NCBI GenBank assembly: GCA_019096195.1
Contig: JAGTXK010000103.1
Span: 124,001-188,000, forward strand
DNA: 64,000 bases
Source: Boletus sp. NGJ
Taxonomy: Eukaryota; Basidiomycota; Agaricomycetes; Boletales; Boletaceae
Reading direction: 5' to 3'
Shown: piece by piece, positions 1-64,000 of the stretch
Numbering within the stretch: the stretch's first letter is position 1
How the letters are laid out: each line of letters opens with the position of its first letter
Notes under the pieces: model-generated
Databases searched by the model: none
Seen by the model: the letters and a program-made list of their open reading frames with translations, nothing else
Told to the model about the DNA's origin: nothing
Translations under genes and position numbers: made by a program

Positions 1-215
1 TGGCACCGTCGAATTGAAGGACATTGGTCACAACTAGATGAATAACTTGCCTTGTCTGCTACACAGAAAGAATGTTTCACCTTGGGATTGGGCCATTTCT
101 CGCATGGTCTACCATTCGAAACAGGCACGCTACCGAGAAAACACACCAGCATCATGCATGACATGGGTAATAAAAAGTATGTCATGGAAATGGATGTGGC
201 ATGGCGTTGCAAGGT

Positions 216-1592
216 TCATGCGGGAGTAGGTACAGCTGGGATACCACGCGTGATGAACCCGATTCGTCGTATCCAATGAAAAGTTCCACGGGTCACACTC
301 TGATACACCCTTTCTCCTTTACTGACGATACGAGAGCGCAACTTCCACGTGCTGAGTCCAGCTCTGATGGCAGCAAATCGCTGGACAACTTCATCCATAG
401 TGGGACGTTTGGAAGGATCCTTCTGAACCATGTCAGTTAGCAGAGGTCGCATGAAGTCAAACCCGAGCTTCGACTGGGCTCATGTTTAGCCACAGGTATA
501 CAACGTACAGTTAAAGGCATACCTCAACAAAATCCTTCTTGATGGCATTGCCGATGTAGAAGACATCAGTAGGGAAAGGATCGCAAGGAGCGTTGGAATT
601 TTGAAACTCCGGGACTTCCTTGTCGGCTCCCCATATTGGGTCTTCCATAGGCGTGGCAACAGAAGGATCATAACGACGTGACAGACCAAAATCAATGAAG
701 AAATATTTTGGAGGTCGTTCAGTACGAGTCTTGTAGCGCGCATATCCAGAGAAATCCCGCTTCATCAAAGGACTGACAGGGTGAAATGCGTCAAGGTAGA
801 GCTTGGTTGGATCCATCATTATGTTTCTGGATGAACAGTCGCTGCAAGAAACTAAATTGAAGGATAGACACTCAAGCGCTCACGCCAGGACTTACCGATG
901 GACAACACGGTGCTTGTGCATAAATTGAAGGCCCTACTCGAAGTTAGCAACTACATAAGGGAACGGTACGAAGGCCTACCTCAAATAATTGCCGAAAACA
1001 TTCCACCGCCTCTCCAATAGTATGAAATGGAGGTCGTAAATAATCTTGTAGCAGCGGCATAACAATGATTACCCTATCCTCTTCATCAGGAACAGGCAGG
1101 ACATCATAAACCGGAACGCAATGGTTAGCACTCATAGCTAGCGGTTGAGAAGAAAAATATCGTGCGATATCAATCTCATGAGGATGATAGGTCTTGTTGA
1201 CGAGCTTGAGCGTAACAAATGTGCTATCCGAAACACGTGTACCATCAAGGATCCTGGTAGCGTACTATGAGTTTCTATTAGATGAGCGACGCGAGACTGC
1301 GTCTAACATGCTTAGTACCTACCTGAGCTACACAACTATCTTCACACAAAACCCAATTCTCCTTTGTTCCCTGCCAAGAAGGTGTCCAATCCGGGGTATA
1401 ACGAGGTCGCAGTAGGTATCCACTATCCCTCAACCAATGATAGTGCTGGGACCACCATAGCTCGGGTTCGGTAAGCTGGCCGTCTTTGTTGTTTGTGGGC
1501 AAATCACCGAAAACTGCACGTTCGACTTGAGCAAGCAGTGCCTGGTCTCGACTAACTTCAGTTTCCTTGGCTGGCAGCTTTCCTGTGGACAT
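216..1592 (-). CDS. Kinase-like protein, copy 1 (Agaricomycete HRD/DFG family)
   Basis: A predicted serine/threonine kinase-like protein read in about five exons. The first exon starts with MSTGKLPAKE and has the family block SGYLLRPRYTPDW. The next carries the N-lobe with FVTLKLV (likely the ATP-contacting Lys) and NHCVPVYDV. A short exon gives FMHKHRVVHR, which splices to DCSSRN and so rebuilds the catalytic HRDxxxxN loop. KYFFIDFGLSRRY supplies the DFG metal-binding motif. The last exon has KDPSKRPTMDEVVQRF, the usual end of a kinase fold, followed by a basic tail. No classical glycine-rich loop was seen. It is transcribed away from gene A, with about 235 bp between the two start codons. 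Catalytic residues look intact, so activity is plausible; the substrate is unknown. Copy 2 at 7731-9081 is a clear paralogue with the same intron pattern. Confidence 0.85.
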
Positions 1593-1827
1593 GGCTCGCG
1601 GCGCGGAGGTGTTAGCACCAACAAATCTTTAATATTGGTTTTTTATAAACATACACAAATATGAACCCAAAATCGGACCCCATGCACCCAAAGGATCGCG
1701 GAGTTGTTAGTATTTGAGTGCTAAGAGAGATTGTCCAGACGGAGGAGGGGGGTGCTGGAGGATGCTTTTTCCACACGGTCCCCCCATTAAAGAACCAAGA
1801 TGACTTACCCAAGGTGATTTATCCATC
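1593..1827. promoter_or_regulatory. Shared 5' region of kinase 1 and gene A
   Basis: About 235 bp lie between the two divergent start codons (minus-strand ATG at 1592, plus-strand ATG at 1828). A bidirectional promoter is inferred from the layout alone. I see no recognisable binding site. The corresponding gap in the mirror-image pair (7193-7730) is longer. Confidence 0.35.
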
Positions 1828-2964
1828 ATGCAATCAGACACTGCCCAGACGGTCCTTCTCATCGCGGCAGACCTTGGGTCGGTCGAGAACTACGATCCAA
1901 CAGTCCCACTCGGGAGGATCACTACCAAGGGTTCCTTGGATGCAGGTGGTCTATATCTCCGAGCTACGCTGAACGAAATGCTCCAGATTCTCCGCTTGTG
2001 CGAGGGTTTGGAAGAAAACCATCGTGAGCTTCTTCGAGAAACGAAGGCCCAGTACGACAAGTGGGTAAATTGACGAAGTTCATTCCAAATAGTAACGCTT
2101 GCTTCATTAGCTTGAGCCGACGGAAGAAAGAGCTTGAATCACTTGACAAGAGTCAATCAATATTCAAGCCCTTAAAGCTTATAGCAATCAAGCGTGCCAA
2201 ACGAGCATTCCTTGACAATGCTCAGGAGCTCTGGAATTCGACAAGGGTACCTCTCTAACAAATTATTGGGATAATCAGAGCTCATGAAGAAGGCAGACAA
2301 CCTCTGAGAGGTTGAAAAGAGCTCTACTATCGACACCTTCGGTGAACCTCGTTCCAGTCGAAAGTATGACTTGTTTATGCTGGATCATGGACTTCCTCAA
2401 ACAAAAAACGTAGGTGAATCTGTCACAGATGGCGAACGGCTTTCGGGTCTCGCAGTGTCATTGCCACCCCCGCCTCCAGGGGAGATGAATCCTCCTGGTA
2501 TGGAGGAAGTGCTAGCCGCCGCCCAAAAGATGGCCTCCATTCTGGCCTCCTCTGGAAATCCCTTCGCCGATCCAACCCCTTCAAACAGTCTAGATGGACA
2601 AACCTCGAGTAAGGCAATGATGCTCCGTCTCACCATCCGCTTACCATATGATGTTGCTGCATCGAACCTTAGCTGCGAGGGCGGTACTCGACCCTGAGGT
2701 ATCATCATCTGCCCGAAATAGTGTCACTACCACGCCCAGTAGCCCTGGCTCAGCCTCCAATTTCAGTTGGTTCAATGTCAACCTCAACATCGTCAACAAC
2801 GCAGATTCCAACGCTCACGGACTTACCATCAATAACAATGGCGTTGAAAATAGTGGATCAGGTAGGTTCTATCCAGCGAGGGAATTCAACCTGAGCCCCA
2901 CGTTGACCTTGCCGGCATAGACGTTACCGACCATCGTTCGTCTGTGAATAGCCCGCCATCCTAG
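1828..2964 (+). CDS. Unrecognised lineage-specific protein 'A' (family A/B/C)
   Basis: I do not recognise a known domain. Exon 1 (1828-2060) begins MQSDTAQTVLLIAADLG and is helical, with ATLNEMLQILRL. Exon 2 (2111-2246) is lysine-rich and helical and ends in NSTR just before an intron. Later exons carry a polyproline run (LPPPPPGEMNPPGM), a helix with AAAQKMASILASSG, and an Asn-rich end containing VENSGSG. An intron follows that motif, and a short last exon gives a stop at 2962-2964. Gene B shows the same order, the same exon-2 ending (TR followed by an intron) and a similar Asn/Gly end; gene C shares the polyproline part and the NSGSG-plus-intron end. The borders of exons 3-5 are uncertain. 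It sits head-to-head with kinase 1. A scaffold or kinase partner role would be inference only. Confidence 0.6.
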
Positions 2965-3500
2965 ATCCTAGCCTCCGTCTCAGTGAAATCTCTCTTGTAG
3001 TTCTACCTTACATTACAGCAATGATATTACTTCCAGAACCAAAGTTGCTTTGGTAGGATGGGAAAAAATCGTGCGGTTGATTTGTTCATGCCTATTGTGA
3101 GGTTATACAGTACATAAATTGACACGTCCCACCGAAGCGTTCGCACGGCGAGGGGGATAATTCGGGAATCGATTTTCCCCTCGTCTTTCTCACCTCTGGA
3201 ATCCATATTGCTACATAAAATTCACCGCTATACCGTTCCTTTCATAACCAATTTGAGCCGTTCTCGATCGATCAGCGGATGGTTAGCCCCTTCTCAGGAG
3301 CGAGGCTGCCTGCAATACCCAAATGTTCAGGCTGCCTGCTGTGACTTGTCGCCCAGCGGCCCAGGTTCCGTCCTCAGTTCCCCCCTACTTCGCTTCGACA
3401 AACACAGATGACCGGGGGCACCATGATACCATCCGTTGTCGTGTAATATGAGCCCTGGGTGGTTGGTGCGCCGGTCCCGCCCTCTCAATCCGACAAGTCG
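2965..3500. other. Intergenic, no gene seen
   Basis: Short, interrupted frames only. There are some splice-like signals around 3400-3560, but I cannot assemble a convincing gene, and nothing here matches a family I know. Confidence 0.4.
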
Positions 3501-3559
3501 CACCAACCGTGAGTAGTCGTCTCTTCGAAGCGCCTTGTTCGACGACTAATTCTCTGTCA

Positions 3560-4480
3560 TTCATTAGGTCCCTTCGAATACTACGTTCGCTATTTGGCAG
3601 ACCTAGTGAAAGTTCAATTTTACGAACACAGTGGATACGGAATATGCAGCAAACCTACGCTCTCGACGATGGATCGACCAACTTCCAACGATACGTTCCA
3701 GTCGTCTTGCATTGACTTGATTTTTACGTTCAAGGCACTTGCATTGCGGTCGCCGTCATGATTACTCGGGTCAATAGTGCCCAGGCGAACGTGAAGACGG
3801 GGCTCTGAATTGGCTGTGGCGTTCCTCCCATGTTCGGGGGTCTGCCGAAGTACATCGGTCCCATTTTATGCCCTAGTATTGGTCTGAACGTTAACAGGCA
3901 GTGTCAAGCTGGATGCCTCCTTGGTTGGGCGTCACGTACCTGTAGCGACAACTAACCGCACCATCCCAGAGTGGTGTGAGGTAAGGAACCATCGCATCAT
4001 TCTACTTGGTATCCATCCAACCTCCCCACATTGGAATTTCCAGACGGAAACCGAGAAGATCGAGTGTTACCCTACAGAAGAAGTGAGAAGCATGGAGTTC
4101 TTCTAATTTATGCCTTCGACTGATTGGTTTCTCAGCTTTCAATCTATAACGCAACTCGGATATGCAAGGTCCAAGTGGTTGCTTTGATGTAGATTGAACG
4201 AAATTCTGGTCTCCTCACGACATAAACATCGGATTGTATGTCCCTTCCCAATCAGTCCCTTGGCAATGTGCGACTTATTGCATCGCTATCCACGGTTCTT
4301 CAACTAGGTCTTGCCTCCGATCATTGGAGAACGGGTGGCGTGCCTTTGTGGTTACACAAACTCGAAGTCATGAAGGTTCACGGTCTTGAATCCGCACGAC
4401 TATAACCCTTCCGTGGTTCGAATTCATACATAAGCATCATGTAACCGATCGGTGTGGCTCATGGATCAATGCCTTTACAC
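3560..4480 (+). repeat. Diverged duplicate segment X (partner at 9860-10290)
   Basis: Several blocks match the segment at 9860-10290 in the same order. One is at about 3631-3680 (acagtgga..., acgctctcgacg). A second is at about 3768-3815 (agtgcccaggcgaacgtg against agtgcccaagcgggaatg). A third is at about 4395-4460 (actataacccttccgtggtt against accataacccttcagtgtgg, then gaccgatcggtgtg-like). Frames are broken in both copies. One frame around 3569-3720 looks protein-like (LADLVKVQFYEHSGYG) but I cannot name it. It is probably a decayed gene plus flank, copied together with the neighbouring kinase. Confidence 0.5.
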
Positions 4481-4953
4481 GAATTCGTTGGACTGAAACC
4501 ACATACCTCTGCACCGGCCATTCCCAAGAGTCGTTCTACACCATCAAGGTCAACTCGAAGAAGGGCATCCTATTTCGTCGTTTTCGAGCTTCTTCGTTGA
4601 GAAGATCATTCAAATGCCAATCCCGGAGAAGTAACGACAAGGTCGCTGAGTTTCGCAACTCCGATAAGCTTCGCAAACCATTCAGCACGGAGATCATATG
4701 GGTCAATCATGTAGTCAGGACCTGATTTCTTTTGGTCAGTAGTTTCCAAGAGTATCTTACTTGATGTACTTATTCCTTCGGATCATCGATGGAAACGGGA
4801 CCATTGGGGACACATTATGATACACACCATGCCGCTTCTCGGAGTTTCAACATATGTTCTCTGTGATTCGTACTTACTTCGGCAGTTCTGGTGAGGCGGT
4901 AACGGTTTCCGTCAATTATTCGAGGTATCCCCCATCCGTGCGCCTTTGACCTC

Positions 4954-5260
4954 ATGAAGACCATCAAAAGAGACTACAGTGCTTTGGTGAACCATTCCAG
5001 TGCACTCGAGGTCCTTCAAAGTACCTATTTCATCGAAGTTGGGCTCTCCCATAGATACGATTCATCAGAAACGAACCCAATGGAAATTCCGATTCAGAGG
5101 AAGGCTCAGATTTTCCAACCTTCGAGACTTGAAACTCATTTCCGACAGACGCTTTGTTTTACCTTGGAAATGCGCTCAAGGACTTCATACAGGTTGGTTG
5201 GCCCAATCTTTCAGACTGAGAATTGATCAACTCGTCGAGAGTGTACAGACGAAACGAGAC
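4954..5260 (+). pseudogene. Broken third copy of the kinase-like gene
   Basis: Around 5020-5100 the frame reads YFIEVGLSHRYDSSETNPME, which aligns with YFIDFGISRRYDHSDTNPRE of kinase 2. The catalytic DFG is therefore EVG here, so the metal-binding Asp is lost. Further on, at about 5155-5195, FYLGNALKDFIQVG appears in another frame, matching FYIGNAIKMDFI of the intact copies. At least one frameshift separates the two blocks. I see no N-lobe or HRD loop upstream, so this is a decayed fragment of the C-lobe on the plus strand. Confidence 0.75.
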
Positions 5261-6040
5261 TAGACTCTGAATTCAGAAAATTTAGCATGAGACGTGGTCC
5301 AGGCCGATCCTACGAAGCGATCCGAGATGGAGGAATACGACAGAGCTTGGGTGGCTCGAAATCACGCTCACTGATCGTGTATAACAAGAATGATACGTTT
5401 GAACAGCTCACTCGTGTACATGTCGTTGCACACTGGACGTGGCATATCGCATTTGCAGTTCCGAATAATTCAATCTGACAGCGTTACGAGCATCGATATA
5501 TTGATATCCAACGTGGCACAGGCAGTTATGCACGCCAATAGAAATTCGAATCTCCCACACAGTGCGGCCACGTCGAATCGAGCTAGTCTGGTCTCCAGGC
5601 CAACTTATCAGGCACCGTGTGGGCACGTCCTCTTCTAGGATACTAGATGGCATTGTACATAAATACCTTTAATTGGTGAAGTTGACATGCAAGTGCCATG
5701 TCGACAGTTTGATGACGGTGGCCACAACTACAAGATAAATCCAGACATACTGGATTAGCCTGCCACAGCCTCGGCAGCTGAACAGAGCAGGATTCCTTGT
5801 ATTATGTATTACTTTGTGCTTTTCATCAGTGCCCTGCGGCAGCATGACAACAAATCTTTTTATGGGTCCGAACAGCGGGCATCCAAGTTTGGTCCATTGG
5901 AGAGGCGTTCAGGCTATCGTTGCTTGTACGATGTAAATGCTTTGACGCAACTGGCGCGGGTGGAAAACGCGATAGCATGAATAATACATTTACTACGACT
6001 ACAAGGTGTTACACAGATTGATGGGAGAATGTAAATGTCA
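5261..6040. other. Intergenic, no gene seen
   Basis: Only short shadow frames. The sequence leads into the 3' end of gene B on the minus strand. No repeats or RNA genes are evident. Confidence 0.4.
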
Positions 6041-7192
6041 TTATGGTGAAAACTGCTGAGTAACCGACGCTACTGAGGTGTCAATATCATACTTTTGAAA
6101 GAGATCGAAACTAACCTCCTCTGTTATGCGAGCCACTATTAATCGCGGGTGCAATAACATTAGAATTTTCTCCCGCTAGTATGGAGTTATGGTAGACTCG
6201 GATATCGATGTGATTGATGGGTCGGGGACTTGTCGGATGGGACCGCTGTAGATCGGTGGAGGCAGCAGGAGTCCCATTGCCTTCATCAGCATCCGATTCA
6301 TGCACATCTTGGGTGAGTATACTTTCGGTATTTGCGAGAGAGATTGCATGCTCATCTATTTGGATCCTGTCAGTCATTATCACGCCTGATTACCCCAACT
6401 TCCTCACCATCGCCCAGTTGTGGAATGAGGGAGTTGTCTTGGAATGGGTCACTAGTAGCTATCGTCTCCGTTGCATCATTGATCGTTTGTTCAGCATTGG
6501 CGTCCCATCCATTGGGCAACTCAACTATGACCCCGTCAATCATTGTGCCCGGTGGTATTTCGCCTGAGGTATGACCAAATGTGAATATTGAAACTGCAAT
6601 CAGGTAACCTGTTCAGAGCTTACCATTCACCACTCGTATCCGTGTAGGTGGAACCACTCGCACATGCTCTATACGCTCCACACGCTTCACGCGCTCCTCC
6701 TGTTCCTCTCTGTGGATCATCTCGGACGTGCGCTAAACGGGTGGTTTATTTCAGTAGACGTTGCATGCCAGTAATTGAGCAACCCAACCCGGGTCTGAAT
6801 CAAGAGAGCTTTCGATGCTGCATGAAATAGCCGGGCTGCTCGGTAGTTTAGAAATGCTTTGAACGGGTTGAGAGTTTTGCGATTATCTTGTAAGGTGTCC
6901 CTTTTCGCTTTCAGACTACTAGAGCATGAGCAGACGTGTGTGTGCCGTGGATGAGCACTGACGCTTCAAGATCGAGCCTCGTATTAAAAATGAAGTCCTC
7001 GTTCTTATTGTAATCGATGCCTAGTTCCTTGATCTTTTTCATTTCCTTCAGTGTTGCATGGATCAGAATCTTGCCCTTGGTGAGATTGTCATCGGCTTCA
7101 TAATACGCAAGGGGGAAAATACGCTGGTCAAACGCGGAAGCGGCGCCAAGGTCGATTGGGATGATCGCAGCGGCGGGGTCCGTGGAAGCCAT
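6041..7192 (-). CDS. Unrecognised lineage-specific protein 'B' (family A/B/C)
   Basis: Paralogue of gene A on the opposite strand. Exon 1 (7192-6963) begins MASTDPAAAIIPIDLGAAS and has the helical block HATLKEMKKIKELG, matching RATLNEMLQILRL in A. Exon 2 (6918-6789) is a lysine-rich helix (KRDTLQDNRKTLNPFKAF) ending in QTR before an intron, at the same place as in A. A third exon has TSEMIHREEQEERVKRVERI, strongly charged and probably coiled coil. A fourth has GEIPPGTMIDG and TSDPFQDN, like GEMNPPGM and SGNPFADP in A. The last part contains NHIDIRVYHNSILAGE and NSGSHNRG. A simple read-through would stop at 6111. An intron after NRG, as in A and C, would move the stop to 6041-6043. It is head-to-head with kinase 2. 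Function unknown. Confidence 0.6.
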
Positions 7193-7730
7193 CGATTGAA
7201 GGTGTTCTGGGGAGTAATGGGTGGAAACGGTTTCGTGTGGGGATTATATGGGGAATTGGGACTACAGGATAATTTGGAATTCCATCCAAGGAATGAATAA
7301 TTTCCATCTTCGAATACCCTCCCAGGATTACTTTGGCGGGTACTTTTTGAGGTTACGCGATTCCAGAGTCTGTGGAACGGATAAATATCTAAGAGATACT
7401 AGGTGAGCAGACAAGCGCCGTCAACTGAGAAATAAATGGTCCAAACCGAGGTCCCCGCTGAAAATCAGTGAAGAGCGAGGGACTTTGACGTCTTTGATAT
7501 TCCACAAGTTATTTGGATTTGCGCTGAAGTATGTCAGATATTTCGCCGTATCTACCCAGCGCATGCCTCCGATTCAAGTTCCGCGACGATCAATTAACTT
7601 ACTGACGACACGTGGACCGTTGTGGGTGCGTGTTTGTGTGTATTTTAGCACGAGGTTTGCATGCCTACTATGGCACAGCGACTGGCAGTCTGGTGTACAC
7701 TACTGTTCGCGCATTTCAGTGGTATCAACG
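7193..7730. promoter_or_regulatory. Shared 5' region of gene B and kinase 2
   Basis: About 540 bp separate the divergent starts. An open frame extends upstream of the chosen kinase start (from 7485), but it lacks family resemblance. The ATG at 7731 gives an N-terminus comparable in length to kinase 1. No clear motif was recognised. Confidence 0.35.
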
Positions 7731-9081
7731 ATGTCGCGAACAGTGGAGGTGGACGCCCAGATTTCCCAGGAAATGCTTGAAATGTGGGGAACAACCGACC
7801 GCATCCCACCAGAAGAACTAGATCCTAGGGAGGCTTGGTGGCGTGATCGCTACAAGAAACTGAACAACCATGGGTATTTGCTACGTCCTCGCTATTCCCC
7901 CCAGTGGGTCCCTTCTTGGAAAACATCGAACAGGGACTGGACTGACACTGAAGATGGTACAAGGTTAAAGGTACGCAAGTTTTCCTTCCTACCGTTGGTA
8001 TTTGCCGCATGTCGTCCTAGTTTGGCCAAGTCATGGATGCGACTCGAGTCTCGGACGGGAAAGTGGTCACCTTAAAGCGTATAAAACGAGGAGACCATCC
8101 ATATGAAGCAGATATCGCCTTGTATTTTTCCTCACAAGCTCTCGCCTCGCAGCCTGTAAACCATTGCGTCCCTGTCTACGAGGTCTTCACACTGGACGCT
8201 GAAGACAACACAATGATCATGGTTATGCCCCTACTTCGTCCTTACAATGATCCTCGTTTCGATACCATCGGAGAAGTGGTGGAGTGCTTTCGCCAGCTGT
8301 TTGAGGTAATGTGAATTTGTGGCTAGGGACGACTATGCCTTGAAATTCTTTCAGGGGCTCCAGTTCATGCATAGGCACCGAGTTACCCATCGGTGTGTTG
8401 AGTAGACAATATTTTGCTCTTACATTGACTTTTCGACAGGGATTGCATGAATCGAAACATCATGCTAGATCCTACTCATCTTTATCCTGAGTCATTTCAT
8501 CCCGTGGCTATCAATCTAAGCAAGGATTGTACTGGTGATGCCAAGCACTTTACGCGTACTCAACGACCCGCGAAATACTATTTCATCGATTTCGGGATTT
8601 CTCGGCGATACGATCATTCAGATACTAATCCTAGGGAAATACCGATCTGGGGTGGTGACAAAGAGGTTCCCGAGTTCCAGAACTCCAATGAGCCTCGCGA
8701 TCCATTCGCTACTGATGTTTTCTATATCGGTAACGCTATCAAAATGGACTTTATCCTGGTCAGTTGCTTGCTCTACCACATGGTGGTCAAACTCTGCGGT
8801 CGCTGATCCAGAATCCACAGGAAAAACGAGGCTTTGAGTTCATGAAACCCTTAGTTGCTAGTATGATCCAGGCAGACCCAGATAAGCGCCCGAAAATGGA
8901 TGAGGTGGTTGCTCGATTTGATACCATCCGGCATGGGCTCAGCCGGCGCAAGCTACGCTCACGCGTTGTGGATGTCGACGAGGACTTTTTCGAACGGGTT
9001 GCTCGCACTACTTTTCACTGGACACGCCGAATTGGATTTGTTGCTAGAGGAGTTCCATCCATACCTAGTCCATCATCCTAG
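7731..9081 (+). CDS. Kinase-like protein, copy 2 (Agaricomycete HRD/DFG family)
   Basis: Paralogue of the gene at 216-1592, with the same exon plan. The start MSRTVEVDAQ is followed by the block HGYLLRPRYSPQWVPSW. The next exon has VMDATRVSDGKVVTLKRIKR, where the Lys of VTLKR likely contacts ATP, and NHCVPVYEV. FMHRHRVTHR splices to DCMNRN to give the HRDxxxxN catalytic loop. YYFIDFGISRRY holds the DFG. The 3' part has QADPDKRPKMDEVVARF and a basic tail ending IPSPSS. Catalytic residues all appear present, so it is probably active. It is divergent from gene B, the mirror image of the kinase 1 / gene A pair. Substrate and location cannot be read from the sequence. Confidence 0.85.
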
Positions 9082-9859
9082 GCGGTAGTTGTCTATTGTT
9101 CCTGATAATTCGTGTCGAGTATGATCACGTTGCGTTGTGTGTCTTAGTCGTGGAAGGCGATTGCGAGGCGATTGTCTTAGGAGGGGGGAATCAAACAAAC
9201 TGCGTATACCCTTGTTAGCTTGCCAAGCCCATCTACAGATAGGAGATCCCAACGCTCAGGCTATGTGCACGTGGGATGTCCGTTCAGTTCAGGAGATGAA
9301 TCGAACGACTCCAGCGTTTGCAATGATAAGCTGTTTTCAAAGTAGTTTATAGATGGTACCTGTTCGCGCGACGAGTAGAACAATTCGAGAGTTGGACCCC
9401 TTCCCTTTCTGCCCATGAAATAAAGAAATCACCACCTCACTTTCGTATGGAGGTACTTGCGTAACCATCTGGTGCATTGTGGGTTTGGTACCTTTGTGGA
9501 TTCGACGTGTTGCTTGGCTACCAAACTGTTGTGGGTCAACACAGTTTCCCTTCCACTATCTTCCCGGTTCATTCCAGCAAATGTAGATTTCCGTCGCTCC
9601 TATCGTCGTGAAGTCTGGGTCGTTGATGCTGCTGTGCGCGCAGGCTCACCGACGGAATTCCGTGCCGCGTACCATAAGTAGTAATCATTTCCTTGTTCTA
9701 TTCGAAGCCTATCCCCTGGGCATTCATTAGGTCGGACCGAGTATCAGATCCACCATTTGGTTGTTGTGAAATAGTTTGGTGACCGACCGCGTTTAAGTAT
9801 GAGGCTGCCGTCGATCCCGATGACGTCTATCGACGGCTTGCCTCATAGAAAGGTCTGGT
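9082..9859. other. 3' flank of kinase 2, no gene seen
   Basis: Frames are short. One at 9457-9681 (VWVVDAAVRAGSPTEFR) looks protein-like and ends near splice-like signals, but I cannot place it in a family. It may belong to the decayed segment that follows. Confidence 0.3.
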
Positions 9860-10290
9860 CACCAGACTAGTTGTGAAACCCAGAGCGCTTCTACGGACAG
9901 TGGAGATGTCGAATATAAAGCAAGCCAACGCTCTCGACGGAGGTTTGACTGTTCTTCAAAGATTCGCTCCAATTCGCTTGGTTTCCCGTGTGAACAGTGC
10001 CCAAGCGGGAATGAGGACGGGTTCTAAATTGACTGATGCTATCAATGTCAGGGTGCCCTCTGGTCTTGCCTCTAACCAATGGATAAACGGTGGTGTACCT
10101 GTACAAACCGTGCATGTTACACACATTTGGGGTCGCGGGGCCCGGGATGACGATTTTGTATCCGTATGACCATAACCCTTCAGTGTGGCTCGAATTCATG
10201 CGCAATTGAGCTTCACGTAACAGTGACTGGTGACCGATCGGTGTGTGCAACGACACTGCTCAGCTGCTCCAAGTCTCGTGTTAGTGCCTT
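9860..10290 (+). repeat. Diverged duplicate segment X' (partner at 3560-4480)
   Basis: This segment shares ordered blocks with 3560-4480, including acgctctcgacg, agtgcccaagcgggaatg and accataacccttcagtgtgg. It is more compact than its partner. No intact frame spans both copies, so it reads as a duplicated and decayed segment rather than a live gene. Confidence 0.5.
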
Positions 10291-11211
10291 TCCCAAAACC
10301 AAATGCATTAAAACCACAACCATTTCATTGAGTCAGGAGGCAATCCGAACAAACCCAACGTTCTATTTAATCCTTGTTGAGCCCCGCTGAAATGATCTTT
10401 TAGTACCTTTGAAACATTGAGTAGCACGATCTATCAGGACATGTTTCCCTTCGGTTAGTGAAGCTTTGAAGAGTTCTCTAAGCTAAGAGGTGATTCGATT
10501 CACAGCCACTGACTCTGACTCGGAGCGCCCGGGAATGTTGGGCCGATTGCATCAAGTAAATGTGGCAGTGCAATAACGTACGATTTGCAAGCCTGGCATT
10601 TCCGCAGTCTCATCGCTTGGGCGACATAGAGTCCCATGAATGAACTCACAAAGGACAGGTGGGTCGAATGCTTGCATATTACTGCCTTACTCTCCGACGC
10701 TCACCGAGATCCTGTAGACCTTGGACATTCACTGGTATGCAAGACCTTAAGTTCCCTGGCCGTGGGTGATGTTTATTGACCGGGGGACCGCTCCTAGTGG
10801 TGCGCGCTCGTGGGCTGCAACACTTGCGAGCAGAAAAGTCCTGGCGTCCAATAGTAACGGTGACTGTCGGTGACCATCAAGGTCATGAATTAAGCCTAGG
10901 TTGTGATGGACAAAACCCCAACTCGAAAGAGTGCTTTCAATTGTGAGTGGCAGTGTACCACGTATCAGGGCCCAGACTTCTCTGATCAAGAACCCAGTCA
11001 CAACGTGGATGCATCTTCACGGATAGATATATGTATATACCACCGAGCGCAAAGCAAGAAGAAGCATAAAAAGAGGAATCTTGTCGCGAGCGCATGCTGT
11101 ACATTGCAAGAATTGGCACATCTTCGAGCTCAGCAGCAGTGCAAGCAAAACAGTCAGTTCGAATTGGTGTTTAGTTTGTCCTATCTAACGTCATAAGGTG
11201 TCGAGATAAAA
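10291..11211. other. Intergenic, no gene seen
   Basis: No supported gene in about 0.9 kb. Frames on both strands are short and their composition is ordinary. Confidence 0.4.
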
Positions 11212-12513
11212 TTGAACTGTGCCTCATCACTGCACAAACGCGGGGCGAAGAAAGCTAAATCCGCCGTGATTCTTCTTGTTGCAAAACTCGATTTCCCTGA
11301 GGTATGCAAGGCACGACTAACGCGTGTTGAAGAGGATGTGATATCGGATATTCTTACTGAAGATCCCGAGGAAGGTAAGCTATCACTCTGGCGTGCCAGC
11401 TGGTAGCTAAATTGTATCACGCCAGAATACCCTAATTCAACGACCTCCCCCTCTGATGACGATTCGAGCTTTATGTGGCCGGAAGCACATCTTCCGGGGC
11501 CAAAAGTGTATACTGGTTACTGGTCCGATTCCGATCATGCGCGGTCTGCGGATGAACGGGATCCGTTACTCAAGCATCGGGACAACGACCCTGTCCTTGA
11601 GTCTCAACTCTCAGAGAGTGAAGACAGCAATCGTGTCCAAAATACAAAACATGAACTTTGGTTTGCAGCATCGATGCTACCAACGGCCTACACGGAAACG
11701 ATGTCTATTGATTCCCAAATTTCAACCGTTGACTCTATCGTGGACTCTTTCTCGCCTTATCGCGAGCTCCGAGAAGCCCGAGTAGATTCCGAGTACGAAC
11801 GTGTGTTGGCCGACTTGTGTGCAGAATGGAGGTTTGCTGGTGGATCGGTAAGGAAAATATATCTCAAACATGGCGCTCGGCTGACCTTTGAGTAGCTCGT
11901 AGCTTTGTCAGGGTATGAGACCGACTCCAGGATTGGCCATTCACTGACTTGAATTGTTCCAGTCTCGAGGCTGGCGTGTTCGGATTCTCGTCAGCTTCTG
12001 TGTTTACCATCAGCAAATTCGCCCGGAGAGCCATTGCTGTCGGTAGTGTTGCCTCTGGTATTGGTCTCACGATAGATGCCTGGTTCTTACTGGCCTATTG
12101 CAACGCAACCTCGACGAAATTCCAAGTGAGCACCTCCCCTCTTTGCCCTTCGTCATGCGACGTCAAGTGGTCTTACCTGCCGTGGCCAGAAAATGGCCCT
12201 CGACGTCTACGGCAAATACCTGTTTTTCTGTATATCAGCACGGATACCGGCGCTTTGCATGTTTACATCTGCCTTCGCACTGATGACTTTCCTGCTGTCG
12301 GTGGCGTGGACGGCATGGCCCACCGCAGTGCTAGTCATGTCGTTCATAGCTGGCGTGCTCGTCAGCCTTCAGTTCATCGTGTATGGCGTGCACTGTGCCG
12401 TGGTGTTCATTGCGGAAGTAACACGAACCATTCGAAGAAGCATATGGCGATGCCTTGCGTGGGTACGTCCGCCGCCCCCTGAAGTGCGGGAGAAGTATAC
12501 CACAGAAAGATAG
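11212..12513 (+). CDS. Multi-pass membrane protein of unknown family
   Basis: The N-terminal half is hydrophilic and acidic, with LTRVEEDVISDILTEDPEEG and a Ser-rich stretch (SMLPTAYTETMSIDSQIST), then ADLCAEWRF just before the membrane part. After an intron at about 11845-11960, helix-forming hydrophobic segments follow (AIAVGSVASGIGLTIDAWFL). A second clean intron joins TKFQ to KMALDVYGKYLFF; the cag/aaa-atg acceptor keeps phase 0. At least three more hydrophobic segments follow (CMFTSAFALMTFLLSVAW, AVLVMSFIAGVLVSLQFIVY). The C-terminus is basic, with RPPPPEVREKYTTER. The first exon and start are uncertain. I know of no function; a fungal-specific integral membrane protein is the safest call. 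Confidence 0.6.
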
Positions 12514-12825
12514 TGTTGGAACGACCCACGTATGGTATCATCAACACATTCCTTGTTCTTAGACACGTCACGCCATCATCTCGTACATTGTATACATAAT
12601 ACCATATAGACGTTTGTTGTTTCTGTTTTTGTCGGTGGAGTCTCAAGCTTCAAGGTTGGTGTTTATATGGCTAGGGTGACTCTTAGGGCCAGTTTACATA
12701 ATTTACAAAGGACGCCAGACAACCAGCCTTGCGTGAAGGGCTGTGTCTCCCGCCCTGGCCAATCCAAAAGTCGACAAGATTTAGACGTGCCGGCGTCAGC
12801 GCGTACCAGAGCCCTCGTCCTGTTG

Positions 12826-15428
12826 TCAAAATTTGACCTCCGACCTCCTCAAAATACCAGCTTCGATGGCCTTGATTTCTGCAATGCCTCTCAGTGGTGA
12901 GATAGGTATCCAGGTCATCCATCACTTACGCAACGCAAGATGTCGACTGTGGAAACGCGAGGAACCCAAGTTGCCTTTTTTTTAAAAAAAATTCCCACCA
13001 GGAACATGTCAGAATGTGTACAGTGCAACAAAGAGTGTTGTGAGACGACGCACCGACACCGAACCACAGGCCGTCATGCCCACAGTCCCTCCAGATGCTA
13101 TTCACTTCCCCTTCGTCCGTGAAGCCCCACACTTGATTCACCTTGTCGGCCACTTGCGGACCACAGACGTCGCGCATGCTGTCGCGTGGGTCACCGTATC
13201 TTTTTTCAAAGAGCGCGAAAGAGAGATAAGAGTACGCCTCAGACTCGGCATCGGAGTGACGCGCGGACGAGCGTGATTTGCTTACCCGGTCGAGAAGACG
13301 ACGACGTCTGCTTCGAGCTCCGTCCCGTCCTCAAACTTGAGTCCTTTCTCGGTGAAACGTTCGATGGCGCTCCCGTTCTTGATCTTGATATCGCCTTCGA
13401 CGATGTGTTTGCTCGTGCCCGTGTCTATCCAAAGGATAGGACTGACGTGTGGGATATCGACCGTCATCGATCATCTTCGAGAGACTTACCCAGGTAGTAC
13501 CCCCCCGCGCGTGCGTACAAAAGCTGCATGATGCCTGCACCGTCTAGTCCGAGATTTGTCTTGAATCCCACTTTAGCGAGACCGTCCAGAATCTCTCTGT
13601 AATTGGGAGCAAAAGCATGCTTGTCAAGACACACCGGGGTCTTGGGGATCTGTACTTACTTATCCATGGTCTGCGCGGTGTGGGGCACGGTGCGTTGATG
13701 AATACGTCTCACCACGGCATTGGGTAGACAAGAGTTATAGACATCCGCAAGATCGGTTGGGACAGATTCGTTGTAAATTGCTTTTAAATTGAGGGTGTGA
13801 ACGAGCGCAGTTACAGAACTGGACAAAGGGACACACCACCAAGCATCTCTACGATCGCTTCAACTGAAATGACGTACGTAGACGAGCGTTGATATCTAGA
13901 AAGACGAAACCTCAGTGCTAGAATACGCTCTGGAGCGCAGTTTTCCACGGTTTACATTGTGATATCAACTTTGTTGTTGAAGAAGTCTTGGGCGATGTCG
14001 TGACCTTTGATCTGTATTAGACAAGATACACCCTGGTTCCGTGCTATCGTGACATACTAGAGGTGCAAGCACCGACGATGACCGCCTTCTTGCCAATGTA
14101 ATTTGACGCGGAGCTAAATTCCGAGGAATGAACTGCTTCGCCCTTGAAATCCTCCTAGGCAGGAATATGAACAAGATGACCTCGGAAGCAACAGTACCAA
14201 GATTTCTTTTACCTTGCCTGGGATATCTGGCAATTTCGGACGACCTCCAAAGCCGGTCGCGAAGACGAGATGTTTCACCTCGAGTACTCGAGTTCCCTTT
14301 CCACCTCTGTTGATTTCGACAGTCCATGTTTTCAGGTTGTCGTTCCACTCTGTCTTGGTGATGACGGACGAAGTCCACACGTTGAGCTCGAGATAATTGG
14401 CATAACCCTCCAGCCAATCGGCAAGCTAAATCCAATGGCATCAGCGATTTGACGCAAAACAACAACCCTGAGATCGCTTTTTCATACCTTTCCAGCTGGA
14501 CTGAAGACAGGCCATGTTTGTGGGAACCTGGAAACGTGTCTGAAAAGAGCGCTTCAATCTACATCTCACCGAGACTCACGGTAGGTATGGAGTTTGATTA
14601 TACCAGACGGGATCGTGTAAGCATAGCGCTTTGTAACGATCTCTCCACTGATTTCTTGTGAACGGGACAATGCATGAAAAAAAGAGCGGCGACTTACGCT
14701 ATCGCCAACCCGAGCCTTCTTATCGATCACTAGGTGGGAAGTACCGAGATATTTCAGCCTCGCAGCGATTTCGAGGCCAGTATGGCCCGCGCCAATCACG
14801 ATCACAGTGGGATCGCCATCGACGAATTCCACTTCTCGACGACGTCTCTCTTCCCAAGTGCCATGTTCGGCGGGTTGTTGACGAAGCGGACCGATCTGCA
14901 TTCGGGATTAGTATGATAACATTGGCGCTAGTATCTGCATCGCACCAGCTCGGGGAAATCGTTGAGGGATTGCAAGCAGGTGTAGAGAGTGTACGCCTTC
15001 CACGTTGGACCAGGCGCGGGGGCTAGGTAACAAACTCCGTTGCCTTTCCCGACCTTGGTTTCAAACTCAAAGGTGAGACGCAATAGGACTAGATCTGGGA
15101 ATAATTTCTGAAGCTCTGGGGCACGGAAAAGCTCGTGGCTGAGACGTAGATCTACGAAACCTGTAGGAACGAGACGATGGTCGAGAAGGTTCTTGATTGC
15201 ATTCCTGCCCTCGATAGATCTAAAGTCCCAAGTCAATGCCAAGACGTCCTTCCAAAAACCATCATCAAGAAAGAGATCGAGGATCCCGGTGATATCAGAT
15301 GATGCTACAGCACGCGAGAATGGATCAAACCAAGCTGTTGCAACCTCGGTGGCTGAGGTCACGGCGGGCTCGTCTACGCCCAACCGCTGAAGAGTAGGAA
15401 GTTGCTGAGGGAAGGGGTCGGCGCTCAT
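12826..15428 (-). CDS. Flavin-containing monooxygenase with N-terminal SnoaL-like part
   Basis: A multi-exon FAD/NAD(P)H monooxygenase of the FMO / Baeyer-Villiger type. The first exon (166 codons, MSADPFPQQLP) has a SnoaL/NTF2-like block (DITGILDLFLDDGFWKDVLA). Next comes the dinucleotide-binding motif VIVIGAGHTGLEIAARL. In the middle, FKGEAVHSSEF fits the FMO fingerprint FxGxxxHxxx(Y/F), and the second Rossmann motif KAVIVGACTS follows directly. The distal part has DVVVFSTG. The C-terminus is WGFTDEGEVNSIWRDCG, then GLWFGVG splicing to NLGSSRFHSRHLALQ and then IKAIEAGILRR, with stop at 12826-12828. The match to the family along its length suggests an intact gene. The substrate cannot be deduced; these enzymes oxidise N, S or ketone carbons. 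A TATATAA-like box lies about 150 bp upstream on the minus strand (near 15575). Confidence 0.85.
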
Positions 15429-16357
15429 GCTCTACTGTGCGGGGCTGTGGGGAAATGATCGGTGCGAAAGCACTCCCTCCAAATACTACCCGTAGTTAAG
15501 TACAGTGAATAGAGTTCGGGAAATAGGTATCATCTGATCAACTTTTCGCGGATTGGCCGTATCCGAATCCGCGATTATATAGGTTGCGCCGACAACGACC
15601 TTTTATCGCCGTGGGATTTAAGGACGATGGCCTACTTGAGGCGTACACGAGGCCGATGTCGTGAATATTTGGACATTGGAAATAGACTGACGAAACGGGT
15701 TGAGGCTCTGAGAGCTTTGTCGGCGCAAGTCACCGTGTAAACGGAAAATCTGAAACCACATCTGTACTGTCTCCGCAGGCCCGTCTGCGTATCCTATCGT
15801 TGGCGGGAGATGACCGGTAAATCCAGGCGGCATGACGGGTGGTCCGTACGACCCGGAATAACCTACTAAGCGAAGAGACCTACAGAGTGGGTGAAGAGGC
15901 AAAATAAAGGTTAACACGTACTGGGAAAAGTGCGGAAACTGGGGTAAGAAGCCCACTATCCAATTAGTATAGTATTAACGCGATGGATAGACGTCTTCAA
16001 GAATGACCATTCTGGGGCAAGGAAGACGACCTCTGAGAATTCTTCCCACACGTTGTTTAGGCCTTGAGGCGTTACGTAGAAAACCTGTGTCATTTATTAA
16101 TGATATTGGTCCTTGTGGGTCCCATTGATACGCTGGCAACACCTCGCGCCCTGCCACCTCCCTATTGTTTTTTTGGGGGGTTCCTTATCCTTGGTTGCGA
16201 GGATACCACAGCAAGTGGCACGACGGTACACACAAATCCCAGCCTATCAGCAAACTATGTGGCGCATGGAAGAACAAATAAATTGCCTGCAGCTGAGGAC
16301 CCACCGGTAGTTTCCATCGTTTTCTCCTCTTTTTCTTTTCTACAGTACTGCGCAAAC
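15429..16357. other. Intergenic; possible decayed minus-strand gene
   Basis: Two minus-strand stretches look protein-like: about 15980-16060 (WEEFSEVVFLAPEWSFLK) and about 15640-15850 (YGPPVMPPGFTGHLPP, then AETVQMWFQIFRLHGD). I could not join them into a gene or name the family. The rest is the 5' flank of the FMO and of gene C. Confidence 0.25.
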
Positions 16358-17631
16358 ATGTCTTTGTCCTCCATCATCCAGCAAACAGAGGAAGTCTTGG
16401 ATGAGGTTCTCCGAATCATCCGGCAGGAGTGCGAAAAGCCCACTTCTGTGCTGTGCGAAACGGATCGGAGAGACTTCGTGGAGGACGAAGAGAGGTGTGA
16501 CGAGATATTTTATATGATCATGAACCACGACGCTGATGAGGATCTGTTCATAGTCTCAGAAAGCGTCTCAGAGAGACGGAAGAGTCAAACTGGCGGAGGT
16601 TGCTTTGCATGCCTTCACCGCAGGCGGTGAAGTACCTTGGGGATGCTAGAGCGCTGCGCCATCGTGTCAAAGTGAGTTGATTGGGTTTCCAATTTTTGCT
16701 ATCATGGTTCTGACACCTTTTTTCAGGAAGATATTCGCACAAAAGAGAGAACCCTGATCTTCGGAATGGGTGATCCACCATCTTCATTGGACCACGGACA
16801 AGGGCCAGTTATTAACTCGATGGACGCAAGGACGCCCGAAGCAAATCCAGGACGTCTACTTGCGGACGCTAATTCTGAGCCAGCAAGTTCGATAATAACG
16901 TCCCCAGTCAATATGCGCTGTTCAGTCACAGAGGCCTCCGAATCGGAGCTGATTGTTTACCCTGTAGCCCGAAATGATAACGACTATACGTCCGATTTGC
17001 ATGAGGCAATCAATACTCCACTCGGTAAGTGATTCTTGCTGTCCTCCTCGCATCGTACTTATGGTTTGCCAGGTACGTCTAGTGACCGAATCCGCGACTC
17101 TTCTAGTGGAGGTCAGAGGAGGTCTCCGCCACCGCCGCCACCATCTCGACGAATGGGGCAGTCGACTAATTCACGCCAGACTACGAGTATTAGTGGTTCT
17201 TCTCGTGGTTCTCGTCCCATCAGGAGGCCTGCTGCTCCACCTCCGCCGTCAACCGGGCAATTCAGCCCTAGTTCGCTATTCAACGATTCTTTCCCATCAC
17301 TTGACCCATCTGCCAACCTTGCCATGATGTCTTCGATGTCTGACCTCACTCAGCAGGTGGGTAAATTTGTATCTTTAACAGTCAAAGAATACTTATCTAG
17401 GCAGGTACAACGGCTGCAGAAACTGAAGCGTAGTGAAGATTATGTCACCAAGATTAATTGCGTGGACATGAATGGTTCAAATGCCGATGGAGTGACTATG
17501 AACATTGGTGGATCCAAAAATTCCGGTTCTGGTGCGTCTTTATTACTTTTCCTTGACCCTTTCTGACCGTTGAGCTCCACTACAATGCAGTCATTCACAA
17601 GACGGTGTGGCCCCAACCTATCCCTGCCTAA
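16358..17631 (+). CDS. Unrecognised lineage-specific protein 'C' (family A/B/C)
   Basis: Third and most diverged member of the family. It starts MSLSSIIQQTEEVLDEVLRI and is helical and acidic. An exon with KYLGDARALRHRVK is followed by an intron and then EDIRTKERTLIFGMGD. A Ser-rich spacer follows, then a proline-rich region (RRSPPPPPPSRR and RRPAAPPPPSTGQ). Next comes a helix with MMSSMSDLTQQVGKFVSLTV, and the end has MNIGGSKNSGSG. As in gene A, an intron follows the NSGSG motif, and a short last exon (IHKTVWPQPIPA) ends at 17631. The polyproline position, the helix after it and the Asn/Gly end tie it to A and B. No kinase gene is recognisable beside it. Exon borders near 16550-16680 are unsure. 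Confidence 0.6.
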
Positions 17632-18971
17632 CAATCTTCAGCTTGCCCATCCTCCCCGTGTATTATGACGGCCCGCTAGAGAGCAGCATCTCGCTGTATC
17701 GTAATAACTGTTCAATATGTTTAAATGCTGTACGAACACACTGTCGTTTCCATTCCTGACTCGAGTGAGCAGACATTCTGTGGGGGACGATCGAACGTCC
17801 TCACCGGAGTTGAGGCTGCGAAGTCGTGCGCGCCACTCGAAACGCGTGGATTTGAAACGCATCCTTCAATTGACAACTGACACCCTACTTATCTTAGCAT
17901 GTACAGCAATTCCGGGACGCTCACGATCATTTACTTGTAATTACCTCGCAGTGCCGACGGCGCAACGCGCTTCAACTTGAAACCCCCGCGGCCTCGTCAA
18001 AAAAAAAAAAAAATACAAAAGGACTGACTGGCTTTTTGTTTTCGATTCCAACCTCGTGCATCACGCATGTACAGAAAAAAAAAAAGTTATTATTTGGACC
18101 CCTTATTTTGCAACTTGGGTCGAGAGCCTTCAAGGACGCGTTCTCTGATGCGTAACAGTATCCATATCAACGAACGGGTCGAGTCATCAAACTATGCTGT
18201 ACGATGGTTCACGTTTCCGGGCACGTCGCATCATCGGGAAGAGGGAAAGGCAGTCCATAGAACGTGGCATCGCATAGCCTTCCAACTTGGCGCTCATTCG
18301 TGCGCGCATCACTCGGCATTCCGAACCGGTCGATGAAGAGACGTATCGACCCTATGATACAAATGTAGGTCCACACATCATCTCAGATCGAGAGAGCGAT
18401 CCCTATATCCCGAGGGCGTGCAAGCAAGGTGGAGCGAATCTCACGTCTCAGCATCATACACGAGAGACCCAAGAAAGAAAAAGCAAAAAGAAGAATTGTA
18501 CACGCGCGTGCTATAGGAATGTACATGATGCGGACGTAGGGGACAGGGACAACACAAGAGAGAATATATACGAGAGTGGGGGAGGAGGTTCCGAATCAAC
18601 CAAAAGGGGGGAAAGCAGGTACGAGTGACTAGGAACAAAAGAGGATTCAGATGGCAACATCAGTACCACGCAACGAGGAAACCCAAACAAAAGTAGAAAA
18701 ATCAAAAACAAAGACTTGACCTTGGAGGGAGACGAATTGAGAGAAATACAACAAGGCTTGATTTCAAAACAAACACACATGTATGTATTGTGTATGTAAC
18801 ACATTCCCCCCCTCAAATGCACAAAAGCCAACATTGTACTGGTCAAAGAAATATTTAAAAGAAACAGGGATAAATGAAGGGAAAGAGAAACCGGGAGTGA
18901 ATATGTGGCGGGTAAGTAAAAACCAAAGAAAAGAAAAACGCCGCAATACCCCTTTGGACAAACCCCGATGA
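17632..18971. other. Intergenic with A-rich tracts
   Basis: Two A tracts (13 A from about 18000, 12 A near 18078) and no supported gene. The right part, from about 18500, is probably the 3' untranslated end of the CCR4 gene. The long minus-strand frame at 18511-19107 overlaps the last CCR4 exon in a different frame and was not accepted. Confidence 0.4.
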
Positions 18972-21385
18972 TCAGTGTGCACCGTTGGGCGATGGGAATA
19001 GGGATGATGGTCGTGGTACAATGTCTCGAGGATGTTTCACCCGGAACTCGCTCACCAGGCAGACATGGCTGAAAAAGGAAAAAGGTCAATAATGGGAAGC
19101 CCATCAAATCTCAATGTATCAAGACTGACTCTGAAGGGAAGTGGGCATTTGGAAACCCGACTGCCTTGTCGAGATAGCCCTTATCGACCCCACCGAGAAC
19201 GGCATTGACTGCTAGGTTGCCTGTGCCGTACCAGATATAGTCAATCACGCCTCGGAAGCTGGGGGTGAAATTCGTCAAGGGGGGATCACCCGCTGCGGCA
19301 TACGCGCTCTTGAGGCTAAACTTATGCCGTAACCCTTCGGTAGTGTACCTCCCATAAAGGTGCGACATGAAATCAGGATGATCTGGTGGAACAGACCCAT
19401 TGGACAAGAACTCGCACACGCCACTAGCGGGCACAGAGTTGAAATCACCACAGATAATCAGGGGTATCTTCGTCCCGTCACCATATGCGGGTGGTGGTCG
19501 TGTTTGTGGCGCGGACTTGTCTTCTGAATTGTTTGGCGGTCGCGGAGGCAGCTTGCAAAAGTATGCCGCAGTCTTCTCTATCTCGTCCACCAAGAGAGCC
19601 ACCTGAACGAGCTTGACGTCCCGAAAGTTTGGATCCCAGTGTATGTGAGCGTTCGCCACAACGACACGCGTGCCTGTCTCCTTGTTCTCGAAGCAACATA
19701 CGACAGCGATGTGATCCTTGCCGAGAACCCGGTTGAACATGTCGTCCGTTTTCTTGAAATCCGGGCGCTGCATGGCGACGGTACTAAACTCGATTAGCTG
19801 TTTTTCTACTAATTGGTACCTGGAGAGATATAAACATGAGTTCCAGACAAACAAAAATCAACGACAAACTTGTTGGCCTTGTAGAAAGTTGCACAACCGT
19901 CGACTTGCCGCCGATCCGCATCGCTCATAGTCTTATACCGCGACTTGGGATAGTATACGCCTTCATAGTCCTGCCCCTGGAGATGCTTGATGAAGTACTC
20001 CTCGTACTGAGTGGTGTCCACTTCTTGCAAACACAGAAAGTCGGCATCGTAGTTCATCACTTCCGTCAGTATCAGTTCCTTCCGGTAGTCCCACGACAGT
20101 GCCCAAGATGGTGTGTAACCGTAGAGGCGCTCGGTAGCATACTTCTCGCAAAGAATGTTGTAACACAGAACACTAATTATCTCTGTATGAGGGTCGTTGT
20201 TCATCGCTTCGCGTTCGGCTGCAGTAACGACGTTCCTCCACAACCGTTCGGGTGGAGGGGCAGGCACAGGACATGAGTCGCGCAAGAAGGAAATGAGTGC
20301 TGGAGTACCATCTTTCTGCACGATGGTTTTCAGCGCGGCATCCAGAGGATTGCCTTCGACACCAAGGGTCTGCAGTTGGTGTAAACTGCCAAGTTCCGGT
20401 GGCAGCGTAACTAGATGGTTGTCAAACAGGTACAGCTCCTTCAATTGCGTGAGCATCCCAAGTTCCGGTGGGACTATGCTCAAACTATTTCCCGACAAAT
20501 CGAGAAGTTCCAAATGACGGAGTTTGGCAATTTCCGGAGGTACGGATGAAAGCGCGTTGTGGTTGAGGTATAGATTGATGAGGAAGGTGAAAGTGAACAA
20601 CCCAGACGTTGGGGGAAGCGTCTTGATGTTTACGCCACCCATGTCAAGCGAGTTCCACGTATTCTGCGGGGGCTTGGCAGTCAGCCGCGGCGCCTCGGCT
20701 ATCGGAGCGACGGTTGACGAGGGATGATTGACCATGGAACCTGCAAGACTGGGCGAGCTTTCTGACGCACTGGTAGGAACAGGTGTGGAGGAGGTTACTG
20801 GGGCCTCAGACTCTTTGGGTGGCGCATCGGTACCGACGGTGGGTTTGACGAGATTAGGATTTGTGATTGGGATAGCGGATTTAGTGACAGTCCGGGAGGC
20901 CATGGCGCTTGCTCGTGCACGGTGATGAGGCGAACGGGACGACCTGATCATCTTTATGAATTAAAACCGTCGATCAGATCGACATATGTCCATGACGTGT
21001 ATCGGTTACGCACCTCACACTTGAGAAGCTGTTGCTGCCAGTGTGGGCTGATAATCTGGCTTGCAGCACTGCCTGGTGATCCTGAGCCCATGTGCTGTGT
21101 GTGTATATGTCCATTCGGGGGAGAGGGATAGTGGGAAAGGGAATTTTGGTGCTGGTGGTGTGCGATAGGCGGATGTGAAAGAGCGTGCGGATGGGCGGGG
21201 TGATGTTGCATCGGGTTGACCGATCCATTGGTGTAGAGGGGAAAACCTGGTGAGGCTGGGGGAGGGCCAATATTCTGCGAGGTTGGGGGTCCTAGGACGG
21301 GATGATGTGTCCGAGACCACGGGGACTGGTCGTGGTGATTTGGATGTTTGTGAGCGATAGCCGGGGATTGTTGGGGATAAAACAT
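18972..21385 (-). CDS. CCR4: CCR4-NOT deadenylase catalytic subunit (Ccr4/CNOT6 type)
   Basis: Poly(A)-specific 3' exonuclease of the cytoplasmic CCR4-NOT complex. The start is MFYPQQSPAIAHKHP (ATG at 21385), and the N-terminal region is His/Pro/Gln-rich. WQQQLLKCE splices to MIRSSRSPHHRARASAMASR, a hallmark of fungal Ccr4. Leucine-rich repeats follow (LYLNHNALSSVPPEIAKL, LLDLSGNSLSIVPPELG, LYLFDNHLVTLPPELG); in this family they bind the Caf1 nuclease. The EEP nuclease domain has SVLCYNILCEKYA (Asn), LCLQEVDTTQYEEYF (Glu), ANAHIHWDP, LIICGDFNSVPASGV and, after the last intron, PSDHVCLVSEFRVK with the catalytic Asp-His. All key residues are present. The divergent neighbour is the MVD gene, about 500 bp away. 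Confidence 0.95.
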
Positions 21386-21884
21386 GGCATTTGACAAAGA
21401 TGATGGACCAAAACCAACCACCTGCTGTGTACGGAGAGCCCTGACAGACAAAGGGACTCTCGTGCGGGTGCTTGGCCTTATAGAGGACAAGGCCTTTGAG
21501 GAATGTTAGGCAAATATATAGATGGCGAGCGGGAAGATATACGAGAACAAACAAGAAGATATGTTCTAACAGATTTTTACGTTTCGCCGTGGTCGTCGTT
21601 GCTGTCGTCGTCGCCGTCGAGCTCAATGCGAGTGTAAACCAAGTCAGCGCCCGAAAATGGACGAAGATGGCGTCGGGGCCACACGTGACTAATCCATTGT
21701 GATTCTACTATATCGAGTATAATTTCGGCCCGAATTATCACCCGATACTTACATCCTAAAAAGGGAATTTCTGGGATCATGTCAGCATAGCCACATCGAC
21801 TCGAAGTACCAGCGAGAAAAGATAACGCGAACGTCTTGCGCTGAAAAATTTGCGGTCAAGTCAACGTTCCTTTCGACCATCACC
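21386..21884. promoter_or_regulatory. Divergent promoter region CCR4 / MVD
   Basis: About 500 bp between the two start codons. It holds a TC-rich/GTCGTC stretch near 21590-21620 and no gene. It presumably carries both core promoters; no specific site is recognised. Confidence 0.4.
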
Positions 21885-23202
21885 ATGCCCAAGATTTTCC
21901 AGGCAACAGCATCTGCCCCGGTCAATATCGCATGTATCAAGTCAGTCTGATTGAAACTGTCCGATATACGTCGTCCTGACTTTCCGTCCAGGTACTGGGG
22001 TAAGCGAGACACCAAGCTCATTTTGCCGACAAACTCTTCGCTCTCCGTCACCCTCAACCAAGATCACCTTCGCTCCACCACCACCTCTCGCGCAGACCCT
22101 TCCTTCACCGAAGACACCCTATGGCTCAACGGCCAGCTCGATGAGATCAAACCAGGCGGCCGTCTCGCTACGTGCATCAGCGAAATGAAGCGCCTCCGAA
22201 AAGAGCTCGAAGACGCAAATCCCGATGCAGAAAAGGTGCGTTCGCCTTCCATCTCGAGAAAAATACGCGTACTAATTCTCATTCCCAATGGAGTTCTCAT
22301 ACTGCAAGGTACACATCTGTTCGCACAACAACTTCCCCACTGCCGCCGGTCTCGCTTCGTCCGCGTCCGGCTTTGCAGCCCTCGTTTACTCCCTCGCAAA
22401 ACTATACCAGCTCCCCGCATCTCCACAGGAACTCTCCCTCATTGCGCGTCAGGGATCCGGCTCTGCCTGCCGTTCCCTCTTTGGCGGCTTCGTCGCGTGG
22501 CGAGAAGGCATCGCCGCTGACGGCTCCGACTCCTTCGCTGAACAAATCGCATCAGAGGTCGACTGGCCCGACATGCACGCCCTCATCTGCGTCGTCTCCG
22601 ACGACAAAAAGGGCACCTCCTCCACCGCCGGCATGCAACGCACCGTCGAAACCTCTGCCCTCTTCTCACACCGCCTCACCGTCGTCCCCGATCGGATGCG
22701 CGGCATCACGGAAGCCATCCGAAACCACGACTTTGATACGTTCGCAGCCATCACGATGAAAGACTCGAACCAGTTCCACGCCGTCGCGCTCGACACCGAC
22801 CCGCCCATCTTTTACATGAACGACGTCAGTCGCGCGATCATCACCGTCGTCACAGAGTACAACCGCGTCGCGCTCGAAAAGGGCGGCAAGCGCAAGGCGG
22901 CGTACACGTTTGACGCCGGTCCGAACGCGGTCATTTACGCACCTCGGGAGAACATGAGAGAGATCATCGCGTTGATCGTCTCGTACTTTCCTCAGGAATC
23001 TTTCAACGATGCTTTCCAGCTTTTTGGAGGTGCCGCGGTGCAAGGTCGGCTCGTGGACGGATTTAACGCCGACGTAGCCAAGCGCTTCGGCACGGGGGCC
23101 GTCAAGACGCTTATCCACACTTGCGTCGGAGACGGACCCCGTGTCAGAGGCGACGAAGAGTCCCTGTTGGGCAGCGACGGTCTGCCCAAGACGTTGACCT
23201 AG
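21885..23202 (+). CDS. MVD1: Diphosphomevalonate decarboxylase
   Basis: Last step of the mevalonate pathway: ATP-dependent decarboxylation of mevalonate diphosphate to isopentenyl diphosphate, feeding ergosterol and other isoprenoids. Exon 1 is short (MPKIFQATASAPVNIACIK) and splices to YWGKRDTKLILPTNSSLSVT, the substrate-binding N-terminus. A second intron (about 22235-22294) joins NPDAEK to FSYCKVHICSHNNFPTAAGL, followed by ASSASGFAAL, the GHMP-kinase ATP loop. Further family marks are GSACRSLFGGFVAWREG, MKDSNQFHAVALDT and TFDAGPNAVI with the catalytic-site Asp. The full domain is present with a stop at 23202. ERG19 is the yeast synonym. Confidence 0.95.
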
Positions 23203-23951
23203 GCGCGCGCGTCACGCAATGTTACTGTTTGTAAATCTTGGTTCTATTAGTGCTCCATTCTAGTGATGTCGTAAACAGGAAAGGTGTATCACCAGTCTCT
23301 ATAGATGCACAGGTTGTGCTTTGACGAGCACGTTCGCTTGGTTATTCGGCTGCCAACCAGTCGTCAGTTTGACACTCCACACGATCTACCACTGGAACCC
23401 TGCCAAACGGGTAAGGTGTAAGTGAAAATGAAACTCGTAAGTAGAGGCATGCGGAATTCATCGATGTCGGCCCGCACAGACCGACGGGCATGTCGACAAC
23501 TCAGCCAGCCCGGGGACTACATGACGATGGGCCGCTGGGGATTTGACCGAGCCTCTCCAAAGTCGGCGACCAGAATCACCCAAATACCTCACTTGCAACG
23601 CGAGCGCAAGCAGCTCAATACAACTGTCATATCATCAGATAATCTAAAAAAAGGCATCCTGATGGTAAGACATACAACCAATGACCGTCTACAAGTGTGC
23701 CCCCCCAAAAAAAAAAAACAAGAGTCTGACAGAGGGTTATATCCAAAACAAAACAAAACGAATGAACACGAGCGCAGAGAGGGTGAAAACGAGTCGTAAA
23801 GGCGTTCCAGTACATAAACAACAGACTCACAGCATACGGAAAAGGAAGGGAAGGGAGCATCGGTGATCACTCATGTACAACGCACAGATAATATACCATG
23901 GGGTTAGCCCAGCCCACCATGATTGAAATCATCCATCCAGGATCGCGTTCG
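23203..23951. other. Convergent 3' ends, no gene
   Basis: This region holds the 3' ends of MVD (plus) and of the arrestin gene (minus), with an A tract near 23706. No supported gene. Confidence 0.45.
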
Positions 23952-26516
23952 TCATGCCCGCTCCCGCCCACACGAAGCCCTCCGAATCGTCAACCGCCCA
24001 TCGTCCCCGCCGCTGCCCCTGTTCGCACTCCTCTCCGCCTCCTCATACGAAGGCAGACCGCGCATACTCGTCAGCGGCGTCACTCCTCCAATAAAACCGC
24101 GGGAGGCAACGTCGTAATCAGGTACCTCCGTAAACGCGCGGTGCCACAACAAGCTCTCAGGCACGCTCTCGATCGTCGCAGGCGTTGTATGTGACGCTTG
24201 CACCGACACCGGCACTGGTGGGGTCACCGTACAAGTGGGCTGTCGCGACGCATAATGACTCTGCGCCGACCCGCGATACGCATGACTCATATCCACCAAC
24301 GACGCGAGGTTCGAGTGCGAGTTTGGTCGTGAGGAAAGCCAGCCTGCGGAAGTGAGCGACGTATGTGGTTTCATTTGGATACTGAACAACGCAGGGAGCG
24401 TCCGGCTCGCATGGCTATCGTGCACAAAGGTTTCGTGGAAAGTCGTTATGGAAGATACGGGAATTGGGGGGATGGTCGTCATCGTGAGGTGGTGATCTGG
24501 GCTTGGCGCGCGGCTGCCACGTCGACTAACAAGTCTGCTCTCCGGTCTGCTAATAGGATCAGATGGGGAATGCAATTGCGGACTGGTGTTGACGCGAGCT
24601 CGGGAAGCGGCGGTGTTAGAGAGGGAAAGGAGAAGCTCGGAGTTGACCCAGTCGAGAGGGGTGCTGGTCTCCGATTGAGGTACATGAGGAAGGTGGGACG
24701 AAACAAGGTGAGGGATCAAGGGAGATGCGGCACCCGATAAAGTTTGGTGCTCAGACATGGACCTCGGGCTGACGTTGCTGTGGATCCATGGATTTAGCAC
24801 GCGCGCCAGGGCTGAATCAGGAAGATACATGTTTGCCACACGATCGCGGACATGTGCGGAATAACTCGGAAGCTCAGCATCCTGTTCATCATCGATGGAT
24901 ACTTCAGGACCCCCTAGAAGAAGTCGGCGGGTGGCTGCAGAATTTACCCTAGCTTCATCGAGCAGCCGGGAATCAAGGATGTGCAAAGGAAGAGAACACC
25001 GCAACTCTGAGGTATGTCCATCCAGATTGGACATGAGAATGGACCATCGTATTCGATGGCTGACCGTGATCGGTTCGAGGTGGTGTGAGGGGGTGACGTA
25101 TTTGGGTATGAACAAAGTAAGCTGAGTGACGATGTCATCCTGACTTATTGGGACCTCTGCTTCTGCAGTCGATGTCGACGTCGATGCGACAGGTTCGGCC
25201 GAAGATGACCAAGGTTCGCTGGATGGTAATTGCGGTGCAGGTATCGAGTGAGATTCATGTGATGACGACGACGACGCTCTACTTGGCACCTGCCGGAGCG
25301 TGAGGTCTTGGTTTGCAAGGGCGACCAGGGATCCAAAACTGTGCGAACGATCCTCACTTGCCAGTCCCGGCGTCGGGGGAAACGACGTCGACATCCACGG
25401 TGGCCCGCGAATAGCGGCGTGGCACTCCACTATGGGTATTGCATTCCCATTCGGGATATTATGGTTTGCGATGACAACACCACGGGTATGTTCCTGTACC
25501 CCACCTTTGTAATGAAATTTGATTGTTTCGTTAATGGTGGTCGCCACTGTCATGACCCTGACACCTTTGGAGAGAGGTGAGAACTTGACCATGGCGATCA
25601 ACTTATCGCCAGCGGCCCATGCCTTGTGTGGAATCATGATGGAGTACATGAGCTTCTCTGGCCATGTGTTCTCGATTTCGAGGGACTGCTGGTATTCGAG
25701 CGCTTCGGGGGCGAGAGTGCGGACGATGAATATCGGCATGACAGCTTGTATATTGTGCGCGAGACCAGGGCGCACGGCGACAGCCCTGAGCTTGTAGTTC
25801 ACATGAGCACCACCGCCATGTACGCTGGTCGCGATGCTCGATGGTAAAGAACCACCCAGCTGGAGTTGGAAAGGAAATTGATGGAAGCCAGCCTTGAGCG
25901 TATGGCTATGGCGTTTCTCCCCCTCAAGGAATGACCACTCGTGGTTGCAGATGGTGTACCACTGCGGTGAGCTGCCCAGGGGCAAGCTGTGAGGGAACGA
26001 GATGAGAGAGGGAGGAATGAAGGGAGCAAGTAGCACTCACGTGTCAACTGACGGTGCTGGCAGTCTCACTTTGCCTCTAAACTGGAGCGTGATCTCCTTG
26101 ATCGACGTGGGCTCTCTGAGGTGCAGTACGATGTTGCCTTTGAGCAACGCAGGCTCGACATCGACGCCGGTGCCTTTGAGGGGGAGACAATCTGAATCGA
26201 CGACGATGTCGATCGTTACTCTTTCTTTCTCCTTGATCATATCGTGGTGGTGATCTGAATGTGTTGAAGGGCCAGGGATGGAGCTGGAGAGGGTAGCATG
26301 GAGCGCGGAAGATAGATGGTCATCGTCGTGACCCTGAATTGATATATGTCCCTCACGAATCGGGGAGGGTGGTCTCGTCAGGGAGAAAGCCATGGAAGGA
26401 TAAGCGGTGACAGCGAGCGGTCTTAGGGCGTATTCTAGATTAGGTAGGGAGAATAAGACGTTGGAGTCTCGAGATGACAGATGAATAGAAAAGGGACAGG
26501 GATGGGATGAGGACAA
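23952..26516 (-). CDS. Alpha-arrestin-like protein
   Basis: Two exons joined by a clean intron at about 25987-26041 (SVD, then TLPLGSSPQWYTICNHEW). The N-arrestin part has EPALLKGNIVLHLREPTSIK and ITLQFRGKVRLPAPS. The C-arrestin part has WPEKLMYSIMIPHKAWAAG and FSPLSKGVRVMTVATTINE. A long, Ser-rich, disordered C-terminal tail follows, as is common in fungal ARTs. LPSYSAH and LPSYEEAE resemble the L/PPxY motifs by which alpha-arrestins bind the WW domains of Rsp5-type ubiquitin ligases. Such proteins direct ubiquitination and endocytosis of plasma membrane transporters and sensors. It is about 850 residues long and appears intact. The exact yeast counterpart cannot be assigned. Confidence 0.88.
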
Positions 26517-29500
26517 CTCGCCTGGAATGGTGCTTGCGAATCAGACTAGCGCTGTGCTCCGCAATTTAGACTCTGAGACCGCGTTACAGTTACGGGGATA
26601 GCGCAATAAGGGAAGCCTGGTTGCAAGCAACAACAGGAGGCGTTCGTGAGCGAACAAAGGAGGCCGTCTTTCTTCTTATTCTTGACGGGAAACCGCATTT
26701 TAGTTCGGAAGAGAATTGGAATAGCCTCCCGGAACGAGCCTGATTCAGAAATGGGCAGCAACGGTAAGTAAAGTCACACGCACAGCGTCAGTGACAGCGG
26801 AACGCCAGGCAAACTCTTCCGGACCCTCGATTCTCCTCAACCCGGCGTTTAATAGAAATGTTGTCATATCCAGGTGTGGTCAAACTAATTCTCGCCGCAC
26901 TGCATGCATCCTAGAGATAGATGAGATATTATATTCTGTTCCATCAAATATCTGATATCATTTCCAGATAATCACGCACATCCACCCGGTCACCATGTCA
27001 AGACAACGTGGCACGAGTCAACTCGTAATTATTCGCAAGATAGCGTCAGGTTTCAACGTGGAAAAGATTTTTTAAAAAGCCAATGAGCCAACATTAATAT
27101 TCACGATGACGCCCTGTCAGGACTCTGGTGGGAAGACCGCATGAGACCGATGGATGTGGCAGGCTTCCATTGCCATCATCAAATTCTGACCATCATTTAC
27201 AGGTTCCCACAAAATAACCTTGTGGCAGTCCTGTGTCTTGTGCGGCGACCAGTAAAATGCCAGTTACAATCCAATCGGAACGATCTCGATTTCACCAATT
27301 CCATGTAGTCAGTGTTTGCAAAATCCTGACAGCGGCTTGTTGGGCGCTCGCACGCATAGCGCCCCCTGGTTTTGAAGCACCCATTCTTGTCTGTGTAGGT
27401 AGATCCACTTGATATATCCCCTCGGTTACTTTCTGGAGCGATACATCGGTACCCTACATTCCGAGTGTATTGTCTTGGTCTAGAATTCGAGGACTGGTTC
27501 ACACCGACACATCTAAAACGAAGGTCCATACCTCCAACGGCCACAGCTAATCATTTTTTTTATCTCTCTCGATCGAGTGCTGACAATCCGCCACAATGGC
27601 GCCAGATGCCATATAAATTTGGCTTATCATCTACAGACCAAAAGATATGTCGGATCTACAACTTAGATGACATGACACCCTGGTTACCTTGCTCTCGGCT
27701 CTCTCTTCCATTGTTACGTGTCTGCTGGTTGTGAGGCGCCAATGAGGTGAGTAACATGATCTACGATGCATGACGTTGCACAATACGCCGATAGATAAGA
27801 ACGATATGTTCTTCCCCGAGCCCCCTTTTTTGCGGATTCAAGATTGGAACCTTTTTCAATTCGTGATATTTGCAAAACAGGTGTGTAACGTTATTGCTGG
27901 CTCTGGTACCACATCCCATGGAGAGCTATGTCTTGAGAGGACGGCTGGCAAGAAAGGCAATCAAGGGTCGGTCGCTCTGAGGTTTACACCTGGAAGAGCT
28001 GTCCAAAACCTCAGCAACGCTGGCAGCTGAAGGGGTGCATATTTAGGTTTCCAGAACGGCGTCCCTTGCCCATATGCGCAGACAGTACGATTAGACGACG
28101 GCGTTTCCATTCTACAGGAAGCGATGTTCCTTTTCTGCAATGCGGTTCGAGACCCTGCTGTACTTTGATCAGCAAGTTCGCCGCCGCGACTTATCTCTAC
28201 CATGCGTGCCGTGCCTGCCGCAGTACGGTACAAGATATCGGCACGCATGAAACGAGATTGGATGACAAGGACGTCGGATTCCGTTCCTATAGCTTATCAG
28301 AGTTCCATGATCATCAGTTGCAACTGGTGCAACGTGCCCTCGTATTTGCGTTCACAATGCTACGCAGGGATCGTGCTGAGCATCCAGACCCATCCCATCT
28401 CGATCTTTTTGACTGGTTCTGTCGCAAACAATGGCACGAACGTTTTCGCCCACTCGCGAATCAGTGACACGGATCAGTTGAATATATTTAGTTTTATACC
28501 GGCTCCGACGTCCATCCATCCGACTTTACCCTTCTCCCACGCATTATTACAACGTTGACGCCGTCTCCGTTCCGAGTCTGAGAAATCCAGTGGCGTGACC
28601 ATGTCATGTTCATATCGCAGGGAATCCTCGGACCGGACCGCCGTTAACGTTCCTTTGTGCGGCCGTCCTCCTTGTCTCATCCCGACCACCGTGGAACACA
28701 TGAAACATGAACGTCCGCTCGCCGAATGACATGTCAACGGACATGGACCACCCCAATACCACGGTGGACCACTTTATCCCCCACTGCACCGTACGCACGA
28801 CGACGGCGCTCACAATGAAAGAGAACACGCACCGGCGTATCTAGAACGCGTCGTGTTCCGATCCCTCTCTATCCTCGCCAGATAATCTAGATGCCATCTG
28901 CTCCGCGTCTCCGAGGTTCCACCACCTGACTCGAGCCGAGTCGCATTGGCTAATCTATGTACAATTCAATGTTCAATCCGTCATATAACAGGGGTCCGAG
29001 GGAGCGCGTGTATACACGACTTGCTGTTGTCCCAAGTTAGATGCCGGAGATCAAGAAAATGACTTACTGTGTACCACCTTTACTTTTCAGAAGCCCGACG
29101 GTGGACTGAAAAGGAGCGTTTATTTTCCATGCAGAGCCGCCAGTAGTCTGAGTTGAACTCGGACAAGCGACAGTGACAGCGATCGTGAGACGCCAGCTTG
29201 AAAGAGCGAGTACTGTAGTAGCAAGAGTTCGTAATCGGCGCCTTTTTCGTGTCATCGGTCGCTTTCGCTTCAAATCTTCATGTCCTCCTCTCCGTGGGTC
29301 CCTGTTTCCTGTTTCCCGTTAATCGACAATCCATCCTCTCGTACCTCTTCACCGTCCCTTATGCCAGTGGTGCCACACGCACGTCATGGCAATAAAGGGA
29401 TCCCAATACAGCACCACCACGCGGATCACTTCGGCTGGTTAAAAAATACCTCGGCGTCTAGACCGTCGGAAACGGAAGGACAAGGAATGAATGACCGTAA

Positions 29501-29990
29501 TTATACTGAATCCTGAAACGTTGCTCCGAGGTGGCAAGTGGAAGCGTCCATGAGTCGTGAACTAAAATTTTGAGCGTGTGGCGTAGAGGTCGACCAAGCC
29601 CCTCCCCCCCTCCCGTCCACGCGTACGAACATACTGGCCGTTACTGCTCGACGTCTGGGATCGGGGTGGCGAAAAGTAAAAAGTTGGGAGCGAGGGGGAA
29701 CTTGGCGAGATGATCAAGGACAACCTCGAGCTTTTTTCTTTTTGCGACTGTCGGTTCTCACGATATCTTAGGCTATATACACAGCCTTGTCCTGAGGGAA
29801 ACGGCGAGGCTAAAATAAAAATTGCAGTGGTTACATGTCCAATTTTTACATCGCAATACATACGGCAAGGCCATCCGTGCAGTGCAAGCAAGCCAAATAA
29901 ATATACCGTCGTACTTTTGATCTATCACAGAATGAAGAAACACGATAAAGAACACAACACTATACCACGGTACGCTGACATACGTCTCTT
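26517..29990. other. Gene-poor stretch, no gene recognised
   Basis: About 3.5 kb without a gene I can support. Two places have protein-like frames: 27197-27544 on minus (Cys-containing, YTDKNGCFKTRGRYACERP) and about 28066-28480 on both strands. Neither matches a family I know or assembles into a multi-exon model. The left end includes the 5' region of the arrestin gene and the right end the 3' region of the lyase gene. Confidence 0.35.
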
Positions 29991-32603
29991 TCATGCCTTG
30001 TACAGCGTATCTAAAAAGATGCTGGCCACCTCTTCGACGATCGTCGGTCCGACAGCGCTCGAACTCCCAAGACCTGTACAAACGACCGACGACGACAAGT
30101 CAGCAGTCACGCGTGGACGCAAAGAAAAAACAAAAATATTGATGTCACCCACCCATCACGAGCACAGAGTACGTCGTATCTCATCCGCAATGGGATCGCA
30201 GAGCGTCGGATGTACGCTCGGCGCTCAGGAGCACAGCGCATCGTATGGGGGTGCCCAAGCAAGGCAAAAACGTCAACACGTACCATACAATGCCACCATC
30301 GTCCCCTTGCCCTCTGGCATCCGCTTCGCCTCCGCCACAGATGCCTTAAGATCGGAAATGAATGTCTCCACGACTTGCAACGTCAGACGCTATCCACCCA
30401 GATCAAAATCATCGGCACAACGTACAGAGAGGACATGGGTACGGGGGAAAAGGGACGAAAAACGCCAACGTACCGTACATGCAATATGCACCGCAGCAGG
30501 CCCGCTCAACGCATTCAAATGCCATCCCCTCTTGGACATCTTATCCCCAACTTCGTACACATTCACCGACTTGTCTTTCGATCCAAAAGCGACGACCGAG
30601 GCTGGGGGGGAGCCGAGGACATAGAGTTCAGGGAAGGAGGCGGTGATGGTGTTGGCAATGTATCTGGCGCAGGTGACGATGTCACGGCAAGATTGGAGGT
30701 AGCCGCTGTAAGAGGGATGGTGGGGTCAAGTTGGGAGTAGATGCGAGGAGGGCGTGGGCGTACTCGGATCCCATGTATTGCAACGCAGCCCATGTTCCAG
30801 CAATCAAGGCGCCCGGTCTATAAAAAAAACATATGCATAAGTTCCCCGATATCGCGCGATCAACAATACATCTGACCTTGATCCAGACAAACTCGGACTC
30901 CCATATACACCACCTGTTCCGTCATAGAATACATTCACTAACCCGCGAGGATGGGACAAAAAACGGACCTGTCCAGTATGGAGTGACATAGTATTGGTAT
31001 CTTCGGAGCGCAGCGTCACGGTACATAATCACGGATGATCCCTAAACGTCCCCACAACGTGAGCATCAAAATCAGCCCTTTTAAAAACAAACGTCCGACT
31101 CACCTTGGGTGCAAATCCATACTATCACGCGAACCTTTCAGCAAGCCCCTCGCACGCATGGGAAAAGGACTAAAAGAAGGAGAGACTGACCTTGTGGGTA
31201 TCACAACTGATGCTCGTCACGCCACGGACGCGGAAATCGAATGGGGTCAGTTTGTATCGACCGTTTTCACCACCTGCGAGACCGGCTTGTTCGAGGAAGG
31301 GGACGATGAAGGACCCGAGACAACAGTCGACGTGGAGACCAATGTTGTATTTCGCGGCGAGCGCACCGAGCGTGACGATATCGTCTTGATTACCGTCGGG
31401 AAAATTGACCGCGGAACCTACGAGCTGAGAGAGGACAGACATGTGAAATGAGGAACAATATCTCATGCAAGGCAAGATGAACCCACCATGATAGTATTGC
31501 CGTTTCTGATGGAAAGACGAAGAGTCACGATAGCAGGGAAAGGAAGCTGAAGATACGAACATGGCTCTACGCACGCGCTTCAAGTTCACCTGGCGCGTCA
31601 CGGGATCGACGGGAACTTCATGGACCTTGACACCCATATAAGCTGCACCTTTGTCAAACGCAGCATGCGCAGTCACCGGGACGATCCTGCATGACGCTGT
31701 TAGCCTTGACTGGTCATCAAGGAGACACTGCGCAAAACACTCACATCTCCGGCGCCGTGATACCCTTGACGTCTCTTGCCCAGTCCCTGTAGGTCTTGAC
31801 GGCCATGACAATCGACTCGGTGCCACCGGACGTCATCGTGCCAGCACCACCAGGATTATTGTACATCCTCAGACACATTGACACGATTTCAGCCTCCATC
31901 TTCCGAACCGATGGGAAGACGTCCGGATGGAGTGGATTGGAGACAGCGTAGCGCTCAAACGCAGCGACAATTACCTTGGAGAGATCGTCTCCCCCATCTA
32001 CCCCCTCCCAATGAGTCACCCGCACACAACGAACAACGAGGCGCCGAAAGTAAACGCGAAAGAAGACCACGTACGATAAACGGCACCCGAGATCTTTCCT
32101 TGCCGCCAATCCGTGTGCGCACCAAGTTCCTTGTCCATCCTGGCCATTTCCTCGAGAATCCATTCGGCGGACTTGCCTTGCGCGGGGAGGGCGAGGTGTC
32201 GAGTGATCTCGGTGCCTTTGGGGATGAGCTTGTCTTCGATGTCGGTTTTGACTTTGCTCAGTTCTTCTTGTAGTTTCCTCTGAGCCGTAGGAACCTTCAT
32301 AGCCAGGAGCAATGCGTTCTGGAATAGAGTGGATCAATCATGTCCGCACATAGAAAGTGAGAGTGATTCGTGTAGGCCCACCTTGGAGGTCCACACATAA
32401 CCGTCCGCCACGCTCCGCCTGAGCCCTCGCGCACGCAGGTGTCGAGAGAGCCGGACGGTCTGCGTCAGCAACACGTATACGAACAAGGCGGTCTTGACCG
32501 TTTCGAGCGGAGATCGCGTGCTTTCGTTCCACCAGTCCCAGAGAAGCTCTGAAGCCGGAAGCGCCTGTTCCAGCGACGAGAGAACGTCCTGTATCTTGTC
32601 CAT
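29991..32603 (-). CDS. DPL1: Sphingosine-1-phosphate lyase
   Basis: PLP-dependent ER membrane enzyme that cleaves phosphorylated sphingoid bases to a fatty aldehyde and phosphoethanolamine, the exit step of sphingolipid breakdown. It has about ten exons. The N-terminus (MDKIQDVLSSLEQALP) has one hydrophobic segment (VKTALFVYVLLTQTVRL). Then come WILEEMARMDKELGAHTDWR, NPLHPDVFPSVRKMEAEIVS, GAGTMTSGGTESIVMAVKTY, AAFDKGAAYMGVKVHEVPVD and HVDCCLGSFIVPFLEQAGL. The PLP lysine lies in SISCDTHK, which splices to YGFAPK. Later exons give YWTGGVYGSPSLSGSR, GALIAGTWAALQYMGSEYAH, SVNVYEVGDKMSKRGWHLNA and a last exon SAVGPTIVEEVASIFLDTLY. All parts expected of the family are present. It is divergent from prefoldin 4, about 330 bp away. 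Confidence 0.95.
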
Positions 32604-32935
32604 CGTGAATGCTAGTTACGTAGCGCCTGGACGTCGCGTTTTTGGGGGGTAATTTTTTTGGAGAGCGTTACTCAAATACTGCTCTGCGCACCGCCTTGAA
32701 CGTCGACTGTCAGTTCCAAGCGACGTCCTTTCAGGTTTCAGGCCTCTTACTGTGGATTGAAACGAGGTGCGAAAAAAGCGAAAGCTGTTCCACGAATGGC
32801 CCGCTGAGCTATGCTTATAATACCTTGGCAAAACGTACGCGCGTGGTTGTGTCAAGTTCGGAATTATCCGCATCACTGTCAATGGGCCGGTGCCGCACTC
32901 TGTAAAATCATACGCCAATTCGAAACGACCAGAAC

Positions 32936-33598
32936 ATGAACAACCTGCGCATGGTCGGTACAGTGTGATCCCTCCGTATCCAAGAGAACCAACTTATGCG
33001 CGCACACATTCTAGTTGGCAGAGGAAGAGGAGAGCGACGATGCTGCCGAGGTTACCTGGGGTACGTAGTACGTTCCTCCGAATCCTGCGTTCCATTCGTC
33101 CCGGTGATCAACACACCCACCCATGGAATTGGACAGAGGACCAACAACGTATCAACACGTTTCTCGAAGCTGAATACCCGTCTACGAGGGATCGAGGACA
33201 GACTCGAGGCGCTCAAGGTGGGGAGGAACAGCCCTCACGCATCCTGATCCACCGACTCACACATCGACAGCAAGAAAAAGAAACGCTGGATGATCTTGCG
33301 ACAGAACTCGAGCTCACGGACGAAGATCAGATTGTACTGTGCGTTTTCTGCGTCCATCGTCCCGTTTTGCATCTGAATCATCACCCATGTCCATCTCGCG
33401 CGCAGATATAAAATCGGCGAATCCTTCCACCATCTACCCCAGCACCGAGCCCTAAAACGACTCGAAAAGGATCAAGCCGATATAATGACCCAGCTCTCCG
33501 CCTTGGCCGCCACGGCAGAAGAGTGTGAGAAGGGGATGAAAGAACTCAAGGTCGTGCTGTATGCCAAGTTTGGCCGCGCGATCAACCTCGACGAGTAG
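32936..33598 (+). CDS. Prefoldin subunit 4, with an apparent frameshift
   Basis: Subunit of the prefoldin co-chaperone that hands unfolded actin and tubulin to CCT. Exon 1 reads MNNLRMV and splices at about 32957 to EEEESDDAAEVTW, then across another intron to EDQQRINTF. The family continues FSKLNTRLRGIEDRLEALK, but here it lies one base out of frame: the run ttt at 33170-33173 has one T too many. The next intron (33217-33269) joins to QEKETLDDLATELELTDED, then YKIGESFHHLPQHRALKRLE and finally LKVVLYAKFGRAINLDE with stop at 33596-33598. Apart from that single base the gene is complete and well conserved. A sequencing or assembly error is as likely as a real mutation, since the gene is important for growth. 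It is convergent with the muskelin gene. Confidence 0.88.
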
Positions 33599-33724
33599 GC
33601 CCGTCAGACGTGTACATGTACGATCACGCTGAACAATAGCCATCCTTGCGATCATCTTGTGAAAAGTGATTTCGAGGTCATCGAGTGCCAACAAACACAT
33701 TTTCAAGGGTCCCGGCCTCCCATC

Positions 33725-36700
33725 CTACAACCCGTTCTCCGCATCGACCAAATCCAACAACGACCCCTTGGGCTGCTTTACCTCCGCCGCCACAAACGCC
33801 AACAAACTCTCAAACATTTCCGTCCGCTGATTGAACCGTTCCGTAGACACTGGCTTTCTCCCCTCCTCGCGCAACCTCGTCTCCTCAGGATCTTCGTCCA
33901 TCTGCAACACGGCACGATTCCGTTTTGCGGGCGTCGAAGAACGGGGGATAGACTCGGAAGAGGGATGTGAGGTATGCTGTGCATCGTCGTCCTCCCCGTC
34001 AATCACGTTCGTCCACACCTCGTCTGGCGTATCCGGTCTCGAACGCTTCTTTGGGGGTTCCTCCCGTTCGACAACGTCTCGTGCCGGTACAGACGGATCC
34101 CCAACGGATATCAACACACTAGGACACAACAAGTGCCCGAGAAGAGATCGAAACATGCTGGTCTCTTCTGGGTTGGTATGATCGACGACGTCAGAGACCT
34201 CGGTTTGCAGGTAACGCAGCGCCTTCACCGCAGGTTGCTCTTCGCACATTTCGCGAAACCTATATGTCGACATTGAGCGCATGAGTGAAAACCCCTCCAA
34301 GCGTTAGGAGAATCCGTTACCGTTGCCTCCGAATGAGATACTTGGCTTGTCGTACGACCTCTTCCGGTGCAGCCCTACACACCCGCATTCAAAAACCTAT
34401 CCCTTGATCGAGGTTCGCAAAGGTCAAGTACTCGCCTCACGAGATCCATCACCCAGAAATCATCGAGCCTCGTCTCCCTCAATCCCGGCTTCGGTCTCTC
34501 CTCTCCATCCGCCCCCCCTCCTATCCATTCTCCGTTCCCGTTCCCATTCCCGCCGCCGCCCTCTGTATCCCCTCCTCTAGCACTCACCGTCCCACCCCCC
34601 ACCCTCGCCTCCTCATTCTCCTTCTCCTCACCACCATGCACCCTTCCCTCACCCGCGTTCCCACCATGCATATACACCTTCTTCGTCCGCTCATCATACA
34701 CCACCTGATGTGCATACCTGGGTAACGGCACCAACGGCTCACTCTGTCCTCCCACATCGCCCCGTCCAAGTCCGAGTCCAAGCCTGCCCTTGCCGTGTTC
34801 GACGCCATGCACACCACCGCTAAGCGTTTCAGAAAATACCTCGGGCAAAATCCGCGTCCATTTTCCCGACTGAGAGGGGTGCGTATATTGGTATACCCAG
34901 TTCGGCGCATCTGAGCGGAGCACGGTGAGCGCAGAAGACTGCTGTGCCCGCGTAAGTCCACAAAACCTACAACACGCACGCGTCAGCATTCACCGCTCAA
35001 TGGGCACGCGCATTCGCGACGCATCACGCAAAGGGAAGCACGAGGAACGACTCAACGTACACATACACCTCCCTAAACTTTGGATCCACCACCGCCCTTT
35101 GCGTAAAACATGCATCGGGCCCCCCGCTCGTACTAAAGTTGTTAAACAACTCCGACACGGTGTTATTCGCGATATCGTATGCGTACATGTCCGACAGGTA
35201 TTTGTCGTCGCGCTGACCTGCAAAGATAAAGAGCGTATGCGTGAGTGGGTCGAGTACCATCGAGTGTCCGAAGCGGGGTAGGAGAGTTGGTTGGGGAGTT
35301 GGAGCGGACAGGGATTGGACGGGCCTGGGGGATGGGGAAAGGATGAGATGAGTGTTGAGATCGATTGATTTGGTGGGTTACGACTCACTGAAGTAACTTC
35401 CATTTACTCGTCCGAACGCTATAACTATACAACCCAGAGTATTTCGGAGAGTCCCAATCTCCATCGACAACACGACCCCCAGAGACGTACAACACCTGCG
35501 CGTCGCAATCCATCACCATCTGATGGTCGAATATCAGCGGTGGACCTCCCGAGACCTAGTCATGGCGACCATCGCTGCCGTGAGTGTCGATGGAGATGGC
35601 TAAGCGCAAGACATGCTCACCGCCGTATCAAACGACAACAAATCCCACTTTCCCGCATCCAACCCCCTCGTATGATACCTATAAAACTCGGAACAATACG
35701 CCGTCGAACCCCTCGACCCCACCCGTTCCCCAGCTCGTCTCAACGCCTCCTCGTCCTCGGGCCTCACAGGCATCACATCTCCATCCCCTAACCTCCCCAA
35801 CAGATAAATACACCCCGACTTGGTATCAAACACCATCTTGTGGCAACTCCGCGCGATCGGCCCGTTCTTTTCGAGCGAGGTGTTGTGACCGATGACACGC
35901 CACCGTTCGCTCTGGATATCGTACATCCAAAAGTCGTCGAGGGACTTATACCCGTCCCAGCCTCCAAAAAGGTAGATATGTCCGTTATCGGGATCGATAC
36001 ACATGGCGTGTCCACCACGTTTGGAGGGTGCGTCGCCATCAGCGTCGACACCGTGTAGACGCCGCCACTTGGCGTGTGGTTGGCAGGATTGAAGGTAGGA
36101 TTGAAAGAGACCCGCGGACGAGGCTTGCGTGAGGAGTGCCTCGGCATCGTCCCAGTTTCCTTGGAGAACGAGGGCGGTATGCAAAGACGTCACGATGGGA
36201 TGCTCGAATTGGATTTGAGAACGGGAAAGAATGGTTTGGTAAGGAGTCAAGAGCCGTCGTTCGCGGAGATGCTTGAGAATTTGTCGAAGGATGACCGTTT
36301 CGCGATGCTACACGTCCCAAACATGTAATGGTGTACGTCCATGAGAAGAATGTCCAAAAGCCACAACATGGCGAGATACGAAACATAGAACACAGCGCAT
36401 GAACAATCAGGGACCCACCTCGTCATAACGTACTCGTATGCGCTCCACATATGAGGGTTCCGTAATACCCGAGACAGAAACGTACCATATGGAAATGTGA
36501 AAGCTCTGCCCGTGTGCACTGTACCCACGCCAGGAAGATCCAGTCAAGACGACGACCAAAACAAAACATTCCCACTCACGAGAGTGGAACGATCTTGATG
36601 AACCGCGCAGGAAATGGTACACCGCCCCTGTTCACATGCGTGATGGAAAACGTCTCTGGGACAGCGTCGTCTCGGAGACCCGCGTGTAGGACTTGAATCA

Positions 36701-37252
36701 TGTGGTCTGGATTGAGACCCACGTAGAGTTTAAACTCCTTCATGTTACAAGGGTGTTCTGGGGGAAAAACGCGCATGCGTCATTCGAAGGGGGGTTTACA
36801 GACACGGACATCGACGTACTTCTCTGAAACTGTAGAAATGTGAAAAGGACGCTCGAGTAAGCGCGATCTGGTCGTCGTACAACATCATCGCCAACGCGTA
36901 CCTTGCCAAACGTGATGCTTTCTAAAGCCATATCGCAATCCCCAAGCGTCAGCGAACACCATTCCCATACCGCCGCAGCGATTACCCCCACAAAGCAAAG
37001 GGCGTGCGTGCGTGCGAGATAAACCGACACTCAACTGACGATACCCAACGTTTCCAGACGGAGCAATATCCACTGCTTCATACTCGGCGGCTGTTGCGCA
37101 CCACTCCATCGACTCGATGGGTCTTGCGGTCGGTCGACCAAGATGTTTTCGGCTACATAGTGCCCGCTGTGTTCCGAACAACCAGCTATTGAATATGGAA
37201 TGGGTGCTACACCGGGTAGTAGCGTCGGGGTGGTGGTTGTGGAAAAGGGCAT
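33725..37252 (-). CDS. Muskelin-like kelch protein
   Basis: Multi-exon relative of animal muskelin (MKLN1), a subunit of the CTLH/GID-type E3 ubiquitin ligase. The start MPFSTTTTPTLLPG is followed by the discoidin-like N-terminal domain (YSIAGCSEHSGHYVAENILV, HPCNMKEFKLYVGLNPDHMI, HAGLRDDAVPETFSITHVNR). Then comes a LisH/CTLH-like helical part (YQTILSRSQIQFEHPIVTSL, LVLQGNWDDAEALLTQASSA). Kelch blades follow: SKRGGHAMCIDPDNGHIYLF, GARSCHK-type repeats, LFIFAGQRDDKYLSDMYAYD, CFTQRAVVDPKFREVYV and PRYAHQVVYDERTKKVYMHG. The C-terminal part (RFREMCEEQPAVKALRYLQT, then EETSMFRSLLGHLL) is also muskelin-like. It is large and conserved throughout, and appears intact. The exact exon count was not resolved. 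Confidence 0.9.
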
Positions 37253-37684
37253 GGAGTGATGCTGTGATAAGCCGAATCGTTGAGCCTGAACTTGTCATAA
37301 TAATTGTCATCCGTTTCGGGCCGTTTCGAGTCTCACGGCGGCTTCACCTTTGGCGTGAACTCGGCCGTATGTGTGCAACGTCCCCGCTGCGTTTCTCGAA
37401 CCAACTTGAGTCCTATGCCAGCCTTGTCTTTTTTTTTGGCGCCTGCGATACATTTTCGCAGATCAAGTCGAACGCCCCAATTCTTCGAACCTTTGAAGGA
37501 TGCTGCAGTACCCGTGGACGCCATTTTCATTCGTCAATTTACTTCTCTGGATCAATCACACCACACCGAATGTCGATCGCGAACAACCAACGACGAGAGT
37601 GCTAACAACGTCTACAACGAGGCGAGATGGCTGAACCTTGCTCAGCCGACACCGTGACGATCATCAGATTGCGGAGACGTACGT

Positions 37685-38970
37685 ATGTTTCTTAGGGTGC
37701 ATTCTCTATCAGCTCCATCAACGACACCTCCTTCCGGGCCCAACGAACCAACCCTCCAGCTGGTCGAGAAATCCTCGATCTGCGGGCTACCGGAGACTCT
37801 CGCGAACTGCAAGCTACAAAGGTTCTGCGAACTGGTGCGCTCTTTTTGTTTCCACTGGGCTTGGAGCGACACTTGTTGTGTGAACCAACTCGACAAGGTG
37901 GTCCAGCAAGAAACATTGGTTGCGATGTTTAGGTGGTATCGTGGCTCGTCTCTCACGATCGTCCACCTTCTTGGTGTGTTTTCGTGCTCACAGCAGTTTG
38001 GTTCTCTCTGGAAGAGCATCTGGAATACTCGTGGGTGGACATACCAACGATACGTTGCTTCCGACATGGCCCGGTTCTACACGAAGGACTGGAAGCCATA
38101 CCTTGGCTTGGACACCTTCAACCACAAAGAATCACCTACAATCCTTTTTGAGATGGAACGAGCAATGAACTTTGCCAGACAGGAGTTGGCTACCCTTCGT
38201 CCGGGCTTAGGCAGGGCATGGGAGAAACTCTATCCAGCTTCCCTGCGCCAAACGACACGTGAAGAAGACATCGCATACTCACTATTTGACATCTCTTCAA
38301 TATTGCGATTCCGGTAATTTATGGCGAGGGAAAGCAGGCGGTCGGTCGACTGCTGGAGCACATGCTGACAGGATCTGGAGATGTCACAACTCTCGCCTGG
38401 ACCGGGACTTTTGGCAGTTACAATAGCTGTCTTCCCACGGACCTCACCGTCTACGACCAACTTGTACCGCCACATGTCCCCCAATCTATCGAGGCAACTG
38501 AGGTGGACCACATGGTGATGAAATTACCTTCGTCCTCGCCCGTCCTCGCCCCCGTCCTGACGTTATGCAGTCGGTTTCGCGAACTTCCCTTACCATTTCT
38601 TGCTGCTAATCGACTGAGACTTGCTGGAGTCGTTTTCCCGCTCACTGACCTTGTCCTCGTGGTGGAAGGGAGCTCCGAGTCTGGTCTCAACGTATATCGT
38701 GGGTCGACATCGACACTGGGTGATGTAGAGATCCAGACAACGGACAAATTGGAGACGCGGGATCTCGTGCTGATGTATCCCTGGATCAGTCCCCTCCTCG
38801 GCCAGGAGTTCGCCTCGCACAGCGCGACTGGGCTCGATGATACCGCGCGCGCTGCGGCTCGTCGTTCGCCTCAGGCAACCATTCGGTGCGCTGTTGCTCG
38901 CACCACTGTCGCGCGTGCAATACCGGCGTGTTGCGGCGGATCGTCCAAGTTCGCGGGGAGGCATCGTTAA
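37685..38970 (+). pseudogene. Broken HET-domain copy (WD40/TPR/HET family)
   Basis: It aligns along its length with the HET part of the gene at 51194-55182. Shared blocks include SFCFHWAWSDTCCVNQLDK, VAMFRWYRGSSLTIVHLLGV, SIWNTRGWTYQRYVASDMAR, FYTKDWKPYL, VIYGEGKQAVGRLLEHMLTG and TLAWTGTFGSYNSCLPTDL. The N-terminal WD40 and TPR parts are absent and the frame is broken in about two places. It reads as a decayed fragment of a heterokaryon-incompatibility-type family. Confidence 0.8.
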
Positions 38971-40075
38971 CTGAATTGATAGACGGCATGCGTACGATCG
39001 ACACACAATAGTTGGTGACGTGCAAGTCATCTCATTTTTCATTCTGTTGCGATTCCGTTATCGACGTTGATTCGTCACGCTGTTGCCAGCGTTCAAGACA
39101 CCCACTGACCAGATCCATCCAAACGCGCGTTTCGAGGTTTCATTCTGCTGGCAGGACCTGCTCGTTCGGTCTACGTATCATCGGCTTCAACACGTATAAT
39201 CTTGATCCATTAAGACGTTACGGTCGGTATCACGCCATGCTTACGCTGACATTCAACCTGCATCAACGACTTGCGGTGACGGCGTCGAGAAACCCGAACT
39301 CCGAACTGCTGTGAAGAAGACGAATTCGAGTCTGCCTTTAGACTGGCTCTTCGATATGCACCCTCAGCGTATCTGTGCCGCTGAAGTTCATGCTATAGTA
39401 AGTAATCCTGGTATGGCGGGCAAAGTTGTCGTGCCATCTGTGCTCGTCCTTTGATAAGATCTCTTCTTATCATAGTGTCTGAGTGGATACAAGGAAACGT
39501 TGACTTCTACGCACCATGGCTATGCACCCGGATCAGTTGGTGATTTGTTGATTTAATTTCTATAATGAAAGCGGTGGCTTGACGTCGCGGGGGGCTTCAC
39601 AAAGTGATAGATTTGCCCATTGCCGATGCGGCAGATCCGTTGAACTTTGAACACCACTGTCAGACTCCCACTATACAGTGATAGAATTTGATTTCAACGG
39701 CCCATCAAACGACAAAAGGTAATATTCCTTACCGAATTATTTGTACTAAACTGAAGTCTTCGTCTATGCAGGGCCCAAAAATGGTCTGATTTTTTAATTT
39801 GATGAACTCCGTGTGCCGTCATGTGCTGTAGTGTTACCTGTACGTGAGGCTCATTCTTAGGTGGTGAATGACGGTCACCGTATCTCATTATCGTTATCAC
39901 ACGCCCGTAAGGGGAGGCCAGCGCCAAGCAGGTAAGCGACTCGGACAAAAGAACGTCTTCAACGCTCGGCCCTTCCCTTCCAGGTTTGAACGATACTATC
40001 AGTGTGACTAGTTCTTCGCCACACCCCCCAGGCATCAAGGACACCACTGGCCCCCCAGACGGTACTTCTCAATCA
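38971..40075. other. Intergenic, no gene seen
   Basis: No supported gene. Frames are short, and the minus-strand frame at 39694-40047 is likely a shadow in the 5' region of the following gene. Confidence 0.4.
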
Positions 40076-41843
40076 TGTCTAACAACCTAGTAACATCAGC
40101 ACGGGCACCGGGACTGATTGGTAAATGATTTTTCTTCTGATTCTCATCGCAGAAAGCGACAACATCGTGCAGGACTAGGTATTGCAGGGTTGTGTGTACA
40201 GTCGCCTTGATCCCCTCCTCAAATTGATGGCCATATCATAGAATGTATGGAGTGTCTCTGGCGCAATCTGCACACTACGCGCGGCGCTTTCCAAATGACC
40301 CCATCTTCATCAAGTTGTTGGTGCGCTGCATTCGAGTACTTTTTACCGGTTCGAAACTAATGATATCATAGGTTTTCCTGCTCTTGTCAGTCTCTCGAGT
40401 CGACGTCATGGTTTCCATACAGGAATGACATCGTTTTCTAGCATTGCAGATGCCGTTCATTTGATTGGAACTACTGAGTTCTACTGGGCAATGCTGGTGC
40501 TCCATCGAAGTCATGCGGTGACGTGCGAAACATATCTACCATGGTGAGTGGGTCTCTAACGAATCCCATTGAATCACGTTTTCATGGATTTATAGGGGCG
40601 CGTATGTGAGCATTCAGCGTTTGTATTTCACGTGAACTCCCATCGACGAGATTTATCCCTAGGCCGCCATCCCTATGAATGTGAGGTTCCACTGATGTGC
40701 GGATCTTGGGACTCATTACAAAATCTTCAGTATATAATTACTTTCGCTGTACAAAGGTTCGTGTGAGCATTGATTTCATCTATTGATTATACTTACAATA
40801 ATCTTCTCAGTTTTTACTGCAATCGAATTTGGATAAGTATGTCTTTTTTTTCTTCGTTGCGGCGGTCATGTTTCAATGCTCAATAGTTACCGGGAAGAGA
40901 CGAAGCATTACTGTGACTGTCGTAAGTCACTCACTATCCTCGGACGGCATTCTTCTTAAAATATATAGCTCCTCATAGTAGCTATACAACTTGGTGAGTG
41001 AATTCAGTCCACACATTAACTCTTATGATGGTTTTTTAGCACTTGGTACATGTTGGTATCCACATTTCTTCTATCGCGCTGGTGCTGACTCGTTAACTCG
41101 CCTTAGGGGCCTTCATTGAGACGTTTGTATATTTAATCATTTGTTTCCGACAAATTCTAACTGTTTTTCTGTGCAAGTTTGAAGGACGGGACCTTGAGCT
41201 TTCTTTACACGACTCCGGTACGAGGTCCATGCAGTGATTTGAGTCAGGTAACTTGATAGTCCTATGCTGCTAGCTTATACCCCTCGCAGCAGGCGTCAGC
41301 ACTGTGTGCGATATCATCATCACGAGCACCATTTTCAAGTATTTGTGGAGGTCGGAACACCGGGGCCGAACCAACGTCATCCGTGATCTGGTAGTCGTTT
41401 TTATCAACATGGGTGCCCTGACTTGGTAAATGGGTCCAATCCGCGCTGAAATATTTGTTCATCGCCTGTTTTCTAGCCTGATATCTCTCACCGTTTGTGT
41501 GGTAGTAAGTCGTGTTTTTTTTTTTTTTTGCTCATAGCCGTTGGCGTGACTGGTATCGCAGTACCTTGTCCAAGGCGACCACTATTGGATCGGCGCACCC
41601 GCCGTCGTCCTGAGTCGATGTGAATTGCTTTCGTCATTTATATCAATATCGAAGCTAATTGTCATTTCTTGTGTCTAGGTTACGTGAACTCGCTCCTCGC
41701 TGTGTAAGACTCCACGTCCTACCAGAGCTCAGCCACATCTTGATACTTTTCTCAGGCTGAACGCGAGACAAAGGATCCGTGAACGTGAGCTGAGACGGCA
41801 CCGCTACCCCATCGAAGTACCTACATTATCGACGGTACTTTGA
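40076..41843 (+). CDS. DUF6534 multi-pass membrane protein
   Basis: A gene of roughly a dozen very small exons, recognisable only after splicing. The likely start is MSNNLVTSARAPGLIG. Then come YGVSLAQSAHYARRFPNDP with IKLL, a segment ending VDVMVSIQ, DAVHLIGTTEFYWAMLVLH, YIITFAVQ joined to FYCNRIWI, ITGKRRSITVTVLLIVAIQL and WAFIETF. The conserved DUF6534 C-terminal domain follows: AGVSTVCDIIITSTIFKYLW, VVFINMGALTC joined to LISLTVCVV, YLVQGDHYWIGAPAVVLS and YVNSLLAVLNARQRIRERE. The stop is at 41841-41843. This is the seven-helix-like layout of a family expanded in Agaricomycetes. Its function is unknown; a receptor-like role has no direct support here. Splice phases agree at the joins I checked, so the gene looks intact. 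Confidence 0.82.
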
Positions 41844-42788
41844 TCTCTTATATAATAAATCTTGTATTCTTTGGACATTGCCTCCTTCGGTTGTATTATA
41901 TGTATATGCCGTCGCACAATCGTCCGACAGGCCAACTCTTTCAAATCAGGTTCAAGTTAGCGCTGTGAAACGACATTGACAACACCGTGTTCTTTTGGGG
42001 ACCGCTCCCACGCCAGAGCAAAACCAGTATTTCTCATCAGGCACTGCCACTTGTCGCCATCCATCCCCACAGCGCCTGAAGCCAACGAAAACTTCACACT
42101 TCCTAGTCTCGACACTATCCTTCCTCTCCCGCTGGGCCAGCCCACTTCGTCGATCCGGGCGGCGTGTCAAGAGTCTCACGTACGATGGCAATCCCGGACG
42201 TCAGACCGAGGCGTGTAACATCATAGGTTAGTCCACAAGTAGCCGAGTCATCGTCCCTGGAGCAACCATCCTGGAAAACATGCGTCTCATCGGCACTCAA
42301 GTTCTTGCAACACCGTCTGAGTCGGCCATCCCGTCCTCCAGCAATTCCAAGGTTTGCTGAGGGTTTGTAACCAGTGGCAAAAGGATATGCACCTTGTTCC
42401 GTCGCCGATGTTACTGCTGATCACAGGTATCCACTACCTTGCAGTCAGATGTATACCAGCTTCCGTCACCCTTCTCCAGTATTACCCCGAACCCTACGGT
42501 CCATTTTCGCATGTCGACGCAGGTGCACTTAGTGGACCAAAGATTAAAGCGAAAAGCCCTCCCTGATGAGTTGACAGTGGGGTGCCGACTCTCCACAAGC
42601 GCCGAGCATGACACCTAAAATTCGCATCTCTTCAAAAAGGAAGATAGAAACAAGATCTAGCATTCAAATCTACTTCCGCTTCATGAAGCAGAACGCGTCG
42701 TGGTATACAGCGATACCCGTGTGACCAAAGGAACGGTTTCACGGGCGAGTGTTCCGGTCTACGCACAGCCACGACATTGCATTGCCTC
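41844..42788. other. Intergenic, no gene recognised
   Basis: This region is the 3' flank of the DUF6534 gene and of cytochrome c peroxidase, which converge here. Overlapping frames at 41952-42231 exist on both strands without family resemblance. Confidence 0.35.
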
Positions 42789-44330
42789 CTACGCATCACC
42801 CATAGTCCAAGGCTCCGAGGACTGGAACTGGCTGGGAGGTACACCAAGCTCGAGAAGTTTGGCGAACGCAGCGGAGAAACTAGAGCAGGTGCGTGAGTCT
42901 CTGCGATACAAGAGAAATGGATCAGGGATTTGGCAACGTACTCCTTGAACCAAAGCTCTTCGTCATCAGCGTACGCCTTTGCCCACTTTTTAAAACTCTT
43001 GTCTTGGGTGAGAATGTAGTCCGTTCTGGAGGATGCATTAGTCAGACCCGTATGAGCCTGTAATGGACACATACGGCAACATCATGAGAGACCGAGTCTT
43101 CTTGTCCTCAAGTTGCTTTGGACCATTCCATTTCTTCCAGACCCACCTACAGACCTCTATCAGCGATATTCAGAGGGACGATAGTTGGTAAGACGTACGT
43201 CTCATTGAACAGCAGCTTGAAATACTCATTGGAGAACGTAACCGGAGAGAATGTCCAGGGGCCCTCAAACCCAGATCTAACGAATGCACGTCACACATGC
43301 ATGGTACGTGGTCTCAATGGCATTCTTACCTGTCAGAGTGGCAACGACCGACAGCATGAGCGCCGGAAAGCGCTACAATCTCCCGGTCGTCAAAGCCCAT
43401 GCGGTAGAAAATCTATTTAAATGACACGGTCAGATTCGGCTTGGAAACAGGAACAAGAATTAAGACTCACGTCCCGAAGGTGGGATGAACCCTGGGATGC
43501 ATCCGGAAGACGCCCGTCCGGCGTTGCGTCCTTTTCGAATCCATCGACACGACCGGGTCTCCAAGGAATCTTGGGGCCACCCATCTCCTGGACTGCACAA
43601 ACCCCGGCAAGGGTCCACAAGTCACCGTAAGAAATCCAATCAAATTCTTTCTTGAGTTTCTCCATGATGGTACGGGCTACATGAAGCCCTGCATTGGCAT
43701 TGTGCAATGACTCGGGCTCGAAGCGCATGGTAGCATAGTTGCTGGCAATAAGTATAAGAAGCACGACTACGGTAGGAAGGGAAGCAAAACATGCCTTCCA
43801 CCGCTGCTGGAATTCTTGTCATACGTCCCAGAAGAGTGCCACGAGAGACGGAGTATAACCGGAGCAAAAGAGCCGTCTGCCGAGGTTCGATGAGCGATTA
43901 CGAAGGTAGTGGATGGTGCAGATATAGATATATACCATCATAATCATCGGCCTCGTCAATAACCTCGCTGACGCGTTTGTACACCTGGGATAATTGGGTC
44001 AGGGAATCAAACTAGCAAACAGAGGTCGAATAAGCACACCTTTTCGTAGTCCGCCTTGACAGGCACGAACTTGGTAATCTGCGTAGCAGTAGATTTGGCT
44101 GCGGTAGGCTTGAAAGAGTCGGACGTGCTCCAAAGGTAGTAAGCAACACCTCCAAACGCGACCGCTCCTAGACCGGCGTAAAGGCCAAAATTTCGCTTTG
44201 GAGGGGGAGGGGGTGCCTCAGTAGAGAAGGCCCTGAAAGAGGACGCCCGAGCATGTGCGCCAACCCTTCTGGTGGAAGCAGACCAAACCGGCCTGTGCAC
44301 AGGCATACGAAGAACGGAAGCGAAAGACAT
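42789..44330 (-). CDS. CCP1: Mitochondrial cytochrome c peroxidase
   Basis: Class I haem peroxidase of the mitochondrial intermembrane space; it reduces H2O2 with electrons from cytochrome c. The start [20 protein letters not shown] is an Arg/Ser-rich presequence, followed by a hydrophobic sorting segment ([18 protein letters not shown]). The distal haem-pocket motif [18 protein letters not shown] spans an exon near 43800-43860. [18 protein letters not shown] and [20 protein letters not shown] follow. The proximal His is in [19 protein letters not shown], then FEGPWTFSP. The C-terminus reads [20 protein letters not shown], then [17 protein letters not shown] and [10 protein letters not shown] with stop at 42789-42791. 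All catalytic elements are present across about eight exons. Confidence 0.95.
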
Positions 44331-45531
44331 GGGTGGTGGAAGTAGAGAAGAGGGTTTATTCGGGGGGGTTTATCTGTAACACGCCCGTTCCATGAAGGCA
44401 CAGTCGTTATGTAATCCAGTTTCGCCCGAAAATAATAAGCCGATTGTGGCTGGTATCAATCCAAATTGCGGGATGGACGAGTACTGCCATGACTTCACGT
44501 TACCACCTCCACAGATTTCGACACGGTCTCCAAAGTGAGACCCTGCCACAGTTGATGAGCATTGACGGGCAGATAAGACCTTTTTTGTAGCCGTGGTTTG
44601 AGATGTTCAGTCACGGTGGCCCTAGTACGACGTTAGTAGCTCGTGCCACTTCCGCTGAATTAACAGGAGATGGCAGGATAAATTAGGGACAAATTTAGTC
44701 AACCAATGAAAATTATTTTTGTAATTATAATACCTCAACGGCATCTCGGCTTGCTGACTTTCGACGATGTTAGAACTCCGCTTCCGTTTTGACACGTTCC
44801 GTGCACTTCCGAGTTATTGCTATGACCCGATTTCCGAAAGTCAGCGCTCCGAGCCCTTGTCTTTCCACATGGTTGAGACCTTACAGCTTGGGATTTCCAC
44901 GAATCCTACTCTTACCCACCATCGATACGTCGCTGTTGCCTACAACGCATTCCAAACCACCCTCCCATGTGGCCCCGCACCAGACAAGCCGCAAAGTGCT
45001 ACAATATATTGACAGTGGTACTTATCAGTTCGGTGTTACCGTTTCGGTCATGACTCTGACTCGTATCACTTTGACTGCAAAAAGTGTTTCGCTGACTTTC
45101 AGACACTACCGTATATAATTCCCTGGTTCGCGTTACCAAGTCGGCACATGAGTCAGTGGCAATCCGCGATAAGCTCGGCGCGCTAGCATCTGAAAGGTGG
45201 TATGTAACATTATCGCTAGACGACTCTACCACAGGCCTTCGAGAATTATCATTGGAGGACAGCTGGTAAAAAAAGGAAATTTACAGCATGGACCTGAGCT
45301 ATGCTGAATACGGTCGCCTGTAAAAGGTGTCATTTTGGCTCGCTAAACCCGGTCCCAGATTGTAGATGCCTAGCGTGATTGCGGAGTCTGACTGATTTAG
45401 CTTTTCGCCGCATCACTGATCAATTTCTCGTCCCTAAGCGCCAAAGACGCCTTTAAAGCGCAACTTTTCAGGTTTCATCTTCTCATCAATTACCACCCTT
45501 TCTCATTCCACTCGCACCGTCACACAAGTAC
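44331..45531. other. Intergenic, no gene seen
   Basis: 5' region of CCP1 on the left and of the DUF6699 gene on the right. The plus-strand frames at 44767-45118 overlap each other and show no family resemblance. Confidence 0.4.
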
Positions 45532-46217
45532 ATGGATCCCTACAGAAATCATTATCCCTGGTACCAGACACCATACAATCCTCATGTCTATGTCCCACCT
45601 CAGTACAATGATCCCTATCGTCAGAAACCACCCGGATGGCATTTCTGTAAGTTCCCGTTTCCCCCCCTTTTCACACACTCATACGTACGAATACAGCTGA
45701 TCGCACGCAATCGCAACCACAACATCCTCACTTGAACCCCACGCTGGCAGCAGGCACGACGAACATTCGTTATGATCTTCGCAAAGCCACACGGGACGGA
45801 ATTCTTCTCTCCACCTACCAACAAATCTCATCCCAGCCTGCGTTCGCACAGCCCACGTACGATGTTCGCATCATTTCCAAAGCCTTTCCCTGGTCAGTCG
45901 ACATCCGTGCACCTACTGGGTCAGTGGTCACATGCAGCGCCATCTTCGAAGGCCTCTACGCAATGCTCCAGGAACCGATCGTAGATTCGGAGTGGGGTAT
46001 CGTCGTGCACGACAAGTCGAAGAAGGAGACGGTCGAGAAAGCGGCAAAGGCAAGGTCCGAAAAGGACAGGGATGCGTGCCTAAAGAGGATCGATTGGCTG
46101 GGTGAGACGACAGCGTTCAAAGGGCTTGAGAGGGACGAGGAGTTCGAGAAGAAGCGGCTGCTACCTGGGACTCAACCATGCAAGGAGACGTGGATGATCA
46201 AGTTTGGGAGACCGTAA
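45532..46217 (+). CDS. DUF6699-domain protein
   Basis: Two exons. Exon 1 is Pro/Tyr-rich (MDPYRNHYPWYQTPYNPHVY). An intron at 45650-45700 joins GWHF to SDRTQSQPQHPHLNP. The second exon holds the DUF6699 core: NIRYDLRKATRDG, SAIFEGLYAMLQEPI-type and a C-terminal helix pair (KKETVEKAAKARSEKDRDAC, RIDWLGETTAFKGL), ending MIKFGRP. This family is common and expanded in Agaricomycetes and has no assigned function. It appears complete. Family assignment is from the overall pattern of the core rather than from a unique motif. Confidence 0.75.
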
Positions 46218-46819
46218 GGGATGGGGTGATGTACGTGCTTTTTTTACGTTTCTTGGGAGGACCTACCTACGTAATGGGAGGGCAGGTTGATGATCTTTTT
46301 TCAGTACAATAGACATCCTCATAATGCGTAAGTGTTGATGCATTACCATGGTCGGTTTTTTCTTTCTTTCCTATAATGACTTCATACTAGGGTGACAAGA
46401 TTGTGATGAACTAGATATCGCTAACTACAGTGGAATTACGAGTTTTTAAATGAAGTGGACAATGTTGGTGCATACGAGCGGCCTTAGCCATTACTAGTTA
46501 CTCTGCGTGCAGTCCAATTGTACCTACGTCCCGACGGTCATCATGGGTAGAATTATGGACTACAGTATGGTATGACGGAGTTGACGAGAATGTCGGTGCT
46601 CTACGGACCTAGAAGAAAATCAATACCACCTACGTGGTACCTCGTGCAGGAAGAAATTTCCAGGCGAATTACAGAAATACCAGGACAATGTGAGAATGTG
46701 AAAACAGAGCACGATACAATAGATGGATGGTTCATATTATAAATATACATAAATGCCGGTTCCGAGTCGATGTCACCTTTTCATGCACGTTCTCATCCCT
46801 CCCTGGAAACACCCAGTAC
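46218..46819. other. Intergenic between convergent genes
   Basis: No gene. AT-rich near 46740 at the 3' side of the following minus-strand gene. Confidence 0.45.
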
Positions 46820-47450
46820 CTAGGCGTCCCCCACTTCCCAAGCAGCTTCCAAGATCTCCATCTGCTCGACCCAATTACTGTGGTCCATTTGCACCGCATA
46901 CATCTGCGCGTGGTTCAACCCCTTCAACGCCTCCACCACCCAAATCTGGGAGGTCCAATCCGGCCCCCCTTGCTGGATCGGAACCAGCGAGAAATGCGTC
47001 TTCAGAGTCTCCAGATAACTCGGCGCCACATATCCGACCAGATGCGTGCCCTTCTCGTCCTTGTCCCACTTGACGTGACGACTGTGGACGTGTTGGGTAA
47101 AGTACCCGTCCTGTAGGCTACCGCCGATCTCGTAATAGTTGCCCATCCCGCGCGTGGTCGACGTGGGGATGAAGATGGCCCAGTGGTAAGGCTTCTTCTC
47201 GCCGGTGGACTGATTGCCTCTGTAGAATTGTGCGATTCTAATCGGGAGGTAGCCTGGCGGCACCTGGATCCAAGGGTGCCAGTGGTGTAAAATGTTATAT
47301 TCGGGTTCTGGTGTAGGTCCAAGGCTCGCGGCATAGGCTGTGGGGCGGGGATACAAGGAAAAGGTGAACGGGGTGGAATGGCGAGAGAGAGGTCGGGAAC
47401 TTACCCCTGAAGATGGCCATCAACTCGGGCGGGTAACTGCTGATAGGCAT
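46820..47450 (-). CDS. Uncharacterised conserved fungal protein
   Basis: Two exons. Exon 1 (MPISSYPPELMAIFR, ATG at 47450) splices across about 60 bp to AYAASLGPTPEPEYN. The body has WIQVPPGYLPIRIAQFYRG, KKPYHWAIFIPTS, GNYYEIGGSLQDGYFTQHVH, SYLETLKTHFSLVPIQQGGP and SQIWVVEALKGLNHAQMYAV. The pattern (YHWAIFI early, then an intermediate strand, then xxWVxEAL near the end) recalls small fungal proteins of unknown function with a papain-like appearance. I cannot assign it firmly. It is intact, about 190 residues, with no signal peptide or membrane segment. Confidence 0.7.
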
Positions 47451-47504
47451 CGCGAATATTGAATCTGAGGATGTAGAACTGATGCTTTTTTTTTTTTCAC
47501 CGAC

Positions 47505-48217
47505 CTAGGCAGAACGCCTTTTATATTGAAGGATTGTCCATCTTGCGAGCTCCTGGTGGACAAGCGCTTGGGTTGTGGATGTATACTCTTTTGTTACCAC
47601 AGGTGCTTCTGTTGTCCGCTGCTGTGACAATAAATGATGGATGGTGGACTCTCGACGCTTTGGCGCCTTCGAACGCGACGAGTCGCTTGCCAGGCTCAGA
47701 TTTTCTGTGAGGTGCGTCATATTCATCGAGCTGTGGACATCATCGATGATGTACCTTGACCACACGCAGCGGAGGAGAGTGCCGTGTGAGAGAACTGAAG
47801 AAACGCACTAGTTTAACTTATCCTTTGGTTTTCCTATCTTCAGCGTGGAGGTCATTGTCGAGAGGGCACGTGTTTGTAGTGATGATCGCCTGGGCCACTA
47901 TTGGGACGCTGGGGGACAATCAAGTTAAGCAAGAGACAAGAGACGCTTTCCACGTCGTGTGTGAGACTCTATATCTTCCGAGTCGATAACAAAACCTGAG
48001 ACAGAGTCGTAGATGTGACCCGAAAGTTCCAACTTCCTGCCAGTGTATAGAGGGGTGATACTACTCGTTGCACCTTTCCAGCCTTTGTCACAGGCGTCGG
48101 GACTACCTTCGTGCTAGCAGCGATCGGTGCAAACGAGAGGGTTTGCGGAGACATGGCCAGGAGAGATGCTAGCAAGCCTGTGCTGGGATTATGTTTCTGT
48201 CGATGTTTAGTCGACAT
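47505..48217 (-). CDS. Possible hypothetical gene
   Basis: Two minus-strand frames with acceptable splice signals between them: 48217-47990 (MSTKHRQKHNPSTGLLASLL, with a Ser/Thr/Pro-rich middle) and 47765-47505 (SMNMTHLTENLSLASDSSRS, then VHQELARWTILQYKRRSA). The connecting exon is uncertain and I recognise no family. It could be noise. Confidence 0.3.
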
Positions 48218-48365
48218 GTTGAAGATGACATTGCAATGTGATATCTAGGTTAAACACACACTCAGCTTCTGTGTTCATATGTGCGAGTCACTGAGGATGT
48301 AGCGCGAGGCGCTCGTATTGAACGACGCTTGAATCTAATTTCTGAATCCATTATCTCAGCTTGCT

Positions 48366-48970
48366 TTGGTTTTCGGAATGTTCTGGGTGACCGAGGTCCT
48401 TCTTTGCACCTCCCGCGTATGCCAGCTGTCAGCGCCATTTGTCCCCCTTGAGGAGAACCATCATGCAGGAAGAACCAGTCTGAATATGGTCTGGCCGCTT
48501 CCAAGTGCGCAGCCAGAGAGGTCGGCTGAGGGTCCCACCTCAGTCACTTCACCCCCCTTTTCATATGTCCCTAGTTCCCTATCGTCCACTTCGTCGAGAG
48601 GTAAAAGTCCTGAACATCTCCAACGCGAGGCTTTTGATGCCAACATCATACAAGCATACCAGATAAAGGTTAGTCTAGTACTTCCTCCACATTGCTAATA
48701 CACGATGCAGTTTACTCTGCCAAGCGCTCGCCAGAAGAAGGTCCGAACATGGCACAAAGCCATCCTGAGAAAGCGTGAACTTGTTCTCCAACTTCTGGAG
48801 GCGCAGAAAGCCATCGAGGAGGTAGAGAATGAAGCCGCTCAGTACTTGACGAGGGACACAATCATGCGCATGCATCAGAAATACTTCAATCTCAACGGTG
48901 ATGCATTGATGATGCAGCTGATACCCGTGATGGGATGTTTATATCTGCGATTTCCCGTTCAAGGGTGATG
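48366..48970 (+). CDS. Possible gene with coiled-coil C-terminal part
   Basis: A frame at 48366-48670 is Ser/Pro-rich (VTSPPFSYVPSSLSSTSSRG) and ends HLQREAFDANIIQAYQIK. A plausible intron leads to FTLPSARQKKVRTWHKAILR, a charged helix (LVLQLLEAQKAIEEVENEAA) and RMHQKYFNLNGDALMMQLIP. The second exon looks like real coding sequence. The start and the 3' end are unsure, and the sequence past 48970 may continue in another frame. The family is not recognised. Confidence 0.4.
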
Positions 48971-49432
48971 GGTTGAGGAATCCTACAGTGAGTTCCGACA
49001 GTCTTTTTGGGTGATATGATTTCAAGAATCATGTGTAGGTATATATCTGTACTGGACTTTTAAAATTCTGTAACCACGACGCAAGATGTTTGTGCTATCA
49101 TGATGTATGCTTTCTTTCTTGCTTTCTCGAATAGGATTCTTCGTACCTCCCTTTGTGATCTTAGAACTTACTTTGGGTGTGATCTCCATGTACGTTAATG
49201 GCAACCACAGCGCGCTCACGACACGCAGCGCAGTCCCGCTCATCTCTCTTCCTAAATACTGGCCGCAGTGGGCAAAAGTGCCGTTGCACGTGACCCTCAC
49301 ACCAATCGGGAGCCTTGAGGTGAAGTTTGTGTTCAAGAACAACTCCACACTCACTGAGCGGTAAGTGCTCGGGGGAGGCGAGCGCGTATGTGATACTGAT
49401 GGGGAACGATTTTCCAAGCTGAGTCGCATCGA

Positions 49433-50870
49433 ATGACTTCGTCTTCAAGTCTTAAGATCAAACTCGAGCGTTCAAACCTCACGATAGTCGCCTTCCTCGC
49501 GGATGGCAGGCACATTGTGGGAGGTGGTCGGGATGAAGAAACTCGATGGTGGCGAGCGCGAGATGGCCGGGAGGTGGGCACGCCAATGAATGCAGGAGGC
49601 GTCGATCTCAGTCTGGCGGCATCACGAGACGGAAAGTGGATCGTGAGTGGAACGGATGAGTGGTCGGGTGATGGTATGGGATGCGGTGACCCACTCAAAA
49701 GCAATCGAGTTTCATGCGCATCCAGACTTTTCGGTGGAGACGGTGGATGTCTCTCCAGACGTGACGAGAATCGCAACCGGATCGGATGACTCGACTGTCT
49801 GCGCTTGGGGCTCTCACCGCCGGCACCACTGGCGAGCGACTTCTCGGCCCATTGAAGCACGACGACATCTTGGCGGCGGTCAAATACTCGCCTGACGGAC
49901 GCCTCCTCGCCACTGTCACGCTCGGAACTCTTTCCATTCGGATCTACGACAGCCAGGACGGCCGCCCCCTTGTTGTTGTCCCCAGTGGAAGTAGACTCAT
50001 TTGAACAATCGCTTGCCTGGTCCAGCAATAGCAAACATTTGTTTGCCTTATCACATGGTAATATCAAGTGCCTTGATGTGCTAACCGGGACGATGCTCTC
50101 GGAATGGCCCATCCAAAGTAGCAACGACGCACTGTGGGATATCACCCTAGCAGGCAATGGAAGATTCATTGCAGCCGCTGCAAATTTATCATTTTCCTTC
50201 TGGGACACCCTTTCTATGGCCATCTCACCAGACTATTGCCTCTTTACCGGCGGAATTAAATCTGCCATCCTTTGGAGTCTCCGTGATATCCTCCCCTCAC
50301 CCTACTGCGTAAGTGCATCTACAGCAAAATATCAATGGCTCCCAATTAATAGACAGGTTGATCGACTGACGCAGGTCCCCTGTGAGTCGGAGATCTCACG
50401 GGAAAACGCCAATCCCGAGGAGACCATTAAAATGCTTCTCACCGAGATTCGCAATCTTCGTGAGCAGCAAGAGAGTTCAGGTGCGTTTATTGGCATGCTT
50501 TCTGACTTCCTTGTCCACTAGAGAAAAGAATCGCGAAGCTCGAAAAAACGGTCCAAGAGCTCCGTACAAAGCTCACCAAATATCAGCGCAATGCCGGTCA
50601 GGGGAAGGGCAGGCTCGACATGGCCATCGAGTCCCTTGGTGCCGCACTTCGCGCACGGGACGAGAGTCAGGTGCGTTCACCGTCACTGTCATTTTTGTTT
50701 CGTTGACGTTTGCGTCCATTAGACATGACAATTGCACATCTTGGAGCCATCGTTCAAGAACTTCACATGTAACTCCCGTCACACCGCCCGTCGAGAGTAC
50801 AACTCAACATGACTATCACGTCCCTTTGTACCATCCTTTGTACACTCGAACAGAGATACGAATGTAGCTA
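49433..50870 (+). pseudogene. Broken WD40 / coiled-coil copy (WD40/TPR/HET family)
   Basis: It lines up with the N-terminal half of the gene at 51194-55182. Shared blocks are TIVAFLADGRHIVGGGRDEE, GREVGTPMNAGGVDL, SRDGKWIVSGTDEW, ERLLGPLKHDDILAAVKYSP and RLLATVTLGTLSIRIYDSQD. SLAWSSNSKHLFALSHGN and KRIAKLEKTVQELRTKLTKY follow, the last at the start of the coiled coil. The TPR and HET parts are missing and the frame is broken several times. Confidence 0.75.
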
Positions 50871-51193
50871 AAAGACGCATTATTGACAAACAATGCAAGC
50901 CGGGGGTTTCGATGTCAAGCTGAACATAATCTGGATGCCCAATACTTATATAGGTGTCATGGATCAGTTAATGCCGTCTGGTTCAGATGATAGTGCCCGA
51001 GCCGCTACACAGTCACGTTTTTATGTTCGGTTCTAATTATGTCATCACCCCCTTGCCCTAGGATATCGTCACACGGCCTGGACAACAACCGTACCTTGGA
51101 ATAAGGGCAGGCGCCCAAGGGTCATGGTGTGTGAACCGATCACAGAGACACGTCAGCAAGTAGACGACCGCGCGCTCTGATACCTAGCCTAGT
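50871..51193. other. Spacer between two family copies
   Basis: No gene. It separates the broken copy on the left from the near-complete copy on the right. Confidence 0.4.
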
Positions 51194-54100
51194 ATGTCGT
51201 CGAGGTTAAGTAGTCGATCGAGGGATGGTGAGTGCCTTAGCGGAACATTTGAACGTGTGATACTGATGGGGACCGAAGGGTTGACTGAGAACCGCCCCTC
51301 CTCCAGTAATGTCCACGAGAAGGAAACAAAACGGATTGAAATAGATGGTCGAGATAACATATGGTCAGTTGTGTTCCTCGTTGATGGGAAGCACGTCGTG
51401 AGCAGTGGCAAGACGTTGGCAAGTGGAAGATGGCAAGGAGGTGGGAACCCCAATGGATGTAGGAAGGATCGTTTGCGACATCGCAGTCTCACGAGATGGA
51501 AAGTGGGATCGTCAGTGGGTCGAAAAGTGGCTGGGTGACGGTGTGGAATGCGGAGAACCACAAAAAGGAGACCGAATTCCGAGGACACAACAGTTGGGCG
51601 CGTGCAGTCGATGTCTCTCCAGATGCAGCAAGAATAGTGACCGGATCAGAGGACGAGACCGCCTATGTCTGGTCGCTCTCCACTGGTGAGCGACTGCTCG
51701 GTCCGTGGCAGCACGACTACTGGGTAGCTGTGGTCAAGTTTTCACCTGACGGACGGCTCATCGCCACTGCCACCTTCGGCCGCGTATCCATCCGAATCTA
51801 CGACGGTCAGAGCGGCCACCTCCTGGTCGACATTCCGGTTGAAGTCGGCCCGTCGTTGAACAAATCCCTCGTCTGGGCCGACAACAGCAAACAACTCTTT
51901 ACCTTATCTCGCGATGGGAAAATCAAATGTCTCGACGTCTTCAACGGGTCAACAGTCTCTCGATGGCGTATTCACAGCGACGACAAGTCCGAATACATCG
52001 CCCTGACAAGCAACGGTACATTCATTGTAGCATCCACCAGTTCATCTGTCTCATTCTGGGACCCTACGACGCATAAGCAAATCGGGCCTGTCATCGAGCA
52101 TACAGCTCTCGTCGTATCGATGGCTATCTCAGCAAACAATGATATTGTGACTGGTGCGGGCAAGATAATTACCCTTCGCACCCTCTATGACATCCTTCCA
52201 TTATCATATTCTGACAATGTAAGTGCACTTGCATCAAAACCTCGTTGTGGGAGATGGCTTCCTAATTATACGCTGCGTCGTTCACTGCTGCAGATGTTCC
52301 GTGCGCAAATCCACCGCATGAGTGTTGAGAAGGATGATCTTGAAGCGACAATCAAGTCCCTTCGTGTACAGGACGAGCGTTCAAGTGTGTCCATCTGCAC
52401 CGTGACTTCTGTTTTCTGATATGATGTCCTTATCCATTAGACGAGAAAATAGTAACTCTCGAAAAAACCGTCCAACAGCTCTGCACCGAGCTCGCCGACT
52501 CACAACACAGAGCGAATAGCCTCATCCAAATCCTTCGTGCCCACGAACAGAAAAATCAATGTGAAGCCCTGTATGCGCAAGGTCGCATATATGATGCTGC
52601 AAGGTCACTTCTCGAGATCGCGAGTACCGTAAGCGAGGTCGTGAGAGCCAACAAGTTAATCATGGATTGGCTTGTCGGTGAGTTCTGGTGTCGTGTATTT
52701 GGGGAGAGTCACGAATTCTTATCATCAGAGTTTACGCACCGATGCGTATCGACGCTGGAATTAATTGGGGACGAGGCATCCAACGTCGAGAAACATGGGG
52801 AAGCACTTGCTGCCTACTCTACTGCGTTGTCGCTCAGTCCCTCGACTACAGACACCTTATTAATCAAGTGGGCGAACATGATATTAATTCATGGCACAGT
52901 GAACGAAGCGTTGAGCAGTGCTGCCCAGGTATGCTTTACACGAGAGTGTCAACCTGGATATAGACTCCCTTGCGGTTTAGTTCAAACTTCCAAGGTTTTT
53001 AATCTACCGGGAAATTTGCGATGTGCTTGAAGGTATTGGTCGTGTGACAGAGTCGATCCAATGTTTCCGACAGATGCAGAACGAACTAGGAGAGGATACG
53101 TGTATGCACGATGAGCGAGCGCAGTGGGAACTCAGTGAGTGGTCTCGTGAGCAAGACTGTCAAAGCTCATCTGAGTTTTCCACACAGGTTTTCAACGGAG
53201 ATGCACAGAGAGGCTAGAGAAGCTCGCTGGCGTCGCAATGGATTCTCGGAGCTACAGTGAGGCCACTGAATATTTCTCGACCTTACTTTTGCTCGACCCG
53301 GTGGACCGCATGGATATCCTTGTCAAGCGGAGCACGGCACAAGCATTGCTGAGCTCGTGGGAGGAAGCGCTGAATGATGCTGATGAGGTACATTCCGTGC
53401 CTCACAGTTCTTCGCACGATATTGATGACAGAGCGCACAGGCCATAAAGCTCGACCCATCATCATATCGAGGTTACGAGCGGATGCATGCGGCATTACAT
53501 GGGGCAAGACGCCATGCTGAGGCGGTTGAAGCATTCCATACGATGCTTTCAAAACTGGAACACTCGTCCGACGAACGTATTCGCGGTCAGTCGTTTCTTC
53601 TATCACTTAGGTCACCATGTCTCGATTGACATCGATGATAGCACTTCGTGACCAGTATGTTGATGCGACGCCTATAATTCGACGCATTGTCGAGCAAACC
53701 ATTCGCCACATGCCACGGGTACTCATTGACACCACCACTGGTCGTCTACATGACAAGAAACAACTAGCAGAAGTATTTGAGGCTCTCCCGATATGCAACG
53801 AGCTAGTGTCGACGATGACAACACAGCCAGACCATGCACATATTTGGAAAGTGGTGAAGGAGTTTTATCGATACGTGATGCTCTCACACAGGTGGGAGCA
53901 CGACGAACCTCTGCTTCAGAAAGTCGAGAACATCTCGATATACAAACTAGAAGTGTTTCCCGCAACCATGAAGCTACAGAATTTCTGCTCACTTGTGCGT
54001 TCTCTTGGCTTCCGGTGGGCGTGGAGTGACACATGCTGTGTCGATAAACTCAACCACGTTATATTGCAAGAGTCGTTGGTCGCGATGTTCACGTGGTTTC

Positions 54101-55182
54101 GCGGCTCGTCCCTCACGATCGTGTACCTTCGTGGCGTCTCGTCTGTGTCTCAGCTGCCCGGTGGTCTCCAGCGGAGCATCTGGAACACTCGAGCATGGAC
54201 ATACCAAGAATACGTTGCTGCCGAGATTGTCCAGTTCTACACTGAAGACTGGAAGCCATACCTTGACTTGACGTTGTTCAACCACAAGGAGTCGCCTATC
54301 ATCGTTTCGGAGATGCAACAGGTGACAGGAGTTTCCCCGCAGGAATTGGCTGTACTTCGTCCTGGCCTTAACAGGGTGCGCGAGAAGCTTTATTTAGCTT
54401 CGACGCGCCAAACGACGCTCGTGGAAGATATTGCGTACTCATTGTTCGGGATCTTCAATGTTGCCATCCCAGTCATATATGGCGAGGGCAATCGTGCTGT
54501 GGGTCGTCTCCTGGAGCATATCCTGACAGGATCAGGAGACGTCACAATTCTCGCTTGGACCGGGCGCGCGGGTAGTCACAATAGCTGCCTGCCCACGGAC
54601 CTCTCTGTTTACAGCCATATCGTGCCGCCACACATTCCACGACTCATCAAGACAACCGAGATGGACCGCACGGTGATGGAATTGCGTTCGTCTCTACCCG
54701 ACCTTTCCTTCGTTGTGATGCTTTATAATCAGCTCAACAAACTTCCTTCGCCATCGCTTGCTGCCACTCGACTGCGACTTCCCAGCATCGCTTTTCGCCT
54801 TACCGAACTCGTCCACACCTCAGGCCCAGATCCCGTAACGAGCCTGCGGTTGTACCATGCGACGACGTCCATGCTTGGGGATGTGGAGATCAAGACAGCA
54901 GACAACTTGACAGGAATGGAGGATCTCTGTCTCGTCCATCCATGGATCCGCCCACTGCTCGACCAAGAGTTCTCAGATGGTGCTGCTGCGCTTGACAGAA
55001 CTACACAAGCACTCCGGTTCGTCGCTTGTCTCCGGCAGCCCTTTGGCGGGCTCTTGTTTGAGCCGCTCTCGCGTGTAGAGTATAGGCGAGTCGCTGCGGA
55101 CAATTTCATCATGGTTCAGATTCGGGAGGACGTATCGTTGACTGAGTTGATAGACAGCATCCGTACGATCGAAGTACAGTAG
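51194..55182 (+). CDS. WD40 - coiled-coil - TPR - HET protein (allorecognition-like)
   Basis: A composite protein of more than 1,100 residues read over several exons. The N-terminal WD40 propeller has NIWSVVFLVDGKHVVSSG, ARAVDVSPDAARIVTGSEDE, VAVVKFSPDGRLIATATFGR and SVSFWDPTTHKQIGPVIEHT. A coiled coil follows (KIVTLEKTVQQLCTELADSQ). TPR-like repeats come next: EKHGEALAAYSTALSLSPST, GRVTESIQCFRQMQNELGED, RSYSEATEYFSTLLLLDPVD and AIKLDPSSYRGYERMHAALH. A splice at about 53586-53626 leads into a 500-codon HET exon with YVMLSHRWEHDEPLLQKVEN, FRWAWSDTCCVDKLNHVI, WNTRAWTYQEYVAAEIVQFY and VIYGEGNRAVGRLLEHILTG. HET domains in this kingdom trigger self/non-self reactions. The HET and TPR parts are open. 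The WD40 part shows about two frame breaks, so expression as a full protein is uncertain. Confidence 0.75.
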
Positions 55183-55482
55183 TAGTCTAAACTTTTGAAT
55201 TTTGGTACTGTGGACTGTTACTGTAATATGATACAAGTTTACCTTAGTTTTCTCAGCAGTGACAGTTTTTGCGATGCATGGATGGTATAGTTGACGTTCT
55301 CATGATGCATGCATGAGGAGCTGCATTCGAGCCCTCCATCAGCCAAAATGCACTCTAATAATGGATAACACTGGAAGTGCATTCACATGTGTTGTTCCCT
55401 ACGCTATGCGTGGTGATGAGGCGTCACGTCGGGGTGAGAAGTTAGGACTTCAAGTTGGCGGCGACCACGTCGGCGTGGTGTT

Positions 55483-55745
55483 TCAAGGGGACCGAGTAGT
55501 CGCCGGCCAGTCGAGAGTGAACAAGACGCAGGCAGTCGAGTCACCCGATCTGGTCACGATTTGACTCCATTGTGTCCTCTCCGCTGGCACCCGTCCAACC
55601 TCCTTGTCGCTCTCTGCATCCCACACCACATCAGCAAACCACACTCCGTCCCACTTAGTATGAACCACTTCCCGTCTCGTGCCACCGCGATCTCATCGCT
55701 CGCATCGATTGGGGTCTCCACCTGCAGGCCCACCCCCTCGAGCAA
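55483..55745 (-). pseudogene. Antisense WD40 fragment of the same family
   Basis: On the minus strand, GLQVETPIDASDEIAVARDG, then KWFILSGTECGL and, in another frame, VVWDAESDKEVGRV and RSGDSTACVLF match the WD40 blocks of the family. It is a short broken remnant, opposite in orientation to the copies on either side. Confidence 0.65.
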
Positions 55746-55903
55746 CGTCGCAATTGCTTCGTGAATGATAAATCGAACAAGTTTGAACCGAAACTATAGT
55801 ATCGGTGTGCAGGTTCCGAGTATGATGCACAGATAGTATGTATACTTTGGAGGCTTTCTTCCGCCAAAGCATGTGGTCCCGCATGTCAGTGTGACTTTTG
55901 GAT

Positions 55904-57833
55904 TTACCTGTGCAGACTCATCTGGCCTCGACCGTGCATTCGACTAATTTTTTTTTCCCGCGCCATACCCGACCGTACTACACCTTCGACGCCGCTGGGA
56001 CGGTCCCTTTTAACCCTCTCTACAGCGGCTGCTGCCTTCTCGACGATCGACCACTGCAACCTGAACTTGCGTGAACCAGCAGGCTTGGCGTCATCTCGCC
56101 GGAACAGGTCGTCGACCGACTCGAGCGTCAGTCCTGCCGTCTCGGGATAGAACGTCCACACGATACATGCATTGACAAAGTTGAAGACCGCGAAGATGAT
56201 GTACGTCTTGTATCCAATGTTGCGTAACGCCGGCGGTGTGATTTGGACGACCTGCGAGTGCACGCGCTTGGATCAGCACCCGTTGTTGTCGTTCAAAAAA
56301 CCGGATGATGTGACACTAATGACAAAGTTTCCCAAAAAATCGGCTGCTGTTGCAAGTGCGGAGCCCTTTGCACGAAGCTTGAGAGGTAGGATCTCTGGTG
56401 GGTAAATCCAGACGGTCGCCATCCAACCTACGTGAACGCGTCGGAAATGAACACGAAAGCAAAAGGTATAATGACCGACCCCAAGTAAAGCATGATTCGT
56501 AGACAAAGATCAAGAAGACAGCGCCAATACTTGCCTGGGATGTGTTCATCTTCACGCATATAGCTTATAAGACGAGCACGAGACACTGTCCACATGCCAT
56601 CGATATCCAGAGCTTTCGACGTCCGACACGATCGATAGTGTACCACTATATGCAGTACACCGCAGTTAGATGCCGAAGAACTATGGATGCACATACGCTT
56701 ACAGTAACAAAGGAGGCTATAACGTACCACACTTGCAGGAAACAACCAAGGAAAAGAGACAGTTCTTGTGACATCCCTAGGCTCTGCTGGAACAACGTTG
56801 GCGCATAGTACGTGACAATGTTAATGCCTAAGGGGACGACTTTGAACACGTACGACTGCATATTGTTACAGACGTACCTGAAAACTCTTGCAAAAACTGG
56901 ATGCTGATAGCAAGGTAGAACCGCTTGTTTCCCTGAATGCCATGGGCTTTGAAAAGGTCCGACCAAGAACCTTTCTCCTTCGCTTCGAGGGAAATTGCGT
57001 CCAGGATTTCTGCGCGCTCATGCTGAACTGCGGGATGATCGGACGAAACACCTCGCAACTTTGCAAGGACGGTGGTGCCCCGATCGGGCGTAGGGTCATG
57101 CTGCATGAGCCAACGCGGTGTTTCGGGAAGCCAGAGCGTGACGGCGATGACATAGATGGCGAAGATACACTGGAAAAGAAGGGGGAAACGCCACTGCGCT
57201 GAGCTGCTGTGGAAGTAGAATCCATAATTTATCCAGTATCCAAGCATGAGCCCGCCAAGCATACCCGTTGATTGGCAGCAAACTAGCCAACCACGATGCT
57301 CTGGCAGCGTTATCTCGCTCTGGTAGACAGGGGCCACTGATAAGGCAAATAGGATGAGTGATCATGTCTAGACACGAAAACTGAGGTTGAAACTTGCCTG
57401 ATGTAATGTAACCAATACCTGGAGAAAGAGACGTTGAGTCGATCCTCTCTGAATGCAAAAAGAGAACCTTACCAATACCAGCGATGACACGCGCCACCAT
57501 CATCTGGATCCGTTCGAATGCTGAGCCCATGAGGACCGAGCCTATGATGAGGATGATTGCCCCGAGAATAAGTGTTCGTTTTCAACCCAGACGCTCGGAA
57601 TTGCTTGCAGCTGCGACAGCGCCAACGATGGCACCGATATCATAAAGAGACGTGATCGTACCAATCATCACGGTGCTTGGATTGCCCATCTGCGTGAGCC
57701 ACGGCCGAGAGACGACAACGCCAGACATAACACCTTGCTCGTAGCCAAAGAGCCAGAATCCAAAGCTACAAACGGAGGTGATCGTGGAAACGAGGGCAGT
57801 ACCCTTTAGACGGGGATGTCCTACCTTATTCAT
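55904..57833 (-). CDS. MFS sugar transporter, with an in-frame stop
   Basis: Major facilitator of the sugar porter family, 12 helices, plasma membrane. Seen in order: MNKVGHPRLKGTALVSTITS, FGYEQGVMSGVVVSRPWL, GTITSLYDIGAIVGAVAAAS, VAPVYQSEITLPEHRGWLVC, LMLGYWINYGFYFHSSSAQW, LPETPRWLMQ (PESPRxL-type), FLQEFSGT, NIVTYYAPTLFQQSLGM, DRVGRRKLWISMACGQCL and GWMATVWIYPPEILPLKLRA. The end has WTFYPETAGLTLESVDDLFR. In the first intracellular loop the family motif R-x-G-R-K/R reads SERLG-stop-KR: a TGA (minus strand, 57584-57582) stands where CGA (Arg) is expected. Everything else looks intact. It is either a recent pseudogene, an error, or a place where a predicted tiny intron would delete a helix. 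Confidence 0.85.
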
Positions 57834-58545
57834 AGTGAACGTAGTCGGGAATGTTGGGTATGTGGGCGAGTAAGGGAGCGATGATAAGCTCGTATTTGGT
57901 GCGAATCAAAGCATGGTCTATCGGCGCACTTTTTTTTTCTCACCGGAAAGGGTAGCCGTGGTGCTAACATGACACCTGGGGCGGGGGCCCATTAATGAGC
58001 CTTTGAGTATCCGAGGATCACATGAACCCCACGTGCGTGCTGCAGTGAGATTGGCTGAGCGACTTGCCTAAAAGTGTCTGCGCCGCTGTAAGGCCTCCAC
58101 CGCACACACAACCTGGGGTAACCGCCAGGAAGTAGTGATGCCTGCTGATGTTAGCTAGGAGCACTTTGGACCCCCCGCCGCTACGAATGCCAGCGTAAAC
58201 ATGTATTGAGCGTGCTCCTCTTCGAGTCTTTCGAGCGGACCACTAGCGGTTAGAATACACACATGCGTATTGATCAAGATTATCACTTGCAGTACTTTTG
58301 CTTATCGATGGGAGCGTGCCCTTTTTCAACAGGATACGTCGCGGAGCGATGATCGGGAGCAAAATTAAAACCGAAAGATCAACCGTTCACAGCGCACCGC
58401 CTGCAAGATGACTGGCTCTTATAATCGTCGGTTCATCTCCAACGGATCGTCCGTCCAGGTGATCGGGAGAGCTGTACGGATGCTTTTCTTTCTTTCCTTT
58501 CCGGGCGCAGCAGTGCCATCTGTTCCACCAGTTCAATCGGAAGGT
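57834..58545. other. Intergenic, no gene seen
   Basis: 5' region of the transporter and upstream flank of the duplicated unit. No supported gene. Confidence 0.4.
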
Positions 58546-59290
58546 TGGCCTATACATGAATTGACCGTCGAAGGCGTCGTGTATATGGAGTGCACATGCA
58601 CCACAGCCCATTTCGTGGTTTATTTGATTCAACTCCGCTGAGCAGGGTGCTTCTCTGATGCCCACCAATTTCAAGAGTGAGTTCCCCGTCCGCAAGTCGG
58701 AGGTCACAATCACGACGGCGAAAACAAGCTGGGTGTGTCTATCGGATTGAGGGCAGGCTGCCAGATATAATTATGGGTATATCAACTGATGAGAAGATGA
58801 TCGCACCCCCTTTTTCTCCATCGCCCTTATATCTGGCCGAGAGTATCTCTTTAACCATGAGCCGGCAATCAAGGAATGGTGGGTCCATGAGCTCGACATT
58901 TGAGAGTACAAAGCTGACGTAGCCAAAACCGTCCCTCGTCTGTTACTGCTCGCCAAGGGGTGGGAAAACCAGTCGAAATCCATCATCAGGACGACATATA
59001 TTCAGTCGCAGTCCTCGCGGATGGGCAGCATGTCGTGAGCGGTGGCAAGGAACAAAAGGTTCGATGTTGGCGAGAAGATGGCAAGGAGGTGGGGCTGCCA
59101 ATGGATGCGGGAGGTATCGTCTGGAACATCGCGGTATCACAGGATGGAAAGTGGGTCGTCAGCGGGACAGATAGTGGCCAGGTGACGGTTTGGGATGCGA
59201 AGAGCCACAAAAAGGTGTCCGAATTCAAAGCACACCGGACTTGGATGCGTGCGATGGACGTCTCACCGGATGGGACGACAATCGTGACTG
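58546..59290 (+). repeat. Tandem duplication, unit 1 (partner 60370-61125)
   Basis: The sequence from about 58546, including a non-coding upstream part and the first WD40 blocks, recurs about 1.82 kb downstream with the same order. Matching stretches include gatgcccaccaatttcaag and ggcaatcaaggaatg. Confidence 0.8.
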
Positions 59291-60130
59291 GGTCGGATGA
59301 CAAGACTGTCTGTGTCTGGTGGCTGGAGACTTACTGGCGAGTGCTCGGTCCCTGGCAACACCGCTTTTTCGTGGCTGCAGTTAAATTCTCACCAAACGGG
59401 AACCTCATCGCCACTGCCACCTGGTTCAGAAATTCTCTTCGAATCTACTCCATCAGTAGCTTCAGTACCAGAAGCCATCTCGACGCCGACGTCCCAATCA
59501 GAGTCACCTTGTCTGAAAACCAGTCACTCGCTTGGACCAGCGATAGCACGCAACTATTCGCCTTATCTTACGATCGGCATCGTCCATTGTCTCAACGTGT
59601 CCGACGGGACGACACTCTTTCAATGGCCTATTCACGGTAGCAGCAATCCCATGTGCATTACCCTAGCAAGCAATGAAACATTCATCGCAGTCTCAGCCGA
59701 GTCATCGATCTCGTTCTGGGACACTACATCGCACAAGCAAATCGGGTCCGTCATCAAGCATCCAGCTCACGTTGGGGCTATCGCCATCTCAGCAAACTAC
59801 GACATTGTGGTCAGTGGAGGCGAGACAGTCACCCTTTCGGAGTCTTTGTGATAGCCTCCCTTTGCCCTATTCTGACCATGTAAGTGCAACTACATCAAAT
59901 GGGTGTGAGGTGGCTGTCTAATCACAAACCGCTTTCCTGACTGCTGTAGACTTTTCCGAAGTGGGCCACGAGGCGCGTGAGGGTAGACAAGGCTGATATC
60001 GAGGAGACTATTGAATTATCTCTGGCTTGTATTCCTGAATAGAACGAGAGCTTGTGTACGTTCATTGGTACGCTCACATATTCTGACTCCCTTGTCCACT
60101 AGACAAAAGAATAACCTGGACGTGAACATC
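58960..60130 (+). pseudogene. Broken WD40 copy (WD40/TPR/HET family)
   Basis: The open part (58960-59640) is clear WD40: DIYSVAVLADGQHVVSGGKE, GIVWNIAVSQDGKWVVSGTD, SGQVTVWDAKSHKKVSEFKA, RAMDVSPDGTTIVTGSDDKT and VAAVKFSPNGNLIATATWFR. Later blocks sit in other frames (FIAVSAESSISFWDTTSHKQ, IGSVIKHPAHVGAIAISANY). No TPR or HET part follows, only a short decayed stretch. The frame is broken a few times. Confidence 0.75.
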
Positions 60131-60369
60131 TAGTCCTTTCATGCCAGGCTTGGTGCATGGACTAGAGTTCACGCGCACGTGCGTTCATCCTCATGCTCTC
60201 TCGCGTTTCGTTTACATTCACGTTCATTAGACATGAAAATTGCATGACCATCGGGTTTCTTTGTGCCATCTGTCATACACATAAGGAAAAATTATTGATG
60301 TGACGTCCTGCAGTTCAAAGATGTACAGTATTATCTTTATTGACCTGAACACAGCAAGCCAAAGTGGCT

Positions 60370-61125
60370 TATACAGTACATGAATTGACCATCAAAGTGT
60401 TGTATATATTGGGTGCATATGCGCCACTGCCCATCCCGTGGTTTATTTGATCCAACCGATGAGCTTGAATAGGGTGCTCCTCTGATGCCCACCAACTTCA
60501 AGGGTGAGTTACCCATCGGCAAGTAAGGATGTTACTACCGCAGCCACGAAAACAGAAAAGGTGTATCTATCAGATTGAGGGCACGCTCCCAGATATGATT
60601 CTGGGTATATGATCATGATAAGAAGACGACCACATCCTCCTTTTCTCCGTTGCCCTTATACCTGGCCGAAAGTGTGTCTTTGACCATAAGCTGGCAATCA
60701 AGGAATGATGGGTCCCTAAGCTTGACATTTGAGAGTGCAGGGTTGATGTGGCCAAAGAGTCCAGCACTGTTTGCCAAGGGGAGGGAAAATGGGTTGAAAT
60801 CCATCATCAAGACGACATATATTCAGTCACCTTCCTTAGGGATGGGAAGCATGTCATGAGTGGTGAAAAGGAAAAAAAGATATGGTGCTGGCAAGTGGAG
60901 GATGGCAAGGAGGTGGGGACACCAATGGATGTGGGAGGTATCATCCGGCACATCATGGTGTCATGGGATGGAAAGTGGATTGTAAGTGGGACAGATAGTG
61001 CCAAGTGACAGTGTGGGATGTGAAGAGCCATGGAAAAGTATCTGAATTCAAAGTACACACAACTTGGATATGTGCAATGGATGTCTCATCAGATGGGATG
61101 AAAGTCATGACTGGCATCAGTAAAT
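60370..61125 (+). repeat. Tandem duplication, unit 2 (partner 58546-59290)
   Basis: Copy of 58546-59290. Many CpG positions of unit 1 are TpG or CpA here (for example gcgtgcgatggacgtctc in unit 1 against atgtgcaatggatgtctc). The unit ends abruptly at about 61,115-61,125, where low-complexity sequence begins. Confidence 0.8.
60748..61125 (+). pseudogene. WD40 fragment of the same family, CpG-depleted
   Basis: VEIHHQDDIYSVTFLRDGKH, VEDGKEVGTPMDVGGIIRHI and SWDGKWIVSGTDSAK parallel the copy at 58960. It is truncated in the next WD40 blade. A small number of breaks are visible; it is the most decayed copy. Confidence 0.7.
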
Positions 61126-61335
61126 ATAGGATTTCATCATAGTGCTCATAGTGCCATAGTAGTTTCATAGATAACTCATAGTGTTCATAGTGTTCATAGT
61201 GTCATAGTATTAAAAGTGTATTCATAGTATCCATAGTATATTCATAGTGTTCATAGTATTATAGTATCATAGTACCACAGTATTTCATAGCATTCATAGT
61301 ACATTCATAGTAGTCATAGTCATAGTAGTAATTTT
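61126..61335. repeat. Low-complexity tract built on 'ttcatagt'
   Basis: About 200 bp of imperfect repeats of catagt / ttcatagt / gttcatagt. It starts exactly where the WD40 homology stops. No coding sense. Confidence 0.85.
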
Positions 61336-61338
61336 AAG

Positions 61339-61377
61339 CTAATCCTAATCCTAATCCTAATCCTAATCCTAATCCTA
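61339..61377. repeat. (CTAATC)n hexamer array
   Basis: About 6.5 perfect units of CTAATC. The unit resembles, but is not, the fungal telomere unit CCCTAA. It creates a GLGLGL-type frame on the minus strand that is not a gene. Confidence 0.9.
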
Positions 61378-61379
61378 TG

Positions 61380-61625
61380 TAAATCAAAAGTATACAAAAA
61401 GTGTAGTCATAGGTGTAGTCAAATGTTGTACAAAAAGTGTAGGAAAGAGTGTAATACAGTGTAGCAAAAATGCACACCAAATGTAGCAAAAGTGTAGCAA
61501 ACAAAGTATAGTAAAAAAAAGCAAACAAAAGTGTAGCAGAGTATAGTACAGTGTAGCAAACAAAGTATACCAAAAATGTACCAAAAATGCGCACCAAAGT
61601 GTAGACTTACACTCAAAAAATATCC
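61380..61625. repeat. Imperfect 'agtgtagcaaa' array
   Basis: Repeated variants of agtgtagcaaa, aagtatagca and agtgtagtca through about 240 bp. Very low CpG. Open frames here come from the repeat itself. Confidence 0.75.
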
Positions 61626-61867
61626 AAGTCCATTTTCCCACACTCAGTGTTAAAAAAGCGGACATTGTTTGCCAGTGTTTGTGCCACCATTCTTATATAC
61701 TGTAGCTGTCTGTATGGAAGCAACCGTAACATGTAACACTAGGTGGTTGTGTCGCTAAAAATAATGCATAATGGTGTGCTGGTTGCTAAAATTTTCTAGC
61801 ATCATGCAACTTGGCCAGCTTGGTTGCTAACAATAGCAATGTAATGCATAACAGTGGGTAAAAGTAG

Positions 61868-63160
61868 TTACAAGCATTCATTGAAGTTAATAAAAGCCCA
61901 GATGTCCTCATACTCCCCTGCAGCCTCCAATGAATTGTTAGGACCTTTTACTGTGCTTTGAACACAAAGTGGGGCACTGTCCACCTCAGCAGGAATCTGA
62001 GCCACATCTAAGCCAAGGGCATCGTGAATCACCACACTTGATGGGACATCGGTGTCATCATCATCATCATTACAGTCCACAGAGTCGTTGAGTCCATGGA
62101 CAACACCCATCTGATCTTCAATCTCTTTGTGGAGTGTGGAGTGAGTGCGAAGGTAATCAATGAGAGCCATCTGTGCTCGTCTACTTATAAGACACTCTGT
62201 AGATAAATCCCATCCCTTGACCTGGCACTGTGCCCAAGACTATAAAAATTTATTAGAACAGTGCTAAAAACAGAAAAATGACAACCTTTTGGACTAGTTC
62301 ATGCCTGAATGGTCCAGTCATGAACTCGTATACACTTAAGGTGCCAGCAACCGATGCATCCCATAAGACAGGAAGTGATGTTGTGAACTTAACCTGGTCA
62401 GCAGTCAGCCCACTCTTCATCTGCTCCTGGTGTGAATCAACAAGGTATTGGGTCTGGTGTTGTTTGAGGCAGTGTTTGATGACTTGATTCAAACCTATGT
62501 TGGTGGGCTGAAATATGCCTGTGTCTGATTGAAACATGAAAGCAAGGTGAAATTGATGAATAGTGTGAGTATGAGCAGCCACCGCAGCACTTACAACCAG
62601 CTGGAACAAAACATAGGATGACACATGCAAATTCCTGGATAATATAAGAATGGAACTCTTGACCAGTATGAACGGAATAGCAGTCAAGATAAATGATGGC
62701 ATATTGGTCATTACTGAGATCTGGATCGGACTCGATGACTTGATGGTGGTAAGGCTCGAAGATATGCTCAACCCACTGTAGATTGTTGTCAGTACCTCAA
62801 TCTGATATGTAAAAATTAAAAATACTTCTTTCATTGTCTTGAGCATGCTGAAATGGCTCCCCTTTTTATCGCTCTTTGCAAATGTAAAGTCAAATCCATT
62901 CGCGTGTGCTTCAGCCATGCTGCATGCATTTGCTGAGGGAAGGGACTGTACAGATGCACTGGCCCAAATCTATTGGAAAGGTAAAAAAGTACCATCGGGG
63001 GTACTTGCAACAAGTAATATAAATGCCTGCTTTTCATCTTTGGTGACAATATCCACTTGTCACGATCCACATTCCACAAACGTTGTGCCATTGCTTGGAA
63101 GGACGTAGGTGCCGATTTGGTCAAATCCAACAACGAGCTATCATTTAAAAAAATCATTAA
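61868..63160 (-). pseudogene. Decayed pogo-like DDE_1 transposase
   Basis: The minus strand carries a DDE_1 transposase, the pogo/Tigger-like superfamily found in many basidiomycetes. In order: GFDQIGTYVLPSNGTTF (first Asp), QVDIVTKDEKQAFILLVAST, ACSMAEAHANGFDFTFAKSD, GSHFSMLKTMKE, WVEHIFEPYHHQVIESDPDL, AIIYLDCYSVHT (second Asp) and FVPAGC. An intron leads to GIFQPTNIGLNQVIKHCLKQ, where Asn replaces the usual third Asp, then LTADQVKFTTSLPVLWDASV. The acidic C-terminus is LRTHSTLHKEIEDQMG and DCNDDDDDTDVP. Several stops are present, including a TGA after ECGS where CGA is expected. The element cannot be active. Its upstream end is cut by the Tc1/mariner element. Confidence 0.75.
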
Positions 63161-63250
63161 CAATGTAATATATAATTGTGCATGTACAGTGGCTCAAAAA
63201 ACTGTCCGCATGTTTGGTCATTTTTCACTAAACGTGTTATTCCCCAATAA

Positions 63251-63270
63251 CCCCTAACCCTTACCCTAAC
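63251..63270. repeat. Short interstitial telomere-like sequence
   Basis: cccctaacccttaccctaac fits degenerate CCCTAA units and sits inside the terminal region of the Tc1/mariner element. It is too short to be a true telomere. Confidence 0.6.
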
Positions 63271-63416
63271 ATATAGGTGTATGAAATGAAGCACTGACCC
63301 TTGGCATTCTATCCACCAAGGTTTTAAGACATATGAATAAGAATTGATGAACTGGCAGCCATTTCAAAACAATGACTCATTCGGACAGTTTTTTGACTCT
63401 AAATTTATCTAGGTAT

Positions 63417-64000
63417 CTAGTACTTGGTATGAGCTCCTTTGGCCTTGATAACTGCTTCAATCCTTCTAGGCATACTTTCTATCCATTTCTGACACTGTTC
63501 CTCATCAATCTTTCCCCACTGCTCCACTACTCTTTCCCACAATTGATGAACACCTGTAGGAGCATTTTCATAACCTGAGAGGCATCTCTTGAGGTGATTC
63601 CAAGTATGTTCAATGGGATTAAGGTCTGGAGATTGTGCAGGCCAGTCCAGAAGCTTGATTCCTTGCTCTTCAAACCATCTTTGGGCTCTTTTAGAGGTAT
63701 GCTTGGGATCATTATCTTGTTGAAAGATAATGTCATGTTCTGGAATTCCAGATTCCTCCATGCTTTGCAGCAACCCCTGCTCCAATATGGCCACATACTG
63801 TTCAGCATCCATTCTCCCCTCCACCTCACTCAAAATCCCCACTCCATTCCACCCTATGCAGCCCCATACCATCAGTGAACGACCTCCAAACTTGACTGTG
63901 CCTTGGACCTCTCTAGCAATTAGCCCCTCTCCTTTCTTTTTCCACACATACTCTTGCCCATCTGACCCAATCCTATTGATCTTGGTCTCATCTGACCATA
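63417..64000 (-). CDS. Tc1/mariner transposase, C-terminal part
   Basis: DDE endonuclease of the Tc1 group, which cuts at the element ends and inserts at TA. The frame is open from the window edge to the stop at 63417. The first catalytic Asp is in WSDETKINRIG at the very edge. LMVWGCIGWNGVG follows, then FQQDNDPKHTS with the second Asp. WPAQSPDLNPIEHTWNHLKR holds the third acidic position, giving the DD34E/D type (Asn-Pro-Ile-Glu). The end is RRIEAVIKAKGAHTKY. The visible part is intact. The N-terminal DNA-binding region is outside the window, so completeness is unknown. Confidence 0.9.
   Translation of the reverse strand, partial: WSDETKINRIGSDGQEYVWKKKGEGLIAREVQGTVKFGGRSLMVWGCIGWNGVGILSEVEGRMDAEQYVAILEQGLLQSMEESGIPEHDIIFQQDNDPKHTSKRAQRWFEEQGIKLLDWPAQSPDLNPIEHTWNHLKRCLSGYENAPTGVHQLWERVVEQWGKIDEEQCQKWIESMPRRIEAVIKAKGAHTKY

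What the first reader, a model, noticed from the sequence alone, without database searches (positions are those of the whole stretch)
216..9081. Head-to-head gene pair (kinase + unknown protein) present twice in mirror image
Kinase 1 / gene A and gene B / kinase 2 have the same partners, the same divergent order and the same exon plans, but the second pair is inverted with respect to the first. Keeping a kinase tied to one particular unknown partner through duplication suggests the two work together (kinase and substrate, inhibitor or scaffold) and share a promoter. I know of no described system of this form.
Basis: partly seen in the sequence, partly recalled or inferred. Interest (0 to 1): 0.75.

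Follow-up and report, generated by a model that had tools for sequence, protein, structure and literature searches.

The report
Fungal kinase genes with head-to-head partners
In this fungal genome a small family of protein kinase genes keeps a second, fast-changing gene of unknown function back-to-back with it at several separate places, which suggests the two work together, although proof would need other genomes and experiments.

The parts
216..1592 (-). kinase gene K1, 5 exons (1592-1323, 1264-980, 933-896, 841-523, 473-216), 389 aa
   Evidence: model; Pkinase PF00069 E 7e-11 above cut-off (a 388-aa version of the model); catalytic columns invariant
1593..1827 (.). 235-bp divergent intergenic region K1/A, candidate shared promoter
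   Evidence: no exact 7-mer shared by all four intergenic regions compared
1828..2964 (+). partner gene A, 6 exons in the model, 287 aa, tail with 10% Pro and 25% Ser/Thr
   Evidence: no Pfam match listed at E up to 10; homologous to B in exons 1-2
4210..4740 (+). decayed kinase copy
   Evidence: tblastn of K2 (E 9e-7, 21%), weak HMM pieces, blastn 73% over 71 bp to K2
4957..5454 (+). second decayed kinase copy
   Evidence: HMM E 7.7e-9 over profile 214-369 with stops read as X; 74% over 69 bp to K2
6370..7192 (-). partner gene B, 4 exons in the model, 220 aa
   Evidence: no Pfam match listed at E up to 10
7193..7730 (.). 538-bp divergent intergenic region B/K2
7731..9081 (+). kinase gene K2, 5 exons (7731-7970, 8021-8305, 8355-8392, 8440-8758, 8821-9081), 380 aa
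   Evidence: Pkinase E 2.6e-11
9897..10199 (+). possible further kinase relic: short matches to 3628-3668, 4307-4345 and 4380-4427; kinase identity by eye only
   Evidence: not found by the kinase HMM

Best explanation
K1/A and B/K2 are two copies of a two-gene signalling module: a probably active protein kinase transcribed divergently from a small, fast-evolving partner. The pair tends to be copied, kept and lost as a unit. Inferred: divergence from a common intergenic region lets the two be made together, and the partner is the kinase's own adaptor, anchor or substrate. In the C/D/E type it would sit in a membrane by one N-terminal hydrophobic helix and offer a Pro-rich cytosolic tail; in the A/B type it would be soluble with a tail that also holds Pro.
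For: Shown: 3 of 3 intact kinases of the family found in this genome are head-to-head with a partner (K1/A, K2/B, K3/C; ATG gaps 235, 538, 310 bp). Family census by three single-protein searches, which are lower bounds and may miss distant members: every row with E of 1e-5 or less lies on C114, C101 or C44; the weaker rows elsewhere fall in generic Pkinase places, except one on C92 that the family HMM did not confirm. D (C44) is divergent from a decayed kinase of the family. Left of the window a kinase remnant (+, window -1374 to -1291, E 1.5e-4) faces a partner remnant (-, -2159 to -2516, two weak pieces, E 0.019 and 0.31). The C101 and C44 neighbourhoods (19.8 and 29.7 kb given) share only kinase and partner. 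Lys of VTLK, HP.E, HRD..N and DFG are invariant in K1-K3, and the family profile matches solved Ser/Thr kinases (best E 5.7e-10). C/D/E have a hydrophobic stretch (KD19 2.2-2.4); A and B do not (0.8, 1.0). D-E dN 0.17, dS 0.38: coding, moderately constrained.
Confidence: 0.5

Rival explanations
1. Passive linkage: the pairs are short blocks that happened to be duplicated together; adjacency has no functional meaning and decays slowly.
For: Relics show local duplication and decay; E was copied without a kinase and D outlived its kinase; no shared promoter motif. How common head-to-head neighbours are in this genome was not counted.
Against: With partners that are demonstrably homologous, linkage survives to about 56% kinase identity (K1/K2) and about 53% (K3 and the C44 pieces), the latter on contigs whose other compared sequence is unrelated; to 32-36% (K3 against K1, K2) only if C and A/B share ancestry. 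No intact kinase found lacks a partner (3 of 3).
Confidence: 0.3
2. The partner restrains the kinase (inhibitor or antidote): a kinase without its partner is harmful and is lost, while a partner without its kinase is harmless.
For: Asymmetry: 3 of 3 intact kinases have a partner, but 2 of 5 partners (D, E) have no intact kinase. Partners diverge faster: A-B dN 0.85 against K1-K2 dN 0.36.
Against: Very small numbers; no recognised inhibitor motif; kinase decay alone gives the same pattern.
Confidence: 0.1
3. Two unrelated small gene families came to lie beside this kinase family independently; the exon-plan likeness of A/B and C/D/E is coincidence.
For: No sequence similarity in exons 1-2; an AlphaFold2 model of B exon 1 with A was of low confidence (pLDDT 56) and partly strand; C/D/E differ in having a hydrophobic N-terminal stretch.
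Against: Intron 1 in phase 2 after codon 75-77 and intron 2 in phase 0 after codon 120-125 in 5 of 5 partner models; same divergent position. For C, D and E the end of intron 2 was fitted by me, its start was not forced.
Confidence: 0.1

Closest known systems
het-S / nwd2 and related effector/STAND gene pairs of ascomycetes (PMC3321046; passages seen)
   Same: Adjacent, in Podospora divergently transcribed, genes for two proteins proposed to act together; clustering conserved between species.
   Different: No HeLo-type match by Pfam at E up to 10 and the other member is a kinase, not a STAND protein; amyloid-like motifs were not searched for.
FslK, fungi-specific kinase lineage retained in Agaricomycetes (PMC3937382; abstract and part 1 of 2 of the results section seen), and the TKL expansion of Laccaria bicolor (PMC2838846; passages seen)
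   Same: Lineage-expanded fungal kinases; K1-K3 also match PF07714 above its cut-off.
   Different: Membership not testable without their sequences; the parts seen do not mention gene partners.
RIPK3/MLKL and fungal HeLo or HELL proteins, some fused to kinase domains (PMC12881547; passages seen)
   Same: Kinase plus a small protein with an N-terminal hydrophobic stretch, for the C/D/E type only.
   Different: No Pfam match to HeLo-type domains; fold untested; kinase and partner are separate genes.

Membership tests
Eukaryotic protein kinase (PF00069) | profile match above the curated cut-off | tested here: met
   K1 42.4, K2 43.9, K3 39.3 bits against cut-off 31.7
Eukaryotic protein kinase (PF00069) | catalytic Lys, HRD Asp with Asn, DFG Asp | tested here: met
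   K99, D189, N194, D238 in K2 numbering invariant in 3 of 3 (motif names recalled)
Eukaryotic protein kinase (PF00069) | canonical glycine-rich loop GxGxxG | tested here: inconclusive
   not seen by eye in the alignment; no structure of the kinase made
FslK (PMC3937382) | clustering in the FslK clade of the kinase tree | not testable with these tools
   no FslK sequences on hand
HET-S/NWD2-type pair | HeLo-type effector domain in one partner | tested here: not met
   no such Pfam match listed for A-E at E up to 10; a distant fold is not excluded
HET-S/NWD2-type pair | STAND/NLR protein as the other partner | tested here: not met
   the other partner is a kinase
HET-S/NWD2-type pair | amyloid-like motif shared by the two proteins | not tested
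   no motif search was run; BLASTP of A and B with K1 and K2 gave only short chance-level rows
MLKL-type four-helix-bundle executor | four-helix bundle that acts on membranes | not tested
   only hydropathy of A-E was computed

The most novel reading that the evidence does not exclude
A two-gene, fast-evolving fungal immunity or allorecognition module: a kinase that licenses a membrane-acting partner (a split RIPK3/MLKL-like arrangement), kept head-to-head for co-expression and turned over by birth and death; the HET gene beside E and the HET/WD40 genes on the same contig as K1/K2 would be its company.
Probability: 0.06. Interest if true: 0.85.

Novelty: new variant of a known kind. Interest (0 to 1): 0.45.

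Why it matters
For fungal lineage-specific kinases the passages I read name no substrates or regulators. A gene that stays divergent from one such kinase family at three intact places is a concrete candidate partner, and the asymmetry seen here (partners without kinases, no intact kinase without a partner) makes a direct deletion test possible.

Tried and rejected
Window-only reading rejected: the own-genome searches showed the pairing also at C101 and C44. A shared promoter motif: of seven settings, six showed no excess (0 shared words) and one a mild one (16 nine-mers with one mismatch in all four regions against a shuffle mean of 7.2, reached by 2 of 40 shuffles), so not claimed; the end of the C44 region was set by eye because the start of its broken kinase is unknown. 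Homology of A/B with C/D/E by sequence: not found; a joint profile of all five finds its own members by construction and is no evidence, and a profile of C/D/E does not find A or B. Structure: B exon 1 with A, low confidence, not interpreted further. Viral contigs: 243 pattern matches, none confirmed. HET company: 53 matches in the genome; nearest to K1/K2 about 33 kb, to E about 1.1 kb, to D about 190 kb, to K3 about 600 kb, so close company in 1 or 2 of 4 places only, kept as a hint. C92 weak kinase row: not confirmed by the family HMM. Literature: no description of such a pairing in the listings (titles and starts of abstracts), which cover open-access PubMed Central only. prokaryote genome contigs, phages and plasmids were not searched.

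Full report

Why mirror image is not special. On the + strand between the pairs lie decayed kinase pieces at about 4210-4740 and 4957-5454; short repeats suggest a further one at 9897-10199, not found by the kinase profile. Left of the window, at C114 about 121484-121841 (-) and 122626-122709 (+), lie a partner remnant (two collinear weak profile matches, E 0.019 and 0.31) and a kinase remnant (E 1.5e-4; tblastx 1.4e-8 to K2), again divergent and in the orientation of B/K2. This looks like a local birth-and-death array, in which the orientation of a pair is one outcome among several.

The pairing elsewhere. Searching the genome with K2, K1 and K3 (11, 17 and 17 rows) gave rows of E 1e-5 or less only on C114, C101 and C44; such searches are lower bounds. 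The C101 kinase K3 (353 aa, 32-36% identical to K1 and K2) has the same four intron places and phases, the second with a GC donor. 310 bp from its ATG a gene C starts in the other direction. C finds two relatives (6 rows on C101, C20 and C44); E finds the same three places and two insignificant rows on C35 and C50 (11 rows). D on C44 is divergent from a broken kinase of the family (pieces in two frames). E on C20 has no kinase piece in the stretch held but a HET-domain gene on that side. A and B find only themselves. Comparing neighbourhoods by tblastx, C101 and C44 share only kinase and partner (with the partner's 3' end); C101 and C114 share only the kinase; C44 and C114 share an unrelated stretch and not, at that cut-off, the broken kinase; C20 and C44 share one 1.29-kb block at 79.6% that contains the partner and the intergenic region and ends before the kinase. 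Thus 3 of 3 intact kinases found have a partner, and 3 of 5 partners have an intact kinase.

How it most likely works. Shown: kinase signature residues are kept, so the kinases are probably active; a divergent partner is present at three intact places. Inferred: co-expression from the intergenic region, and physical or enzymatic interaction, the partner serving as adaptor, membrane anchor (C/D/E) or substrate. The promoter idea has no firm motif support: of seven settings one showed a mild excess (16 against 7.2; 2 of 40 shuffles), the others none. Passive co-duplication remains the main rival: with demonstrably homologous partners the linkage is shown only to about 53-56% kinase identity. The kinase-free E and D weaken any claim that the bond is obligate, though they fit a partner that restrains the kinase.

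Comparison with known systems. The precedent for divergent two-gene fungal modules is het-S/nwd2 (PMC3321046, passages), an effector and its controller kept adjacent across species. Our pairs lack both of its defining domains by Pfam; amyloid-like motifs were not searched. Fungi-specific kinase expansions are described (PMC3937382, abstract and part 1 of the results; PMC2838846, passages), without gene partners in the parts seen; membership of K1-K3 is untested. I recall, from no call, that kinases resembling K1 and K2 are common in Agaricomycetes. A review notes HELL domains within proteins that hold kinase or pseudokinase domains in fungi (PMC12881547, passages), which makes the cell-death reading thinkable for C/D/E, but nothing here tests it.

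Verdict. Real, recurrent within this genome, functionally suggestive, not proven; a new variant of the known theme of divergent two-gene modules.

Noticed in passing
L035 (C20:171500-181400) 5348-6088 +: HET-domain gene (PF06985, E 2.1e-12) on the 5' side of the kinase-less partner E, where the kinase would be expected.
   Followed up: partly
window 51463-59637 +: Two WD40 ORFs (51463-52416, 58918-59637) flank a HET-domain ORF (53611-55179); C20 sequence matches this region, and C114 and C20 each hold several HET matches.
   Followed up: partly
window 46694-48194 and L043 989-2485: Stretch shared by C114 and C44, up to about 80% identical in translation, unrelated to the kinase pair; perhaps a mobile element or duplicated gene.
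   Followed up: no
contigs C35/C50 and C59/C127: Kinase rows recur with equal or nearly equal scores on these contig pairs, and HET rows on C35/C50 too, which suggests uncollapsed haplotypes or duplicated contigs in the assembly.
   Followed up: no
window 22276-23199 + and 19812-20960 -: Ordinary genes nearby: mevalonate diphosphate decarboxylase, and an LRR plus Exo_endo_phos ORF that resembles Ccr4 (this last name recalled).
   Followed up: no
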